Assembly (NCBI RefSeq): GCF_030269305.1
Contig: NZ_BSTC01000001.1
Location: forward strand, 1,067,467-1,131,466
Source of the DNA: Kineosporia sp. NBRC 101731
GTDB taxonomy: Bacteria > Actinomycetota > Actinomycetes > Actinomycetales > Kineosporiaceae
DNA length: 64,000 nucleotides
Direction: 5' to 3'
Shown: piece by piece, positions 1 through 64,000 of the stretch
Layout of the letters: the number at the start of each line of letters is the position of its first letter
Position numbering within the stretch: the stretch's first letter is position 1
Program-made: the position numbers and the translations under genes
The notes under the pieces: model-generated
Databases searched by the model: none
The model's input: the letters and a program-made list of their open reading frames with translations, nothing else
Told to the model about the DNA's origin: nothing

Positions 1-145
1 TGGGCCACGGAAGTAGCAACTTCGCTGCGCTCCAGCTGAACCACGAACTCACGGTTACGGATTCGTCCTCCCGGATTCACCCGACCGGCGCCTTTGGTCA
101 CGGGTGAACCGGCCGATCGGGAAGGTGCGGGCCGGATCAGGGCCC

Positions 146-170
146 GTGGGTCCCCGCACCGGGGACCCAC
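146..170. other. perfect hairpin before small gene
   Basis: An 11-base stem (GTGGGTCCCCG and its complement) encloses a 3-base loop. It ends 13 bases before the AGGAGG ribosome binding site of the 68-residue gene. It could be the terminator of a gene left of the window or a leader structure. There is no T-run after it. Confidence 0.5.
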
Positions 171-194
171 CCGTTCGGCCCTAGGAGGACGGCC

Positions 195-401
195 ATGAGC
201 GTAGGAGCAGTGAGCAACCAGTACGGGTATGTGGGCAACGGCGGCGCAGACCTGCTGTCGTCGATGGCGGCTATCGCCCAGCGCCAGGTGTCCCGGCAGC
301 TGGCCCAGAGGGCGGCGGACGCGGCCCTGGTGGCCGCCCAGGCCGCACAGATGGCGGCGATCCAGGCCGTGGGTGCCGGCCGGGTCGACATGTACCTCTG
401 A
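195..401 (+). CDS. small Ala/Gln-rich helical protein, 68 aa
   Basis: This is an unrecognised 68-residue protein. A strong AGGAGG ribosome binding site at 183-188 fixes the ATG at 195. The first 20 residues are Gly/Ser/Asn-rich. The rest is a predicted amphipathic helix rich in Ala and Gln with no membrane segment and no cysteine. Its size and Gln/Ala helix loosely recall short YjfB-type putative motility proteins, but I see no diagnostic motif and do not assign it. It is a single-gene unit with hairpins on both sides (146-170 and 420-453), so it is probably transcribed apart from hemL. Confidence 0.6.
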   Translation: MSVGAVSNQYGYVGNGGADLLSSMAAIAQRQVSRQLAQRAADAALVAAQAAQMAAIQAVGAGRVDMYL

Positions 402-419
402 CCAGCGCCAAGATCAACG

Positions 420-453
420 GGCCCCCGGACCCCCGATAGCGGGTCCCGGGGCC
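420..453 (+). terminator. hairpin between small gene and hemL
   Basis: A 13-base stem with one mismatch (GGCCCCCGGACCC against GGGTCCCGGGGCC) has an 8-base loop. It starts 18 bases after the stop of the 68-residue gene. No T-run follows, as is common in high-GC actinomycetes. It ends 20 bases before the hemL start, so it could also affect hemL translation. Confidence 0.5.
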
Positions 454-473
454 GGAGCTGGGACACTGCCGGG

Positions 474-1811
474 GTGACAGACGTCAGTGGGGTCTACCCG
501 GCCGACGCTCCCGCCTCGCAGGCGCTTTTCGAGCGCGCCTCTGCCGTGACGCCCGGTGGTGTCAATTCCCCGGTGCGTGCCTTCCGCGCCGTCGGGGGCA
601 CACCGCGGTTCATGGTCCGGGGCGAGGGAGCGTATCTCTTCGACGCCGACGGGCGACGTTACGTCGACCTGGTCTGCTCCTGGGGTCCGATGATCCTCGG
701 GCACCGGCACCCGGCAGTGGTCGACGCGGTGTCTGCGGCTGCTGCGAACGGGTTCTCGTTCGGCACGCCGACCGAGGGCGAGGTCGCCCTGGCCGAGGAG
801 ATCGTCTCCCGGGTCGAGCCGGTCGAGCAGGTGCGCCTGGTCTCCAGCGGCACCGAGGCGACGATGAGCGCCATCCGCCTGGCCCGGGGGTTCACCGGCC
901 GCAGCAAGATCGTCAAGTTCGCGGGCTGCTACCACGGCCACGTCGACAGCCTGCTGGCCGCGGCCGGGTCGGGCCTGGCCACCTTCGCGCTGCCGGACAC
1001 CCCCGGTGTCACCGGGGCCGCGGCCGCCGACACGATCGTCCTGCCGTACAACGACGTCGAGGCGCTGACCAAGATCTTCGAGGTGGACGGCGCCCAGATC
1101 GCCGCCGTCATCACCGAGGCCGCCGCCGGCAACATGGGCGTGGTCCCGCCCACGGCTGAGTTCGAGGCCGCCCTGCGCGACCTCACCCGGCTCCACGGCT
1201 CGCTGCTGGTCTCCGACGAGGTGATGACCGGCTTCCGGGTCTCGAAGGCGGGCTGGCACGGGCTCTCCGGGGGCACGACCCCCGACCTGCTCACCTTCGG
1301 CAAGGTGATGGGCGGAGGTTTCCCGGCCGCGGCCTTCGGCGGCCGCGCCGACGTGATGGCGCACCTGGCCCCGTCCGGTCCGGTCTACCAGGCAGGCACC
1401 CTCTCCGGTAACCCGGTCGCCACCGCGGCCGGTCTGGCCACCCTGCGCAACTGCACGGACGACGTCTACACCCACCTGCTGTCCGCCTCGGCCCGGCTCG
1501 CCGGTGAGGTGCGCGACGCCCTGAACGCGCAGAGCGTGCCGCACGCCATCCAGTTCGCCGGCTCGATGTTCAGCGTGTTCTTCACCGATCTGGACGCGGT
1601 GGGCAACTACGACCAGGCACGCCAGCAGAACCTGCCGGCGTTCGCCGCGTTCTTCCACTCGATGCTGAGCCAGGGCGTCTACCTGCCGCCGAGCGCGTTC
1701 GAGGCCTGGTTCCTCTCCGCCGCACACGACGACGCCGTGCTCGACGCCGTCGTGGCCGCTCTTCCCCGGGCCGCGAGGGCCGCCGCCGAAGCTGGGAGTA
1801 TTGACCGGTGA
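474..1811 (+). CDS. hemL: glutamate-1-semialdehyde 2,1-aminomutase
   Basis: HemL moves the amino group of glutamate-1-semialdehyde to give 5-aminolevulinate, the tetrapyrrole precursor made by the C5 pathway in the cytosol. The 445-residue product is the usual length and carries the whole fold-type I aminotransferase signature. This includes the N-terminal [11 protein letters not shown] block, the [15 protein letters not shown] phosphate-binding block, [10 protein letters not shown] with the PLP-ring Asp, and the PLP lysine at about residue 277 in [11 protein letters not shown]. The GTG start lies just after a GGAGC/GCCGGG stretch. The stop overlaps the next start by 4 bases (GTGA). Placement just before cytochrome c assembly genes joins heme supply to heme use. 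Confidence 0.97.
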
Positions 1812-2599
1812 CCGAGAACCCGTCCAGCGGTGAGAACGCCACCCCGCCCACCAATGCCGAGCTGATCCACCCCGACGTGCCCTCGGCGCCGGACCACCTG
1901 CCCGAGGTGGATCCGGAGGTGAACGCCGGGTTCGTGCACCACCCGGCCGGTGACGAGGCGAACCACCGCACGGTGGTGCACCTGCTGCGCCACGGTGAGG
2001 TCTACAACCCGCAGGGCATTTTCTACGGGCGTCTGCCCGGCTTCCGGCTCTCCGAGCTGGGCGAGCGGATGGCCGAGCGGGCCGCGGGCTTCTTCAGCAC
2101 CCGCGACGTGGTGCTGGTGATCGGCTCGCCGATGGAGCGCGCACAGCAGACCGCCGCGCCGGTCGCCGCCACGCACCACCTCGAGGTCGGTCTCGACCCG
2201 CGGATCACCGAGGGCACCAGCGTTTTCCAGGGTCTGACGTTCGGGGTGGGCGACGGATCGCTGCGGCACCCGCAGCACTGGTGGCACCTGCGCAACCCGT
2301 TCCGGCCGAGCTGGGGCGAGCCGTACGAGCAGGTCGCCACCCGCATGCTGGCCGGCGCGGCCGACGCCCGAGACAAGGCGGTCGGCCATGAGGCGGTGCT
2401 GGTGAGTCATCAGCTGCCGATCTGGATGGCCCGTCTGAAGGCGGAGAACCGGCGTCTGTGGCACGACCCGCGTCGGCGGGAGTGCTCGCTGGCCTCGGTC
2501 ACCTCGATCACCTACCACGACGACAAGATCGTCTCGGTGGCCTACACCGAGCCCTCCCGGGACCTGCTTCCCGGTGCACAGAAAATTGCGGGAGCCTGA
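1808..2599 (+). CDS. histidine phosphatase family protein
   Basis: This is a member of the phosphoglycerate-mutase-like histidine phosphatases. The catalytic RHG motif is at residues 61-63 ([10 protein letters not shown]), and a second conserved histidine lies in [10 protein letters not shown]. The 263-residue protein has about 55 extra acidic, Pro-rich N-terminal residues before the domain. The motif set fits a phosphatase, but the substrate cannot be read from sequence. It overlaps hemL by 4 bases and is followed 5 bases later by resA, so it is part of the heme/cytochrome operon. This neighbourhood between hemL and resA is common in actinobacteria, which suggests a linked but unproven role. 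Confidence 0.9.
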
Positions 2600-2604
2600 C
2601 GGTC

Positions 2605-3156
2605 ATGTCTTCTCCAGGGCGGCGCTCGGCCGTCACCGCTGCCGCCGGCGCTCTCCTGCTGGCGGTGGCGGGTTGCTCCGGTTCCTCGAACAGCACTGAC
2701 ACTGTCCAGATCATCCCGGTCGCCGACCGCAAGTCGCCGATCGAGATGTCCGGCACCACGGTGGACGGCGACAAGCTGAACATCGCCACGATGCGTGGCA
2801 AGCCGCTTGTGATGAACGTGTGGGGCTCGTGGTGCGGGCCCTGCCGTACCGAGGCCCCGGCGCTCGAAGACGCTTACCAGGAGCTGGAAGGCACCGCCGA
2901 CTTCGTCGGGATCGCCTTCCGCGACACCCGCACCGGGGCGAAGACGCACGAGAAGGAATACGGCATCACCTACCCGAGCCTGTTCGACGAGGGTGATCTG
3001 CTGCTGAACCTGAACGGGGCCGTCACCTCACAGACCATCCCGGTCACCCTGATCCTCGACGCGAAGGGCCGGATCGCCGGCCGCTACGTCGGTGTGGTCA
3101 GCAAGGTGACCCTGACGGACGTGGTGAAGGACATCGCCAAGGACACCCCCGCGTGA
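2605..3156 (+). CDS. resA: TlpA/ResA-like thiol-disulfide lipoprotein
   Basis: This is a thioredoxin-fold protein that reduces apocytochrome c cysteines on the outer face of the membrane before heme attachment. Residues 1-24 form a lipoprotein signal with lipobox cysteine at 24 (AVAGC). The redox motif WCGPC is at residues 76-80 (C77 and C80), and a cis-proline site follows in SQTIPVTLILD. The product is 183 residues, normal for the family. I chose ATG 2605 because it gives the signal peptide; the frame is open further upstream but runs through the previous gene. The stop overlaps the ccdA start by 4 bases. Confidence 0.93.
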   Translation: MSSPGRRSAVTAAAGALLLAVAGCSGSSNSTDTVQIIPVADRKSPIEMSGTTVDGDKLNIATMRGKPLVMNVWGSWCGPCRTEAPALEDAYQELEGTADFVGIAFRDTRTGAKTHEKEYGITYPSLFDEGDLLLNLNGAVTSQTIPVTLILDAKGRIAGRYVGVVSKVTLTDVVKDIAKDTPA

Positions 3157-3887
3157 CGGGCACCGTGCTGAGCGGGCCTCTGCTGCTCGCCATCCCGATC
3201 GCCGTCCTGGCCGGGTTCATCTCGTTCGCCTCCCCGTGCGTCCTCCCGCTCGTGCCCGGATACCTCGGCTACGTCACCGGTCTCACCGGGGAAGACCTGG
3301 AACAGCAGCGCCGCGGCCGGATGGTGCTCGGAGTGAGCCTGTTCATCGCCGGGTTCACCGCGGTCTTCGTCACCATGGGCTGGATCGCGGGGGCGCTGGG
3401 GCGCTCGCTGATGGAGTACAACGACGTCATCACCCGTGTGCTCGGTGGGGTGACGATCGTGCTCGGCCTGGTCTTCGCCGGTTTCGTGCCGAAGCTCGCC
3501 GGGGAGAAGCGGATGGACGTCCGCCCGGCCGCCGGCCTGATCGGCGCACCCCTGCTGGGGGTGGTCTTCGGGCTCGGCTGGACCCCCTGCATCGGCCCCA
3601 CCCTCACCGCGATCGTGTCGCTGTCCAGCGGTTTCGGCGACGCGCAGCGCGGTGGGCTGCTGGCCTTCGCCTACTGCATGGGCCTGGGCCTGCCGTTCCT
3701 GCTGGCCGCCCTCGCCTACCGGCGGGCCATGTCGGCGTTCGGCGTGCTGCGCCGGCACCGGGTCGCCATCACCCGCTTCGGCGGAGCCATGCTCGTGCTG
3801 ATCGGCGTGATGCTCGTGTCCGGTCTGTGGGCGCACCTGATCGCCGGCAGCCAGGGCTTCATCGCCGGCTTCGAACTGGCGGTCTGA
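3153..3887 (+). CDS. ccdA: cytochrome c biogenesis protein CcdA
   Basis: CcdA is the integral membrane thiol-disulfide carrier that passes electrons from cytosolic thioredoxin to ResA. The 244-residue protein has six hydrophobic segments. It carries the two family cysteines in matching helices, FASPCVLPLVPGY near residue 30 and LGWTPCIGPTL near residue 148. The start is GTG and overlaps the resA stop by 4 bases. One base separates its stop from the resB start. The order resA-ccdA-resB-ccsB is the standard actinobacterial System II cluster. Confidence 0.95.
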   Translation: MTGTVLSGPLLLAIPIAVLAGFISFASPCVLPLVPGYLGYVTGLTGEDLEQQRRGRMVLGVSLFIAGFTAVFVTMGWIAGALGRSLMEYNDVITRVLGGVTIVLGLVFAGFVPKLAGEKRMDVRPAAGLIGAPLLGVVFGLGWTPCIGPTLTAIVSLSSGFGDAQRGGLLAFAYCMGLGLPFLLAALAYRRAMSAFGVLRRHRVAITRFGGAMLVLIGVMLVSGLWAHLIAGSQGFIAGFELAV

Positions 3888-3888
3888 G

Positions 3889-5631
3889 ATGAGCGTCGAC
3901 GACGAGATCGAGCTGAGGCCGGGGCAGAAGGGCAAGATGCCCCGGATCGACGCCAAGAACGACGTGGCCCAGCCGAAGCTGAGTCCCCTGGGCTGGCTGC
4001 GCTGGACGTGGCGCCAGCTGACCAGCATGCGCACGGCGCTGATCCTGCTGATGCTGCTGGCTTTCGCCGCGGTGCCGGGCTCGCTGATCCCGCAGACCCG
4101 CATCGACCCGTCCAAGGTCAGCACGTTCCTCGAGGACCACCCCGACCTGGGGCCCTGGGTGCGACGGCTCGACGGGTTCGACGTCTACGGCTCGCCCTGG
4201 TTCTCCGCGATCTACCTGTTGCTGTTCATCTCGCTGATCGGCTGCGTGGTACCGCGCACCCGGCAGCAGTACAAGGCGCTGCGGGCGAAACCGCCGCGCG
4301 CCCCGCGCCGGCTCGAACGCATGCCGGTGCACGCCACCACCCATACTCCGGCGTCCTCCGAAGAGGTGCTCGCGGCGGCCCGCAAGGCGCTGCGCCGCAA
4401 GCGCTACCGGGTGCACGCGCACGACGCCGAGACGCTCTCGGCCGACCGCGGCCTGCTCAGCGAGACCGGCAACCTGGTCTTCCACCTGGCGCTGCTCGGC
4501 CTGCTGGCGACGATGGCGATCGGCTCGTTCATCAGCTACTCCGGCCAGAGCGTGGTGGTGGTCGGCGACAAGTGGTCGAACACCCTGCCGCAGTACGACT
4601 CCTTCACCGGCGGCCGGGCGGTGGGCGCCGACGACCTGGCGCCGTACTCGTTCACCCTGAAGAGTTTCGACGCCGACTTCGACAAGGTCTCGACCGGTAA
4701 CCAGTTCGGCGCGGCCCGCGACTTCGAGGGCAAGCTCGAGGTGATCGAGAAGCCGGGTGCCACGCCGGTGGAGCGCACGATCAAGGTCAACGATCCGCTC
4801 GACGTGAACGGCTCGCGGGTGTTCCTGGTCGGTAACGGCTACGCGCCGAAGATCACCGTGCGGGACGGTGAGGGCAACGAGGTCGCCTCCGGAGCGGTGC
4901 CGTTCCTGTCGACCGACGCGAACTACACCTCCACCGGTGTGCTGAAGATGGCCGACGCCAAGCCCGAGCAGCTCGGCCTGATGGCCGTGTTCCTGCCGAC
5001 GGCGAGCACCGATCCCGACACCGGCGCCGAGATCTCGGTGTTCCCGGACGACGACAACCCGAAACTCCAGCTCTACGCCTTCACGGGTGACGTTGGTCTG
5101 GACGACGGTGTCGGGCGGTCGGTCTACGTGCTCGACACGAGCAGGCTGACGGCGATCAAGGGCTCCGACGGCAAGCAGTTCACCAAGACCATCGGCGTCG
5201 GCGACAGCGTGAAACTGCCCGGTGGCAACGGCACCGTCACCTTCGACGGTGTCACCCGGTACGTCGCACTCGACGTGCGGTACGACCCGACGAAGATCTA
5301 CGTGCTGGTCTTCGCCCTCGCGGCCCTGTGCGGTGTGACGGCCTCGCTGTTCGTCCGCCGCCGCCGGGTCTGGTTCCGGGTCACGCCGTCGGGCGGCATC
5401 ACCGCCGTGGGGATCGGCGGCCTGTCGCGCACCGAGGACACGCAACTCGCCGAAGAGGTGCGTAGCCTGCTGATGACCGCGGTACCGGACAGAGTCGACC
5501 GAGTCGACCGAGTCGACCCGGTCGACCCGGTCGACCGGGTCGACCCGGTGGAAGTGAAAGCGCCCGAAACCGCGGGCGGGACGAACGATGAGCCGGCGAG
5601 GCGCCACGAGCCGCCGGGCGAAGGAGTCTGA
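3889..5631 (+). CDS. resB: cytochrome c biogenesis protein ResB (Ccs1)
   Basis: ResB with CcsB forms the System II heme exporter and cytochrome c synthetase. The 580-residue protein has the expected layout: an N-terminal cytosolic tail, hydrophobic segments at about residues 45-65, 100-120 and 195-215, a large extracytoplasmic domain, and a last helix at about residues 470-490 (LVFALAALCGVTASLFV). The final 50 residues are unusual. A VDRVDRVDPVDPVD stretch is encoded by six 9-base units (5492-5545), followed by a charged tail. That tail looks disordered and is probably specific to this lineage. The ccsB start follows the stop directly. Confidence 0.94.
   Translation: MSVDDEIELRPGQKGKMPRIDAKNDVAQPKLSPLGWLRWTWRQLTSMRTALILLMLLAFAAVPGSLIPQTRIDPSKVSTFLEDHPDLGPWVRRLDGFDVYGSPWFSAIYLLLFISLIGCVVPRTRQQYKALRAKPPRAPRRLERMPVHATTHTPASSEEVLAAARKALRRKRYRVHAHDAETLSADRGLLSETGNLVFHLALLGLLATMAIGSFISYSGQSVVVVGDKWSNTLPQYDSFTGGRAVGADDLAPYSFTLKSFDADFDKVSTGNQFGAARDFEGKLEVIEKPGATPVERTIKVNDPLDVNGSRVFLVGNGYAPKITVRDGEGNEVASGAVPFLSTDANYTSTGVLKMADAKPEQLGLMAVFLPTASTDPDTGAEISVFPDDDNPKLQLYAFTGDVGLDDGVGRSVYVLDTSRLTAIKGSDGKQFTKTIGVGDSVKLPGGNGTVTFDGVTRYVALDVRYDPTKIYVLVFALAALCGVTASLFVRRRRVWFRVTPSGGITAVGIGGLSRTEDTQLAEEVRSLLMTAVPDRVDRVDRVDPVDPVDRVDPVEVKAPETAGGTNDEPARRHEPPGEGV
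5492..5545 (+). repeat. six 9-bp tandem units in resB
   Basis: Units GAGTCGACC (three copies), CGGTCGACC (two) and GGGTCGACC (one) run in frame and encode Val-Asp-Arg/Pro triplets. They lie in the cytoplasmic tail after the last membrane helix, where length change should be tolerated. Confidence 0.9.
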
Positions 5632-6648
5632 GTGGGCGTCAACGAGAACCTGGCGCATCTGAGCAACAACCTGATCTATTCGGCGATGGCGGCCTACGCG
5701 GTCGCGCTGATCGCCTTCGCCATCGATCTCTCCGGCCGCGGCCGGGTGGCCAGTCCTGCCGTACAGCAGGGCGTGCGGCAGCAGGAGTTCGGCGAGGGCA
5801 GCGTGCTGACCCTCAACGGTCCGGGCGCCGGCGGCACCGAGCTGCCCCGCACCTCACTGGCAGCCGGCGACACCTCGAGCGAGAAGCGCCAGACCGTGGC
5901 CATCGCCGTCATGGTGACCTGGGTGGCCCTGGCCCTGCACATCGGGGCCGTGGTCTGCCGCGGTCTGTCGGTGGAGCGGGTGCCGTGGGGCAACATGTAC
6001 GAGTTCTCGATCAGCGGCTCGGTCGTCGTGACCGCCGTCTACCTGATCGCGCTCTGGCGTGCCGACCTGCGGTTCCTCGGCACGTTCGTGATCGGCCCGG
6101 TACTGCTCACGCTGGGTCTGGCCATCGCCGTGTTCTACACCGACGCCGCCCAGCTGGTGCCGGCCCTGCAGAGCACCTGGCTGGTCGTGCACGTGTCGGT
6201 CGCCTTCGTGGCCTCCGCGCTCTTCGTGCTCGGCTTCTCCCTGACCGTGCTGCAGCTGGTGCAGGACCGCCGGGAGGCGCTGATCACGGCCGGGAAGCCG
6301 CCGGTGCGGGGCGCCTTCATGGAGAAGCTGCCCAGCGCCGGGGTGCTGGACCGCACCTCCTACCGGCTCTACGCCGTGGCCTTCCCGCTCTGGACGTTCA
6401 CCCTGATCGCCGGGGCGATCTGGGCGGAGAAGTCGTGGGGCCGCTACTGGAACTGGGACCCGAAGGAGATCTGGAGCTTCGTCATCTGGGTCGCCTACGC
6501 CTCCTACCTGCATGCCCGCGCCACCCGCGGCTGGGACGGCCGCCGGGCTGCCTACCTGGCCTGCGTGGCGTTCTTCTGCCTGATGTTCAACTGGTTCGGG
6601 GTGAACATCTTCTTCGCCGGTCTGCACTCGTACGCCGGTGTCGGATAG
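5632..6648 (+). CDS. ccsB: cytochrome c biogenesis protein CcsB/ResC
   Basis: This is the heme-handling partner of ResB. The 338-residue protein has about eight membrane segments and the tryptophan-rich heme-binding WWD-type segment near residues 268-285 (WGRYWNWDPKEIWSF). Histidines that would ligate heme lie in the flanking loops. The start is GTG directly after the resB stop, and translation is probably coupled. A 20-base perfect hairpin starts 14 bases after the stop, so this is the last gene of the hemL-to-ccsB unit. Confidence 0.95.
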   Translation: MGVNENLAHLSNNLIYSAMAAYAVALIAFAIDLSGRGRVASPAVQQGVRQQEFGEGSVLTLNGPGAGGTELPRTSLAAGDTSSEKRQTVAIAVMVTWVALALHIGAVVCRGLSVERVPWGNMYEFSISGSVVVTAVYLIALWRADLRFLGTFVIGPVLLTLGLAIAVFYTDAAQLVPALQSTWLVVHVSVAFVASALFVLGFSLTVLQLVQDRREALITAGKPPVRGAFMEKLPSAGVLDRTSYRLYAVAFPLWTFTLIAGAIWAEKSWGRYWNWDPKEIWSFVIWVAYASYLHARATRGWDGRRAAYLACVAFFCLMFNWFGVNIFFAGLHSYAGVG

Positions 6649-6662
6649 AGCTTCGACCACCC

Positions 6663-6704
6663 GAACGCAGGACGCCGACCCGCACGGGTCGGCGTCCTGC
6701 GTTC
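6663..6704 (+). terminator. perfect 20-bp stem terminator after ccsB
   Basis: Both arms are 20 bases and fully complementary around a CA centre; the core is GGACGCCGACCCG. It is followed by TTTG. Its position 14 bases after the ccsB stop and 45 bases before the next start supports a transcription terminator. Confidence 0.85.
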
Positions 6705-6748
6705 TTTGCGGTCCAGCGCGATGGGGGTCGAACACCTACCATTGGCCA

Positions 6749-7042
6749 ATGGCCAGAGTTCTCTTCGTACTCGCGGTGATCGGGGTCACCATCTACGCCG
6801 CCATCGACTGCCTGCGGAGCGACGACGACGAGATACGTATCCTCCCGAAACCGTTGTGGTTGCTGTTCATCGTGCTGATCCCGCTGCTCGGGGGAGTGAC
6901 CTGGATCCTCTTCGGGCGCCAGTCGTCGCCGGGCCATCAGCCACCGCGCCGGTTGCGCACCCTGGGGCCGGACGACGACCCCGAATTCCTGCGCAATCTC
7001 GATGTGCGCAGGCCGAAGCCCGACGACGGCGAGAAGAAGTAA
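6749..7042 (+). CDS. PLDc_N domain membrane protein, 97 aa
   Basis: This is a small actinobacterial membrane protein of the phospholipase D N-terminal (PLDc_N) type. These proteins carry only the two-helix membrane part, not the HKD catalytic domain. Helix 1 is at residues 3-17 and helix 2 at about 33-53, ending in the typical TWILFGR. The tail is polar and ends in an acidic/Lys stretch, with the phrase GPDDDPEFL near residue 74. The frame is open further upstream through the terminator, so ATG 6749 is chosen. A paralogue lies at 21212-21586. The function is unknown. Confidence 0.85.
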   Translation: MARVLFVLAVIGVTIYAAIDCLRSDDDEIRILPKPLWLLFIVLIPLLGGVTWILFGRQSSPGHQPPRRLRTLGPDDDPEFLRNLDVRRPKPDDGEKK

Positions 7043-7045
7043 CGC

Positions 7046-9724
7046 CTACGGCTTCTCCGAGCGCAGCCGAAGTTCACGCGGCATGCGCAGGGTGAGCAGG
7101 TTGGTCACGTCCTGGGCCGACATCGGCCGGGCGATCGCACTGCCCTGCACGGCGTCGGCCCCGATCTGCCGCGCGCCCTCCAGCTGCTGGGCGGTCTGGA
7201 CCGACTCGCAGATCACCTGGAGCCCCAGGGAGTGGCACAGCCGGGCCACGGCCCGGGGCACGTCGTCGCCCTCGCCGAACTCGTTCAGCTCCGGAGCCAG
7301 CCGTCCGTCCAGCTTCACCGCGCTGATCGGCAGCCGCCGCAGCATGGTCAGCGAGGTCCCGCCACAGCCGAAGTCGCCCAGTGCCACGAAGATCCGCAGT
7401 GAGCGCAGCATGCCCAGGGTCCGCAGAGCCTGTTCCGACTCCACCAGCTCGCCCGCGCCGACCTGGAGCACCAGGGACGAGGCGGCCAGCCCCCGGATGG
7501 CCAGCTGGGCCGCCACCTCGTGGGCGAAGTCGGGGTCTTCGAGCTGGGCGGGGGAGAGGCTGACCCAGACCTGATCGATGTTGATGCCCTCGTGCCGCCA
7601 GATCACCAGGGCGGCCAGGGCCCGGTTGATGGTCTGCAGGCCGAGCGTGACCCCCAGGCCGAGGTCGTCGGCCAGCGGCACGAAGGTGGACGCGGTCACG
7701 GTGACGCCGTCCTGCCGCCGCCAGCGCGGCAGAGCCTGCGCACCGGCGATCCGGTCGTCGTCGTCCGTCCCGCGGCCGAGGGCGAGCATGGGCTGGAAGT
7801 CGACCTCGATCAGGCCCATCCGCACCGCGTGCCGCAGTTCCTGTTCCAGGCCGGCCCGCATCAGGCTCTGGGCGCGTAGGGCGGTGTCGAACATGGCCCA
7901 GCGGCCGCGGCCCCGGCCCCGGGCCGTGCGCACGGCCTCGTCGGCCGCCTGCAACAGGTCGTCGGCGGTGGTCAGGCCCGGGGTGGTGGTCAGGCCGCCG
8001 GCGGAGATCGGGCCGGGCGAGGTGATCGGGTCGGGTCCGGAGACGGCCCCACCGAGCGAGCACGTCAGGCTGAACTCGCGGGCCCCGGCGAGAACCGGCT
8101 CGTCCAGCAGACGGCTGATCACCCGGGCCACGTCGGCGCAGGTGTCGGCGTTCGGTGGGAGCAGGTCGTCGCTGAGCATCACGGCGAACTGCTGCCGGGA
8201 CACCCGGGCCACCAGAGCGTCCGGGAAGTGCCCGGCGATCCGGCCGCCCACCTGCCCGGCCAGTTCGTCGGCCGTACCCGCGCCCAGGCTGTCGGCCAGG
8301 TCGTCGAACCGGTCCACCTCGGCGAGTACCAGGCCGACGGGCCGACGGTTCTGAGGGGCGAGGGAGAGGGCGAGCGCCCCGAGCAGGCCGTCACGGTTCG
8401 GGAGGCCGGTGGCCGGGTCGAGGGACGACGATGCGGCGAGCACGGCGGCCCGGGCCCAGGCCTGGCGCTCGCCGGCCCGGGCGGCGCCGGCTGCCCGGGT
8501 GAGGCGGCGGCGGGCGGCGGTGGCGGTGATCCCGACCAGGGCGGCGACGAGTACGCCCGAGCCCAGCGCGATCTGGATGCCGACGACGGGGTGGTCCTGC
8601 GGGTCGGCCAGCAGACGCGCGATCCGGGCCGGGCCGTCGATCAGGGTGCGGCCGGTCAGGGCGCCGGTCAGGGCGATCACGCCGAGTGCGGTGACGGTCC
8701 AGCCCGCCACCGGGCCGACCAGCAGCGGGTAGGAGGCCACGGTGGTCAGGGCGATCACCAGCGACACCGGGGTCAGGGCGGGTTGGAGCACGGGCAGCGC
8801 GGCCGCGACCCCCAGCAGGGCGGTGGCGCGCAGCACCCGGGCTGCGGTGAATCCCGGCAGCAGCAGGGCCATCAGGCCGGCGAGGGGCAGGACCGAGAGA
8901 GTCAGCCAGACCGGGGGCGGCGCGGCGACGGCCCAGGCGGTGGCCGAGGCGATCAGCGACAGCACCAGGGTGAGCAGGGCTTCCGGCATCCGGCGGGGTT
9001 CGGTGGGGGATGCGGGCGACGGGACGGCCGGCTCGGGGACCGGGTTGAGAGTGGTGCGGGTGAGGACCCGGAGGTCTTCCGACGGTGCTCTCGACGGCTC
9101 CTGCGACGGCTCCTGCGACGGCGACGGCGACGGCGACTGCGACGGCGACTGCGGCGACGACTGCGGCGACGACTGCGGCGGCTGCGCCGGCTGGGGGTGG
9201 CGGATCAGCTTCGGTCCGTCGGACAGGTCGATCGCCATCGGTGTGGGCATTTCCCACTCGGCGGTGTCGCGCTCCTCCTCCTCCTCGTCGGTGCCCCGGT
9301 CCTGCGGTGTGTCCAGGGCATCCGCCGGGTTCGGCGGGTGGGCCGCCGACCTGGGCCACGGGATACCGCTTCCGGCGCGCGGGTCGGCGGGCCGGCTGAC
9401 CCCGAACGTCAGGGTGTCGAAACCGCACTCGCCGGCGCGGGAGACCTGGTCGCGCAACGGGTTGGCGACGGCCATCGGTGGGGTCAGCAGCTTGGGCTGC
9501 TCGACCGGTGCGGTGGCCGCGTCCCGCCGGGTGCGACGGTGGGCCAGCCGGGTGCGCATGCGTCCGGGCCGTCGTCTCCAGCGTCCGCCGGTGCCGGGGC
9601 GCCCGGGCCGGTCGGGCCGGTCGGGCCGGTCGGGCCGGTCGACACCGAAACCACCGGCGGGCAGTGCCGTCCGGTCGTTGCGGCCCGTGGGCTCGCCGCC
9701 GCTGTTGGCCCCGAGAAGCGTCAT
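7046..9724 (-). CDS. membrane protein with degenerate GGDEF and EAL domains
   Basis: The 892-residue protein probably senses or transmits c-di-GMP signals rather than making or breaking the nucleotide. Residues 1-240 are disordered, with DRPDRP repeats near the start and a Ser/Pro/Gln run near residues 185-215. About six membrane segments follow at roughly 250-410. A GGDEF-like domain (about 430-610) has SRQQF in place of GGDEF. An EAL-like domain (about 625-885) reads AQAL for the EAL motif, LGDFGCGG for the DDFGTG block and CESVQ for AEGIE, so metal-binding residues are missing. A GGGGGA ribosome binding site supports ATG 9724. It is convergent with the PLDc_N gene, with a 3-base gap. Confidence 0.88.
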   Translation of the reverse strand: MTLLGANSGGEPTGRNDRTALPAGGFGVDRPDRPDRPDRPGRPGTGGRWRRRPGRMRTRLAHRRTRRDAATAPVEQPKLLTPPMAVANPLRDQVSRAGECGFDTLTFGVSRPADPRAGSGIPWPRSAAHPPNPADALDTPQDRGTDEEEEERDTAEWEMPTPMAIDLSDGPKLIRHPQPAQPPQSSPQSSPQSPSQSPSPSPSQEPSQEPSRAPSEDLRVLTRTTLNPVPEPAVPSPASPTEPRRMPEALLTLVLSLIASATAWAVAAPPPVWLTLSVLPLAGLMALLLPGFTAARVLRATALLGVAAALPVLQPALTPVSLVIALTTVASYPLLVGPVAGWTVTALGVIALTGALTGRTLIDGPARIARLLADPQDHPVVGIQIALGSGVLVAALVGITATAARRRLTRAAGAARAGERQAWARAAVLAASSSLDPATGLPNRDGLLGALALSLAPQNRRPVGLVLAEVDRFDDLADSLGAGTADELAGQVGGRIAGHFPDALVARVSRQQFAVMLSDDLLPPNADTCADVARVISRLLDEPVLAGAREFSLTCSLGGAVSGPDPITSPGPISAGGLTTTPGLTTADDLLQAADEAVRTARGRGRGRWAMFDTALRAQSLMRAGLEQELRHAVRMGLIEVDFQPMLALGRGTDDDDRIAGAQALPRWRRQDGVTVTASTFVPLADDLGLGVTLGLQTINRALAALVIWRHEGINIDQVWVSLSPAQLEDPDFAHEVAAQLAIRGLAASSLVLQVGAGELVESEQALRTLGMLRSLRIFVALGDFGCGGTSLTMLRRLPISAVKLDGRLAPELNEFGEGDDVPRAVARLCHSLGLQVICESVQTAQQLEGARQIGADAVQGSAIARPMSAQDVTNLLTLRMPRELRLRSEKP
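9605..9640 (-). repeat. four 9-bp tandem units at N-terminus
   Basis: Four identical GGGCCGGTC units on the plus strand encode Asp-Arg-Pro repeats near residues 29-40 of the degenerate GGDEF/EAL protein. Confidence 0.9.
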
Positions 9725-9904
9725 GGTGTCCCCCTGCTGGCGCCGGATCTGCTCAGCGGGCCCCTACGGCACTCCTCACCCGGACGGGTGAACGCTGATG
9801 GCTCTGCTTCGGCAGGGAAGGGGAACGGCTTGAAGTCCTGAGCAATCCTGGAGCCGCCCTGGAGCCGGTGCAGGGCGGCCGATCGGGCCGACTACCCTGA
9901 TGAC

Positions 9905-10198
9905 GTGCACCAGGCCCTGATCAAGTACACCGTCATGCGGCTGGCGATCTTCGTGGTCGTCCTGATCGTGCTCGACCTCTTCATGGATCCGAGCGTGGTC
10001 TGGATCGCCCTGGGCGCCGGGATCTCGCTGGCGCTGTCGTACCTGCTGCTGAGCCGGCCGCGGGAACAGCTCACCGAGGCCATCGTCGAGCGCACCGAGA
10101 AGCGGCTGAACGCCAAGCACGAGGGCCTGGCCCGCTCCGACGCCGAGATCGAGGACGAGGCGGACGAGGCGGCCCGGGCCCGCGGCGAACAGTCTTAA
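9905..10198 (+). CDS. DUF4229 family membrane protein
   Basis: This is a 97-residue protein of the DUF4229 type, often found beside menA in actinobacteria. Two hydrophobic helices lie at about residues 12-27 and 31-49, the second ending LLLSRPREQL, a characteristic phrase of the family. A charged, Glu-rich tail follows. The role is unknown; the repeated link to menA suggests membrane or quinone physiology, which is inference. The start is GTG. Its TAA stop and the menA TAA stop share a TTAA palindrome, a 4-base tail-to-tail overlap. Confidence 0.85.
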   Translation: MHQALIKYTVMRLAIFVVVLIVLDLFMDPSVVWIALGAGISLALSYLLLSRPREQLTEAIVERTEKRLNAKHEGLARSDAEIEDEADEAARARGEQS

Positions 10199-11076
10199 AA
10201 ACCCAGCCCGACAGCGATCAGTAGCGCCCAGACCAGACCGAGCCGGCCCGTGTCCTTCAGCGCCGGGATCAGGCCACGGCCCGTCTCGCCGGTCGTCACG
10301 CAGGTCACCGGGCCCCGGGCCAGCGGCAGTGCGAGCAGCGCGATCGTGGTCCACGGGTGCCAGGGGGCGATCACCACGGTGAGTACGAACGGCGTCGCGA
10401 CCAGGAACACGTAGAACACCCGGGTGCTGGCGTCACCGAGCCGTACCGCCAGGGTGTTCTTCCCCGTCACCGAGTCGGTCGGGATGTCGCGCAGGTTGTT
10501 CGCCACCAGCACCGCGCAGGCCAGCGAGCCCATGCCGGCGGCCGCCGCGACACCGGAGGCCGAGAGGGTGGCGACCTGGGTGTACATCGTGCCGAGAACC
10601 GCCACCAGGCCGAAGAACACGAAGACCGCGACCTCGCCCAGCCCGGAGTAGCCGTAGGGGTGCTTGCCGCCGGTGTAGTACCAGGCCGCGAGCACGCAGA
10701 TCACGCCGATCGCGAGCATCCAGTACTGCCCGGCCAGCACCACGAGCAGCAGCCCGGCCACCCCCGCGAGGCCGAAGCAGGCGAACGCGGCCGTCTTGAC
10801 CTGCCCGGGGGCGGCGGCCCGTGACCCGGTCAGCCGGAACGGCCCGACCCGGTTGTCGTCGGTGCCGCGGATACCGTCGGAGTAGTCGTTGGCGTAGTTC
10901 ACGCCGACCTGCAGGGCCAGCGAGACGATCAGCGCCAGCAGGGCCTCGAACAGTTCCAGCGCGCCCCAGCCGATGTCCTGGCCGATCGCCGCACCGGTAC
11001 CGATGAGCACGGGGGCCACCGCGAGCGGGAGGGTGCGCAACCGCGCGCCCTCGACCCATTGGGCAGTGGTGGCCAT
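10195..11076 (-). CDS. menA: 1,4-dihydroxy-2-naphthoate polyprenyltransferase
   Basis: MenA attaches the polyprenyl chain to 1,4-dihydroxy-2-naphthoate in the membrane, giving demethylmenaquinone. The 293-residue UbiA-family protein has about eight membrane segments. Both Mg-diphosphate motifs are present: NYANDYSDGIRGTD near residue 60 and NNLRDIPTDSVTGKNTLAVRLG near residue 185. I chose ATG 11076; the frame is open far upstream but that part is a shadow of menE. It starts 2 bases after the menE stop, so menE-menA form one unit. The prenyl donor is probably made by the synthase encoded after nuoN. Confidence 0.96.
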   Translation of the reverse strand: MATTAQWVEGARLRTLPLAVAPVLIGTGAAIGQDIGWGALELFEALLALIVSLALQVGVNYANDYSDGIRGTDDNRVGPFRLTGSRAAAPGQVKTAAFACFGLAGVAGLLLVVLAGQYWMLAIGVICVLAAWYYTGGKHPYGYSGLGEVAVFVFFGLVAVLGTMYTQVATLSASGVAAAAGMGSLACAVLVANNLRDIPTDSVTGKNTLAVRLGDASTRVFYVFLVATPFVLTVVIAPWHPWTTIALLALPLARGPVTCVTTGETGRGLIPALKDTGRLGLVWALLIAVGLGF

Positions 11077-11078
11077 GC

Positions 11079-12317
11079 TCAGTTTCCTTCCGGAGACCCG
11101 GGCACGGGGGTGCCCGAGAGGATCGTCGTGATCGCCGCGCGGTCGGGCTTGCCCGGCCCGCGCAGGGGGAGGTGCTCCAGCACCGTCAGCTGCCGGGGCG
11201 CCGACCGGGCGGACAGCTCGTGGGTGACCCGTGCCCGGACCTCGGCAAGGGTAGGGGCTTGCGCGCCCGGCGTGAGCACGAGCGCCGCGCCCACCCGCTG
11301 TCCCCACTCCGGATCGGGCACCCCGACCACCACCGCCTCGGCCACCCCGGGAAGGCGTTGCAGCACGTCCTCCACCGGGCCGGGGGCGATGTTGACCCCG
11401 CCGCTGATGATCATCGCGTCCAGGCGGCCGTGGACCCGCAGCCGGCCGTCGGCCCAGGAACCGTGGTCGGCGGTGACGAACACACCGTCCCGGAAGGGCG
11501 CGCCCAGATAGCCGCGGGCCAGGGTCGGGCCGCTGATCCGGATCCGGCCGGTGCCCTCGTCCAGGGCGATCCCCACCCCGTCCAGCGGCACCCCGTCGTA
11601 GACGCAGCCGCCCGCGGTCTCGCTCATGCCGTAGGTGGTGACCAGCCGGGCCCCCGCCTGCGCGGCCCGCGCCAGCAGGGTCTCGCCGACGGCCGAACCA
11701 CCGACCAGGACCGCGTCGTAACGGCACAGGGCCCGCGTGGCGGCCGGGTCGTCGAGGATGCGGGTGATCTGGGTCGGCACCAGCGAGGTGTAGAGCCGAC
11801 GGCCCCTCAGCCGGGCGGTGGCCCCGGCGAACCCCTCCGGCGTGAAGCCGCCGCCGAGGTCCATCACGCCCGGCGTGGTGCCCGCGACCAGCGAGCGCAC
11901 CAGCACCTGGAGGCCGGCGACGTGCTGGGCGGGCAGGGCCAGCAGCCACTGCCCACCGCCGCCGAGCCGGTCGTGGGTGGCCGAGGCGGAGGCGAACAGG
12001 GCGGACGCGGAGAGCAACACCCGCTTGGGGACGCCGGTGGAACCGGAGGTGCGCACGGAGACGGCCGTCGGGTCGGCCGGATCGTCGTCGGGGCCCAGTA
12101 GCGGTACCGGTTCCTCGACGAGATCCAGGACGCCGGGAGGTGCCGGATCGGGACGTTGCGTGGGTTCGAGGTGACTTTGTGGAACTTTGTCGCTGAGGGC
12201 GAGGGCGGGTCCACTGCCCGAAAGCGCCTCCCGAAGGGCCGGTAGGACCCCCAGAATTCGGTCGTCCGCGCAGGTCAGCCGGGTTTCGAGGGTACGTGCG
12301 GAGGGCCCGGGAGTCAC
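11079..12317 (-). CDS. menE: o-succinylbenzoate--CoA ligase
   Basis: MenE is an AMP-forming ligase that activates o-succinylbenzoate with CoA before ring closure by MenB. The 412-residue protein carries the adenylate-forming family motifs. These are the P-loop RTSGSTGVPKRV near residues 88-99, YGMSETAGG near 228, the hinge segment GRLDAMIISGGVNIAPGPVE, and the C-terminal lysine in GPGKPDRAA. It is shorter than acyl-CoA synthetases, as is usual for actinobacterial MenE. The start is GTG. The first 85 residues are weakly conserved, so a later start is possible. Confidence 0.93.
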   Translation of the reverse strand: MTPGPSARTLETRLTCADDRILGVLPALREALSGSGPALALSDKVPQSHLEPTQRPDPAPPGVLDLVEEPVPLLGPDDDPADPTAVSVRTSGSTGVPKRVLLSASALFASASATHDRLGGGGQWLLALPAQHVAGLQVLVRSLVAGTTPGVMDLGGGFTPEGFAGATARLRGRRLYTSLVPTQITRILDDPAATRALCRYDAVLVGGSAVGETLLARAAQAGARLVTTYGMSETAGGCVYDGVPLDGVGIALDEGTGRIRISGPTLARGYLGAPFRDGVFVTADHGSWADGRLRVHGRLDAMIISGGVNIAPGPVEDVLQRLPGVAEAVVVGVPDPEWGQRVGAALVLTPGAQAPTLAEVRARVTHELSARSAPRQLTVLEHLPLRGPGKPDRAAITTILSGTPVPGSPEGN

Positions 12318-12395
12318 CGTCCCAGCGTAAGCGGTGACCGGTTCGGTCAGCGCGGCAGGTTCCCCAGACGGTCAGTAAGTGGCAGGCTGCTGCTC

Positions 12396-13721
12396 GTGCA
12401 TTCCGTGGAACAGGCGTTGGCAGCTATCAGCCGCGCCGAACCCGAGGTGGCCGAGGACGCTCGGGCGGCTTGGGAATCGCTGACCGGGGGTGACGGCCCC
12501 GAATCGGTGACGCAGTGGCGGCTCCAGCAGTTCTGCTGGGACGAGCTGAACCGGGCCTGGATGTCGGACGGTCAGGGCCGGTGGCGGGTTGCCACGGCGC
12601 TCTCCGCCCTGCTCGACGGCCTGGGCATGCAGCGCTACGCCGGTATCGCGCGCAGCGACACCACGCGTCAGATTCTCTTCACCGGTGATCAGGCCCCCGA
12701 CCGGGGCCGCACCGTGGTGCGCCGGGCCATGCAGCGCTCGGGCATCGAGCCGCCCGACACCGAGCTGCTCACCTGGGGCGCGATCATGGGCACGGCCGAG
12801 GCACAGGCCCGCGAGGCGGTGGCCGACCGGCTGGAACTGGCGGTCGCGGTCGGCGACCTGCAGCCCGGCACCCGGGGCTGGCGTGATCTGCAGGCCGAGA
12901 TCACCCTCAACGTTCTGCTCTCGCCGCGGATGGACCTCTCCGGTGAGGCCCTGTACGACCAGATCCTCGACGAGCGTCTCGACGACTGGATCCGGGGCCC
13001 GCGCTCGACCACCCGCGGTGGTCTGCTCGCCCCGCTGGAGACCAGCCTGCGCGAGAACGTCGACCCGGGCATGGCCGCGCCCGCCCGGGCCCTGCTGCGC
13101 CCCCTCGACTGGCTGCTCACCGAGATCGGCGACGGCCTGGCCCTGACCGCGGCCGGCTACCTGCCGCCGCGCACGGTCTCCCGCGCCCTCGACGAACTGG
13201 GCTGGCGCGACGAGCTGATCGGCCCCGCCAACCGCGAGGTCGACGCCTACCCGGTGCTGGTGCTCCGTGAGACCGCCCAGCGTCTGGGCCTGTGCCGGCG
13301 CCGCGCCTCCCGTCTCACCCTGACCCCGAGCGGCCGGGCCGCGCTCGCCGACGGCCGCACGCTGTGGCAGGCCGTGGCCGCCGGTCTGGTCGGCCCCGAG
13401 CACTCCGCCCTGGCCGTGGCCTGGGAGGTCGTGCTGGCCGTGCTCGCCCCGGGCGACGTGGTCGGTGAGGAAGACGTGCGCACCCTGGTGCAGGCCGTCA
13501 TCACCGAGTCGGGCTGGCGGGTGGCCGGGCGCCGCACGCCGAGCGAGTCCGACACCAGCGCGCTGTTCTTCGCGGTGCTGCGGGAGCTGCGCTGGATGGA
13601 ACTCGTCGAGGAGTCCGGCGCGCTGCTGGACCGGCAGCTGCGGGCACGGGCGGGTGCGGCCGACCTGTTCCGGGCCGCGCTGCGACACCGGGTGCTGCAC
13701 CGCGACATCGTCCCCTTCTAG
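12396..13721 (+). CDS. unrecognised 441-aa helical protein
   Basis: I do not recognise this protein firmly. It is mostly helical with no membrane segment, signal peptide or catalytic motif I can name. The section at about residues 245-320 (LTAAGYLPPRTVSRALDELG, then ALRETAQ-type and LTLTPSGRAALADG phrases) resembles a helical module sometimes fused to pRiA4b ORF-3-like proteins in actinobacteria and looks like a winged-helix arrangement. That similarity is from memory and weak. The GTG start at 12396 leaves 78 bases to the divergent menE start. Coding bias matches its neighbours. It ends 20 bases before a large inverted repeat. Confidence 0.7.
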   Translation: MHSVEQALAAISRAEPEVAEDARAAWESLTGGDGPESVTQWRLQQFCWDELNRAWMSDGQGRWRVATALSALLDGLGMQRYAGIARSDTTRQILFTGDQAPDRGRTVVRRAMQRSGIEPPDTELLTWGAIMGTAEAQAREAVADRLELAVAVGDLQPGTRGWRDLQAEITLNVLLSPRMDLSGEALYDQILDERLDDWIRGPRSTTRGGLLAPLETSLRENVDPGMAAPARALLRPLDWLLTEIGDGLALTAAGYLPPRTVSRALDELGWRDELIGPANREVDAYPVLVLRETAQRLGLCRRRASRLTLTPSGRAALADGRTLWQAVAAGLVGPEHSALAVAWEVVLAVLAPGDVVGEEDVRTLVQAVITESGWRVAGRRTPSESDTSALFFAVLRELRWMELVEESGALLDRQLRARAGAADLFRAALRHRVLHRDIVPF

Positions 13722-13740
13722 TGCGGCGACCACGAAGGCT

Positions 13741-13842
13741 GGCCACCTCCTCGTTCGTGATCAGGTAAACCTTCCCCGGGGAGGTGGGGGCACCTTCCGG
13801 CCGAAGGCTGGGGGATTGCCTGATCACGGTGAGTTGGTGGCC
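13741..13842. repeat. large imperfect inverted repeat
   Basis: Outer arms GGCCACC/GGTGGCC and inner arms CGTGATCAGG/CCTGATCACG are perfectly complementary and nest around a 53-base centre rich in CCTTCC and GGAGG. It lies in the gap between two convergent genes, so it may act as a bidirectional terminator. The GATC-containing arms resemble those of the 25935-25974 repeat. Confidence 0.65.
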
Positions 13843-13851
13843 ACCGCACCT

Positions 13852-13993
13852 GGGCGTGTGGGGGAAGTCCATGCCTCCTGCGGGGCACCCGGTGAGCCGT
13901 CATGACACGTCCGGCGTGGCCCCGGGGAGAACCACCACGAGCCGGCTCACCGGGCACCTCCGCAGCTCACGGCGTGATCCGCGGGACAGACCC
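13852..13993. mobile_element. MITE-like palindromic element, copy 1
   Basis: This 142-base element is closely related to the one at 63115-63279. The last 40 bases of the two are almost identical, and the first 47-base blocks align without gaps. Ends are GGGCGTGT on the left and GGGTCTGTCC (reverse strand) on the right, which resemble IS5-type termini. Internal arms around CTGCGGGGCACCCGG and CCGGGCACCTCCGCAG form a long hairpin. There is no coding capacity. The right edge abuts TA, and the TAG stop of the giant reverse-strand gene sits exactly at that edge. Confidence 0.7.
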
Positions 13994-16900
13994 TAGAATT
14001 TACTCAAGAACTCAGGAAGCTGTTCCGGCGGAAGCGGTCTGGCGAACCAGTAGCCCTGGCCGGTCTCACAGCCGATGTCGCGCAGCAGATCGGCCTGGGC
14101 CTCGCTCTCGATGCCCTCGGCGGTGGTCTGCAGCGAGAGGATCCGGGCCAGGTCGACCACGGTGCGCACGATCGCCAGGTCTTCGCCGACGGTCTCGATG
14201 TTGTCGATGAACGACTTGTCGATCTTCAGCTTGTCTACCGGGAAGCGTCGCAGGTAGGACAGCGACGAGTAGCCGGTGCCGAAGTCGTCGATCCCGACCT
14301 GCACCCCCAGCCGCCGCAGCTCGGACAGCTGCGCGGTGATGCCCTCCGGATCTTCCATCATCACCGTCTCGGTCAGTTCGAGCGTGAGGGCGGAGGCGGG
14401 CAGCCCGGTCTCGGCCAGCGTGCTGATCACGTGCTCGGGCAGCCCTCCGTCGGAGAGCTGACGGGCCGAGACGTTGATGTTGAGCCCCAGGTCGACGTGG
14501 GCGTGACGCCGCCAGGCGGCCACCTGACGGCAGCTGAGGGCCAGCACCCACCGGCCCATCTCGATCACCGAGCCGGTCTCCTCGGCGATCGGCACGAACA
14601 CGGCCGGCGAGATCATCCCGCGCTCGGGATGACGCCAGCGGATCAGCGTCTCCACCCCGAGCGGACGACGTGCGGCCAGGTCCATCAGCGGCTGGTAGAC
14701 CAGCTCGAACTGGCCCTCCGACAGGGCGCGGCGCAGGTCGCCCGCCAGCTCCAGCCGGTCGCGGGCGTCGGCCTGCATCTGCGGTTCGAACACCACCGCC
14801 CGCCGTGAGCCGGTCTTCTTCGCCCGGTACATCGCCAGGTCGGCTTGCCGGAGCAGCTCACCGGTCCCGGGCTGGGCCGGGTCGCCGTGGGCCACACCGA
14901 GACTGGCGGAGACGAAGAGGTCCCGCCCGGACAGTCGCACCGGCTGGGCCAGCGCCGCGGTGATCCGCTCGGCCGCCCGCAGGGCCGCACCCGGGCCGCG
15001 GGTGCCCTCCATCAGCACCGCGAACTCGTCACCGCCCAGCCGGGCCACGGTGTCGCTCTCCCGGATGCACTCACCCAGCCGCCGGGCCACCTCGGCCAGC
15101 AGCTCGTCGCCGGCGCTGTGCCCGAGGGTGTCGTTCACCGCCTTGAACCGGTCCAGGTCGATGAACAGCACGCTCACCTCGGAGATCTGGGCGTCGTGCC
15201 CGCCGTCGGCCGACAGGGCCTGCTGCAGCCGGTCCAGGAACAGCGAACGGTTGGCCAGACCGGTCAGCGAGTCGTACGACGCCTCGCGGATCGCCTCCAG
15301 CGTGCTGGCATCGTTCAGGGCCAGGCTGACCTGCTCGGCGAACGCTCCGAGCAGGTCCTGACGCCAGTCCTCGGGACCGAGCCGGTCGGCCGCGCTGGTC
15401 ACCAGACTGCCGATGATGCGGCCGCTGACGTGCACCGGGGCCGCGATCAGGGTGACGCTCTCCAACGCGCCGTCCAGCTCCGTGACCAGCTCGTTCGCCG
15501 CAATCGCGGCCTCGGCCATCCGCAGCACCGCCTCGTCGGTGTCGGTGCCGGACCGGTGCCCGCTCACCGAGGGGATGTTCGGCCGCCCGTCGCCCTCCGG
15601 GTCGCGCAGCACCAGGGCCACGAAGGCGCCCTCGAGCATGCCCGAAGCGCCCTCGGTGACGGAGTCCATCACCATCTGCAGCGGCACCCGGTGGGCAATG
15701 TCCCGCTGGATCGCCAGCAGGGTCTCCAGCAGGCGCTCGCGCTGTCGCACGGTCTCCAGCAGCCGTTCGCGCTGCTGCCCCTCGAGCTCGGTGTGCCGCC
15801 GGGCCAGGGCGTTCTCGAACGACACGGCCAGCTGACCGGCGATCAGCCGGACCGCGTCCAGCCGGGACGGCGAGAAGGCGTTGCTGTGCAGGTGGTTCTC
15901 CAGCACGAGCACCAGGCGGTTCTGCCCGCCGGAGCCGATCGGGACCACCATCAGTGCGCAGCAGCGCAGGTTGACCAGGTGCTCGTCGGCGCTGAAGCGG
16001 TCGTCGCGGGTGGCGTCGGCGACCAGCAGGGGTTCGCCCGTGCGCTCGGCGTACCGGAAGGCCGACACCGGAAAACCCTGGTCCGGCCCGGTCCGGCGGC
16101 CCGGCACGGTCCAGTCCCCGTCGGCGTCACGGATCAGGATCGTCACGTCGGTGGCCCCGGTCATCGCGGTGAGCACCTCGACCACCCGGGCGTGCAGCTG
16201 ATCGAACCCGGTCTCCCGGGCGACCGCCTGGGACGCCGACAGGACCGCGAGAAGGTCGACGGGGTCGCCGGTCTCGGGTACGACGACGGCGTCCACGGCG
16301 GACGGGTCGCGTTCGGGCAGGGCGGTGCGCAGATGGGGGTGGCGCCGGTGCAGCTGTTCCACCTTCGCGCTCGCCCCCCAGACCGCGTACGAGTCCCGGG
16401 CCAGGGTGAACATCGCCCGGGCGCCGTACGCGTGGCCGTGCGCCTCTCGGAACATCCCGGCGCGCTCCAGCACGGTGGCGCGGTGCCAGCCGCGGTTGGC
16501 CGGGGCGTGCAGGATCGCGTCGTCGAAATGCTTCATCGCGGCCGGCAGGTCGTCGTCGGCCCAGGCCACCTCGGCGTCGATCCAGGAGACCAGGTGGCCG
16601 AAGGTGGCGGGCAGGTCGGCGGCGCGAGCGGCCAGCCAGTCCCGGCCGGCCGCGAGCCGGTCGCGGGAACCGGGCCGGCGGGCCAGCGACAGGGTGTTCA
16701 GCAGGTGGGCCTGGGCCGCGGCGTAGGTGCTCTCCAGGAACACGAACGTCTCCATGACCCGGTCGATCTCGGACCGCAGGGTGGCGTCGTCACCCATCAC
16801 CGCGGCCCCGGTCGCCCGCAGCAGGTGCCGGTTCACCCGGGCGGCGGGCGTGGCCGGTTCCGGTGCCCGCACGACCTCTTGTCCCTGCAGCTCCTGCGCC

Positions 16901-19900
16901 AGCTCGCGGTAGCCCACGATCAGCTGCCGGGCCTGTTCGTTACTCATCCGGGAGGCCAGGGCCAGACCCTGGTCGGTGATCGCGAGCAGCCCGGTCAGGT
17001 TCGGGGTGAAGTCGAGCAGGCTGGAGCACAGCGTGCTGTAGCTGAACGCCGCCGACTGTGGTTCGCCGCCGCGCAGCAGCCCGGACTCGGCCTGCTGCAG
17101 GTCGGCGATCGCCGTCTCCAGCGGCTCGAACCAGGGCCGGGCGGTGGCGCCGCAGAGAAACCGGGCGTGCGAGGTCTCCGGCTCGTAACCTCGCTCGGCG
17201 CTGACCGTCAGGACCCGGCGCACCACGCGGTAGCCGGTGCGGAAGTCGCCGGCCCGGCCGATCGTCAGCAGGGCGGAGTGCGAGAGCGACTCCACCAGAC
17301 CCCGGAGCGGGCCGTGCTGCGCCCACATCTTCCAGCCGGCCAGGATCAACCAGCCGAGGAGGTCGTGGTCGGCGAAGTAGGCGGTGTGATTGAGACGCCG
17401 CAGCACATCGGCGCGGGCGAGGACGAGCGGGTCGTCCGTGGCCGGTCGGAGCCGGTCACCGGCCACGTCGTCGGCCTCGGCCCAGGCCGTGAATCCGGGT
17501 AGCCCGGCCTCGACGAGGCCGGGCAGCAGCTCCTTCGCCGGCACGTCCAGACCCAGCCGGGCCAGGTGCGAGCGGCCGAGGTCGATGGCCTCGGCCACCC
17601 GGTCCCGGTTGGTGAGGGCAGCGATCTGCAGGCACACCGACTCGTTCAGCCGCAGCGGGTCGTCGCAGCGCCGGCGTACCGATGCGAACAGCTCGTCCAT
17701 GACGTCGAGCCGCCCGAGCCCGTACAGGGTGGCGTGGCGTTCCAGGTCGAGCCGCAGCCGCAGCTCCTCGTCGGCGGGGTCGTGGCGGCCGGCCAGCAGG
17801 GTCTGCGCGGCGGCGTAGAACCGTTCCGCAGAGCCGGGGTTCGTCACCCGGATCGCCGAGCCCGCACGTTCCAACAGGTCGGCGGCCCGGCGTTGCTCGG
17901 CCGGATCGGTGAGTTCGGGCAGCGCGGCCACGTACTGGGCCGCGGCGGTGGTCAGGTGCCGGGGGTCGGACGAGAGGCGGTGCGCGACGGTGAGGTGCAG
18001 CATCAGTGCGGCCACGGCGCCGGGGCCGCCCAGCCGGTCGCGCACCAGCTGACGGCTGCGCTCGTGCCGGAACCGCACGGTGGCGTCACCCTCGGCCTCC
18101 CCGGTGGTGGTCACGATCAGGCCGTCGGCCAGGGCGGGCCCGAGCCGGTCGTCCAGCTCGGCCACCGACATGCCCGCCGCCGTGGCCAGCACCGTCAGCT
18201 CGCTCTTCTGCCCCAGCCCGGCCAGCACCTCGAGCACGGCCACCGTCTGGTCGGGCAGGCCGCGCAGCCGGGCGGCCAGCAGGTCGCCGCTCTCGCTGCC
18301 GACCAGCCGTCCGTTCACCGCGATGGTGTCCCAGGTCCAGCCGGACTCGCCGAGTCGCAGGGCACCGTCGGTGCGCAACGCGTTCAGCAGCTCGATCGTC
18401 TCGTACGGGTTGCCCCGGGTGCGGGCGCCGACCACGTCGGCCAGCCGGGCGGCCTCCCGGCGGTCCAGTCGCAGCATCTCGCCGAGCATCCCGGCCAGGT
18501 CGTCACGGCTGAGGTTCTCCAGGCGGACCGCCGGGGGCCAGAGCCCCAACTGGGTCCAGCGCGGTATCAGCATCCCGACGGAACCGGCCGGACCGGCCGG
18601 ACCGGCCGGACCCGTCGGACCGGGCGTCTCGTCGTCGCGGAAGACCCCCACGACCAGCAGCCCGTCGATGTCGTTGCCCGACAGCACCGCGTCGAGCAGA
18701 CCCAGCTGGAACGGGGTGGCCCACTGCAGCGAGTCCAGCACCATCACCATCGGCCGCTGTCGTGAGGCGGTGGCCCGCAGCACGTCGACGGCGCCCTGCC
18801 GGGCCCGGCTCTGGATCTCCAGCGGGTCGCCCAGCGGTGGGTCGCCGGTCACGCCGAGCACCGGTGCCAGGTCGGGCACCAGCCCGGCCATCAGGGAGGC
18901 GTTGCCGCCGAGCATGCGGCGCAGTCGCTGACGCTGCTCCAGCAGGGCGCTCTCCGGCTCTGCCAGCAGCAGCCGGCCCAGCGACCCCAGGGCCTCGACC
19001 ACCGCGTCCGACCGCAGGTCCGCCTCGGCCGCGTCGAAGGTGCCCGCGATGAACCAGCCGCCGGCCGCGGCGACGACGGGCCGGAGCTGATCGACCAGGG
19101 TGGTCTTGCCCACCCCGGCCCGCCCGGTGACCAGCAGACCGCCCGTGCCGCCGGCCCAGACCGTGGTGAAGGCCGACCGCAGACGGGCGATCTCGGTGTC
19201 CCGGGCGAACAGCCGGGCCGGGCCGGTGAGCTGGTGCGGGAAGTCGTGGTCGCCGAGCACGAACGGGCGGATCGTCGCCATCTGCCGCCCGGCGTGACCG
19301 CCACCGGCCGCGACCATCTCCTGGCGCAGCCGCTTCAGGTCGTGCAGCAACCCGGCCGCGCTCTGGTAGCGCCGGCCGGGCTCCTTCTCCAGCAGCTTCG
19401 CCACGATCTCCGAGAACGGGCGGGGACAGGCCGGGTTCATCATGTGCACGGGTGTGGGCAGCCGGGCCAGCTGGTCGCGCATCAGGCTCAGCGCGTCGCC
19501 CTCGCCCCGGCCGAACGGGGGCCGGCCGGTACACAGCTCGTAGAACACCACCCCGAGCGCGTAGAGGTCGGCCCGCTGGTCGACCGGCTGGGCGGTGCGG
19601 CCGGTCTGCTCAGGAGCCAGGTAGACCAGGCGGTCGATGATCGAGTTCGAGTGCGAGTAGCCCGGCTGCTCGCCGGAGAACAGCGTGGCGCGATCGAAGT
19701 TGACGATGATGGGCCGGTTCTGCGGAACGCTGAGCAGGATCACCTCGGGACTGAGATCGGTGTGCACCACGCCGCGCTCGTGGATCCGGGTGATCAGCGT
19801 GGCGAGGTCCACCGCGACGTCGACGAGGGCCGGCAGGTCGAGGTGCCAGTCGGGGGAGCGGGTGAGCTGACGCAGCGAGTTCCCCCGGAAGGCCCGCACC

Positions 19901-20178
19901 TGGTAGATCGGCCCGGTGACCTCGCCGACCAGCTGGGGCACGCCGTTGATGCCCCGCAATCGCTCCATCACCGCCGCCGAGTGCCGCGCGCGCAGGGAGG
20001 CGTTCGAGCCGTGCAGCTCCCGGCGGATCACGGCGTCCTCACCGGTGCCGATCCGGGTGACCCGGCCGTACCGGTCGTCGTACAGCAGCACCTCGCCCGG
20101 GGTCGGCCCGGTGGGCGCCCGCTGTTCCGGAACGGGTCCCTCGGCCCGGGTGTTGTTCCCCGGTTCTGTGTTCGTCAT
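13993..20178 (-). CDS. pseudokinase-ATPase-GAF-GAF-GGDEF-EAL signalling protein
   Basis: This is a 2061-residue multidomain signal protein. A kinase-like domain covers about residues 20-270. It keeps HxD (HTDLSPEVILL, near 136) and APEQTGR but lacks the metal-binding Asn (Val instead) and DFG (NFD), so it is probably a pseudokinase. An AAA-type ATPase follows, with Walker A GRAGVGKTT near 355 and Walker B MVMVLD near 480. A helical repeat stretch then leads to GAF domains near 1310 and 1500. The GGDEF (RLGGDEF, near 1716) and EAL (VETLIRW, near 1842, and DDFGTGYSS) domains look intact. ATG 20178 has GAGG upstream; a GTG at 20271 has none. The architecture resembles kinase/ATPase/GAF/histidine-kinase proteins with c-di-GMP domains replacing the kinase output. 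Confidence 0.9.
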   Translation of the reverse strand: MTNTEPGNNTRAEGPVPEQRAPTGPTPGEVLLYDDRYGRVTRIGTGEDAVIRRELHGSNASLRARHSAAVMERLRGINGVPQLVGEVTGPIYQVRAFRGNSLRQLTRSPDWHLDLPALVDVAVDLATLITRIHERGVVHTDLSPEVILLSVPQNRPIIVNFDRATLFSGEQPGYSHSNSIIDRLVYLAPEQTGRTAQPVDQRADLYALGVVFYELCTGRPPFGRGEGDALSLMRDQLARLPTPVHMMNPACPRPFSEIVAKLLEKEPGRRYQSAAGLLHDLKRLRQEMVAAGGGHAGRQMATIRPFVLGDHDFPHQLTGPARLFARDTEIARLRSAFTTVWAGGTGGLLVTGRAGVGKTTLVDQLRPVVAAAGGWFIAGTFDAAEADLRSDAVVEALGSLGRLLLAEPESALLEQRQRLRRMLGGNASLMAGLVPDLAPVLGVTGDPPLGDPLEIQSRARQGAVDVLRATASRQRPMVMVLDSLQWATPFQLGLLDAVLSGNDIDGLLVVGVFRDDETPGPTGPAGPAGPAGSVGMLIPRWTQLGLWPPAVRLENLSRDDLAGMLGEMLRLDRREAARLADVVGARTRGNPYETIELLNALRTDGALRLGESGWTWDTIAVNGRLVGSESGDLLAARLRGLPDQTVAVLEVLAGLGQKSELTVLATAAGMSVAELDDRLGPALADGLIVTTTGEAEGDATVRFRHERSRQLVRDRLGGPGAVAALMLHLTVAHRLSSDPRHLTTAAAQYVAALPELTDPAEQRRAADLLERAGSAIRVTNPGSAERFYAAAQTLLAGRHDPADEELRLRLDLERHATLYGLGRLDVMDELFASVRRRCDDPLRLNESVCLQIAALTNRDRVAEAIDLGRSHLARLGLDVPAKELLPGLVEAGLPGFTAWAEADDVAGDRLRPATDDPLVLARADVLRRLNHTAYFADHDLLGWLILAGWKMWAQHGPLRGLVESLSHSALLTIGRAGDFRTGYRVVRRVLTVSAERGYEPETSHARFLCGATARPWFEPLETAIADLQQAESGLLRGGEPQSAAFSYSTLCSSLLDFTPNLTGLLAITDQGLALASRMSNEQARQLIVGYRELAQELQGQEVVRAPEPATPAARVNRHLLRATGAAVMGDDATLRSEIDRVMETFVFLESTYAAAQAHLLNTLSLARRPGSRDRLAAGRDWLAARAADLPATFGHLVSWIDAEVAWADDDLPAAMKHFDDAILHAPANRGWHRATVLERAGMFREAHGHAYGARAMFTLARDSYAVWGASAKVEQLHRRHPHLRTALPERDPSAVDAVVVPETGDPVDLLAVLSASQAVARETGFDQLHARVVEVLTAMTGATDVTILIRDADGDWTVPGRRTGPDQGFPVSAFRYAERTGEPLLVADATRDDRFSADEHLVNLRCCALMVVPIGSGGQNRLVLVLENHLHSNAFSPSRLDAVRLIAGQLAVSFENALARRHTELEGQQRERLLETVRQRERLLETLLAIQRDIAHRVPLQMVMDSVTEGASGMLEGAFVALVLRDPEGDGRPNIPSVSGHRSGTDTDEAVLRMAEAAIAANELVTELDGALESVTLIAAPVHVSGRIIGSLVTSAADRLGPEDWRQDLLGAFAEQVSLALNDASTLEAIREASYDSLTGLANRSLFLDRLQQALSADGGHDAQISEVSVLFIDLDRFKAVNDTLGHSAGDELLAEVARRLGECIRESDTVARLGGDEFAVLMEGTRGPGAALRAAERITAALAQPVRLSGRDLFVSASLGVAHGDPAQPGTGELLRQADLAMYRAKKTGSRRAVVFEPQMQADARDRLELAGDLRRALSEGQFELVYQPLMDLAARRPLGVETLIRWRHPERGMISPAVFVPIAEETGSVIEMGRWVLALSCRQVAAWRRHAHVDLGLNINVSARQLSDGGLPEHVISTLAETGLPASALTLELTETVMMEDPEGITAQLSELRRLGVQVGIDDFGTGYSSLSYLRRFPVDKLKIDKSFIDNIETVGEDLAIVRTVVDLARILSLQTTAEGIESEAQADLLRDIGCETGQGYWFARPLPPEQLPEFLSKF
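18581..18625 (-). repeat. five 9-bp units in the giant gene
   Basis: Units of the GGACCGGCC type on the plus strand encode a short Gly-Pro-Ala collagen-like run after Walker B of the ATPase domain. The three central copies differ by at most one base. Confidence 0.85.
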
Positions 20179-20271
20179 CAGTCGTGCCTCGCAATCCCCG
20201 TCACCCAGAGATATCGGAGGCCCGACGGGCGTCTTGACGTCTCGATCCCCAGGCGCCGTAGGCTGGGTCAC

Positions 20272-21162
20272 ATGTTAGATGTGGATCGAACAGATGACAT
20301 CCCGCTGACCGCGCCCTACGGGGTCTGGCTGGGCCTCGGCCCGCAGGCGCTCGGGGCGTACGAGGGCAGGGAGGGCGAGTTCGCCGCCGAGCTGGAAGGT
20401 CTGGGCTGGCCGGCGCTGTGGGTGGGCGGGTCGTGGGGCGCCGACCTGGCGCCGATCGAGCGGCTGCTGGCCGGCAGCGAGAACCTGGTGGTCGGCACCT
20501 CGATCGCGAACATCTGGCGCGACCCGGCCGAGCAGGTCGCGGCCTCCTACACCCGGGTGGCGCAGCAGTTCGGGGGCCGGTTCGTGCTCGGCCTGGGGGT
20601 CGGCCACCATCCGCAGACCGAGCTGAACCAGGGGCAGTACGCGAAACCCCTGGCCAAGCTGGCGGCCTTCCTGGACGTGCTGGACACCGCCGATCCGCCG
20701 GTGCCGGCCGGTCACCGGGCGCTGGCCGCCCTCGGCCCGAAGGCGCTGGAGCTGGCCCGCGACCGCTCGGCCGGTGCGCTGCCCTACCTGACCACGCCCG
20801 AGCACACCCGGACCGCCCGGCAGGCGCTGGGCCCGGGCACGTTCCTGGCGCCGGAACAGAAGGTGGTGCTCAGTGACGACCCGGTGCAGGCCCGGGGCCT
20901 GGCCCGCACGGCGCTGAAGCCCTACCTGTCCCTGCCGAACTACGTGAACTCGTGGCTGCGCCTGGGCTTCGAGCCGGCCGACGTGGAGAACGGCGGCAGC
21001 GACCGGCTGATCGACGGCCTGTTCGGCTGGGGCCCCGACGCGCTCGAGCGTGTGCGGCAGCACCGTGAGGCCGGGGCCGATCACGTCTGCGTGCAGCCGG
21101 TCCCGGCTCCGGGGCGGCATGCCCTGGACGATCTGAAAATCATCGCCCGGGAACTGTTCTGA
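20272..21162 (+). CDS. LLM class F420-dependent oxidoreductase
   Basis: This is a 296-residue member of the luciferase-like monooxygenase superfamily, of the type that uses coenzyme F420 in actinobacteria. Family features are the N-terminal beta strand GVWLGLGP, VVGTSIANIWRDPAEQVAASYTRVAQ, the RFVLGLGVGHHPQ block and the C-terminal GADHVCVQPVP. The substrate is unknown. ATG 20272 lies 93 bases from the divergent giant gene. The ribosome binding site is weak, so the start is less certain. A 20-base perfect hairpin follows the stop by 9 bases. Confidence 0.9.
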   Translation: MLDVDRTDDIPLTAPYGVWLGLGPQALGAYEGREGEFAAELEGLGWPALWVGGSWGADLAPIERLLAGSENLVVGTSIANIWRDPAEQVAASYTRVAQQFGGRFVLGLGVGHHPQTELNQGQYAKPLAKLAAFLDVLDTADPPVPAGHRALAALGPKALELARDRSAGALPYLTTPEHTRTARQALGPGTFLAPEQKVVLSDDPVQARGLARTALKPYLSLPNYVNSWLRLGFEPADVENGGSDRLIDGLFGWGPDALERVRQHREAGADHVCVQPVPAPGRHALDDLKIIARELF

Positions 21163-21171
21163 TCAACAATG

Positions 21172-21213
21172 AAGGACGCGGGTGGGCACCCGTGGGTGCC
21201 CACCCGCGTCCTT
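21172..21213. terminator. perfect 20-bp stem bidirectional terminator
   Basis: Two 20-base arms (starting AAGGACGCGG) pair perfectly around GT. It sits between convergent genes and overlaps the TAA stop of the reverse PLDc_N gene by 2 bases. The terminal AAGG/CCTT gives short A and T ends on both strands. Confidence 0.88.
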
Positions 21214-21586
21214 AATTCTCGGGGTCTTCCTTCTCGGGCTTCTCGGACTCCTCGTCGGGCCGGGTCAGGGTGCGCTTGCGCTGCGCCCGGGCCAGGCCGG
21301 CGATGAAGTCCGGGTCGTCGTCGGGCCCGACCGGGTACTGGCTCATGCCCTCCGCGGCCCAACCGGTGCCGGAGGGATGGCCCGGGGCGTGCTCGTGGCG
21401 GCCCCGCCGTGGTCCGGTGGCCAGCAGCCAGAGAACGGCGCCGAAGAGCGGTACCACGATGATCACGGCGACCCATTGGCCCCGGGTCAGGCGGTACAGC
21501 TCGTCGGGCGGCGTCTGCAGCACATCGAACACCGAATACACGATCAGGCCGATGTAGAGCAGCGCGGGCAAGGTGGTCAGCAGCAC
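21212..21586 (-). CDS. PLDc_N domain membrane protein, 124 aa
   Basis: This is a paralogue of the 6749-7042 protein. It has an N-terminal helix (residues 2-18), a Leu-Tyr-Arg-Leu stretch, a second helix (about 38-57) and a tail containing GPDDDPDFI, matching GPDDDPEFL of the paralogue. The tail is longer and ends in a Lys/Glu run. I chose GTG 21586 because GGGGGAG lies 7 bases upstream; an alternative GTG at 21628 adds 14 polar residues without a good ribosome binding site. The HKD phospholipase domain is absent. Function unknown. Confidence 0.83.
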   Translation of the reverse strand: MLLTTLPALLYIGLIVYSVFDVLQTPPDELYRLTRGQWVAVIIVVPLFGAVLWLLATGPRRGRHEHAPGHPSGTGWAAEGMSQYPVGPDDDPDFIAGLARAQRKRTLTRPDEESEKPEKEDPEN

Positions 21587-21716
21587 GACTCCGCTCCCCC
21601 TTCTGTCGGTGTCCCCAAAGCCTGCCACGTTCTTCGCTCGTTGTGACCGGGCTCAGGCTGAGAGTAGGTCCCGAATCCGCCGGGAGCAGCGCGACGGGAG
21701 CCGCGGCCCGGTGGGT

Positions 21717-22667
21717 TCAGTAGTAGTAGGGGTACGGACTCCAGTCGGGTTCGCGCTTCTGGAGGAACGAGTCGCGCCCCTCGACCGCCTCGTCCGTCAT
21801 GTAGGCCAGCCGCGTCGCCTCGCCGGCGAACACCTGCTGGCCCATCAGACCGTCGTCGGTGAGATTGAACGCGAACTTCAGCATGCGCTGCGCGGTCGGG
21901 CTCTTGCCGTTGATCTCCGCGGCCATCCGCAGCGCCGCGTCCTCCAGCTCGGCGTGGTCGGCGACCTCGTTGACGGCGCCCATCCGCTGCATGGTCTCGG
22001 CGTCGTAGGTCCGGCCCAGGAAGAAGATCTCCCGGGCGTTCTTCTGGCCCACCATCTTCGCCAGGTAGGCGGAACCGTAACCGGCGTCGAAAGACCCGAC
22101 GTCGGCGTCCGTCTGCTTGAACCGGGCGTGCTGGCGGCTGGCGATGGTCAGGTCGCAGACCACGTGCAGGCTGTGCCCGCCCCCGGCCGCCCAGCCATTG
22201 ACCACGGCGATCACCACCTTGGGCATGGTGCGGATCAGCCGCTGCACCTCCAGGATGTGCAGCCGGCCGCCCTCCGCCTTCACCCGGGCGGAGTCCACGG
22301 TCTCGGCGGTCTCGCCCTGCGCGTACTGGTAACCCGAGCGTCCGCGGATGCGCTGATCGCCACCGGAGCAGAAGGCCCAGCCGCCGTCCTTCGCGCTCGG
22401 GCCGTTGCCGGTGAGCAGCACGGTGCCCACGTCAGGAGTGCGCCGGGCGTGGTCGAGGGCCTGGTAGAGCTCGTCCACGGTGTGCGGACGGAAGGCGTTG
22501 CGGACCTCGGGACGGTGGAAGGCGATACGCACCGTGCGGCCGGCTGGACCCGATCGGGTACATCTGTGATAGGTGATGTCGGTAAAGTCGTATTCGGGAA
22601 CGGACTCCCATGATGACGGATCGAAGATCCCGGAAACGGTCTGATCAGCATCGTGGGAGCTCGTCAT
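21717..22667 (-). CDS. menB: 1,4-dihydroxy-2-naphthoyl-CoA synthase
   Basis: MenB closes the second ring of the naphthoquinone from o-succinylbenzoyl-CoA. It is a crotonase-fold enzyme of 316 residues. The family blocks are FCSGGDQRIRG (oxyanion hole), NGWAAGGGHSLHVVCDLTIAS and the active-site stretch TDADVGSFDAGYGSAYLAK, which is very like mycobacterial MenB. The C-terminus ends SPYPYYY. ATG 22667 is the first start consistent with the family; the frame continues upstream but would overlap the divergent gene. menC, often found between menB and menD in actinobacteria, is not here. Confidence 0.97.
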   Translation of the reverse strand: MTSSHDADQTVSGIFDPSSWESVPEYDFTDITYHRCTRSGPAGRTVRIAFHRPEVRNAFRPHTVDELYQALDHARRTPDVGTVLLTGNGPSAKDGGWAFCSGGDQRIRGRSGYQYAQGETAETVDSARVKAEGGRLHILEVQRLIRTMPKVVIAVVNGWAAGGGHSLHVVCDLTIASRQHARFKQTDADVGSFDAGYGSAYLAKMVGQKNAREIFFLGRTYDAETMQRMGAVNEVADHAELEDAALRMAAEINGKSPTAQRMLKFAFNLTDDGLMGQQVFAGEATRLAYMTDEAVEGRDSFLQKREPDWSPYPYYY

Positions 22668-22747
22668 CCGACCGAGAATAGGCCGACCGGCTTCGCGCAC
22701 CGGCTCGGCCCCCGCATGGCGAGCCCCAGGGCGGGGGTGGTGACGAA

Positions 22748-22763
22748 GTGGTTCGCGAACCAC
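22748..22763. promoter_or_regulatory. 16-bp perfect palindrome, candidate operator
   Basis: GTGGTTCGCGAACCAC is its own reverse complement. It lies in the 98-base gap between divergent menB and the GAP1-like gene, 2 bases before ATG 22766. A dimeric repressor bound here would block the GAP1-like gene. If translation instead began at GTG 22748, the palindrome would be coding. Confidence 0.5.
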
Positions 22764-22765
22764 GG

Positions 22766-25700
22766 ATGAGGTTCACCCTCCGTGGGCAGGATGCGGTCTG
22801 GTACTACCAGCACCGCTCCCACAGCCATGTCCTCGTCGACCCCGACGCCGCGAGCCGTTCCCAGGTGCCTGGATTCGTCCGGCCCGTCGAGCTCTGGGCG
22901 GCTCCGCAGTGGGCACAGCCCCCGGTGGCTCCGGTGGTGCGCTACGCACAGCTCTTCGGCTCGCTGGTCTCCCTGGAGTCTCTCGAGGCCCTGGACAGCG
23001 ACTTCGACGGTGACTTCGACTTCGGCAGTGACTTCGGCAGTGACTTCGGGTCCGGCCCGGCGGCCGGGCCCGGCCCGGTGATCGACCGCAGCCGGGTGGT
23101 CGACTTCGTGGCCGACCCGCAGTTCCGGCCCGGGGCTCTGGGCACGTTGATGGACGCGGTGGCGGCGGCCGCCGCCGGTGGCCCGCCGGTGGTGCTCGCC
23201 GCACCCAGCATCGACACCGGCGCCCGGTGGATCGGCCTGGTCAGCTTCCTCGTCCCGCCGTCGGTGGGGCTGAGACTGTCGTTCTCCACCTTCGAGCGGC
23301 TCACCGACGTGCTGGCCCGGGCCAGTGCCGAGGCCGGCGGCGAGGGTGACCTGATCTCGGCCGCGTTGCAGGAAGACGACCCGGAGGGCTGGCGCACGCC
23401 GGTGCTCAGCGTGGTGCTCGAGGCCGACCTGGACTCGCCCCGCACCCTGCCCCGCGGCGACGACCTGCCCGTCGTCATCGTCGACCCGCGCGTCGAGGCC
23501 GCCGTCGTGGCCGCCGTCGTGGCCGCCGGTCACCAGGTCTACCGCCGTACCCATCTGGGTCAGCGCGTGCGGGTCACCGACTGGTCGCGCCTGGCGCTCG
23601 ACGCGGTCGGGGAGGAGCCCGGCGCGCTGGAGCGGTGTCTGCGCCGCATCGACGAGATCGCCATGACCACCCCGCCCTCGGGGCCCCGCGGTCACGGGTG
23701 GCCCGGCCCGGACTTCACCAACGCCGCCTGGTTCCTCGCCGCCGCCGTCGCGCTCACCCCCGGGCTGCCGCTGGCCCTGCCCACGGCCACTCGCATCATC
23801 CTGCGCGACACCCCACCCGGCCTGCAGCTGTCCGACGACCTCGCCGCCGCGCTGGCCTCGCTGGTCGCGGCCACGGTCGACAACGCCGCCCAGGCCTGGG
23901 ACCGGCTGGTCTCGGCCCGCGAGGCCGACCCGCCGCGCCCCGCCCTGGTGCAGGCGGCCTTCGAGAGCTACCTCTATCTCGCCCTCGACGACGACGCCTG
24001 GTTCCTCCAGAACCCGCCGCCGCTGCCCGCGACCATCCGGTTCGACCCGGGCCTGGCCGCCCGGCTGCGCTCGCCGCTGGCCAAGCTGACCGACCGGCTG
24101 GCCCGCCCGGCCGGCGGCGGTGAGGCCGGGGTCCGGCACGGCGTGCTGCTGCTGCGCGCCATCGACTTCGCCCACCGCGCCGCCCGGCTCGTGCACGGGC
24201 CGGACCTCGCCGCGGCCGGACTGGAACTGCTGGCCGACCGGGCCGCGCGCCTGCTCACCGACGACGGTGAGGCTCTGGGGGCCCGGATCGCCGAACAGGC
24301 CGGGCCGCTCGACGAGGCCGCGCTGGCCCGCTGGATCGTGCCGCACCTGGCCGAGGTCGGGCACGAGCCCGGCGGCTGGTTACACACCGGCCGGCGCCCC
24401 GGCGAACGGCTCCCGGCCGCGGTCCTGACCCTGGTCGCCCCGGCGGTGGACGCCGACCGGCTGGCCCGGCTGGGCCCCGAGGAACTGGCCGCGGCCGACC
24501 TCGGCCCGGGGCCCGACCGGGTGGCGCTGGAGGTGGCGGTGGCCTCGGCCACCGGCCGGATCACCGGTGACCCGCGCCTGCGCGGGCCCGCGGTGCGGCA
24601 CCTGCTGCGCCTGGCCGTCGACACGAATCCCCAGGCCGACCCGGAACCGCTGGTCGCGGGCATCTTCGACCGGCTGGCCGCGGGTGAGCCGTGGAGTGCG
24701 GCCCTGCTCCTGCAGATCGCCGAGCCGGCCCCGCCGAAGCTGACGCCCCACCTGGTGCCGGTCGCCCTGCAACACCTGGCCGACTGGCTGGACGACACCG
24801 ACAGCGCCCGCCTGGCCGCGACCTTGCTCAAACGCGTCGACTTCCTGCCCCGCCGCGACCAGGACGGCCGGGAGCGCCCGCGCCGGGCCGGCGTCACCGA
24901 TGCCCAGGCCCAGCTGCTGAACCTGCTGGCCGTCACCGGCCCGGGCTGGCAGGAGCAGGACGACGGGCTGCACCGCCGGGCCGCCGAACTGCTGATGTTC
25001 GCCGACCGGGCCTGGCCCGGCCTGGAACCCGGACAGCGCCGCCTGATCGCCCCGCGGGTCACCGTGGCCGCCTTCGCCGTCGCGATCGCCGCCGAACCCG
25101 CCCAGCGGGACACCGTGCTGCGCTCGAGGCTGCCCGTGGTGCCGGTCGGCAGCGCCTGGCGCGAGGCGGTACCGCTCGGTCTGGACGCCGCGCTGCCCCT
25201 GATCGTGGGTATCCTCCGGCAGAACCGGCACCGTCTGGCCGGTGAGGTCGTGATCGCCTCGACCCGGGCCGTGCTGCGCCCGGGTGAGCTCTCGCCGCAG
25301 GCCCTGCGGGCCACCGGCGCCGACGTTCCCCGGCTCCCCGCACTGCCGGTCGGCCCGGTCCTGCGGCAACTGGTGGCGACCGAGAACGAGGCCGTCTCCG
25401 GGGCTGCCTTCGCCTCGCCCCCGACCCGGGGGGCCGACGCCGCGACCCGCCTGACGGCCTCCCTGGCCGCGCTGGTGGAGGCCGAGGTGCGCTCCACCCC
25501 GGGTCCCGCCGACCGGGTGGCCCTGCGCACGTTCTGGGAGCAGGCTCTGCCCGGCGCCGTGCCGGCACTCGACCCGTTCCCGTTCCACAACGACGAGCCC
25601 GAGGTGACCAGCAGCAGCGTGGTGACCGCGGGGGAGTCCGACCGGGCCCTGCGCTTCCGGCTGCGGGCGGCCCGCTCGGCCCTGGGCGGTTACCTCTCGA

Positions 25701-25909
25701 CCGGGCCGATCCGGCTCCCCGAGCTGCCCTTCCGGGCCACACCCCCGCACGGCCTGACCCCGGACGACCGCCCCCACGGCCACGACGCCCCGGGCGCGGA
25801 TGCCGACTCGCCGCCGCAGCCCCCGCTCCGCCGTCCGCGGGGGGCCGAGCGCGCGGTGAACCGGCCGCCCTGGCTGGAATGGCTGAGAACCGGAAAGCGC
25901 CGACCGTAG
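22766..25909 (+). CDS. GAP1-like large protein, 1047 aa
   Basis: This large protein resembles the N-terminal and middle modules of GTPase-associated protein 1 (GAP1). Relevant stretches are the opening beta segment with HSHVLVDPD, the FVRPVELW strand, LGTLMDAVAAAAAGGPPVVLAAP near residue 135, and RWIGLVSFLVPPSVGLRLSFSTFERL near residue 155. The remaining 800 residues are helical and Ala/Leu/Arg-rich without known motifs. An Asp-Phe-Gly-Ser repeat lies near residues 77-95. GAP1 proteins usually sit near GTPase-based conflict or signalling modules; none is visible here. The assignment is from remembered pattern. GTG 22748 is an alternative start. Confidence 0.65.
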   Translation: MRFTLRGQDAVWYYQHRSHSHVLVDPDAASRSQVPGFVRPVELWAAPQWAQPPVAPVVRYAQLFGSLVSLESLEALDSDFDGDFDFGSDFGSDFGSGPAAGPGPVIDRSRVVDFVADPQFRPGALGTLMDAVAAAAAGGPPVVLAAPSIDTGARWIGLVSFLVPPSVGLRLSFSTFERLTDVLARASAEAGGEGDLISAALQEDDPEGWRTPVLSVVLEADLDSPRTLPRGDDLPVVIVDPRVEAAVVAAVVAAGHQVYRRTHLGQRVRVTDWSRLALDAVGEEPGALERCLRRIDEIAMTTPPSGPRGHGWPGPDFTNAAWFLAAAVALTPGLPLALPTATRIILRDTPPGLQLSDDLAAALASLVAATVDNAAQAWDRLVSAREADPPRPALVQAAFESYLYLALDDDAWFLQNPPPLPATIRFDPGLAARLRSPLAKLTDRLARPAGGGEAGVRHGVLLLRAIDFAHRAARLVHGPDLAAAGLELLADRAARLLTDDGEALGARIAEQAGPLDEAALARWIVPHLAEVGHEPGGWLHTGRRPGERLPAAVLTLVAPAVDADRLARLGPEELAAADLGPGPDRVALEVAVASATGRITGDPRLRGPAVRHLLRLAVDTNPQADPEPLVAGIFDRLAAGEPWSAALLLQIAEPAPPKLTPHLVPVALQHLADWLDDTDSARLAATLLKRVDFLPRRDQDGRERPRRAGVTDAQAQLLNLLAVTGPGWQEQDDGLHRRAAELLMFADRAWPGLEPGQRRLIAPRVTVAAFAVAIAAEPAQRDTVLRSRLPVVPVGSAWREAVPLGLDAALPLIVGILRQNRHRLAGEVVIASTRAVLRPGELSPQALRATGADVPRLPALPVGPVLRQLVATENEAVSGAAFASPPTRGADAATRLTASLAALVEAEVRSTPGPADRVALRTFWEQALPGAVPALDPFPFHNDEPEVTSSSVVTAGESDRALRFRLRAARSALGGYLSTGPIRLPELPFRATPPHGLTPDDRPHGHDAPGADADSPPQPPLRRPRGAERAVNRPPWLEWLRTGKRRP

Positions 25910-25934
25910 ACATCGGGCTGCCGGGGAAAGTCTG

Positions 25935-25974
25935 CATGATCACGAAGGGTTCGGTGGGTTCCCCGGCGATCATG
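25935..25974. repeat. inverted repeat between GAP1-like gene and menD
   Basis: CATGATC and GATCATG arms flank 26 bases containing GGGTTCGGTGGGTTCCCC. It begins 26 bases after the GAP1-like gene stop and could terminate that transcript before menD. The GATC-bearing arms recall the 13741-13842 repeat. Confidence 0.5.
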
Positions 25975-26039
25975 AACCCGCCCGGGGCCCGGGGTGCTGG
26001 GACGGCGACACCTGGGAGCATGGGCGACGTGATTGCCCG

Positions 26040-27752
26040 GTGAATCCCTCGACCGCCCTGGCCACCGTCCTGGTCGACTCCCTTGCCCGACTCGGCGTGC
26101 GGCACGTCGTGCTCTGCCCGGGCAGTCGCTCGGCCCCGCTGGCCTACGCCCTGGCCGAGGCCGCCGACGCCGGCACCCTCGACCTGCACGTGCGCATCGA
26201 CGAGCGCACGGCCGCCTTCCTGGCACTGGGCCTGGCCCGGGGCAGTGGTGTCCCGGCCGCCGTGGTCACCACCTCCGGCACGGCCGTGGCCAACCTGCAT
26301 CCCGCGGTGCTGGAGGCGGCACACTCGGGAGTGCCCCTGCTGGTGCTCTCCGCCGACCGGCCGCACGAACTCCGCGGCACCGGCGCCAGCCAGACCACCG
26401 ATCAGGTCAAGCTCTTCGGGTCGGCCGTGCGCTGGTTCGGTGAGATCCCCGCGCCCACCGGGCACCGGGCCGGACAGGTCGCGGGCTGGCGCAACGTCAC
26501 CTCCCGGGCCGTGGCCGCCGCCCGGGGCCTGATCGGCCACGCGCCCGGCCCGGTCCAGCTCAACATCGGCTTCGCCGAGCCGCTCACACCGGACGAGGGT
26601 GAGCCCGGTCCCTGGCCCGAGCAGCTCGTGCCCGACGCCCCGGCGACGACGACCTCGTCCGCCGGGATCGTCCCTGGTCTCACCTCCATCCCCGAACCCG
26701 CTCCGCCGGCCCCGTTCGTGCTCGCATCCGGGCCCCGCACGGTCGTCCTCGCCGGGGACGGCGCCGGACCCGAGGCCGCCCACCTGGCCACCCGCGCCCA
26801 CTGGCCGCTGCTCGCCGAACCCTCATCGGGCGTCCGCGATTCCACGACCGCTGCGCCCTACCGTCTGCTGCTGGGCACCCAGCTCGGCGAGAAGATCGAG
26901 CGAGTGATCGTCTTCGGCCGTCCGACGCTGTCCCGCCCGGTCACCCGGCTGCTCTCGTCGCGCACGGTCGAGATCATCGTCGTCTCGCCCCGCCCCGACT
27001 GGAGCGACGCCGGGCGCCTGGCCCGGATCGTGGTCCCCGCCGTGACGGTGGCCGACCACCGGGCGCACGACGAGACCTGGCTCAGCGAATGGCTTTCTGC
27101 CGCCCAGGAGACCGAGAAGGCGATCGGTGCGGTGATCGACGACGAGGAGAGGCTCACCGGCCAGCTCGTCGCCCGCGAGATCGCCGGGGCCACCGGGCCC
27201 GACGATCTGCTGTTCTCCGGATCCAGCAACCCGATCCGCGACCTCGACCTGGTGGCGCGGATCCCGCACGGCGCCCAGCTGATGGCCAACCGGGGCCTCG
27301 CGGGCATCGACGGCACGATCTCCACGGCGATCGGGGCCGCGCTCGCCTCCGGCCGCACCACCCGTCTGCTGCTGGGTGACCTGACCTTCCTGCACGACGC
27401 CAACGCGCTGCTGCTGGGGCCGGGCGAGCCGCGGCCGAACCTGCAGATCGTGGTGGTGGACGACCACGGCGGCGGTATCTTCGCCACGCTCGAGCACGGA
27501 GCCCGGGCCGAGCGCGGCGAGACCCAGAACCGGCACTACGAAAGGGTGTTCGGCACACCCCAGGAGGTCGACCTGGAGGCCCTGGCCCGCGGCTACGGGG
27601 TGGCCTACGCCCGGGTCGCCGACGCCGGCGAGCTGGAGGCGAGGCTTACCTCGTCCATCATCGGCATCTCTTTACTGCACGTGGAGATCGACCGCACGCG
27701 GCACCGTGAGCTGACGGACAAGCTGCGCCGGGCTATCGGGGCTAGCGGCTGA
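26040..27752 (+). CDS. menD: SEPHCHC synthase
   Basis: MenD joins isochorismate and 2-oxoglutarate to form 2-succinyl-5-enolpyruvyl-6-hydroxy-3-cyclohexene-1-carboxylate, the first committed step of menaquinone synthesis. The 570-residue ThDP enzyme has the N-terminal CPGSRSAPLAYAL motif near residue 27 and SADRPHELRGTGASQTTDQ. The ThDP-binding region is RGLAGIDGTISTAIG, then GDLTFLHDANALLL and VVDDHGGGIF. The start is GTG; nearby alternatives exist upstream but lack family similarity. It is convergent with menF, whose product feeds it, and the two overlap by 11 bases at their stops. Confidence 0.97.
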   Translation: MNPSTALATVLVDSLARLGVRHVVLCPGSRSAPLAYALAEAADAGTLDLHVRIDERTAAFLALGLARGSGVPAAVVTTSGTAVANLHPAVLEAAHSGVPLLVLSADRPHELRGTGASQTTDQVKLFGSAVRWFGEIPAPTGHRAGQVAGWRNVTSRAVAAARGLIGHAPGPVQLNIGFAEPLTPDEGEPGPWPEQLVPDAPATTTSSAGIVPGLTSIPEPAPPAPFVLASGPRTVVLAGDGAGPEAAHLATRAHWPLLAEPSSGVRDSTTAAPYRLLLGTQLGEKIERVIVFGRPTLSRPVTRLLSSRTVEIIVVSPRPDWSDAGRLARIVVPAVTVADHRAHDETWLSEWLSAAQETEKAIGAVIDDEERLTGQLVAREIAGATGPDDLLFSGSSNPIRDLDLVARIPHGAQLMANRGLAGIDGTISTAIGAALASGRTTRLLLGDLTFLHDANALLLGPGEPRPNLQIVVVDDHGGGIFATLEHGARAERGETQNRHYERVFGTPQEVDLEALARGYGVAYARVADAGELEARLTSSIIGISLLHVEIDRTRHRELTDKLRRAIGASG

Positions 27753-29001
27753 GAGCACCCCGGATCGGCAGCAGCTTGGCCTCGGACTCGGCCAGCTCGG
27801 CCTCCGGGTCGGAACCCGCCACGATGCCGCAACCCGCGAAGAGCCGTAGCAGACGCGGGTTCTCGTCGGACAGTGCAGCACAGCGCAGCGCGATGCCCCA
27901 CTCGCCGTCGCCGGCCGCGTCGACCCAGCCGACCGGTCCGGCGTAACGCCCGCGGTCCATCCCCTCGACCGACTCGATCAGCTTCGCGGCGGCCGGGGTG
28001 GGCGTGCCACAGACCGCGGCCGAGGGGTGCAGCGCGGCGGCCAGATCGAGCGAGGTGGCGCCGTCGGCCAGGACCCCGGTCACGTCCGTGGCCAGGTGCA
28101 TCACGTTGGGCAGGTGCAGTACGAAGGGGGAGTCGGGCACGTTCGTCGTGGTGCAGTGCGGGGCCAGGGCATCGGCCACGGAGCGCACGGCGTACTCGTG
28201 CTCCTCCAGGTCTTTGCTGGAACGGGCCAGAGAGGCGGCCAGAGCCAGGTCCTGCTCGTCGTTCTGCGTACGCCGGATCGTGCCGGCCAGCACCCGCGAG
28301 GTCACCAGGCCGCGTTCCAGCTTGACCAGCATCTCCGGGGTGGCGCCGACCAGGCCGTCGACGCTGAAGGTCCAGCAGTTCGGGTAGTCGGTGGCCAGCC
28401 GGGCCAGCAGGTCACGGGGGTCGACGTCGTCGACGGTGCGGGCCAGCACGTCGCGGGCCAGCACCACCTTCTCCACCTCACCGGCCCCGATCCGGCCGAT
28501 CGCCTCGGCGACCGCGGCCTTCCACTCCTGCGGGTCGAGCGCACCGGGCACGAATCGTGTGCCTTCCGGGGCGGTCAGCTCGCGCTCGGAGGACGTCAGG
28601 GCGACCGGGGCCGGAAGCGCCCCGTCGGCACTGATCGTGGTCAGCCACCAGGTGTCGCCCCGGAAGCCCACCACCACCTCGGGCACGATCAGCACGCCAC
28701 CGGCCGGGGAGCCGGCCGAGAAGGCGAACGAGCCGAAGGCCACCGGACCGGTGCCGGGCAGCCGGACCTCGTCGCGGACGACCGCGTGACGCGCCGTCTC
28801 CGCCCAGGTGCGGGCCACCGAACCGAACCGGGTCTCGCCCTCACCGGTGATCCGCATCGCCTCACCCCAGCCGACCAGGCCCTCTCCACGCCGCACCCAG
28901 GACAGGCCCGGGCCGGGCGGGAGCAGGGACAGCAGGGGACCGGGGTCGGAGATCGCCACGGTGCGGGCAACCAGGGGAGCCAGGGCGGGAGCAATGGTCA
29001 T
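27742..29001 (-). CDS. menF: isochorismate synthase
   Basis: MenF converts chorismate to isochorismate. The 419-residue product has the chorismate-binding C-terminal domain. Key blocks are EVEKVVLARDV near residue 185, CWTFSVDGLVGATPEMLVKLE, RVLAGTIRRTQNDEQDLALA, SSKDLEEHEYAVRSV, LHPSAAVCGTPTPAA and ESVEGMDRGRYAGPVGW. Metal-binding glutamates are present in the last two regions and in AGCGIVAGSDPEAELAESEAKL. Start ATG 29001 lies next to the family N-terminus; 29 upstream in-frame residues are not conserved. It could also belong to a siderophore pathway, but its position beside menD and menG favours menaquinone. Confidence 0.94.
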   Translation of the reverse strand: MTIAPALAPLVARTVAISDPGPLLSLLPPGPGLSWVRRGEGLVGWGEAMRITGEGETRFGSVARTWAETARHAVVRDEVRLPGTGPVAFGSFAFSAGSPAGGVLIVPEVVVGFRGDTWWLTTISADGALPAPVALTSSERELTAPEGTRFVPGALDPQEWKAAVAEAIGRIGAGEVEKVVLARDVLARTVDDVDPRDLLARLATDYPNCWTFSVDGLVGATPEMLVKLERGLVTSRVLAGTIRRTQNDEQDLALAASLARSSKDLEEHEYAVRSVADALAPHCTTTNVPDSPFVLHLPNVMHLATDVTGVLADGATSLDLAAALHPSAAVCGTPTPAAAKLIESVEGMDRGRYAGPVGWVDAAGDGEWGIALRCAALSDENPRLLRLFAGCGIVAGSDPEAELAESEAKLLPIRGALSR

Positions 29002-29217
29002 GATGGCTTCCAGATTAGGAGCGCATCGGCAGACATTCACTGCCGGGTCCACCCTCTCCGGCGCTCGCGAACCCGGCGTATCGGGCAACGCCGCAGGCGA
29101 TCAACGCTGTCACCTGCGTCCCTCAGGTAACGGTGAACCCAACTGTGAACTCGCGCACCCTGGGTCCGAACGGGCGCGATGGAGCGCTCCGGGCCCGCCC
29201 GTGGGAGCATCGACACC

Positions 29218-29907
29218 ATGTCCCGCGCTGGTCTGGAGAAGACGCCACATGAGGTGGCGAGCATGTTCGACGGTGTCGCCGCTCGCTACGACCTGACGAA
29301 CACCGTGCTGGCGATGCGCCAGGACGTCCGCTGGCGGAAGCTGGTCGCACAGGCCCTCGACCTGCGGGCCGGGCAGTCCGTGCTCGACCTGGCCGCCGGC
29401 ACCGGTACCTCGAGCGAGCCCTTCGCCGACGCCGGGGTGCACACCGTGCCCTGCGACTTCAGCCTGGGCATGCTGCGCGTGGGTAAGACCCGCCGCGCCG
29501 ACCTGCCCTTCGTGGCCGGCGACGCCACGAGGCTCCCCTTCGCCGATGCCTCGTTCGACGCCGTCACCATCAGCTTCGGCCTGCGCAACGTGGTCGACGT
29601 CGACGCCGCCCTGGCCGAGATGCGCCGCGTCACCCGGCCTGGCGGAAAGCTCGTGGTCTGCGAGTTCTCGCACCCCACCTGGGCGCCGTGGCGCACCGTC
29701 TACACCGAGTACCTGATGCGCGCCCTGCCCGAGGTGGCCAAGGTGGTCAGCTCCAACCCCGACGCGTACGTCTACCTGGCCGAGTCCATCCGCGCCTGGC
29801 CCGACCAGCGTGGCCTCGCCGCCAAGCTGAACGGCGCCGGCTGGGACAACGTCAGCCACCGCAACCTCTCCGGCGGCATCGTGGCCCTGCACCGCGCCTA
29901 CCGCTGA
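29218..29907 (+). CDS. menG: demethylmenaquinone methyltransferase
   Basis: This enzyme methylates demethylmenaquinone with S-adenosylmethionine, the last step of the pathway. The 229-residue protein is of UbiE/MenG type. It has the SAM motif [16 protein letters not shown] near residues 58-73, the family phrases [15 protein letters not shown] and [13 protein letters not shown], and [21 protein letters not shown] 29218 has GGGAG upstream and gives the usual length; an in-frame ATG at 29179 would add 13 residues. A strong hairpin 12 bases after the stop ends the transcript. Confidence 0.95.
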
Positions 29908-29918
29908 GCCGCTCTCCC

Positions 29919-29955
29919 GCTGGTGCCCTCGTCCCTTCGGGCCGGGGGCACCAGC
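29919..29955 (+). terminator. terminator after menG
   Basis: Ten-base arms GCTGGTGCCC and GGGCACCAGC surround a 17-base loop and are followed by ATTTTGG. This is the clearest T-containing terminator in the window. Confidence 0.85.
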
Positions 29956-30321
29956 ATTTTGGCTTGAGGACGTCGTTGAGCCCCGGTCCCACCGGTCACC
30001 TCGGTGAGATGGGGGCGGGTGGGATCGATCAGGATCACCGGGGCGATGGGCACCTCTCGCTCGGACACTTGGCGGCCTGGTGGACCGGTTTGCTCGGCGA
30101 CCTCGCGGCTCGGCGGCCTGGCGAACCGGTGGCTCGGCGGCTCGGCGACCGGCACGGCCACGTGGCGCGTCACCCGTGGAGGGTGCGGGGTGCTCGGGAG
30201 CGCATCAGTTTCGGCTGTGGTGCCTGATTCGGCTGCGGCACCAGTCTCGGATGCCACCTGGTGTCCGCACCGAGCCGCTCTCGCACCCCACGCGCGCTCC
30301 CAGCACGGGGCGCTGATCGTT

Positions 30322-30366
30322 ACTGGGGAAGATCTGACCCTGTATAGCGCACGGATCTTCCCCAGT
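30322..30366. repeat. 13-bp inverted repeat hairpin
   Basis: ACTGGGGAAGATC and GATCTTCCCCAGT are perfectly complementary with a 19-base loop. It lies alone in non-coding DNA, 25 bases before a second hairpin. Confidence 0.8.
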
Positions 30367-30390
30367 CAGGCTGAGCAGGCCCGGTCTGAG

Positions 30391-30437
30391 GATCGTGTGC
30401 ACTCGTTGCGGGTAGGGCGCAAGGAATGCACACGATC
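30391..30437. repeat. nested 11-bp inverted repeat hairpin
   Basis: GATCGTGTGCA and TGCACACGATC pair perfectly. Inside, TTGCG and CGCAA form a second stem around GGTAGGG. The two-stage structure suggests a folded RNA or a palindromic repeat. Confidence 0.8.
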
Positions 30438-30623
30438 CCGGATCGGACGCTGAGATGGCCTGGGCCACACAACCTCCTGCCGCCCCGACACCCCAGCTGC
30501 CCCGTCCTCCTCCGATTCCCCTCAGCTGCCCGGCGCCGGACGATTCCGAGTTGCCGCTCTGAGATCCTCGCGCCCCGAGTCGCCCAGCACCCGAAGCCTC
30601 CGAGCTACCCGGACCTCTTGAAG

Positions 30624-30764
30624 CCATGCGGAGCCTTGGGGGCGCCTCGTCCCCTGGGACTACGCGGAGCCTTGAGACCGCTTCGTCTCCTGGGGCATGT
30701 GGAGTCTTGGGGTTGTCTCGTCCCTGGGGCCATGCGGAGCCTTGAGACCACCCGTCCCCTGAGG
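30624..30764. repeat. four imperfect 34-36 bp tandem repeats
   Basis: Units begin at 30624, 30660, 30696 and 30730 with lengths 36, 36, 34 and 35. Each has the pattern CCATGCGGAGCCTTG, a variable 6-9 base middle, then CGTCCCCTGGG. Units abut with no spacers, so this is a minisatellite and not a CRISPR array. Confidence 0.85.
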
Positions 30765-31430
30765 CACGCAGACCACGACCCGCCTGACTGCGACCCTCCG
30801 TAACCGACCGGCCCGGGACTCACGCAGCCACACAGATCTCCCAACCCTGACCTCCATGACCCCAACCCCCTGACGGGACCCAGGGCCTGCGTCCTCAAAC
30901 ACTGCGACCTCCCGCCACCCCCCTCATCGGCCCTCGTCCACCCGGCGGGTGGTTGGCGTGGATTCGGGACTTTGGGCCGGGGTTACGAAAGGACCGTTGG
31001 AAATAGCAAGGCCCTCGGCCGTAAGATTTCGAAGTGTTCGGTGAACGGTCGTAGTAGTTCCACCTAAACCCGCACATCGCCTTTTGGCTGAAACCTCAAG
31101 CAAAACCCACCAGTACTAATGTCACACAGTGTCGAAATAAATGAGGCGCCTGGAATATGGGCCGCGAGCGAGGTGACACGGGGTGACGAAAACAAGGCCA
31201 AAAGTCCTTCGCCGGGCCTCCGCGAGTCCCGTGAATTAGCACCTCATTTTGTCACCTAAATCGACCCCGTTTTGCCGACGCCCTGAAAAGCCTTACCTCG
31301 CAATCATGTTCAGAAATGAATTACGGTACTTCAAGGGTTCGTAAAGCAGCAGGTCAGTGCCGGAAGGAACGGCTGGGCAAAGCGGTACCCCACGAGCCCG
31401 TTGCCTTCTGTTCTGGTCGTATGCTGTGCC

Positions 31431-31448
31431 GCGTGAATCACTTCACAA
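31431..31448. promoter_or_regulatory. candidate Rex operator upstream of nuoA
   Basis: GCGTGAATCACTTCACAA matches the actinobacterial Rex site TTGTGAA-N4-TTCACAA at 12 of the 14 non-spacer positions, with a perfect GTGAA-N4-TTCAC core. A TATGCT box at 31420-31425 could be the -10 element, which would place the site over the transcription start, a repressing position. Rex releases DNA when NADH is high relative to NAD+. No -35 box of good spacing is evident. Confidence 0.55.
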
Positions 31449-31599
31449 GCGGGTTCAGTCGCCCTTCACGGGGGATCACCAGCAATCGCGACGGCGCGGC
31501 ACACCCAGCGGCCGTGGCGCATTTGCAGGCCCCTAGGATGGGCGCGGCCCGGGTCGTTCCGGTCCGTTCAATGGTGACAAGTGCGGGAAGGCTGCTGTC

Positions 31600-31959
31600 A
31601 TGAACCCATACGTCCCGATCCTGGCTCTGATGGCCATCGGTGGTGGGTTCGCCGTCTTCTCCGTTGCCGCCGGCGCCTTCACCGGCCCCAAGCGTTATAA
31701 CCGGGCCAAGCTCGAGGCCTACGAATGCGGCATCGAGCCCACTCCGCCGGCTGCGGGCGGTGGCCGGTTCCCGATCAAGTACTACCTGGTGGCGATGCTG
31801 TTCATCGTCTTCGACATCGAGAGCGTCTTCCTCCTTCCGTTCGCGGTCGCCTTCGACTCTCTCGGCGTCTTCGCGCTGGTCGAGATGGTGCTCTTCGTGA
31901 TCACCGTGTTCATCGCTTACGCCTACGTCTGGCGCCGCGGCGGCCTGGAGTGGGACTGA
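31600..31959 (+). CDS. nuoA: NADH-quinone oxidoreductase subunit A
   Basis: NuoA is a small membrane subunit at the junction of the peripheral and membrane arms of complex I. The 119-residue protein has three membrane helices and the family loop YECGIEPTPPAAGGGRFPIKYYLVAMLF, with the cysteine near residue 47 and the conserved FDIESVFLLPFAV segment. ATG 31600 has GGGAAGG upstream. It opens a 14-gene operon, followed 47 bases later by nuoB. A second nuoA copy is at 60007. Confidence 0.97.
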   Translation: MNPYVPILALMAIGGGFAVFSVAAGAFTGPKRYNRAKLEAYECGIEPTPPAAGGGRFPIKYYLVAMLFIVFDIESVFLLPFAVAFDSLGVFALVEMVLFVITVFIAYAYVWRRGGLEWD

Positions 31960-32006
31960 GGCCCGAGCCCACGAGGCCCAAACCCACCAGGACAGAGGGA
32001 ATCTAG

Positions 32007-32561
32007 ATGGGTATCGAAGAGAAGCTCCCCAGTGGTTTCATGCTGACCTCGGTCGAGGTGCTGGCCGGCTACATGCGTAAGGCCTCGCTCTGGCCTGCGA
32101 CATTCGGCCTGGCCTGCTGCGCGATCGAGATGATGACCAGTGGCGCGCCGCGCTACGACCTCGGCCGGTTCGGCATGGAGGTCTTCCGGGCCTCGCCGCG
32201 CCAGGCCGACCTGATGATCGTGGCGGGCCGGGTGAGCCAGAAGATGGCCCCGGTGGTGCGCCAGGTCTACGACCAGATGGTCAACCCGAAATGGGTTCTG
32301 TCGATGGGCGTCTGCGCCTCCTCCGGCGGGATGTTCAACAACTACGCGATCGTCCAGGGCGTCGACCACATCGTGCCGGTCGACATCTATCTGCCTGGTT
32401 GCCCGCCCCGTCCGGAGATGCTGATCAACGCGATTCTGGAGCTGCACCAGCAGATCCAGAACATGCCGCTGGGCGTCAACCGGGAAGAGGCGGCCCGCGC
32501 GGCCGAGGCGGCGGCGCTCAAGGCCATCCCGACCTCCCAGATGAAGGGCCTGCTCCGATGA
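32007..32561 (+). CDS. nuoB: NADH-quinone oxidoreductase subunit B
   Basis: NuoB carries the terminal iron-sulfur cluster N2 that passes electrons to menaquinone. The 184-residue protein has the tandem cysteines of [10 protein letters not shown] near residue 37, a third in [14 protein letters not shown] and a fourth in [19 protein letters not shown] ribosome binding site precedes ATG 32007. The stop overlaps nuoC by 4 bases (ATGA). The C-terminal 20 residues are Ala/Glu-rich. Confidence 0.98.
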
Positions 32562-33277
32562 CCAGCGGGACCGACGGCATCGACGAACCCGGCGAACTGT
32601 CCGTCCACACTGTCGAGGCCGACGTGATCACCACCCGGCGCGGCATGTTCGGCAACCGGGGCTCGGGTGACACCTCGGGCTTCGGGGGACTGGTGCGCAG
32701 CGTCGCGCTGCCCCCGCCCTCGCCCCGCCCCTACGGCGGCTGGTTCGACACCGTCACCGACCTCCTGGCCGAGGCACTCACCGCGGCGGGTACCGACCCG
32801 GCCGGTGTCATCGAGTCGGTGGTGGTCGACCGGGGCGAGATCACTTTCCACATTCACCGCGAGCACATCCTGCTGGTCGCGAAAACCCTGCGGGACGAGC
32901 CCGATCTGCGGTTCGAGCTGTTCTCCGGCGTGAGCGGTGTGCACTACCCCGACGACACGGGCCGGGAGCTGCGCGCCGTCTACCACCTGACCTCGATCAC
33001 CCACACCCGCCGGGTGCGGCTCGAGGTCTCGGTGCCGGACTCCGACCGGCACATCCCGTCGGTCGTCGAGGTCTACCCCAGCGCCAACTGGCACGAGCGC
33101 GAGGTCTGGGACTTCTTCGGCCTGATCTTCGACGGCCACCCGGCGCTGACGCGCATCCAGATGCCCGACGACTGGCCGGGCCACCCCCAGCGCAAGGACT
33201 ATCCGCTCGGCGGAATCCCGGTGGAGTACAAGGGCGCCACCATTCCGCCGCCGGACACGAGGAGGTCGTACAACTGA
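32558..33277 (+). CDS. nuoC: NADH-quinone oxidoreductase subunit C
   Basis: NuoC is a peripheral-arm structural subunit near the quinone site. The 239-residue protein has a 90-residue N-terminal region common in actinobacteria. The family block follows as [42 protein letters not shown] and the C-terminal [18 protein letters not shown] 32558 overlaps the nuoB stop. The stop shares one base with the nuoD start (TGATG). Confidence 0.97.
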
Positions 33278-34629
33278 TGGCCGAATCCACGATCGACGCG
33301 GACAACTCGACCGACGCCGCCGAGAAGGCGGCCGAGGGCAAGGTCTTCACGTCTGCCGGTGGCGACTGGGCCGACATCGCCGAGGAGGCGACGAACCTCG
33401 GCGAGGAACGCATCGTCGTCAACATGGGCCCTCAGCACCCGTCCACCCACGGGGTGCTCCGGCTCATCCTCGAGCTCGACGGCGAGACGGTCACCGAGGC
33501 CCGCTGCGGCATCGGATACCTGCATACCGGTATCGAGAAGAACATGGAGTTCCGTTCCTGGACCCAGGGCGTGACCTTCGTGACCCGCATGGACTACCTG
33601 ACCCCGCTGTTCCAGGAGGCCGCGTACTGCCTGGGCGTGGAGAAGCTCCTGGGCATCACCGACGACATCCCCGAGCGGGCGACGGTCATCCGGGTGCTGC
33701 TGATGGAGCTCAACCGGGTCAGTTCGCACCTGGTCGCGCTGGCCACCGGTGGTATGGAGATCGGCGCCCTGACCGTGATGACGGTCGGTTTCCGGGAGCG
33801 CGAGGTGGTGCTGCACCTCCTGGAGCTGATCACCGGCCTGCGTATGAACCACGCGTTCATCCGCCCCGGCGGCCTGGCGCAGGACCTGCCGCCCGGCGCG
33901 ATCGACCGGATCCGCGAAGACATCCCGCTGCTGCGCAAGGGCATCTCCGACATCGAGAAGCTCAGTAATGAGAACCCGCTGGTCAAGGCCCGGATGCAGG
34001 ATGTCGGCGTGCTCGACCTGACCGGGTGCATGGCGCTGGGCGTCACCGGGCCGGTGCTGCGTTCCACCGGTTTCCCGCACGACCTGCGCAAGTCCGAGCC
34101 GTACTGCGGTTACGAGACCTACGACTTCGACGTGCAGACCTGGGACACCTCCGACGCCTACGGGCGGCTCCGCATCCGGATCAACGAGATGAAGGAGTCG
34201 CTCAAGATCGTCGAGCAGACCCTGGACCGGTTGCAGGAGATGGGTCCCGGCCCGGTCATGATCGCCGACAAGAAGATCGCCTGGCCGGCCCAGCTGGCCA
34301 TCGGCGGTGACGGGATGGGCAACAGCCTGGACCACATCAAGGAGATCATGGGCACCTCGATGGAGGCCCTGATCCACCACTTCAAGCTGGTCACCGAGGG
34401 CTTCCGGGTCCCGGCCGGGCAGGTCTACCAGGCGGTCGAGTCGCCCCGCGGCGAACTCGCGGTGCACCTGGTCTCGGACGGCGGAACCCGGCCTTACCGG
34501 GCCCATTTCCGTGACCCGTCGTTCCACAACCTGCAGGCGATGGCGGCAATGAGCGAGGGCGGGCAGATGGCCGACGTGATCGTGGCCGTGGCGTCGATCG
34601 ACCCGGTGATGGGTGGGGTCGACCGCTGA
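33277..34629 (+). CDS. nuoD: NADH-quinone oxidoreductase subunit D
   Basis: NuoD forms the quinone-binding chamber with NuoB. The 450-residue protein has the diagnostic [16 protein letters not shown] near residue 50, [15 protein letters not shown], the [13 protein letters not shown] helix and the C-terminal [16 protein letters not shown]. The first 40 residues are a lineage-specific acidic extension. It is a single-copy gene: the partial second nuo set at 60-63 kb has no nuoD in this window. Confidence 0.98.
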
Positions 34630-35525
34630 TGGCACTCTCCGCAGAAGCCGTCCAGCGGCTTTCCACCGAGGCCGGGCAGATCATGGCCCGTTACCCGCAG
34701 CAGCGCTCGGCCCTGCTGCCCATGCTGCACCTGGTGCAGAGCGAGGAAGGCTACGTCAGCCCGGACGGGATCGCGCTGTGCGCGGAGCTTCTCGGGCTCA
34801 GCACGGCCGAGGTGTCCGCGGTCGCGACCTTCTACACGCAGTACAAGCGCCACCCCAACGGTGAGTACACGGTCGGGGTCTGCACCAACACGCTGTGCGC
34901 GGTGATGGGCGGCGACGCCATCTTCGACTCGCTCGAGGAGCACCTCGAAGTCGGTCACGACGAGACCACGCAGGACGGCAAGATCACCCTCGAGCGCCTC
35001 GAGTGCAACGCGGCCTGCGACTTCGCGCCGGTGGTGATGGTGAACTGGGAGTTCTTCGACAACCAGACGCCGTCGTCGGCCCGCAGGATCTGCGACCGGC
35101 TGCGCGCCGGTGAGCCGGTGGCCCCCACCCGGGGGCCGAACCAGGTGCCGACCTTCAAAGAGGTCTCGCACGTGCTGGCCGGTTTCAACGACGGACGCGC
35201 GAACGAGGGCGTCGGGGCCGGTGAGGCTTCCCTGCGGGGAACCCTGCTGGCGGCCGAGAAGGGCTGGCAGGCGCCTGGTCCCGCGGGTACCGGGGGTCCG
35301 TCGGCCGAAAAGCCCCAACAGGGGACGTCCACCACGACGACTCCGGCGGCCACCGCTTCCGCGGCGGCAGACGTCAAGGACCGCGCGGCCAAGACCAGTG
35401 GCTCTGACGCACCCGCGGTCGACCCGGGCACGAAGAACCGCGCGGGCACCCAGGCGGGCAAGTCCCCGGCCGAGGCGACGCAGGGCGAAGCCGATCCGGG
35501 CACCGGCACCGAGACGAAGGGCTGA
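34629..35525 (+). CDS. nuoE: NADH-quinone oxidoreductase subunit E, extended
   Basis: NuoE binds the [2Fe-2S] cluster N1a in the NADH-oxidising module. The cluster cysteines are in GVCTNTLCAVMGG and LECNAACDFAPVV, within a normal thioredoxin-like domain covering residues 1-200. The protein is 298 residues. The last 90 or so are Ala/Thr/Pro/Lys-rich low-complexity sequence that looks disordered, which is longer than most NuoE tails. The start overlaps nuoD by one base. Confidence 0.96.
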   Translation: MALSAEAVQRLSTEAGQIMARYPQQRSALLPMLHLVQSEEGYVSPDGIALCAELLGLSTAEVSAVATFYTQYKRHPNGEYTVGVCTNTLCAVMGGDAIFDSLEEHLEVGHDETTQDGKITLERLECNAACDFAPVVMVNWEFFDNQTPSSARRICDRLRAGEPVAPTRGPNQVPTFKEVSHVLAGFNDGRANEGVGAGEASLRGTLLAAEKGWQAPGPAGTGGPSAEKPQQGTSTTTTPAATASAAADVKDRAAKTSGSDAPAVDPGTKNRAGTQAGKSPAEATQGEADPGTGTETKG

Positions 35526-35532
35526 GGTTCCG

Positions 35533-36855
35533 ATGACTGAAACAGTACGTGAGCCGGTCACTCTCACCCCCGTGCTGTCGAAGCACTGGAACGAGGCCGA
35601 GTCCTGGACCCTGGAGAGCTACGAGCGCAACGGCGGTTACCAGGCCCTGCGCAAGGCGCTGGCCATGGCCCCGGAAGACGTCGTCAGTGCGGTGAAGGAC
35701 TCCGGCCTGCGCGGCCGGGGCGGCGCCGGCTTCCCGACCGGGCTCAAGTGGAGTTTCCTGCCCAAGCCCGACGGCAACCCGCGCTACCTGGTGATCAACG
35801 CCGACGAGTCGGAACCGGGAACCTGTAAAGACATTCCGCTGATGATGGCGACGCCCCAGTACCTGATCGAGGGCGCGATCATCACCTGCCACGCGATCCG
35901 GGCCGAACGCGCGTTCATCTACCTGCGCGGCGAGGTCGTGCACGTGTACCGCCGTCTGCTGCAGGCGGTCGAGGAGGCCCGCGCCGCGGGTTATCTCGGC
36001 GAGAACGTGCTGGGCTCCGGGCAGAACATCGACATCGTGGTGCACGCCGGCGCCGGCGCCTACATCTGCGGCGAGGAGACGGCGCTGCTCGACTCGCTCG
36101 AGGGACGGCGCGGTCAGCCCCGCCTGAAGCCGCCGTTCCCGGCGGTCGCGGGTCTGTACGCCCGGCCCACCGTGGTCAACAACGTCGAGTCCATCGCCAG
36201 CGTGCCGAGCGTCATCGACAACGGCTCGAGCTGGTTCTCGGGCATGGGCACTGCCAAGAGCGCCGGTTTCGGTTTCTTCTCGCTCTCCGGGCACGTGAAG
36301 CGGCCCGGCCAGTACGAGGCCCCGCTGGGCATCACGCTGCGCGAGCTGATCGACATGGCCGGGGGCATGCGCGAAGGCCACGAGCTGAAGTTCTGGACCC
36401 CGGGCGGCTCGTCCACCCCGATGTTCACGGCTGAACACCTCGACGTGCCCCTGGACTTCGAGTCCACCGGGGCCGCCGGTTCGATGCTCGGCACCCGGGC
36501 GCTGCAGATCTTCGACGAGACGGTCTGCGTGGTGCGGGCCGTACTGCGCTGGACCGAGTTCTACGCGCACGAGTCCTGCGGCAAGTGCACCCCGTGCCGT
36601 GAGGGCACGTACTGGCTGGTTCAGGTGCTGCGCCAGCTGGAGAACGGTCAGGGTCAGCCGTCCGACCTGGACCGTCTGCTAGACATCTGCGACAACATCC
36701 TGGGCCGCTCGTTCTGCGCCCTCGGTGACGGCGCGACCAGCCCGATCAGCTCGTCCGTCCAGCACTTCCGGGACGAGTACCTGCGCCACCTGGACGAGGG
36801 CGGCTGCCCCTTCGACCCGGTGAAGTCCACGCTCTTTGCTGGAGTGAACGCCTGA
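35533..36855 (+). CDS. nuoF: NADH-quinone oxidoreductase subunit F
   Basis: NuoF binds NADH and FMN and starts electron transfer. The 440-residue protein has the FMN/NADH loops [15 protein letters not shown] near residue 63 and [16 protein letters not shown] near residue 177. The [4Fe-4S] cysteines of [12 protein letters not shown] are near residue 350, with the fourth in [12 protein letters not shown] chose ATG 35533; the frame is open well upstream inside nuoE but that part is not homologous. The stop shares one base with nuoG. Confidence 0.98.
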
Positions 36856-39479
36856 TGACCGTCACCGATCCGTCCAAGCCAGCCGTTGATCTGGTGACCC
36901 TGACCATCGACGGGGTCGAGGTCAGCGTGCCCAAGGGCACCCTGCTGATCCGCGCCGCCGAGGAACTGGGCATCGCCATCCCGCGGTTCTGCGACCATCC
37001 GCTCCTGGCCCCGGCCGGCGCCTGCCGGCAGTGCCTGGTCGAGGTCGCCATGCCGGACCGGGAGGGGAACGTGCGGCCGATGCCCAAGCCGCAGGCATCC
37101 TGCACCATGACGGCCACCCCCGGGATGGTGGTCAAGACCCAGCTCACCTCGCCGGTCTCGGAGAAGGCCCAGCGCGGGGTCATGGAGCTGCTGCTCATCA
37201 ACCACCCGCTGGACTGCCCGGTCTGCGACAAGGGTGGCGAATGCCCGCTGCAGAACCAGGCCCTCGCGAACGGCCAGGGCGAGAGCCGCTTCACCGAGGT
37301 GAAGCGCACCTTCCCCAAGCCGATCCGGATCTCCACCCAGGTGCTGCTCGACCGGGAGCGCTGCATCCTCTGCCAACGCTGCACCCGGTTCTCCAAGGAG
37401 ATCGCCGGCGACCCGTTCATCGATCTGCAGATGCGCGGCGCGCACCAGCAGATCGGTACCTTCTCGCCCGGCGTCCTGGACTTCCACGTCGATCTGCCTT
37501 ACCCCGTCGTCCGCACCAGCGAGGAACTCGAGCCCACCGTGGAGTCCCCGACCCAGGGGTCCACGAAAGATGAGTCCCGCGGCGCCTCGCACGATCACGT
37601 CACCGGTACCTACGCGGCCGACGGCATCACCACCCGCGGCGAGTCCATGCTCGACGAGTCGGGCCAGCCGTTCGCCAGCTACTTCTCCGGCAACACCATC
37701 CAGATCTGCCCGGTCGGCGCGCTGACCGGTGCGGCCTACCGGTTCCGGGCCCGCCCGTTCGACCTGGTGTCGAGCAAGGGCGTCTGCGAGCACTGCGCCG
37801 GGGGCTGCGCGCTGCGCGTCGACCACCGTCGCGGCAAGGTCGCGCGGCGTCTGGCGGCGGAAGACAGCGCGGTGAACGAGGAGTGGAACTGCGACAAGGG
37901 TCGCTGGGCCTTCACCTGGTCCACCGGCGCCGACCGTCTGACCCACCCGCTGGTGCGCGACCCGGAGTCCGGGGAGCTGGAGCCGGTGAGCTGGCCGTAC
38001 GCCCTCGAGGTGGCGGCGAAGGGCCTGCTCAAGGCGCGCGACGCCGGGGGAGTGGGTGTGCTGCCCGGCGGTCGGCTGACCGTCGGTGACGCCTACGCCT
38101 ACGCCAAGTTCGCGCGAGTGGTGCTGCGCACCAACGACATCGACTTCCGTTCCCGGGCCCACTCGGCCGAGGAGGAGGCCTTCCTCAGCCACGCCGTGGC
38201 CGGTACCGGCCTGGGCGTCACCTACGCCGCGCTGGAGGCCGCACCGTCGGTGCTGCTCGCCGGTCTGGAGGCCGAGGAAGAGGCGGCCAGCGTCTTCCTG
38301 CGGCTGCGCAAGTCGGTGCTGAAGGGCCGCAAGAAGGTCTACTCGATCGCGCCCTGGGCCAGCCGCGGCCTGATCAAGCTGTCCGGCACGCTGCTCCAGA
38401 CCGTTCCCGGTCAGGAGGCCGCCGCACTCGGTACCGCGGCCGCCGCCGAGGCGGTGGCCGAGCCCGGTTCGATCATCCTGCTCGGCCCGCGCCTGACCGA
38501 GTCGCCCGGTGCCTACCAGGCCGCCCTGGCCCTGGCCGCGAGCTCCGGTGCCCGGCTGGCCTGGGTGCCGCGCCGGGCCGGGGAGCGGGGTGCGGTCGAG
38601 GCCGGCGCCCTGCCCGGTCTGCTGCCCGGTGGCCGCCCGGTCTCCGACCCGGCCGCCCGGGTCGACATGGCTGCGGCCTGGGACGTGGAGAGCCTTCCCT
38701 CCCAGCCCGGACGCGACGCCACCCGGATCGTCGACGCCGCCGCCGCCGGCGTCCTGGCCGGTCTGCTCGTCGGTGGTGTCGACCCCGACGACATGCCCGA
38801 TCCGGCCGCTGCCCGGGCCGCCCTGGAGACCGCGTCGTTCGTGGTCAGCCTCGAGGTGCGGGCCAGCGCGGTGACGGCCTACGCCGACGTCGTGCTGCCG
38901 GTGGCCCCGCCCGCCGAGAAGGGCGGCACGTACCTCAACTGGGAGGGCCGTCACCGGGAGTTCCCGCAGGCCCTCACCTCCGACGCCCTCAGCGACGGCG
39001 AGGTGCTCGACTCCCTGGCCTCCGAGGTCGGGGCCTGGCTCGGGCTGCGCGGCGAGCTGTCCGGCACCGCCGAGCTGGCCTCCCTGGGTCGCTGGGAGGG
39101 TGCGAAGGCGGACAAGCCCGAGAACCACACCGTGCCGGTGGCCGGAACCACCGTGCTCTCGACCTGGTCGATGCTGCTCGACCGGGGCCGGCTGCAGGAC
39201 GGCGAGCCGTACCTGGCGGGCACCGCACACCGCGCGGTCGCCCGGATGTCTCCGGTCACCGCCGCGCAACTGGGCGTGCAGAACGGGATCTCGAGCAACG
39301 TGACGGTGTTCAACGACCGTGGGGAGATCACCTTGCCGCTCGCCCTGACCCCGATGCCCGACGGCGTCGTCTGGCTGCCCAGCAATTCCCCGGGCAGCCC
39401 GGTCCGCTCGAAGCTGGCGGCCGGCAACGGTGACGCGGTCTCCGTGCGGCTCGCCGGTGACCAGCTGATGGGAGCCTGA
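36855..39479 (+). CDS. nuoG: NADH-quinone oxidoreductase subunit G
   Basis: NuoG is the largest peripheral subunit and carries several iron-sulfur clusters. The 874-residue protein has the N-terminal [2Fe-2S] set ([18 protein letters not shown]), the [16 protein letters not shown] and [11 protein letters not shown] sites, and the [13 protein letters not shown] site that corresponds to the extra N7-type cluster of many bacteria. A long molybdopterin-oxidoreductase-like domain without a cofactor follows. An acidic insert of about 25 residues sits near residues 215-240. Confidence 0.97.
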
Positions 39480-39481
39480 TC

Positions 39482-40819
39482 GTGCTCACGCCCGCGCTTC
39501 TCGCGGAGAACCCGACGGCGAACTTCTCCGAGGACACCGGCTGGGTCGTCCTGGTGAAGGCCGTGCTGCTGTTCGCGGTGGCCGTCGTCGCGACGCTGCT
39601 GATGATCTGGGCCGAGCGCCGCGTGGTGGGCCGGATGCAGTCGCGTCCCGGCCCCAACCGCCACGGACCGTTCGGCCTGCTGCAGTCCCTGGCCGACGGC
39701 GTGAAACTGGCGCTGAAGGAAGACATCATCCCGGCGGCGGCCGACAAGGTCGTCTTCGTGATCGCGCCATTGATCGCCTGCACGGCCTGCTTCACCTCGT
39801 TCGCGGTGATCCCGTTCGGGCCGCAGGTCCGTATCCCGTTCACCGACATCGACACTCCGCTGCAGCTCACCGACATGAACGTCGCGGTGCTGTTCATCCT
39901 GGCCGTGGCCGGGATCGGGGTGTACGGCATCGTGCTGGCCGGCTGGTCGTCCGGCTCGACCTACCCGCTGCTGGGTGGTCTGCGGTCCTCGGCCCAGGTC
40001 ATCTCTTACGAGATCGCGATGGGGCTCTCGCTGGTCAGCGTGTTCCTGTACTCCGGCTCGATGTCCACCTCGGCGATCGTCGAGGCACAGCAGTCGATCT
40101 GGTGGTGCCTGCCACTGCTGCCGTCGTTCGTCATCTACGTGATCGCGATGGTCGGCGAGACCAACCGGGCCCCGTTCGACCTGCCCGAGGCCGAGGGTGA
40201 GCTGGTCGGTGGCTTCCACACCGAGTACAGCTCACTGAAGTTCGCCCTGTTCTTCCTCGCCGAGTACGTCAACATGGTCACCGTCTCGATGCTGGCGACC
40301 ACGCTGTTCCTCGGCGGATGGCGGGCCCCGTGGCCGATCTCGCTGTGGGACGACGCGAACACCGGCTACTGGCCACTGATCTGGTTCGCGGTCAAGACCT
40401 GTCTCTTCCTGTTCATGTACATCTGGCTGCGCGGCACGCTGCCGCGTCTGCGCTACGACCAGTTCATGCGCTTCGGCTGGAAAATCCTCATCCCGGCCGC
40501 CCTGCTCTGGACGATGGCCGTGGCCGTCGTGCGGGCCATGGACCAGTTCGGCAACATCGACCGCCGCGACCGGGTCATGATCCTGGTCGGAGTGGTGCTG
40601 GTGCTGGCGATCGTCTGGGGCGCGGTCGAGGCTCTGAGAGGCACGCCGCCCGAGGAGAAGCCGGCCGACCCGGAGATCCCGGTCGACCCGTTCGCGGGCG
40701 GATTCCCGGTGCCGGCGATGCCCGGCCAGCGGCTGATCCGGACCAATGGGCAGAACGAGGGTCAGGCTTCCGGCCCCACTGACGCAACACCCGCACTGGA
40801 GGAGGTCCGCGGTGGCTGA
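39482..40819 (+). CDS. nuoH: NADH-quinone oxidoreductase subunit H
   Basis: NuoH is the membrane subunit that completes the quinone cavity and links it to the proton path. The 445-residue protein has eight or nine helices and the conserved phrases [33 protein letters not shown] (abbreviated motif near residue 42), [20 protein letters not shown] and [15 protein letters not shown]. The last 80 residues after the final helix form a Pro/Asp-rich tail, longer than in most bacteria. GTG 39482 is 2 bases after nuoG. A second copy lies at 62143. Confidence 0.97.
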
Positions 40820-41456
40820 CCGCAATTCGAACGAGACCTCGTCGGACGGCGGTGGCTGGCTCTCGGCCTTCGCCCCCATCGCCGGGTTCGGTGTCACCTT
40901 CGCGACGATGTTCACGAAGGTTGTCACCGAGCAGTACCCGGAACAGAAGGTCCCGACCGCACCCCGGTTCCACGGGCGTCACCAGCTGAACCGGCACCCC
41001 GACGGGCTGGAGAAGTGCATCGGCTGCGAGCTGTGCGCCTGGGCCTGCCCGGCCGACGCCATCTTCGTCGAGGGAGCGGACAACACCGAGGAAGACCGGT
41101 TCTCGCCCGGTGAGCGCTACGGCCGCGTCTACCAGATCAACTACCTGCGCTGCATCCTCTGCGGCCTGTGCATCGAGGCCTGCCCGACCCGGGCCCTGAC
41201 CATGACGAACGAGTACGAGCAGCTCAAGGGCAGCACCCGGGCCGGCCTGATCTTCGAGAAGCAGGACCTGCTGGCCCCGGTGCTCGGCGGGATGATCCCG
41301 GCCCCGCACCCGATGGTGCCCGGCACCACCGAACAGGACTACTACCAGGGCAAGGTCACCCAGTCGGTGCCCGAGCAGCAGGAATGGGTGGACGCGCGCA
41401 CGGGCGAGGACGAGAAGGCCGAGCCGGTCGAGTCGGTCAAGGGGGGCGACCGGTGA
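40812..41456 (+). CDS. nuoI: NADH-quinone oxidoreductase subunit I
   Basis: NuoI holds the two [4Fe-4S] clusters N6a and N6b. The 214-residue protein has both ferredoxin motifs: [12 protein letters not shown] near residue 69 and [12 protein letters not shown] near residue 113. I chose GTG 40812, which has GGAGG 10 bases upstream and overlaps nuoH by 8 bases. The C-terminal tail of about 40 residues is charged. The stop overlaps nuoJ. Confidence 0.97.
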
Positions 41457-42427
41457 ACACCGCGCTCCTGCTCGCCACCTCACCCGGCGCCTCCGACTAC
41501 GGCAGCAGCGGTGAGAACTGGCTGTTCTGGGTCATCGCGATCATTTCCGTGCCCGCCGCACTCGGTCTGCTGTTCTGCCGCAAGGCGGTTCACGCCGCGC
41601 TGTGCATGGCTCTGGTGATGGTCTGCCTCGGCATCGTCTACCTGGCGCTGCAGGCACCGTTCCTCGGAGTGGTGCAGATCTTCGTCTACGCCGGCGCCGT
41701 GATGATGCTGTTCCTCTTCATGATGATGCTGGTCGGCGTCGACTCCTCGGACTCGCTGGTCGAGACCATCAAGGGTCAGCGCTGGCTGGCCCTGGTCTTC
41801 GGTCTCGGCCTGGCCGGCCTGATGATCACGGTGATCGGTCAGGTCACCTACGACGGCGCCAAGGGTCTGCAGAACATCGACGCCGAGGGCAACATGACGA
41901 AGATGGCCGAGATGATCTTCGGCCAGTACGTCTGGGCCTTCGAGGCCACCAGCGCCCTGCTGATCACCGCGGTGCTCGGCGCGATGGTGCTGGCGCACCG
42001 CGAGCGGCTCACCCCGAAGGCGACGCAGCGCGACCTGGCGATCAAGCGCATCAAGGAAGGCACGATCAAGGCCCCGCTGCCCTCGCCCGGTGTCTTCGCC
42101 CGGCACAACGCGGTCGACATCCCGGCCCTGCTGCCCGACGGCAGCCCGTCCGAGCTGTCGGTCTCGCGGGTGCTCATCGCCCGGGGGCAGAACCAGTCCG
42201 TGCTCACGGTCGCCGAGGACGTGGCGATCATCGAGGCGGAGATCAGCCCGAACGCCCAGAACCAGGCGGACGCGCAGGGCCACCCGCTCAAGGGCCCCGG
42301 GAACCCGGGGTTCGAGACCGGGACGACCAGCACGTCCACCATCGAGACCGCCACGAAGACCGCAACGACGACCGGGACGACCGGGACGACCGGGACGACC
42401 GCCAAGACCGAAGGGGACCGGTCATGA
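41453..42427 (+). CDS. nuoJ: NADH-quinone oxidoreductase subunit J, Thr-rich tail
   Basis: NuoJ is a membrane subunit next to NuoA and NuoK. Five helices occupy residues 20-185, with the conserved [23 protein letters not shown] segment. The 324-residue protein is longer than usual because of a 130-residue cytoplasmic tail. That tail ends in a Thr-Gly-Thr run encoded by exact 9-base repeats (42371-42397). GTG 41453 overlaps the nuoI stop by 4 bases. Confidence 0.95.
42371..42397 (+). repeat. three 9-bp units in nuoJ
   Basis: Three exact ACCGGGACG units, with a partial fourth, encode Thr-Gly-Thr triplets in the disordered tail of NuoJ. Confidence 0.9.
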
Positions 42428-42723
42428 ACCAGATTCACTGGCTGTACCTGTCGGTGCTGCTGTTCTCGATCGGTGCCGTGACCGTGCTGGTCCGGAAGAA
42501 CGCGATCGTGGTCTTCATGGGCGTCGAGCTCATGCTGAACGCCGCCAACCTGGCGTTCGTCACCTTCTCCCGCATCAACGGGAACATCGAGGGCCAGGTG
42601 ATCGCGCTGTTCGTGATGCTCGTCGCGGCCGCCGAGGTGGTCGTCGGACTGGCGATCATCTTCACCATCTTCCGCACCCGCAGGTCTGCGTCGGTCGACG
42701 ACGCCAACCTGCTGAAGTACTGA
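42424..42723 (+). CDS. nuoK: NADH-quinone oxidoreductase subunit K
   Basis: NuoK is a three-helix membrane subunit of the proton path. The 99-residue protein has the conserved glutamates in [15 protein letters not shown] (near residue 36) and in [13 protein letters not shown] (near residue 71). ATG 42424 overlaps the nuoJ stop by 4 bases. The length is typical. Confidence 0.97.
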
Positions 42724-42734
42724 GAGGCACGGCC

Positions 42735-44672
42735 GTGATGCTGACTTCCGCCGCCGAGCCGGGGGTGTACCAGGCCGCGGAGGGCGCCGTTCAGTCCGGC
42801 GCCTGGCTGCTGGTCGCCCTGCCGGCCCTGGGTGCCGCGATCCTCCTGCTCGGCGGTCGCCGCCTGGACAAGTGGGGCCACTGGCTCGGCGTGGTGATGA
42901 GCTGGGCCGCCTTCGTCTGGGGCGCACTGCTCTTCTTCAGCCTGCTGGGCGCGGACGCCGAGGAACGTGCGATCCACCTGAACCTGTTCACCTGGATCCA
43001 GGCGGGCACGTTCCGCCTCGACGCCGGGCTGCTGGTCGACCAGCTGTCGATCGCGTTCGTGCTGCTGGTGACGTTCGTCGGCTCGCTGATCCACGTCTAC
43101 TCCGTGGCCTACATGGAGCACGACCCGGACCGGCGCCGGTTCTTCGCCTACCTCAACCTCTTCGTCGCCTCGATGCTGCTCCTGGTCCTGGCCGACTCCT
43201 ACCTCCTGATGTTCGTCGGCTGGGAGGGCGTCGGTCTTGCGTCCTACCTGCTGATCGGTTTCTGGAACTACAACCCGGCCTACGCCACCGCCGCCAAGAA
43301 GGCGTTCATCGTCAACCGCGTCGGTGACGTGGGACTTTCGCTGGCGATCATGGCGATGTTCGCCGCGTTCGGCAGCGTCTCGTTCAGCGACGTCTTCGCG
43401 AACGCCGACTCCGCGAGCGAGAACAAGCTCACCGTCATCGGCCTGCTGCTCCTGGTCGGCGCCTGTGGAAAGTCCGCGCAGTTCCCGTTGCAGTCCTGGC
43501 TCGGCGACGCGATGGCCGGTCCCACACCGGTTTCCGCACTGATCCACGCCGCGACCATGGTCACCGCCGGTGTCTACCTGGTGGTGCGCTCCGGGCCGGT
43601 CTACATCGGTGCGCCGGACGCCCAGCTGGTGGTCGTCATCGTCGGTGCGATCACCCTGGTCTACGGGGCGATCGTCGGCTGTGCGAAGGACGACATCAAG
43701 AAGGCCCTGGCCGCCTCGACGATGTCGCAGATCGGCTACATGATGCTCGCTGCCGGGCTGGGCCCGGTCGGCGCCGCCTTCGCGATCTTCCACCTGCTCA
43801 CCCACGGCTTCTTCAAGGCCGGCATGTTCCTCGGCGCCGGATCGGTCATGCACGGCATGAACGACTCGGTGAACATGCGCACGTTCGGACGTCTTTCCGG
43901 GGTCATGAAGATCACCTGGGTGACGTTCGGGCTGGGTTGGCTGGCCATCATCGGCTTCCCGTTCCTGTCCGGCTTCTGGAGCAAGGACAAGATCATCGAG
44001 GCCGCGTTCATCGGGGAGGGCTGGCGGCCCTGGGTCTTCGGGCTCACCGCCATGCTGGCCGCCGGTATCACCGCCTTCTACATGTCCCGCCTCTTCTTCA
44101 TGACCTTCCAGGGCAAGGAGAAGCGCTGGAACGACGACGCCCACCCGCACGAGTCGCCGGCCCTGATGACGGTGCCGATGATGATCCTCGCGATCGGCTC
44201 GGCCTTCCTCGGTCTGGCGCTGGGCGTCACCAACGGGCTCGTGCACTGGCTGGAGCCGGTGACCGGCGCCCACGGCGAGGAGGAACCGGTGCTCTCGGTT
44301 CCCGTGATCACCGGGGCCACACTGGTTCTCGTCGCGGTGGGCGTGGCCCTGGCCTGGCGGATGTACTGGCAGGCCTCGGTCCCCGTGACCGCGCCCCGCG
44401 GAAGCCTTCTCACCCGCGCCGCCCGGCACGACCTGTTCCAGGACGACATCAACGAAGGCCTGTTCATGCGCCCGGGCCAGTACCTGACCCGCGCGCTGGT
44501 GTTCGTGGACAACCGGGGTGTGGACGGTGCCGTGCGCGGCCTGGCCGCTCTCATCGGCGGCCTCGGCGGCAGGCTGCGCCTCCTCCAGACCGGTCTGGTC
44601 CGTTCCTATGCCGCGTCGATGCTCGCGGGCGTCGTCATCCTCCTCGGCGGCATGCTCGCCGTCCGCCTGTAA
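42735..44672 (+). CDS. nuoL: NADH-quinone oxidoreductase subunit L
   Basis: NuoL is the distal antiporter-like proton-pumping subunit with the long lateral helix. The 645-residue protein has about 16 membrane segments. Conserved phrases are [17 protein letters not shown] (near residue 160), [38 protein letters not shown] (conserved Lys and His near 245-270) and [19 protein letters not shown]. An AGAGG site 7 bases upstream favours GTG 42735; ATG 42738 is the alternative. Confidence 0.97.
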
Positions 44673-44690
44673 TCACTGATTGAGGAACCC

Positions 44691-46220
44691 ATGGACTTCC
44701 CCTGGCTGACGGTGATCGGAGCCGTCCCTCTGGCGGGCTCGGCCGTGATCGCGGCCCTGCCCAAGGCGCTCGCGCCGCGGGCGAGGCATGTCGCCCTCGG
44801 CGTCTCGCTGGTGGCGTTCGCACTGACCGTGGTCGCGGCGCTGCAGTTCGACACCGCACGCGCCGGCGAGATCCAGCTCACCGAACTGCATTCCTGGATC
44901 AGTGAGTTCGGCGTCAGCTACGCGCTCGGCGTGAACGGCATCGGCCTGGTGATGGTGGCGCTGTCCACCGTGCTGGTGCCGGTCTGCGTGCTGGCCGCCT
45001 GGAACGAGGTGGACGAGGAGAAGGCCCGGTTGTTCTACGGGCTGATCATGGTGCTCGAGGCGATGATGATCGGCGTCTTCGCGGCGCGCGACCTCTTCCT
45101 CTTCTACGTGTTCTTCGAGGCCATCCTGATCCCGGTCTACTTCCTGATCGGGGCCTTCGGCGGCAACGAGCAGCGTCGCCGGTACGCCGCCGTGAAGTTC
45201 CTCAGCTACTCGCTCACCGGTGGGCTGATCATGCTGGTCGGGGTGATCAGCCTCTACCACGCCGGTCCGGGCGGTGATCGCGGCTTCCTGATCGACAATC
45301 TGACCGGCCTGGACTTCTCCAGCCCGACGGCCGAGCGGCTGATGTTCGTCTCGCTCTTCATCGCGTTCGCGATCAAGGCGCCGATCTGGCCGGTGCACAC
45401 CTGGCTGCCCGACGCGGCCGCCGAGGCCCCGGCCGGGGTGGCGGTGCTGCTGGTCGGTGTGCTCGACAAGATCGGCACCTTCGGCATGCTGACCCTCTGC
45501 CTGCCGCTCTTCCCCGGAGCCAGCAAGTGGGCCGCACCGACGATCCTGGCCCTGGCCGTGGTCTCCGTGCTCTACGGGGCGCTGCTGGCGATCGGCCAGA
45601 CCGACCTCAAGCGCCTGATCGCCTACACCTCGATCTCGCACTTCGGTTTCATCGTGCTCGGCATCTTCGCGATGACGTCCACCGGCCAGGCCGGTTCGAC
45701 CCTCTACATGGTCAACCACGGCTTCTCCACCGCCGCGCTGTTCCTGGTCGCGGGCATGCTGATCCACCGCCGCGGCTCGGCCGACATCGACGAGTACGGC
45801 GGCCTGCAGCGCACCACCCCGGTGCTCGCCGCGGGCTTCCTGCTGGCCGGTCTGTCCAGCCTGGCGCTGCCCGGCATGTCGAGCTTCGTCAGCGAATTCA
45901 TGGTGCTGACCGGCACGTTCATCAAGTACCCGGCGGTGGCCGTACTGGCCACGCTCGGCATCGTGCTCGCGGCCCTCTACATCCTGCTGACCTACCAGCG
46001 CATGTTCACCGGGCCGGTCAAGGAGTACTCGAACGGCTGGAAAGACCTCAGCACCCGCGAGGTCCTGGTGGTCGCACCCCTGGTCGTGGTCATCCTCTTC
46101 CTCGGTGTCTACCCGAAACCCGTTCTGGACGTCATCAATCCAGCCATCAGCACCACCATGCAGCAGGTCGGCGTCACGGACCCCGAGCCGACCGTCGCAG
46201 TTGAGGGAGAGAACAAGTGA
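44691..46220 (+). CDS. nuoM: NADH-quinone oxidoreductase subunit M
   Basis: NuoM is the second antiporter-like subunit. The 509-residue protein has about 14 helices. Conserved blocks include FFEAILIPVYFLIG with the key Glu near residue 143, KAPIWPVHTWLPDAAAEAPAGVAVLL, and LKRLIAYTSISHFGFIVLG. TTGAGGAA precedes ATG 44691. The stop overlaps nuoN by 4 bases. Confidence 0.97.
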   Translation: MDFPWLTVIGAVPLAGSAVIAALPKALAPRARHVALGVSLVAFALTVVAALQFDTARAGEIQLTELHSWISEFGVSYALGVNGIGLVMVALSTVLVPVCVLAAWNEVDEEKARLFYGLIMVLEAMMIGVFAARDLFLFYVFFEAILIPVYFLIGAFGGNEQRRRYAAVKFLSYSLTGGLIMLVGVISLYHAGPGGDRGFLIDNLTGLDFSSPTAERLMFVSLFIAFAIKAPIWPVHTWLPDAAAEAPAGVAVLLVGVLDKIGTFGMLTLCLPLFPGASKWAAPTILALAVVSVLYGALLAIGQTDLKRLIAYTSISHFGFIVLGIFAMTSTGQAGSTLYMVNHGFSTAALFLVAGMLIHRRGSADIDEYGGLQRTTPVLAAGFLLAGLSSLALPGMSSFVSEFMVLTGTFIKYPAVAVLATLGIVLAALYILLTYQRMFTGPVKEYSNGWKDLSTREVLVVAPLVVVILFLGVYPKPVLDVINPAISTTMQQVGVTDPEPTVAVEGENK

Positions 46221-47797
46221 ACGCTCCTTCGGTCGACTACACCGCGGTAGCGCCGATGCTGGCCGTCTTCGTCGCGGCGCTGCTCGCCGTGCTCGTCGAG
46301 GCCTTCGCACCGCGCGCCCAGCGGTTCATCATCCAGGTCTTCCTGGCGACGGTCAGCATCGCCACCGGCTTGATCTTCGTGGTCTACCTGGCCACCCAGG
46401 ACACCTCCAAGACCACCGCCGGCGGCGCGGTCGTCATCGACGGTCCGGCGCTCTTCCTCCAGGGCACCATCCTGGTACTCGCCCTGATGGCCGTGCTGAC
46501 CATGGCCGACGAGGCCTCGCCGGAGTCCAGCGCGTTCACGTCGCAGGCCTCCGCGGTGCCCGGATCGGTGGACGAGGCCCGCGCCTCGCGCCTCGGCCTG
46601 GTGCAGACCGAGATCTACCCGCTGATCCTGTTCTCGCTGGTCGGCATGCTGCTCTTCCCGGCCTCGAACGACCTGCTGACGATGTTCATCGCCCTCGAGG
46701 TGCTGTCGCTGCCGCTGTACCTGCTCTGCGGCATGGCCCGTCGCCGTCGTCTCCTGTCCCAGGAGGCGTCGCTGAAGTACTTCCTGCTGGGCGCGTTCTC
46801 GTCGGCGTTCTTCCTGTTCGGTGCCGCTCTCCTCTACGGCTTCGCGGGCTCCGTGCGCCTGTCGGCCATCGCCGCGGCGATCGCGGACGGCGGCGGCACC
46901 ACCGCCGCCTCGGCCGTGGTCGGCAAGGACGGCCTGCTGCTCATGGGTATCGGCCTGCTCGCGGTCGGCCTGCTGTTCAAGGTCGGCGCGGTGCCGTTCC
47001 AGTCCTGGACCCCGGACGTGTACCAGGGCGCCCCCACCCCGGTCACCGGCTTCATGGCCGCCTGCACCAAGGTCGCCGCGTTCGGTGCACTGCTGCGTAT
47101 CGCCTACGTCGCCATCCCGGGCGTGCGCTGGGACTGGCAGCCGGTGATCTGGGTGATCGCCGCCCTGACCATGCTGGTCGGCTCGATCATCGCGATCGTC
47201 CAGGCCGACGTGAAGCGCATGCTGGCCTACTCCTCGATCGCCCACGCCGGGTTCATCCTCGTCGGCCTGCTGGCGATGGACCGGGCGGGTATCGGTGCGG
47301 TGCTGTTCTACCTCGCGGCCTACGGCTTCACCACCATCGGGGCCTTCGCCCTGGTGGCCATGGTGCGTACCTCCACCCCGGACGGCGGTGTCGGCGGTGA
47401 GGCTACTCACCTCTCCCAGTGGCAGGGGCTCGGCAAGCGGTCGCCGTGGCTCGCCGCGATCTTCACGCTGTTCCTCCTGGCTTTCGCCGGAATTCCGCTG
47501 ACCAGCGGCTTCACCAGCAAGTTCGCGGTCTTCTCGGCCGCTGCCGACCAGGCGCCGTGGGGTCCGGGCCTGGTGGTCGTGGGTGTGGCGGCCAGCGCGA
47601 TCGCCGTCTTCTTCTACATCCGCGTCATCGTGTTGATGTACTTCAACGACTCGGTAGGCGATGCTGTAACCGTGACCCGCCCCGGAGCCCTGACGACCCT
47701 CGCCGTCGGCGTCGGTGTCGTCGCGACGATCGGGCTCGGCATCCTCCCTGCCGCTGCCCTTCAATTGGCCAACAGCTCGTCTGTGTTCTTACCGTGA
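46217..47797 (+). CDS. nuoN: NADH-quinone oxidoreductase subunit N
   Basis: NuoN is the third antiporter-like subunit. The 526-residue protein has about 14 helices. Conserved phrases are FIALEVLSLPLYLLCG with the proton-path Glu, GLLFKVGAVPFQSWTPDVYQGAPTPVTGFMAACTKVAAF and VKRMLAYSSIAHAGFILVG. The start is GTG. Its stop overlaps the next start by 4 bases, coupling complex I expression to quinone side-chain synthesis. Confidence 0.97.
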   Translation: MNAPSVDYTAVAPMLAVFVAALLAVLVEAFAPRAQRFIIQVFLATVSIATGLIFVVYLATQDTSKTTAGGAVVIDGPALFLQGTILVLALMAVLTMADEASPESSAFTSQASAVPGSVDEARASRLGLVQTEIYPLILFSLVGMLLFPASNDLLTMFIALEVLSLPLYLLCGMARRRRLLSQEASLKYFLLGAFSSAFFLFGAALLYGFAGSVRLSAIAAAIADGGGTTAASAVVGKDGLLLMGIGLLAVGLLFKVGAVPFQSWTPDVYQGAPTPVTGFMAACTKVAAFGALLRIAYVAIPGVRWDWQPVIWVIAALTMLVGSIIAIVQADVKRMLAYSSIAHAGFILVGLLAMDRAGIGAVLFYLAAYGFTTIGAFALVAMVRTSTPDGGVGGEATHLSQWQGLGKRSPWLAAIFTLFLLAFAGIPLTSGFTSKFAVFSAAADQAPWGPGLVVVGVAASAIAVFFYIRVIVLMYFNDSVGDAVTVTRPGALTTLAVGVGVVATIGLGILPAAALQLANSSSVFLP

Positions 47798-48804
47798 GTG
47801 CTGTGACCGCTTCCCTGGATCTGCCGGTGGCCGACGCCGCCCTTGCCGAGTCCGTTCGTATCGGCATGGAAACGGTCGAGGCCCGGCTGCGAGAGGCGGT
47901 CCAGCAGACCGACCAGCTCGCTGATACGGCCTCCCGTCATCTCGTGGAGGCAGGGGGCAAGCGGGTCCGCCCGATGCTCACCCTGCTGGCCGCACACCTC
48001 GGTGACGGAGACCGTCCCGAGGCCGTGCAGGCCGGGGTGGTCGTCGAGCTGACCCACCTCGCCTCGCTCTACCACGACGACGTGATGGACTCCGCCGACC
48101 AGCGCCGCGGTGCCGCCGCGGCCCACCTGGTCTGGGGCAACCAGGTCGCGATCCTCGTCGGTGACCTGCTCTTCGCCCGGGCGTCGCGCATCGTCGCCGA
48201 GCTCGGCCCCGAGGCCGTCGACATCCAGGCCGCCACCTTCGAGCGGCTGTGCCTGGGCCAGATGCACGAGACGGTCGGCCCGTCGCCCACCGACGACCCG
48301 ATCGCCCACTACCTGCAGGTGCTCGGCGACAAGACCGGTTCGCTCATCGCCACCGCCGGCCGCTTCGGTGCCATGTTCGGCGGCTGTGACGCGCAGACGA
48401 TCGACATCATGATCCGCTACGGCGAGCTCGTCGGTGTCGCCTTCCAGCTCGCCGACGACGTCATCGACCTCTCCAGTGCCGGCCGGGTCTCCGGCAAGGT
48501 GCAGGGCACCGACCTGCGCGAGGGCGTGCCCACCCTGCCCACCCTCCTGGTCCGCCGGGCCGCCGCCGACGGTGACACCGACGCGTCCACCATTGTCGGC
48601 ATGCTCGACGGCGACCTCTCCGACGACGCCCGGCTGGCCGAGACCATCGAGGCTCTCAACGAGCACAAGGTGATGGACACCGCCCGCGACGAGGCGGCCC
48701 GCTGGGCCCACGACGCCGTCAGCACCCTCGATCCGCTGCCGCAGTCGCCGGCCAAGGCCGCCCTGCAGAAGTTCGCGGAAGCCGTGGTCGACCGCACCCG
48801 CTGA
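47794..48804 (+). CDS. polyprenyl diphosphate synthase
   Basis: This enzyme chains isopentenyl units to make the long prenyl diphosphate, most likely the menaquinone side chain used by MenA. The 336-residue protein carries both Asp-rich motifs: LYHDDVMDSAD near residue 91 and FQLADDVIDLSS near residue 220. GGKRVRPMLTLLAAH lies near residue 52. Small residues before the first motif suggest long products, but length cannot be set from sequence. GTG 47794 overlaps nuoN by 4 bases; GTG 47803 is an alternative. It is the last gene of the nuo unit. Confidence 0.95.
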   Translation: MSAVTASLDLPVADAALAESVRIGMETVEARLREAVQQTDQLADTASRHLVEAGGKRVRPMLTLLAAHLGDGDRPEAVQAGVVVELTHLASLYHDDVMDSADQRRGAAAAHLVWGNQVAILVGDLLFARASRIVAELGPEAVDIQAATFERLCLGQMHETVGPSPTDDPIAHYLQVLGDKTGSLIATAGRFGAMFGGCDAQTIDIMIRYGELVGVAFQLADDVIDLSSAGRVSGKVQGTDLREGVPTLPTLLVRRAAADGDTDASTIVGMLDGDLSDDARLAETIEALNEHKVMDTARDEAARWAHDAVSTLDPLPQSPAKAALQKFAEAVVDRTR

Positions 48805-48822
48805 CACCGACCCGCGTAACCG

Positions 48823-48856
48823 TGCCCGGTAGCCCCTGTGCAGGGGTGGCCGGGCA
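48823..48856 (+). terminator. terminator of the nuo operon
   Basis: The outer arms TGCCCGG/CCGGGCA and inner arms CCCCTG/CAGGGG form a stacked hairpin, followed by TGTCTCTTTTA. It begins 19 bases after the polyprenyl synthase stop. Confidence 0.85.
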
Positions 48857-48916
48857 TGTCTCTTTTAGGCTTTCCCCACGTCAGGAAATTGGGCATTTTC
48901 ACAAATGTCTAGATGA

Positions 48917-49249
48917 TCGGGGGATCCACACATCTCGGTCGCCAAGGCCGAGGCAGCCAATGATTTGACGAAGAACTCCTTCGCCCCGGACGACCTCATT
49001 CTCGTCGTCGAAGTGATATCGAACGACACCGAAGAGAACGACCGCGAGACCAAGCTGGAGATCTATGCGCGTCACCGGATCCAGCACTACTGGATCGTCG
49101 AGAACGAAGGCAACCTGCCGGTCGTCCACGTCTACGAACTCGACCACACGATCAGGTTCTACCGGCACACCGGTATCTACCGAGAGCGCCTCACGTCGAC
49201 CACGCCTTTCGAGATCGACATCGATCTCACCGGACTCGACCGCATCTGA
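48917..49249 (+). pseudogene. truncated Uma2-family (DUF820) remnant
   Basis: The translation matches the C-terminal half of Uma2-type PD-(D/E)XK nuclease-fold proteins. DPHISVAKAEAA is followed by ILVVEVISNDTEENDRETKLEIYARHRIQHYWIVE, where VEV and the later Lys are the usual catalytic positions. The frame begins after a TGA at 48914-48916 with no ATG or GTG start and no ribosome binding site. About 80-90 N-terminal residues are missing. A TTG at 48965 could start only a 94-residue fragment. I read it as a decayed gene. Local G+C is lower than in the neighbours, which fits acquired DNA. Confidence 0.75.
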
Positions 49250-49433
49250 CGCAAGCGCCGGGCGTCCTCCATCCTGTGCGGGCCGACATACCCGAGGCGC
49301 CCCGTGCCCTCGACCCGCCCGACGCGTTCCTTGTTCTCTTGACTCCACGGGGGCTGCTCTGGTGACTCACCTACCCCTCAGGTAGCGTCACAAGAGTGGG
49401 TTCTGTAGTGCTGCCGATTGTGAGGTCCGGGTC

Positions 49434-51697
<2,264 letters not shown>

Positions 51698-51701
<4 letters not shown>

Positions 51702-52630
51702 GAAACAGCGACGCGGGCGGCGGCGAGTCGATCGGATCGCTGCCGCCGCGCGGTGACCAGGCTGTCGGAGGTCAGGAGCACCAGGGCCACCCAGACCAGG
51801 CCGAAGCCGGCCCAGCGGGAGGCCGGCATGTGCTCGTCCAGCACCAGCACGCCGCAGAGGAACTGCAGTACGGGGGTCATGTACTGCAGCAGACCCATGG
51901 TGGAGAGCGGCACCCGGCTGGCCGCGGAGGCGAAGAGCAGCAGCGGCACGACCGTGACGAAACCCGTCGACACGAGCAGAAGCGCCTGCCACGGCGGGTT
52001 GTCGGCGAAGGTGCTGTTGCCCTGAGCGCCCAGCACGACCAGCGTGATGATCGTGAACGGCGCCAGCACCAGGTTCTCGGTGCTCAGCCCGGCCAGGGCG
52101 CTGACCCCGCCGTTGCTGCCGACCTGCTTCTTCAGCAGGCCGTAGGTGCCGAAGCTGAGGGCCAGGGAGAGGGCGATCGTTGGCACATGCCCGTAGTTCA
52201 CGGTCAGGACGATGCCGGCGACCACGCCCACGCCCACGGCGGCCCACTGCATCACACGTAGCCGCTCGCGCAGCACGATGACGCCCAGGGCCACGGTGAT
52301 CAGCGGGTTCAGGAAGTAGCCGAGCGCGGCCTCGACCACCTGATCGCTGTTGACGGCGTAGATGTAGACGCCCCAGTTGATCGCGATCAGGAACGCGGCC
52401 GTGCCCAGGAGCAGCAGCTGACGGCGGTTCCGGAGCACCGCCCCGACCTCCGGCCACGAGCGCAGGGCCGTGAGGAGGACGAGGCAGAGCACCCCGCTGC
52501 AGAGGATCCGGTAGGACAGCACCTCGATCGCACCGGAATCGGCCAGGAGCCGGAAGTAGAGCGGGAAGATGCCCCACAACAGGTAGCAGGAGAAGCCGTA
52601 GATGATGCCTTTACGGGTCTCCGGATTCAT
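51698..52630 (-). CDS. rarD: EamA-family transporter RarD
   Basis: RarD is a ten-helix drug/metabolite-superfamily permease whose substrate is unproven. The 310-residue protein opens with the family phrase KGIIYGFSCYLLWGIFPLYFRLL and has INWGVYIYAVNSDQVVEAALGYFLNPL near residue 85. It includes a Lys/Gly motif after helix 5 (FGTYGLLKKQVG). It lies downstream of korA-korB on the same strand with a 69-base gap, so co-transcription is possible. Its TAG stop is shared with the molybdoenzyme gene. Confidence 0.94.
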
Positions 52631-52699
52631 CCCACGATTCTATGGGGGGCGGCCGGGTGCTGCCGGACGCCGACCCCGTCCGGGCCCGGGTCACCCGGC

Positions 52700-53791
52700 T
52701 TACCCGGCGACGGTCCAGGTGTCCTTGCCGGCCAGCAGCGCGGTCAGGTCGTCGTCCGTGGCCGGGCCGTTGTTGGCCTCGACCGCACCGTTCACCTGGG
52801 CCCGCACCAGGTCGTCGTAGGCCGGGCGCACGACCTTGCGGAACACTCCGAGCGGCACGTGCGACAGCGTCGGGTCGTCGAGCCGGGACAGGGCGAACTG
52901 GGTGGCCGGGTTCGGGTTCTCGGCGTCGTGCACCAGCACGTTCTCGAGACCGGCCGCGTCGATGTCGGCCACCTCGAGCGTGCCGTCGGCCGCCCGCACC
53001 ACGCCCTTGGTGCCGTCCACCCCGAAGCGGATCGGCTCGCCGTGCTCCAGCCGGATCAGCCGGGCCTGGGCCTCGTCACGGTCTTTCAGCACGTCGAACG
53101 CGCCGTCGTTGAAGATCGGGCAGTTCTGGTAGATCTCCACGAGCGCCGAACCACGATGTTCCACGGCCTGTTTCAGCACCGAGGTGAGGTGCTTGCGGTC
53201 GGAGTCGAGGGTACGGGCGACGAACGTGGCCTCGGCGCCCAGTGCCAGGGACACCGGGTTGAACGGGGTGTCCACCGAACCGACCGGCGTCGACTTGGTG
53301 ATCTTGCCGGGTTCGCTGGTGGGTGAGTACTGACCCTTGGTGAGGCCGTAGATGCGGTTGTTGAACAGCAGGATGGTCAGGTTCACGTTGCGGCGCAGCG
53401 CGTGGATCAGGTGGTTGCCACCGATCGAGAGCGCGTCGCCGTCGCCCGTGATCACCCAGACGTTCAGGTCGGGCCGGGCCGTGACCAGGCCGGTCGCGAT
53501 CGCCGGGGCCCGTCCGTGGATCGAGTGCAGGCCGTAGGTGTCCAGGTAGTACGGGAAACGGGACGAGCAGCCGATGCCCGAGACACAGACCACGTTCTCC
53601 CGCCGGATGCCCAGCTCGGGCATGAAACCCTGCACGGCGGCGAGGATCGCGTAGTCGCCGCAGCCCGGGCACCAGCGCACCTCGGCGTCGGCGGTGAAGT
53701 CCTTGCGGGTCTGCTTCGGGTCGTCCGGGGTCAGGAGCGGCACTCCGGCCAGGCCGGAGAGCACACTCGGCATACCGAGTTCCGTGGTCAT
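52700..53791 (-). CDS. korB: 2-oxoglutarate:ferredoxin oxidoreductase beta subunit
   Basis: KorB is the thiamine-diphosphate subunit of the CoA-acylating 2-oxoglutarate:ferredoxin oxidoreductase. The 363-residue protein has WCPGCGDYAILAAVQ near residue 38, GIGCSSRFPYYLDTYGLHSIHGRAPAIATG, and the ThDP motif GDGDALSIGGNHLIHALRRNVNLTILLFNN. A GAGGAGG ribosome binding site supports ATG 53791, one base after the korA stop. In aerobic actinobacteria this pair works beside or instead of 2-oxoglutarate dehydrogenase. Confidence 0.96.
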   Translation of the reverse strand: MTTELGMPSVLSGLAGVPLLTPDDPKQTRKDFTADAEVRWCPGCGDYAILAAVQGFMPELGIRRENVVCVSGIGCSSRFPYYLDTYGLHSIHGRAPAIATGLVTARPDLNVWVITGDGDALSIGGNHLIHALRRNVNLTILLFNNRIYGLTKGQYSPTSEPGKITKSTPVGSVDTPFNPVSLALGAEATFVARTLDSDRKHLTSVLKQAVEHRGSALVEIYQNCPIFNDGAFDVLKDRDEAQARLIRLEHGEPIRFGVDGTKGVVRAADGTLEVADIDAAGLENVLVHDAENPNPATQFALSRLDDPTLSHVPLGVFRKVVRPAYDDLVRAQVNGAVEANNGPATDDDLTALLAGKDTWTVAG

Positions 53792-53792
53792 G

Positions 53793-55673
53793 TCAGTAAA
53801 CCTCCTCGATCTCGGTGGCGAGTGACGTGATCGCGGTGGCGATCTCCGCGGAACTGAACGGCAGGCCCCGCACCTGGTTGTAGCCGCGGGCATCCACCAG
53901 GTACTTCCCGCGCAGCAGCAGGGAGAGCTGGCCCAGGTTCATCTCCGGGATCAGCACCCGGCGGTAGCGCTTCAGCACGTCACCGGTGTTGGCCGGGAAC
54001 GGGTTGAGATGGCGCAGGTGGGCGGTGGCGACCCGGATCCCGGCCTTGCGGGCGTCGCGGGCCCCGGCCGCAATCGGGCCGAAGGTGCTGCCCCAGCCGA
54101 TCACCAGCACGTCGGCGTCACCGGCCGGGTCGTCGACCTCGAGGTCGGGCACGTCGATGCCGTCGATCTTCGCCTGGCGCAGCCGCACCATCTTGTCGTG
54201 GTTGTCCGGGTCGTAGCTGATCTCGCCGGTGCCGTCGGCCTTCTCGATGCCGCCGATGCGGTGCTCCAGGCCGGCCGTGCCCGGGGGCGCCCAGGGCCGG
54301 GCCAGCGTGGCCGGATCGCGGTCGAAGGGCCGGAACGCGGGCGCCCCGGGCTCGGGCTTCGCCGCGAAGTCCACGTGCAGGTCGGGCAACGATGCCACCG
54401 AGGGCAGCTGCCACGGCTCGGAACCGTTGGCCAGGTAGCCGTCCGACAGCAGCAGCACCGGCGTGCGGTAGGTGATGGCCACCCGCACGGCCTCGATCGC
54501 CGCGTCGAAGCAGTCGGCGGGCGAGCGCGGCGAGATCACCGGCACCGGCGACTCGCCGTTGCGCCCGTACATGGCCTGGAGCAGGTCGGACTGCTCGGTC
54601 TTGGTGGGCAGTCCGGTGGAGGGGCCGCCACGCTGCACGTCGACGATCACCAGCGGCAACTCGAGCGACACGGCCAGGCCGATGGTCTCGCTCTTCAGCG
54701 CCAGACCGGGCCCGGAGGTAGTGGTCACGCCGATCGCGCCACCGTACGAGGCGCCCAGGGCGGCCCCGATCGCGGAGATCTCGTCCTCGGCCTGAATGGT
54801 GGTGACGCCGAACTTCTTCATGCCCGACAGCGCGTGCAGGATGTCGGAGGCCGGGGTGATCGGGTACGAGCCCAGTACCACCGGCAGCCCGGAGCGGTGC
54901 CCGGCGGCGACCAGACCGTAGGCCAGAGCGGTGTTGCCGGTGATGTTGCGGTACGTGCCGGCCGGGGCCGGGGCCGGCGCGATCTCGTAGGAGACCGCGA
55001 AGCCCTCGGTGGTCTCGCCGAACGCCCAGCCGGCCTTGAACGCGGCCAGGTTGGCGGCCAGGATCTCCGGCTTGCGGCCGAACTTCGTCTTCAGGAACCG
55101 CTCGGTGCCCTCGGTCGGCCGGTTGTACAGCCAGCAGAGCAGGCCCAGCGCGAACATGTTCTTGGAACGCTCGGAGTCCTTGCGGCTGAGCCCGAACTCC
55201 TTCAGCGCCTCGACCGTCAGGCTGGTCAGCGGCACCGGCTGCACCTGCCACGACTCCAGCGAGCCGTCATCGACCGGGCTCGCGGTGTAGCCGACCTTGG
55301 CCAGGTTCCGCTTGGTGAACTCGTCGGTGTTCACGATGATCGTCTTGCCGCGGGGCAGGTCGGACAGGTTGGCCTTGAGCGCGGCCGGGTTCATCGCGAC
55401 CAGCACGTCGGGTGCGTCGCCGGGGGTGAGTACGTCGTGGTCGGCGAAGTGCAACTGAAAACTGGAGACGCCGGGCAGGGTGCCCTGGGGAGCGCGGATC
55501 TCGGCGGGGAAGTTGGGCAGCGTCGCCAGGTCGTTGCCGAGTGAAGCGGTCTCGGCGGTGAACCGGTCACCGGTCAGCTGCATACCGTCACCGGAGTCGC
55601 CGGCGAAACGGATCACCACACTGTCGATCTGCTCGACCCGTGAGGGGGCCGGGACCACAGCAGTGTCGTCCAT
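53793..55673 (-). CDS. korA: 2-oxoglutarate:ferredoxin oxidoreductase alpha subunit
   Basis: KorA is a fused gamma-alpha subunit. The gamma domain covers about residues 15-200 (RFAGDSGDGMQLTGDRF near residue 18). The alpha domain follows with GSYPITPASDILHAL, the EDEISAIGAALGASYGGAIGVTTTSGPG block, and RGGPSTGLPTKTEQSDLLQAMYGRNGE. The length of 626 residues is typical. GAGGAG precedes ATG 55673; an upstream in-frame start at 55736 lacks a ribosome binding site. The neighbouring LysR gene is divergent. Confidence 0.96.
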   Translation of the reverse strand: MDDTAVVPAPSRVEQIDSVVIRFAGDSGDGMQLTGDRFTAETASLGNDLATLPNFPAEIRAPQGTLPGVSSFQLHFADHDVLTPGDAPDVLVAMNPAALKANLSDLPRGKTIIVNTDEFTKRNLAKVGYTASPVDDGSLESWQVQPVPLTSLTVEALKEFGLSRKDSERSKNMFALGLLCWLYNRPTEGTERFLKTKFGRKPEILAANLAAFKAGWAFGETTEGFAVSYEIAPAPAPAGTYRNITGNTALAYGLVAAGHRSGLPVVLGSYPITPASDILHALSGMKKFGVTTIQAEDEISAIGAALGASYGGAIGVTTTSGPGLALKSETIGLAVSLELPLVIVDVQRGGPSTGLPTKTEQSDLLQAMYGRNGESPVPVISPRSPADCFDAAIEAVRVAITYRTPVLLLSDGYLANGSEPWQLPSVASLPDLHVDFAAKPEPGAPAFRPFDRDPATLARPWAPPGTAGLEHRIGGIEKADGTGEISYDPDNHDKMVRLRQAKIDGIDVPDLEVDDPAGDADVLVIGWGSTFGPIAAGARDARKAGIRVATAHLRHLNPFPANTGDVLKRYRRVLIPEMNLGQLSLLLRGKYLVDARGYNQVRGLPFSSAEIATAITSLATEIEEVY

Positions 55674-55894
55674 GAAGTTCTCCTCAGTCAGCCTGGCTGT
55701 ACCCGAGCGTCGTTCCACCCCGTGGTTCGCGGGCACCGTTCCAGTGTCTCGCTGCAGGGCGGGTCGTACGCCACTCAGGTTCCCCTTAGTTCGGGTGATC
55801 TGCTAGTGGCCTCGGCGCACTGGGCACGGGCGGGACACAGTGCACCACCCTGCGCCGCGATCGGCCCGTTGGCTAGTGCCTTCGGCCCTGTGCG

Positions 55895-55915
55895 GTCACA
55901 AGTTGGACTTGTGAC
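55895..55915. promoter_or_regulatory. candidate LysR operator, 9-bp inverted repeat
   Basis: GTCACAAGT and ACTTGTGAC are perfect inverted copies separated by TGG. The repeat ends 18 bases before the LysR ATG in the divergent korA-lysR gap. This position fits autoregulation and possibly control of korAB. Confidence 0.6.
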
Positions 55916-55933
55916 GGGGCTAACCTGGATCCC

Positions 55934-56863
55934 ATGCCACTGTCCCCGCGGGTGCCCGAACTCACGGCGCTCGACCTGCTGCTCTCGGTGGCCCGCACCG
56001 GCAGTCTGGGTGCCGCCGCGCGGGAGCACCACATCAGTCAGCAGGCCGCCAGCGAACGCATCCGCCGTCTCGAGGGCACTCTCGGGGTGCAGGTGCTGCG
56101 GCGTAGCCGGCAGGGGTCGACCCTCACCACCGCCGGGGCCCTGGTCGCCGACTGGGCCGGGCAGCTCACCGAACTCGCCGCCGGGCTGGAGGCCAGTGTC
56201 GCGGCGTTGCGGGCCGAGCACCACGCCCGCCTGCGTGTGGCCGCCAGCCTGACCGTCGCGGAGTACCTGATGCCGCGCTGGCTGGTCACTTTGCGGCACC
56301 AGGTCGAGGCCCGGCACGACGAGCTGTCGGTGCAGCTGACCGCGACCAACTCCGAGGAGGTCGCCGAGCGGGTGCGCGACGGCCGGGCCGGCCTGGGGTT
56401 CGTCGAAGGGCCGGCCGCCCCCGACGACCTGGCCTGGCGGGAGATCGGCACCGACTCTCTGGTGCTGGTCGTGCCCACCGGTCATCCCTGGTCACGGCGC
56501 CGGCGTCCGGTCGGCGCGGCCGAACTGGCCGCCACGCCGCTGGTCTCGCGGGAGGCCGGGTCGGGCACCCGTCGCGCGCTGGAGGTCGCGCTCGAGGCGG
56601 TGGGCCACGTGGGCATTGAGCCGTTGCTGGAACTGTCCGGCACCGCGGCCGTGCGGGGCGCGGTGCTGGCGGGGGCCGGCCCGGCAATGCTGAGCACGCT
56701 GGCGGTGGCCGACGACGTGGCCTCCGGCCGGCTGCGCACGGTCGCCGTCACCGGCCTGGCCCTCGACCGCCGTCTGCTGGCCGTCTGGTCGCTGGGCAGT
56801 TCGCCCCGCGGACCGGCCTCCGACCTGCTCACCATCGCTCTGAGAGGGCGCAGTCAGAGATGA
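55934..56863 (+). CDS. LysR family transcriptional regulator
   Basis: This is a 309-residue LysR-type regulator. The N-terminal winged helix (residues 8-65) contains TGSLGAAAREHHISQQAASERIRRLE. The C-terminal effector domain has VAASLTVAEYLMPRWL and a conserved ligand-pocket region near residue 195. The effector is not identifiable; the domain recalls CysL-like regulators. It is divergent from korA with a 260-base gap holding a perfect inverted repeat, so korAB is a possible target. It is convergent with the amino acid ABC genes across a shared terminator. Confidence 0.92.
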   Translation: MPLSPRVPELTALDLLLSVARTGSLGAAAREHHISQQAASERIRRLEGTLGVQVLRRSRQGSTLTTAGALVADWAGQLTELAAGLEASVAALRAEHHARLRVAASLTVAEYLMPRWLVTLRHQVEARHDELSVQLTATNSEEVAERVRDGRAGLGFVEGPAAPDDLAWREIGTDSLVLVVPTGHPWSRRRRPVGAAELAATPLVSREAGSGTRRALEVALEAVGHVGIEPLLELSGTAAVRGAVLAGAGPAMLSTLAVADDVASGRLRTVAVTGLALDRRLLAVWSLGSSPRGPASDLLTIALRGRSQR

Positions 56864-56867
56864 AAAT

Positions 56868-56913
56868 GGGGGACGCCGGCCAGCTCGCCAAGGCGAGCTG
56901 ACCGGCGTCCCCC
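56868..56913. terminator. bidirectional terminator
   Basis: A 22-base stem with one C-A mismatch and an AA loop has outer arms GGGGGACGCCGG and CCGGCGTCCCCC. AAAAT precedes it and ATT follows. It lies between the convergent LysR and ABC ATPase genes. Confidence 0.9.
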
Positions 56914-56923
56914 ATTCAACGAA

Positions 56924-57670
56924 CTAAAGCCGCCCCGCCTCGATGATCCGCCGCAGGAACTGCCGCGTGCGCTCCTGCGTCGGCTCCCCGAGAACCTGCT
57001 CCGGGGCACCCCGTTCCAGCACGCGTCCACCATCGAGGAAACACACGTGGTCGGCCACCTGGCGGGCGAAGCCCATCTCGTGGGTGGCCACCAGCATGGT
57101 CATGCCCTCGGACTTCAGGTCGCGCAGCATGGCCAGCACCTCACCCACCAGTTCCGGGTCGAGAGCCGACGTGACCTCGTCGAACAACATCAGCACGGGG
57201 TCGTTGACCAGCGACCGGGCGATCGCGACGCGCTGCTGCTGACCACCCGACAGATGGTCGGGATAAGCGTCCGCCCGGTTCTTCAGGCCCACCCGCTCCA
57301 GCGTCACCAGCGCCCGCTCGCGTGCCAGTTCCGCCGGGACGCCGTGCACCTTCCGCGGTGCCAGCGTGATGTTGTCCAGCACGGTGAGGTGCGGGAACAG
57401 GTTGAACGACTGGAAGACGATGCCGATCTTCGAGCGCACCTCGTCGGCGTTCACCCGCGGATCGGTGATGTCGCGGCCCTGCAGCTCGATCACACCGTCG
57501 TCGACCGTCTCCAGCAGGTCGATACAGCGCAGCAGCGTGGACTTGCCCGAGCCGGAGGCGCCGATCAGCACCACCACGTCGTGCTCGTCCACGTCCAGGC
57601 TGAAGTCGCGCAGCACCACGCTGCGCCCGTAACTCTTGCGCAGGTTCTCGATACCGAGCAGCGCGCTCAC
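56924..57670 (-). CDS. polar amino acid ABC transporter ATPase
   Basis: This is the 248-residue ATPase of an amino acid importer. It has Walker A GASGSGKST near residue 38, the Q-loop FQSFNLFPHLTV, the signature LSGGQQQR near 141, and Walker B LMLFDEVTSALD with the switch ATHEMGFARQV. It is closest in pattern to GlnQ/HisP types. The start is GTG 57670; the frame is open upstream through the permease gene but those residues are not homologous. It overlaps the permease stop by 4 bases. Confidence 0.95.
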   Translation of the reverse strand: MSALLGIENLRKSYGRSVVLRDFSLDVDEHDVVVLIGASGSGKSTLLRCIDLLETVDDGVIELQGRDITDPRVNADEVRSKIGIVFQSFNLFPHLTVLDNITLAPRKVHGVPAELARERALVTLERVGLKNRADAYPDHLSGGQQQRVAIARSLVNDPVLMLFDEVTSALDPELVGEVLAMLRDLKSEGMTMLVATHEMGFARQVADHVCFLDGGRVLERGAPEQVLGEPTQERTRQFLRRIIEAGRL

Positions 57671-58530
57671 AGATGGCCTCCGCCCGGGACGGCCCCGTAA
57701 CGCCGTGCCGCCCGGTCGGTGAGCCGGGTCAGCGGGATGGTCAGCACCAGGAACAGGGCCCCGGCCACCACGTACGGGGTGAAGTTGAAACTGGTCGCGG
57801 TCTCGATCTGGGCCGCCCGCACCGCGTCGATCGCGGCGCCGAGCACCGAGATCAGACCCGAGTCCTTGGTCAGCGAGGCCAGGTCGTTCAGCAGCGGCGG
57901 AACCACCCGGCGCACGGCCTGCGGCAGCACCACGTAGCGCATGCTCTGCGGTCCGCTCAGGCCCAGCGACCGGGCCGCGGCCCGCTGGCTCGGGTGCACC
58001 GACTCGATGCCGGCCCGGAACACCTCGGCCACGTACGCCGAGTAGGTCAGCACCAGGGCCACACAGCCCAGCACGATCGGATCGGTCGGCACCCCGGTCA
58101 GGTTCAGCGCGGGAACGCCGAACCCGACCAGCAGCAGCACCAGGATCAGCGGCAGGCCCCGGAAGACGTCCACATACACCGTGGCCAGTGCCCGCAGCGG
58201 CCAGAAAACCGGTCCTCGCAGCGTTTTCAGCACCGCGAGAGCCATGCCGACGATCAGCACGCACAGGGCACTGACGGCGAAGACCTGGACGTTGATCCAG
58301 AAACCGGCCAGCACGGCGGGGAAGGACTCGACGGCCTTGTCCCAGTTGAAGAACGTGGTGCGCGTGCGTTCCCAGCCGGGGGCCGACATCACGGCCGTGA
58401 TCAGCGCACCCCCGATGACGAGGGTGCTCAGACCCGCGATCAGCAGCGATCGCAGACCCTGGCGCTTGCGGTACGCGTCCCGTTCCCGCTGGCGGGCGGA
58501 CGGGCTCCAGGTGTCCTCGACAGAACTCAC
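57667..58530 (-). CDS. polar amino acid ABC transporter permease
   Basis: This is the membrane channel subunit, 287 residues, with a cytoplasmic N-terminus and about six helices. The HisM/GlnP-type EAA loop with GLSGPQSMRYVVLPQAVRRVVPPL lies near residues 190-212, and EVFRAGIESV precedes it. A single permease gene suggests a homodimeric channel. The GTG start overlaps the binding-protein stop by 4 bases. Confidence 0.95.
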   Translation of the reverse strand: MSSVEDTWSPSARQRERDAYRKRQGLRSLLIAGLSTLVIGGALITAVMSAPGWERTRTTFFNWDKAVESFPAVLAGFWINVQVFAVSALCVLIVGMALAVLKTLRGPVFWPLRALATVYVDVFRGLPLILVLLLVGFGVPALNLTGVPTDPIVLGCVALVLTYSAYVAEVFRAGIESVHPSQRAAARSLGLSGPQSMRYVVLPQAVRRVVPPLLNDLASLTKDSGLISVLGAAIDAVRAAQIETATSFNFTPYVVAGALFLVLTIPLTRLTDRAARRYGAVPGGGHL

Positions 58531-59396
58531 TTCAGCTCAGGCGCCCCGGCCGACTCGGTCAGCCACTGCGTCTCGATCTTGTCCAGCGTGCCGTTCTCCC
58601 GCAGGGTGTCCACGGCCTGGCTGACGCAGCTGGTCAGCGAGCTGTTCTTACCCAGCACCAGACCGAACTGCTCCGGTGTGTCGCTGGTGGCGGGCAGCTG
58701 GCCCACCACCACACCGTCGTCGAGTTCGGCGGAGGCCAGGTAGAGCGCCGTGGGCAGGTCGACCACCAGGCCGTCGATCTGGCCGTTGTTCAGGGCCAGC
58801 TTGGCCTTGTCGTTGTCGTCGAACACGGCCGGGGTCTGGCTCGGGTCGATCACCGTCTTGATGGCGTTGTAGCTGGTGGTGCCCACCTGGGCACCGAGCT
58901 TCAGATCCTTGAGGCCGGCCAGGCCGGTGGCGCTCGCGGCCTTGTTGCCCTTGAGCGCCACGACGGCCTGGGTCACGTCGTAGTAACCGCTGGAGAAGTC
59001 CACGGCCTGCTTGCGCTCGTCGTTGATCGAGAACTGGTTGATGTCGAAGTCGAAGCTCTTCTTACCCGGCTGCACCGCGGCGGTGAAGATCACCGTCTCC
59101 CACTTCACCTGGTCGTCGGTGTAGCCGAGCTGATGGGCCACGGCGTAGGCCACGGCCGACTCGAAGCCCTTGCCGTTGGACGGGTCGTCGTCCTGGAACC
59201 AGGGTTCGTAGGCGGGCTTGTCGGTCCCGATGGTGAGGGTGCTCGCGGTCAGCGTGTCGAGGTCGGCAGGTGTGCACGAGGACGCGGAACTGGAGGACGA
59301 GGCGCTCGCCTCGTCGTTCGAGTCGGCGGGTGCGCAGGCCGCGACGGCCAGCAGGGCGAGAATTGCGGTGCCGGCGGCAGGCAGTCGGCGGGACAT
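58527..59396 (-). CDS. amino acid ABC transporter substrate-binding lipoprotein
   Basis: This is the extracytoplasmic binding protein of the importer, 289 residues. A lipoprotein signal ends at Cys21 (AVAAC), followed by a Ser-rich linker. The family-3 solute-binding domain has GTDKPAYEPW, the FDFDINQFSIND strand and KLGAQVGTTSY. The bound amino acid is not known. ATG 59396 has GGAG 6 bases upstream. It is the first gene of the three-gene operon, transcribed away from the gene at 59585. Confidence 0.94.
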   Translation of the reverse strand: MSRRLPAAGTAILALLAVAACAPADSNDEASASSSSSASSCTPADLDTLTASTLTIGTDKPAYEPWFQDDDPSNGKGFESAVAYAVAHQLGYTDDQVKWETVIFTAAVQPGKKSFDFDINQFSINDERKQAVDFSSGYYDVTQAVVALKGNKAASATGLAGLKDLKLGAQVGTTSYNAIKTVIDPSQTPAVFDDNDKAKLALNNGQIDGLVVDLPTALYLASAELDDGVVVGQLPATSDTPEQFGLVLGKNSSLTSCVSQAVDTLRENGTLDKIETQWLTESAGAPELK

Positions 59397-59492
59397 CGAT
59401 ACTCCAAGGTCAGCGCAGGATTCGGCGGTTGAGTGTATAGCTGCGGGTTTGGGCTCGCAGATGCGGTTAACGCATCCGGGTCTGTGAGGCGT

Positions 59493-59516
59493 CTGTTCAT
59501 GACCAGCCATGAACAG
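59493..59516. promoter_or_regulatory. candidate operator between ABC operon and GNAT gene
   Basis: CTGTTCATG and CATGAACAG are perfect 9-base inverted copies with a 6-base spacer. A second, smaller dyad ATGCG-GTTAA-CGCAT lies at 59461-59475. Both sit in the 188-base divergent gap and are about 70-100 bases from each start. Confidence 0.55.
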
Positions 59517-59584
59517 GAAATTCACCACGCCATCACACGGGGGCACCCTCAATGATCATCGGGGCCCGTGTGTTCTCATGACGC

Positions 59585-59896
59585 ATGGCCGAAGTACGGG
59601 AGAACCGTGACGAGAACCGCTTCGAGATCTGGGTGGACGGCGAGCTGGCCGGGTTCGCCGAGCACCGCGGGCCCGGCCCGGTGGTGAGTTATGTACACAC
59701 CGAGATCGGCGAGAAGTTCGGTGGTCAGGGTCTGGCCACCCAGCTGATCCGCGCGACCCTCGACACCGAGCGCGAGCGGGGGTCGAAGATTCTCCCGGTC
59801 TGTCCCTTCGTCAAGGCGTTCGTGGAGAAGCACCGCGACTACCTCGACCTGGTGCCCGCGAACCGGCGGGCGGCGTTCGGCCTGCCCGAGAGCTGA
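59585..59896 (+). CDS. small GNAT-type N-acetyltransferase
   Basis: This is a 103-residue protein of the short YjdJ-like GNAT group. The acetyl-CoA-binding loop is GEKFGGQGLATQLIRATLD (near residue 42). The C-terminal ILPVCPFVKAFVEKH holds the conserved cysteine and histidine of this subgroup. The substrate is unknown. ATG 59585 is the only reasonable start. The stop lies inside a 21-base direct repeat. Confidence 0.9.
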   Translation: MAEVRENRDENRFEIWVDGELAGFAEHRGPGPVVSYVHTEIGEKFGGQGLATQLIRATLDTERERGSKILPVCPFVKAFVEKHRDYLDLVPANRRAAFGLPES

Positions 59897-59931
59897 CCCG
59901 AGAACTGACCGAGAGCTGACCCGAGAACTGA
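59888..59931. repeat. 21-bp direct repeat over the GNAT stop
   Basis: Two exact 21-base copies (beginning GAGAGCTGACCC) occur with a 23-base period. The first copy includes the TGA stop of the small GNAT gene. A GTCGGAC/GTCCGAC hairpin follows at 59932-59950 and may be a terminator. Confidence 0.85.
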
Positions 59932-60006
59932 GTCGGACCGTGAGTCCGACCTGAGCCCGAGTTGGTCCCCCGGTTCTGTCGGTGGTGGTCGCTACAGTCG
60001 TTCCTC

Positions 60007-60369
60007 ATGGAGGGCCTGGAGACGTACCTGATCGTCGCCACGGTGATCGCGGCCGGGGTGCTGCTGTTCGCCGGGGCGATGGGGGCGGCCCGGGCCCTGC
60101 GCCCGCAGGTGCGCTCGGCCGAGAAGACGCTCACCTACGAGAGCGGGGTCGACGCCGAGGGGTCGGGCTGGGCCCAGAGCCAGATCCGTTACTACCTCTA
60201 CGCCTTCCTCTACCTGATCTTTGCGGTCGATGCGGTGTACCTGTTTCCGTGGGTCACCGTGGTGAAGGATCTCGGCTGGGCCACGCTGGGCGAGATGGGC
60301 GTGTTCATCGGCATCATCGCCGTCGGGCTGATCCACGCCATCCGTCGCGGGGTGCTGCGATGGATCTGA
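60007..60369 (+). CDS. nuoA: NADH-quinone oxidoreductase subunit A, second copy
   Basis: This is a second NuoA, 120 residues, with three helices. The loop reads [40 protein letters not shown]. It has Ser (YESG) where the operon copy has the family Cys (YECG), and [10 protein letters not shown] where that copy has the FDIESVFLLPF segment. ATG 60007 follows GTTCCTC with no strong ribosome binding site. It overlaps nuoB2 by 10 bases. It starts a four-gene unit of complex I homologues unlike the full operon. Confidence 0.92.
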
Positions 60370-61013
60370 CCGACCCGACCGACCCGACCGACCTCACCAG
60401 GCCCGGTGGCGGTGCCCGGGGCATCTCGCCCAAGACCGCGCTGCCGATGCCGGTGCTGCGGTCCCAGGTGCCCGCGGAGCTCGGTCCGCTGAGCGCCGTC
60501 GCCCCGCACCCGCTGCGGCTGGTGCTGAACTGGGGCCGGCGTTATTCGCTCTGGGTGTTCAACTTCGGCCTGGCCTGCTGCGCCATCGAGTTCATCGCCG
60601 CCAGCATGGCCCGCCACGACTTCATCCGGCTGGGCGTGATCCCGTTCGCCAACGGCCCGCGCCAGGCCGACCTGATGGTGGTCTCCGGCACGGTCACCGA
60701 CAAGATGGCTCCCGCCGTGCGCCGGCTCTGGGAGCAGATGCCGGAGCCGAAATACGCCATCTCGTTCGGTGCCTGCTCCAACTCGGGTGGCCCGTACTGG
60801 GACTCGTACTGCGTGACAAAGGGCGTCGACCAGATCATCCCCATCGACGTCTATGTGCCCGGCTGCCCGCCCCGTCCCGAGGCGCTGCTCCAGGGCATCG
60901 TGAAGCTGCAGGAGAAGATCGCCACCGAGAACCTCTCCGCGCGTTACGGGTCGCGCCGTCGCGGGGCGGCGAGTCTGAGCCGCGGCCTGGTGTCGAAGGG
61001 CGCGCACGCGTGA
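60360..61013 (+). CDS. nuoB: NADH-quinone oxidoreductase subunit B, second copy
   Basis: This is a second NuoB, 217 residues, that keeps all cluster cysteines: [19 protein letters not shown] and [12 protein letters not shown]. It could therefore bind an N2-type cluster. The N-terminus is extended by about 45 residues, beginning with a Asp-Pro-Thr repeat made of 9-base units (60366-60392). The C-terminus is Arg/Ser-rich. The nuoC2 start overlaps the stop by 4 bases. Confidence 0.94.
60366..60392 (+). repeat. three 9-bp units in second nuoB
   Basis: CTGACCGAC and two CCGACCGAC units encode an Asp-Pro-Thr run just after the start codon. Confidence 0.85.
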
Positions 61014-62146
61014 CCCCCCGGCCCGTCGAGGGTGACGTACTGGCGACCTGGTTCACCGCAGCACTTCGGAAGGCCGCCCCGGAAAACAGCGCCAACCCGG
61101 GAAGCCTCGCCGGCCCGGATAGCGGCGCTGACCTAGGGAGCCTGGCCGGCCCGGTTAGCAGCGCTGATCTGAAGAGCGGCAGCACCCAGGCAGGCCGCGA
61201 AGCCGATCCGGAGGGCGAAGGGTTGGCTGACCAGGAGGCCGGGGCTCCACTGGTCACGGTGAGCGTAGACGCCGCCGGCACCCCGGTGGTCGATGTTCCC
61301 GCCTCCGGCTGGGTCGCGGCGGCCACCTGCGCCCGTGACGAACTGGACCTCGACTTCCTCGACTGGCTCTCGGCGGTGGACGAGCCCGAGGGCGATCCGG
61401 CCGGGCTCGACGTGGTGCTGCACCTGGCCGGGTCCGACTCGTTCGGCTCGTCCGACCGCAGGGTGCGCCGCCTGCTGCTGCGCACCCGGGTGCCGAACCG
61501 AGACCTGAATCTGCCGAGCCTCACGTCGCTGTGGCCGGGTGTGGCCTGGCACGAGCGTGAGACCCACGAGATGTTCGGCCTGACCTTCACCGGCTTCTCC
61601 GACGGTTCGGGGGCCGGGCTGCGCCCACTGCTGCTGCCCGACGGTTTCGAGGGCACCCCGCTCCGCAAGTCGTTCGTCCTGGCCGCCCGCGCGGCGAAGG
61701 CCTGGCCCGGTGCCAAAGATCCCGGCGACTCCGGCGCCAAGGCCCCCACCCGCCGCAAGACCCTGCCCCCAGGAGTCCCGGACCCGTCCTGGGGCCCCCA
61801 CGAACCAGGCACTCCACGAGAAGTCGCCTCCGAGCCACCCCGCCGAGCGTCACGGGCGGGCATTCCCGAGCGCCCCGCAAGGATCGCCCGGGCGACGAGT
61901 CGGGTAGTCAGGACGACAGAGGCTCCCATCGAGGCGACCGGGGCTCGCGCTTCTGTCGACCCGGCAAAGACTTCCGTTGTCCCCGCCGCGGCCGGCGCTC
62001 TCGCCCCTGCCAGTCCGTCCGAGCCGAACGAGACCGCCGCGTCCACTCCCGCGTCCACTCCCGCGTCCACTCCCGCGTCCACTGCCACCGACGATCCCTC
62101 GGCGCACACCGAGCTACCCGCGTCCACCCCCGAGCGCGACGCATGA
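61010..62146 (+). CDS. nuoC: NADH-quinone oxidoreductase subunit C, second copy, extended
   Basis: This is a second NuoC, 378 residues. Only residues 90-225 look like the family: [57 protein letters not shown] and [12 protein letters not shown]. Residues 25-75 and the last 150 are Ala/Pro/Ser/Thr-rich low-complexity sequence, including a Ser-Thr-Pro-Ala repeat. The start is GTG, overlapping nuoB2. The stop overlaps nuoH2. No nuoD partner follows. Confidence 0.9.
62039..62086 (+). repeat. four 12-bp units in second nuoC
   Basis: Three exact GCGTCCACTCCC units and one single-base variant encode Ala-Ser-Thr-Pro repeats in the disordered tail. Confidence 0.9.
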
Positions 62147-63108
62147 CCCTCGACGCCGGGCTGGTGGCCGAGATCGTGCTGCGCACGCTGGCCGTGCTGG
62201 TCGCGTTCCTCACCCTGCCGCTGGTGGTCGGGCAGACCGAGCACAAGGTGATGGCGCACATGCAGGGGCGGCTGGGCCCGATGTACGCCGGAGGGTTCCA
62301 CGGGTGGGCGCAGCTCGTGGCCGACGGGGTGAAGTTCCTGCAGAAGGAAGACATCGTCCCGGACCGGGCCGATGCCGGCGTGTTCCGGCTGGCTCCCGGG
62401 GTGGCGCTGGTGCCTTATCTGGTGGCGATGGCGGTGATTCCGCTGAGCCCGGACTGGGTGGCGGCGGACGTGGACGCCGGGCTGCTGTTCGTCCTGGCCG
62501 CGAGCGCCGTCGCGGTGCTGGGCACCCTGATGGCGGGCTGGTCGAGCGGGAACAAGTACGCGCTGCTGGGGTCGATGCGTGCGGCCGCCCAGCTACTGGC
62601 CTACGAGCTGCCGCTGGTGCTGGCGGCGGCGAGCGTGGCGATGGCCGCGGGCACGCTGTCGCTGACGGGCATCGGTGAGGCCTGGCAGTGGTGGTGGCTG
62701 TTCTGGCAGGCCCCGGCCCTGATCGTGTTCGTGGTGGCAGGGCTGGCCGAGGTGCAGCGCCCGCCGTTCGACATGCCGATCGCCGACTCCGAGCTGGTGG
62801 CCGGTCCCTACACCGAGTACACCGGGCTGCGGTTCGCGTTGTTCCTGCTCAGCGAGTACGCGGGCATCGTGGTGCTGTCCGCGCTGACCGCGGTGCTGTT
62901 TCTCGGCGGCTGGCACGGCCCGTTCAGCGACACGCTGGGCCCGCTCTGGACGCTGCTGAAGACCGGGATGGTCGCGGTCGTCGTGATCTGGCTGCGGGTG
63001 GCCTGGCCACGCCTGCGGGAGGACCAGCTGCAACGGCTGGCCTGGGCGGGGCTCGTGCCCGTCGCCCTGGCCCAGCTGGCCCTCACCGCCGTGGTCGTCG
63101 TGGCCTGA
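62143..63108 (+). CDS. nuoH: NADH-quinone oxidoreductase subunit H, second copy
   Basis: This is a second NuoH, 321 residues, close to the standard length and lacking the long tail of the operon copy. About eight helices are present. Family phrases are TEHKVMAHMQGRLGPMYAGG, LADGVKFLQKEDIV-type, GLAEVQRPPFDMPIADSELVAGPYTEY and GLRFALFLLSEYAGI. ATG 62143 overlaps nuoC2 by 4 bases. It is the last complex I gene here. A MITE-like element begins 7 bases after the stop, where nuoI would be expected. Confidence 0.94.
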   Translation: MTLDAGLVAEIVLRTLAVLVAFLTLPLVVGQTEHKVMAHMQGRLGPMYAGGFHGWAQLVADGVKFLQKEDIVPDRADAGVFRLAPGVALVPYLVAMAVIPLSPDWVAADVDAGLLFVLAASAVAVLGTLMAGWSSGNKYALLGSMRAAAQLLAYELPLVLAAASVAMAAGTLSLTGIGEAWQWWWLFWQAPALIVFVVAGLAEVQRPPFDMPIADSELVAGPYTEYTGLRFALFLLSEYAGIVVLSALTAVLFLGGWHGPFSDTLGPLWTLLKTGMVAVVVIWLRVAWPRLREDQLQRLAWAGLVPVALAQLALTAVVVVA

Positions 63109-63114
63109 GAACCA

Positions 63115-63279
63115 GGGCGTGTCCTGCGGATCATCGCCTACTGCGGGGTGCCCGGAGAGCCGTCTGGACGCGTCCGGTGTGGCCCCACGGAGGAACGCTA
63201 CGAGCGGGCCCACCGGCCACGTCCAGCCCGGCTCACCGGGCACCTCCGCAGCTCACGGCGTGATCCGCAGGAAAGGCCC
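63115..63279. mobile_element. MITE-like palindromic element, copy 2
   Basis: This 165-base element has termini GGGCGTGTCCTGCGGATCA on the left and, on the reverse strand, GGGCCTTTCCTGCGGATCA on the right. Subterminal arms around CTGCGGGGTGCCCGG and CCGGGCACCTCCGCAG are also inverted, so the whole element folds as a long hairpin. Flanks are CA on the left and TA on the right. It has no coding capacity. It is 23 bases longer than copy 1 through an insert near the middle. The termini resemble those of IS5-type elements. Confidence 0.75.
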
Positions 63280-63764
63280 TAGTCCAGGTTCTTCACGAAG
63301 TGGAGCGCGCCTTCCTCGTGCTGGTAGAGCCCGAAGCCGGCGTGCGGCAGGTAGCCCGCGCTGCGGTACAGGGCCACGGCCTCCGGCTGCTTCGTGCCCG
63401 TCTCCAGGATCAGGCGGGTGTAGCCCAGGGCCATCGCGCGCAGCTCGGCCGAGGCCAGCAGGCGCCGGGCCAGGCCGTGACGGCGGAACCCGGGGCGCAC
63501 GTACAACCGCTTCATCTCCACCGACCCCTCACCCTCGGCGGGGTTCCCCCGCAGGCCGACGCAGCCGGCGAGCTCGCCACCGGCCTCGGCGATGGTGAAC
63601 AGGCCCGAGGGCGGAGCGAATTCGGCCGGGTCGACGGGGGTGTCGTCCGGTCCGCCGTAGCGGACGACGTACTCCTGCTGGACCTCGGCGATCAGGGAGA
63701 CCGCTTCAGGGCTGTCGAACGGGACGTCACGGAAGACCAGATCGGTTACGGGGGAGTTGCTCAC
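63279..63764 (-). CDS. GNAT family N-acetyltransferase
   Basis: This is a 161-residue GNAT enzyme. Strand 4 and the acetyl-CoA loop read EMKRLYVRPGFRRHGLARRLL near residues 82-102. The C-terminal ILETGTKQPEAVALYRSAGYLPHAGFG is typical of the family. The acceptor is unknown. I chose GTG 63764, overlapping the VOC gene stop by 4 bases; ATG 63773 would add three residues. Its TAG stop is formed at the exact right edge of the MITE-like element. Confidence 0.92.
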   Translation of the reverse strand: MSNSPVTDLVFRDVPFDSPEAVSLIAEVQQEYVVRYGGPDDTPVDPAEFAPPSGLFTIAEAGGELAGCVGLRGNPAEGEGSVEMKRLYVRPGFRRHGLARRLLASAELRAMALGYTRLILETGTKQPEAVALYRSAGYLPHAGFGLYQHEEGALHFVKNLD

Positions 63765-64000
63765 GGCTCCCATAGTTCCACGGGGTTGCCTTCGGGGTCG
63801 TGCACCCGGGCGAAGCGGCCGTTGGGATAGATCTCCTCGTCGACCTCGACGGCGATGCCGGCCCGCCGCAGCTGGGCCACCATCGCGTCCAGGTCGCGGA
63901 CCCGGAAATTGACCATCCATTGCTGCTGGGGTCGCCCGAAGTGCTCGGCGTCGTCAGCGAATGCGGCGAAGACCGTCGGCCCGGACTGTGAAATCCAGGG
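63761..64000 (-). CDS. VOC/glyoxalase family protein, partial
   Basis: Only the last 79 residues lie in the window; the start is beyond its right end. The visible part reads QQQWMVNFRVRDLDAMVAQL and RFARVHDPEGNPVELWEP. This is the second half of a vicinal-oxygen-chelate domain with the metal-binding Glu in PVELWEP. The stop overlaps the downstream GNAT start. Substrate unknown. Confidence 0.88.
   Translation of the reverse strand, partial: PWISQSGPTVFAAFADDAEHFGRPQQQWMVNFRVRDLDAMVAQLRRAGIAVEVDEEIYPNGRFARVHDPEGNPVELWEP

Follow-up and report, generated by a model that had tools for sequence, protein, structure and literature searches.

A 2061-aa protein encoded in a 64,000-nucleotide stretch of the Kineosporia sp. 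NBRC 101731 genome (here called the window) carries, in order, a kinase fold, an AAA_16 NTPase, a helical superhelix, two GAF domains, a GGDEF domain, and an EAL domain. Four of the five classical kinase residues are lost in this protein and in all four of its same-genus orthologs alike. We estimate a probability of roughly 55% that the kinase module is a noncatalytic platform that, together with a nucleotide switch of the STAND type (Apaf-1/MalT-like), sets c-di-GMP turnover.

Domain order, gene, and locus

The sequence-only reading had proposed the order kinase, ATPase, two GAFs, GGDEF, and EAL, and a domain search of the translation agrees with it. Pfam matches, all exceeding cut-offs, were obtained for Pkinase (residues 118 to 276, 60 bits), AAA_16 (322 to 509, 80), GAF (62, two stretches), GGDEF (153), and EAL (250), and there was no Pfam match to HisKA or HATPase in the protein (Table 1). 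A search of residues 1311 to 1630 again gave two GAF stretches. The output had been described as an intact GGDEF plus an intact EAL; the GGDEF motif, the RxxD I-site, and the EAL motifs were all found, and with complete active-site motifs the two domains are predicted to form a c-di-GMP enzyme pair. Their best PDB match was 4rnh (“Motility regulator”; E value, 6.5e-121), which we take to be MorA.

Table 1. Features of the 2061-aa protein and their positions in the window
Feature	Residues	Position	Strand	Basis
Entire gene (2061 aa, counting the stop codon)		13993..20178	-	ORF open throughout; full-length orthologs
Pseudokinase N-lobe, without lysine in the window protein	36-108	19855..20073	-	PknB fold match
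Arg at beta3 lysine position	53	20020..20022	-	
Ser at alphaC glutamate position	67	19978..19980	-	
Pseudokinase C-lobe	109-285	19324..19854	-	Pfam PF00069; PknB; pN/pS 0.28
Catalytic loop H139-T-D-L-S-P-E-V146 with Asp retained and Asn substituted	139-146	19741..19764	-	
N160-F-D at DFG position	160-162	19693..19701	-	
NTPase domain (AAA_16; STAND-like)	321-510	18649..19218	-	Pfam; fold match
Walker A GRAGVGKT	352-359	19102..19125	-	
Walker B VMVLDSL, second Asp = Ser483	478-484	18727..18747	-	
Helical domain, winged-helix-like part, and all-helical superhelix	511-1310	16249..18648	-	Model
GAF1 (Pfam best stretch 1330-1453)	1311-1465	15784..16248	-	Pfam
GAF2, borders inferred	1466-1625	15304..15783	-	Pfam; common to stand-alone GAF-GGDEF-EAL proteins
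GGDEF domain; GGDEF 1715-1719; I-site RESD 1706-1709	1633-1792	14803..15282	-	Pfam, motifs
EAL domain (EAL spelled E-T-L), catalytic motifs present	1814-2048	14035..14739	-	Pfam, motifs

The gene starts with ATG at 20178, and an in-frame GTG at 20271 could add 31 codons. Full-length relatives with 76 to 80% identity occur in four of the five other same-genus genomes searched, so the protein is not a product of chance or a sequencing artifact. Orthologs are present in the cultured strains K. rhizophila JCM 9960 and K. babensis JCM 31032. One same-genus genome (G007) lacks the gene between matching flanks (92.6 to 94.9% identical), and the gene is therefore dispensable there. The neighboring genes that were examined comprise metabolic ones and ones whose family is unknown, and they are syntenic in two relatives.

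Kinase residues and output in relatives

HTD and APEQTGR are kept, and Val146 occupies the site of the metal-binding Asn, N160-F-D that of DFG, and Arg53 that of the beta3 Lys, all as the sequence-only reading had it. Beyond those claims, the alphaC Glu is replaced by Ser, and residues 36 to 117 of the window protein contain no lysine. Across the window protein and its four orthologs, the beta3 Lys is replaced by Arg, the alphaC Glu by Ser or Ala, the loop Asn by Val or Thr, and the DFG Asp by Asn, and beta1-beta3 contain no lysine in any of the five, a comparison within one genus that has low power on single residues. Both the HxD Asp (Asp141) and the Asp at DFG+2 (Asp162) are kept in all five. 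The kinase fold itself is present: a model of residues 25 to 620 (pLDDT, 88.4) found PknB as its best solved match (TM score of ∼0.8 by target length), so the structure-prediction check proposed for this part came out PknB-like at the level of the fold. A kinase fold that has lost the beta3 Lys and DFG Asp and kept the HRD Asp in five of five sequences has the marks of a pseudokinase.

Supporting a function for this module, the C-lobe, judged from substitutions among the five sequences, is under strong purifying selection. It is 83.6% identical between species, and its pN/pS is 0.277 (EAL, 0.223; AAA, 0.370; GGDEF, 0.370; GAFs, 0.45 and 0.39; helical part, 0.554), which argues that it is kept for a function. 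The N-lobe value (0.499) is among the higher ones, which suits a platform formed by the C-lobe and not strict nucleotide binding. Together, the lost residues, the absent beta1-beta3 lysine, and the purifying selection support the earlier proposal of a predicted noncatalytic kinase module.

Relatives were collected (n = 139; not a random sample), and their outputs do not bear out the statement that proteins of this plan usually end in a histidine kinase: GGDEF alone is the commonest output (87 of 139), with histidine kinases in 27. The decay of the kinase is specific, since 79 of 83 GGDEF-only relatives have lost at most one of the five residues. A tree gave two origins of the GGDEF-EAL output, each among decayed kinases, and kinase loss and GGDEF-EAL output agree in seven of seven rows. 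A statistical link between the two was rejected, as a paired test on two origins is unable to reach significance. Kinase loss compared with any non-GGDEF-only output among the collected relatives gave no signal. Two paralogs in the same genome (L059 and L060, on contigs C11 and C10 of G000) have the order Pkinase-AAA_16-GAF-GGDEF; unlike the 2061-aa protein, they keep HRDLKPxN and DFG intact and have one GAF by Pfam, a GGEEF motif, and no EAL. At 34% identity over the kinase, they are ruled out as recent duplicates.

A candidate nucleotide switch and competing readings

In its model, the NTPase part resembles a STAND switch. A model of residues 300 to 1310 (pLDDT, 86.7) matched 6mfv, a TPR-STAND protein, followed by Apaf-1, with CED-4 and 8bob (a maltose-system complex, the matching chain of which is presumably MalT) also among the matches, all of them loose across the full model (TMq, ∼0.3). 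Residues 511 to 1310 gave no match in a Pfam search; in our own reading of the model, a winged-helix-like part follows the nucleotide-binding domain at about residues 661 to 703 and leads into the superhelix. The P-loop with its Walker A is present, and the Walker A Lys (position 358) is found in 137 of 139 rows. The STAND Walker B motif is hhhhDD, with two acids. Here the second is Ser (LDS) in the window protein and all four orthologs, a change newly seen in this work, and Asp in 129 of 133 readable relatives. The “ATPase switch” of the sequence-only reading, an NTPase with an intact Walker A and a STAND-like model, is weakened by the missing acid. Because that acid is lost, the NTPase may bind nucleotide and hydrolyze it slowly or not at all, which suggests a slow-resetting switch.

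We infer a role for the kinase part in controlling c-di-GMP turnover. The pseudokinase would act as a docking platform, perhaps weakly nucleotide binding. In concert with a superhelix-associated partner or ligand, it would hold the NTPase closed or open, and opening would let the GAF-GAF stalk align two GGDEF-EAL units in register, shifting the balance between c-di-GMP synthesis and breakdown. A slow-resetting NTPase would stay in its ATP state until something else turned it off. Against this reading, Arg53 with Asp162 could still permit ATP binding by analogy with DYD pseudokinases, for which an Arg-to-second-Asp bridge was modeled (PMC12599244, cited here and below from part of its text). 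A more ambitious version, which we consider doubtful, treats both nucleotide modules as enzymes turned binders. A pseudokinase blind to metal, together with a STAND part that loads ATP and hardly hydrolyzes it, would make a slow-resetting, NLR-like c-di-GMP switch, and kinase loss would have preceded or permitted the swap from cyclase only to cyclase plus phosphodiesterase on two or more occasions (in Kineosporia and in a lineage of Micromonosporaceae).

It appears unlikely that the head (kinase plus NTPase) is a leftover in decay on a plain GAF-GAF-GGDEF-EAL enzyme. In favor of this reading are the alterations in both the kinase and Walker B, the closeness of the tail to same-family GAF-GGDEF-EAL proteins that stand alone (L043 and L050, ∼770 aa), and the absence of the gene from G007; the places of loci L037, L046, and L147 in the GGDEF-EAL tree were left out of use. 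However, the C-lobe is constrained more strictly than the GAFs, and no stop occurs within the head in the window protein, its four orthologs, or a 47% identical paralog (L041). The same constraint, together with the retained Asp141 and Asp162 and the bridge modeled in DYD pseudokinases, would fit an unorthodox yet active kinase, in which an Arg53-Asp162 pair replaces the Lys-Glu pair and Asp141 transfers phosphate or another group in the manner of POMK or SelO. We consider this quite unlikely, as all five sequences carry substitutions at both metal-ligand sites (146 and 160) and at the alphaC Glu, and the missing beta1-beta3 lysine speaks against a WNK-like shifted lysine. Asp162 as a specific compensation is ruled out because several relatives with K, E, and D intact also carry Asp at DFG+2.

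Two further readings concern what the protein responds to. If it simply senses the nucleotide or metabolic state of the cell, its pseudokinase and GAFs would bind small molecules and its NTPase would gauge energy for c-di-GMP over the zoospore cycle. GGDEF proteins are abundant in actinobacteria that form zoospores (PMC10746217, cited in part), and the reference list of that paper includes one on Kineosporia zoospores, but the link is taxonomic and we regard this reading as unlikely. An NLR-like defense protein that converts phage infection into a cyclic dinucleotide change would suit the STAND architecture shared with Apaf-1 and NLRs. It is very improbable and we reject it: among the 25 of 31 PADLOC matches listed, all arise through the kinase stretch, being matches to kinase-containing models (PD-T4-6, mad6, C3a189, and MkoA) that fall within residues 64 to 378, and the syntenic neighbors described above also argue against it.

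The preferred reading, a noncatalytic platform acting with a nucleotide switch, would link the turnover of a second messenger to STAND switches, which are known from immunity and transcription. According to a 2025 review, bacterial pseudokinases are largely unexplored by experiment, and what the CP1 pseudokinases of Leptospira do is almost entirely unknown (PMC12599244). What a dead kinase does within such giant proteins becomes testable here by c-di-GMP measurement, because the enzyme pair at the output end can be assayed, relatives with intact kinases exist (L034, for example), and a same-genus genome lacks the gene.

Comparison with known systems

The output half resembles 4rnh, 5m3c (presumably RbdA), and DosP in its tandem GGDEF-EAL with catalytic motifs; the input domains of those proteins differ from a pseudokinase-STAND-GAF arrangement. 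The modeled nucleotide-binding domain, winged-helix-like part, and superhelix are like those of the STAND switches (6mfv, Apaf-1, CED-4, and MalT), to which the 2061-aa protein adds an N-terminal pseudokinase and a c-di-GMP output, with the second Walker B acid lost. The HstK and cbSTKIII dual kinases of Anabaena likewise combine a Ser/Thr kinase domain and GAF in one large protein, whereas their output is HisKA/HATPase (PMC2176072 and PMC1262709, both cited in part). An 1826-aa Clostridium thermocellum protein shares the kinase, helical repeats (six TPRs), and GGDEF, with neither EAL nor loss of kinase residues mentioned in the cited part of PMC1262709.

The closest class, pseudokinases with kinase, ATPase, and GAF, is already in print as CP1, a bacterial family that includes Ser/Thr kinases as well as pseudokinases and likewise has an N-terminal kinase fold, an adjoining NTPase (COG3899 predicted ATPase), and GAF/PAS domains; it occurs mainly in cyanobacteria and proteobacteria, and ∼40% of the family lacks catalytic motifs (PMC12599244). 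Among the traits of CP1, the 2061-aa protein has the degraded catalytic motifs (substitutions of the beta3 Lys, the loop Asn, and the DFG Asp) and the downstream GAF/PAS that is frequent in CP1 (as two GAF stretches). Where CP1 has the COG3899 ATPase, an AAA_16 NTPase that may be its counterpart adjoins the kinase and models as STAND. The terms GGDEF and EAL do not occur in the main text of that paper, and its sections 10 and 12 do not mention the Walker B change. The kinase-NTPase-GAF-GGDEF-EAL protein is probably a new combination inside an already described family.

Domain architecture, conservation and surroundings of the gene

The gene for the giant signaling protein is open over 2,061 codons from its ATG by ORF reading, and Pfam places a kinase domain, an AAA_16 domain, two GAF stretches, a GGDEF domain and an EAL domain along its product (see the table below). 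The 800 residues from 511 to 1310 had no Pfam match up to an E value of 1. Full-length orthologs with 76 to 80% identity to the protein from this Kineosporia assembly (88 contigs, 8.26 Mb) occur in four of the five other same-genus genomes searched, and one of these genomes (G006) also carries a second copy at 47% (L041). In an evenly drawn sample of 149 genomes of the order, scored on the best two candidates per genome, seven match the full protein (E ≤ 1e-140); six of these match the head, all within the same family, and the seventh is a match to the tail only. The gene is best described as real and conserved, with an unusual combination of domains.

Positions of the features discussed (window coordinates for genes and the absent segment; residues of the product for domains)
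Feature	Position	Strand	Basis
Giant signaling gene	13993-20178	-	ORF reading
Protein kinase domain	residues 118-276	-	Pfam, over curated cut-off
AAA_16	residues 322-509	-	Pfam, over curated cut-off
GAF, two stretches	best, residues 1330-1453	-	Pfam, over curated cut-off
GGDEF	residues 1633-1792	-	Pfam, over curated cut-off
EAL	residues 1814-2048	-	Pfam, over curated cut-off
441-aa protein gene	12396-13721	+	
892-aa protein gene	7046-9724	-	
Segment absent from G007	about 13722-20778		

The gene is flanked by a convergent gene of unassigned family, encoding 441 aa, and by a divergent luciferase-like oxidoreductase gene, beyond which lie AMP-binding and enoyl-CoA hydratase genes (Pfam) that we take to be menE-like and menB-like, respectively. 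This gene order is conserved at two further loci (L065 and L068). In the same-genus assembly G007 (L223, G007:C34), the giant signaling gene is missing in full, together with most of its oxidoreductase neighbor, between sides that are 94.9% and 92.6% identical; the head of the protein had no match there at E ≤ 1e-100.

The 441-aa protein has no Pfam match. Its amino acid identity to the copies in four other Kineosporia genomes is at least 97% (99.8 to 100% for G007), while third codon positions differ by 15 to 23%, indicating extreme selection on the protein; adjoining genes are 71 to 83% identical, and the menB-like gene is 91 to 92% identical. Farther away, an 892-aa protein is hydrophobic in its central part and carries a GGDEF-EAL pair in which the motifs appear degenerate on inspection (VSRQQF in place of GGDEF, QAL in place of EAL, and GDFGCGGTS in place of DDFGTGYSS). 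It is likely an inactive c-di-GMP protein, 4 kb from the intact one.

Pseudokinase, NTPase and output domains

We aligned the window protein and its four orthologs (here, the five) with 134 relatives, giving 139 rows. The sequence-only reading of the kinase motifs proved accurate: the HxD Asp is kept in all five (116/134 in the other rows), and in the five the β3 Lys is replaced by Arg (Lys in 115/134 others), the catalytic-loop Asn by Val or Thr (Asn in 119/134), and the DFG Asp by Asn (Asp in 124/134). The αC Glu is also replaced, by Ser or Ala; the other rows have Glu in 130 cases and gaps in the remaining 4, so that among readable rows this loss is confined to the five. In WNK kinases the catalytic lysine is shifted, and such an arrangement is disfavored here because the β1-β3 stretch (residues 33 to 56) contains no lysine in any of the five; the window protein has none in residues 36 to 117 either. 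The missing GxGxx[GAS] loop ahead of β3 is not evidence of decay, since the loop was found in just 17 of the 139 rows. The AlphaFold2 model of residues 25 to 620 (39 sequences; pLDDT, 88.4) has PknB as its top solved-structure match in a fold-level comparison (TM, about 0.8 by target length).

Between the five, pN/pS was lowest in EAL (0.223) and rose through the kinase C-lobe (0.277), the linker after the kinase (0.336), AAA and GGDEF (0.370 each), the first and second GAF (0.451 and 0.386) and the kinase N-lobe (0.499) to the helical part (0.554). By this measure the C-lobe is second only to EAL in constraint; by plain identity GGDEF (85.4%) also ranks above it (83.6%). The low C-lobe value argues for selective maintenance of a function in this lobe and, less clearly, for maintenance of the nucleotide cleft.

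The NTPase has an intact Walker A. Walker B reads LDS in all five, and its second position in the other 134 rows is Asp in 129, Gly in 2, Asn in 2, and a gap in 1; in P-loop NTPases the second Walker B acid matters for hydrolysis. The model of residues 300 to 1310 (pLDDT, 86.7) has an NBD, then helices, what we read as a winged-helix-like part, and a long superhelix. Foldseek ranked 6mfv, a TPR-sensor STAND protein, first and Apaf-1 next, with CED-4 and the maltose-system structure 8bob (whose chain is presumably MalT) also in the list (TMq, about 0.3). On the basis of these matches and the model, we regard the fold of the NTPase as STAND-like, although it lacks one feature of Walker B.

At the output end, alignment to the “Motility regulator” 4rnh shows that the window protein has both the GGDEF and the EAL motifs, with the EAL triplet written ETL; the I-site RxxD and EAL motifs occur in all five. 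The second GAF-GGDEF-EAL part is close to two stand-alone proteins of the same family, 766 and 782 aa long, with GAF-GGDEF-EAL domains by Pfam (L043, 51%; L050, 49%), with which it groups at a support of 96 in the GGDEF-EAL tree. This closeness suggests that the gene arose by fusion of a kinase-STAND-GAF head to a stand-alone GAF-GGDEF-EAL protein.

Outputs and kinase decay among relatives

We gathered 165 loci, reduced to 139 proteins, in a nonrandom sample: 80 loci were the best matches listed of one scan, and the others came from the family to which L090, a Micromonosporaceae MAG protein, belongs (101 genomes, 30 matching at 1e-150), from the class (197 genomes, 9 matching at 1e-120), and from the same family as Kineosporia. 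In this nonrandom set, the output was GGDEF alone in 87 proteins and GGDEF-EAL in 7; 16 had a NarX-like histidine kinase and 11 another histidine kinase, 11 were other or short, and 7 were truncated at a contig end. A script assigned the classes, using profile matches for GGDEF and EAL and a motif for histidine kinases, and Pfam agreed for L090, L041, L100, L034, L078, L059, and L060.

A quick tree of the NTPase and helical region, with the kinase excluded and some long branches, covered 123 rows; left out were the 7 truncated proteins, 7 of the 11 classed as other or short, and L059 together with L060. On it, GGDEF-EAL output needs two changes, one for Kineosporia plus L041 (SH-aLRT, 100) and one for L090, beside three histidine kinase proteins with decayed kinases (group support, 100). 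L090 (positions 4 to 6153) is a separate pseudokinase-AAA_16-GAF-PAS-GGDEF-EAL protein with HGNL for HRDL and GFG for DFG, and its GGDEF-EAL part falls elsewhere, on a long branch, in the GGDEF-EAL tree.

We scored decay as loss of two or more of five kinase residues in 121 rows, L152 and L154 being dropped for cut N termini. Sixteen rows qualified, with at least seven changes on the tree, so that kinase decay is recurrent in the family. Decayed kinases were found in 7/7 proteins with GGDEF-EAL, 5/11 with histidine kinase, 4/83 with GGDEF only, 0/16 with NarX-like, and 0/4 with other outputs. That both GGDEF-EAL origins fall in kinase-decayed lineages is suggestive only, two origins being too few for a test, and paired comparisons on the tree showed no association between kinase loss and any output besides GGDEF alone.

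L041 (G006:C2), a 2,105-aa paralog with the same architecture, has losses different from those of its sister group: the HxD Asp (HRC for HRD), β3 Lys and Asn (Thr) are gone, and the DFG Asp (as DFT), αC Glu and a normal Walker B are kept. The own-genome paralogs L059 (G000 C11) and L060 (C10) are giant Pkinase-AAA_16-GAF-GGDEF proteins with intact HRD, Asn, and DFG, and with GGEEF.

Proposed working and comparison with described families

Our analyses establish the anatomy, residue losses, selection and fold class of the protein; control of c-di-GMP turnover by a pseudokinase through an ATPase switch, as the sequence-only reading claimed, is a prediction. Under it, the pseudokinase may serve as a docking part, the STAND switch would open under nucleotide gating, and a signal would pass through the GAFs to affect c-di-GMP. 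The terms “protein kinase,” “STAND,” and “ATPase” are all absent from the c-di-GMP enzyme input review PMC8846402, and among the matches listed in the open-licence literature no title describes the pseudokinase-NTPase-GGDEF-EAL combination. A kinase+TPR+GGDEF protein and the dual kinases are listed in PMC1262709, and the cbSTKIII family in PMC2176072. PMC12599244 describes CP1 pseudokinases, every one of them joined to a predicted ATPase of COG3899 and many also to GAF or PAS, and gives about 40% of the family as having degraded motifs; its main text has no mention of GGDEF or EAL. Kinase-NTPase-GAF pseudokinases have already been described, and what is new here is the variant with a GGDEF-EAL output.
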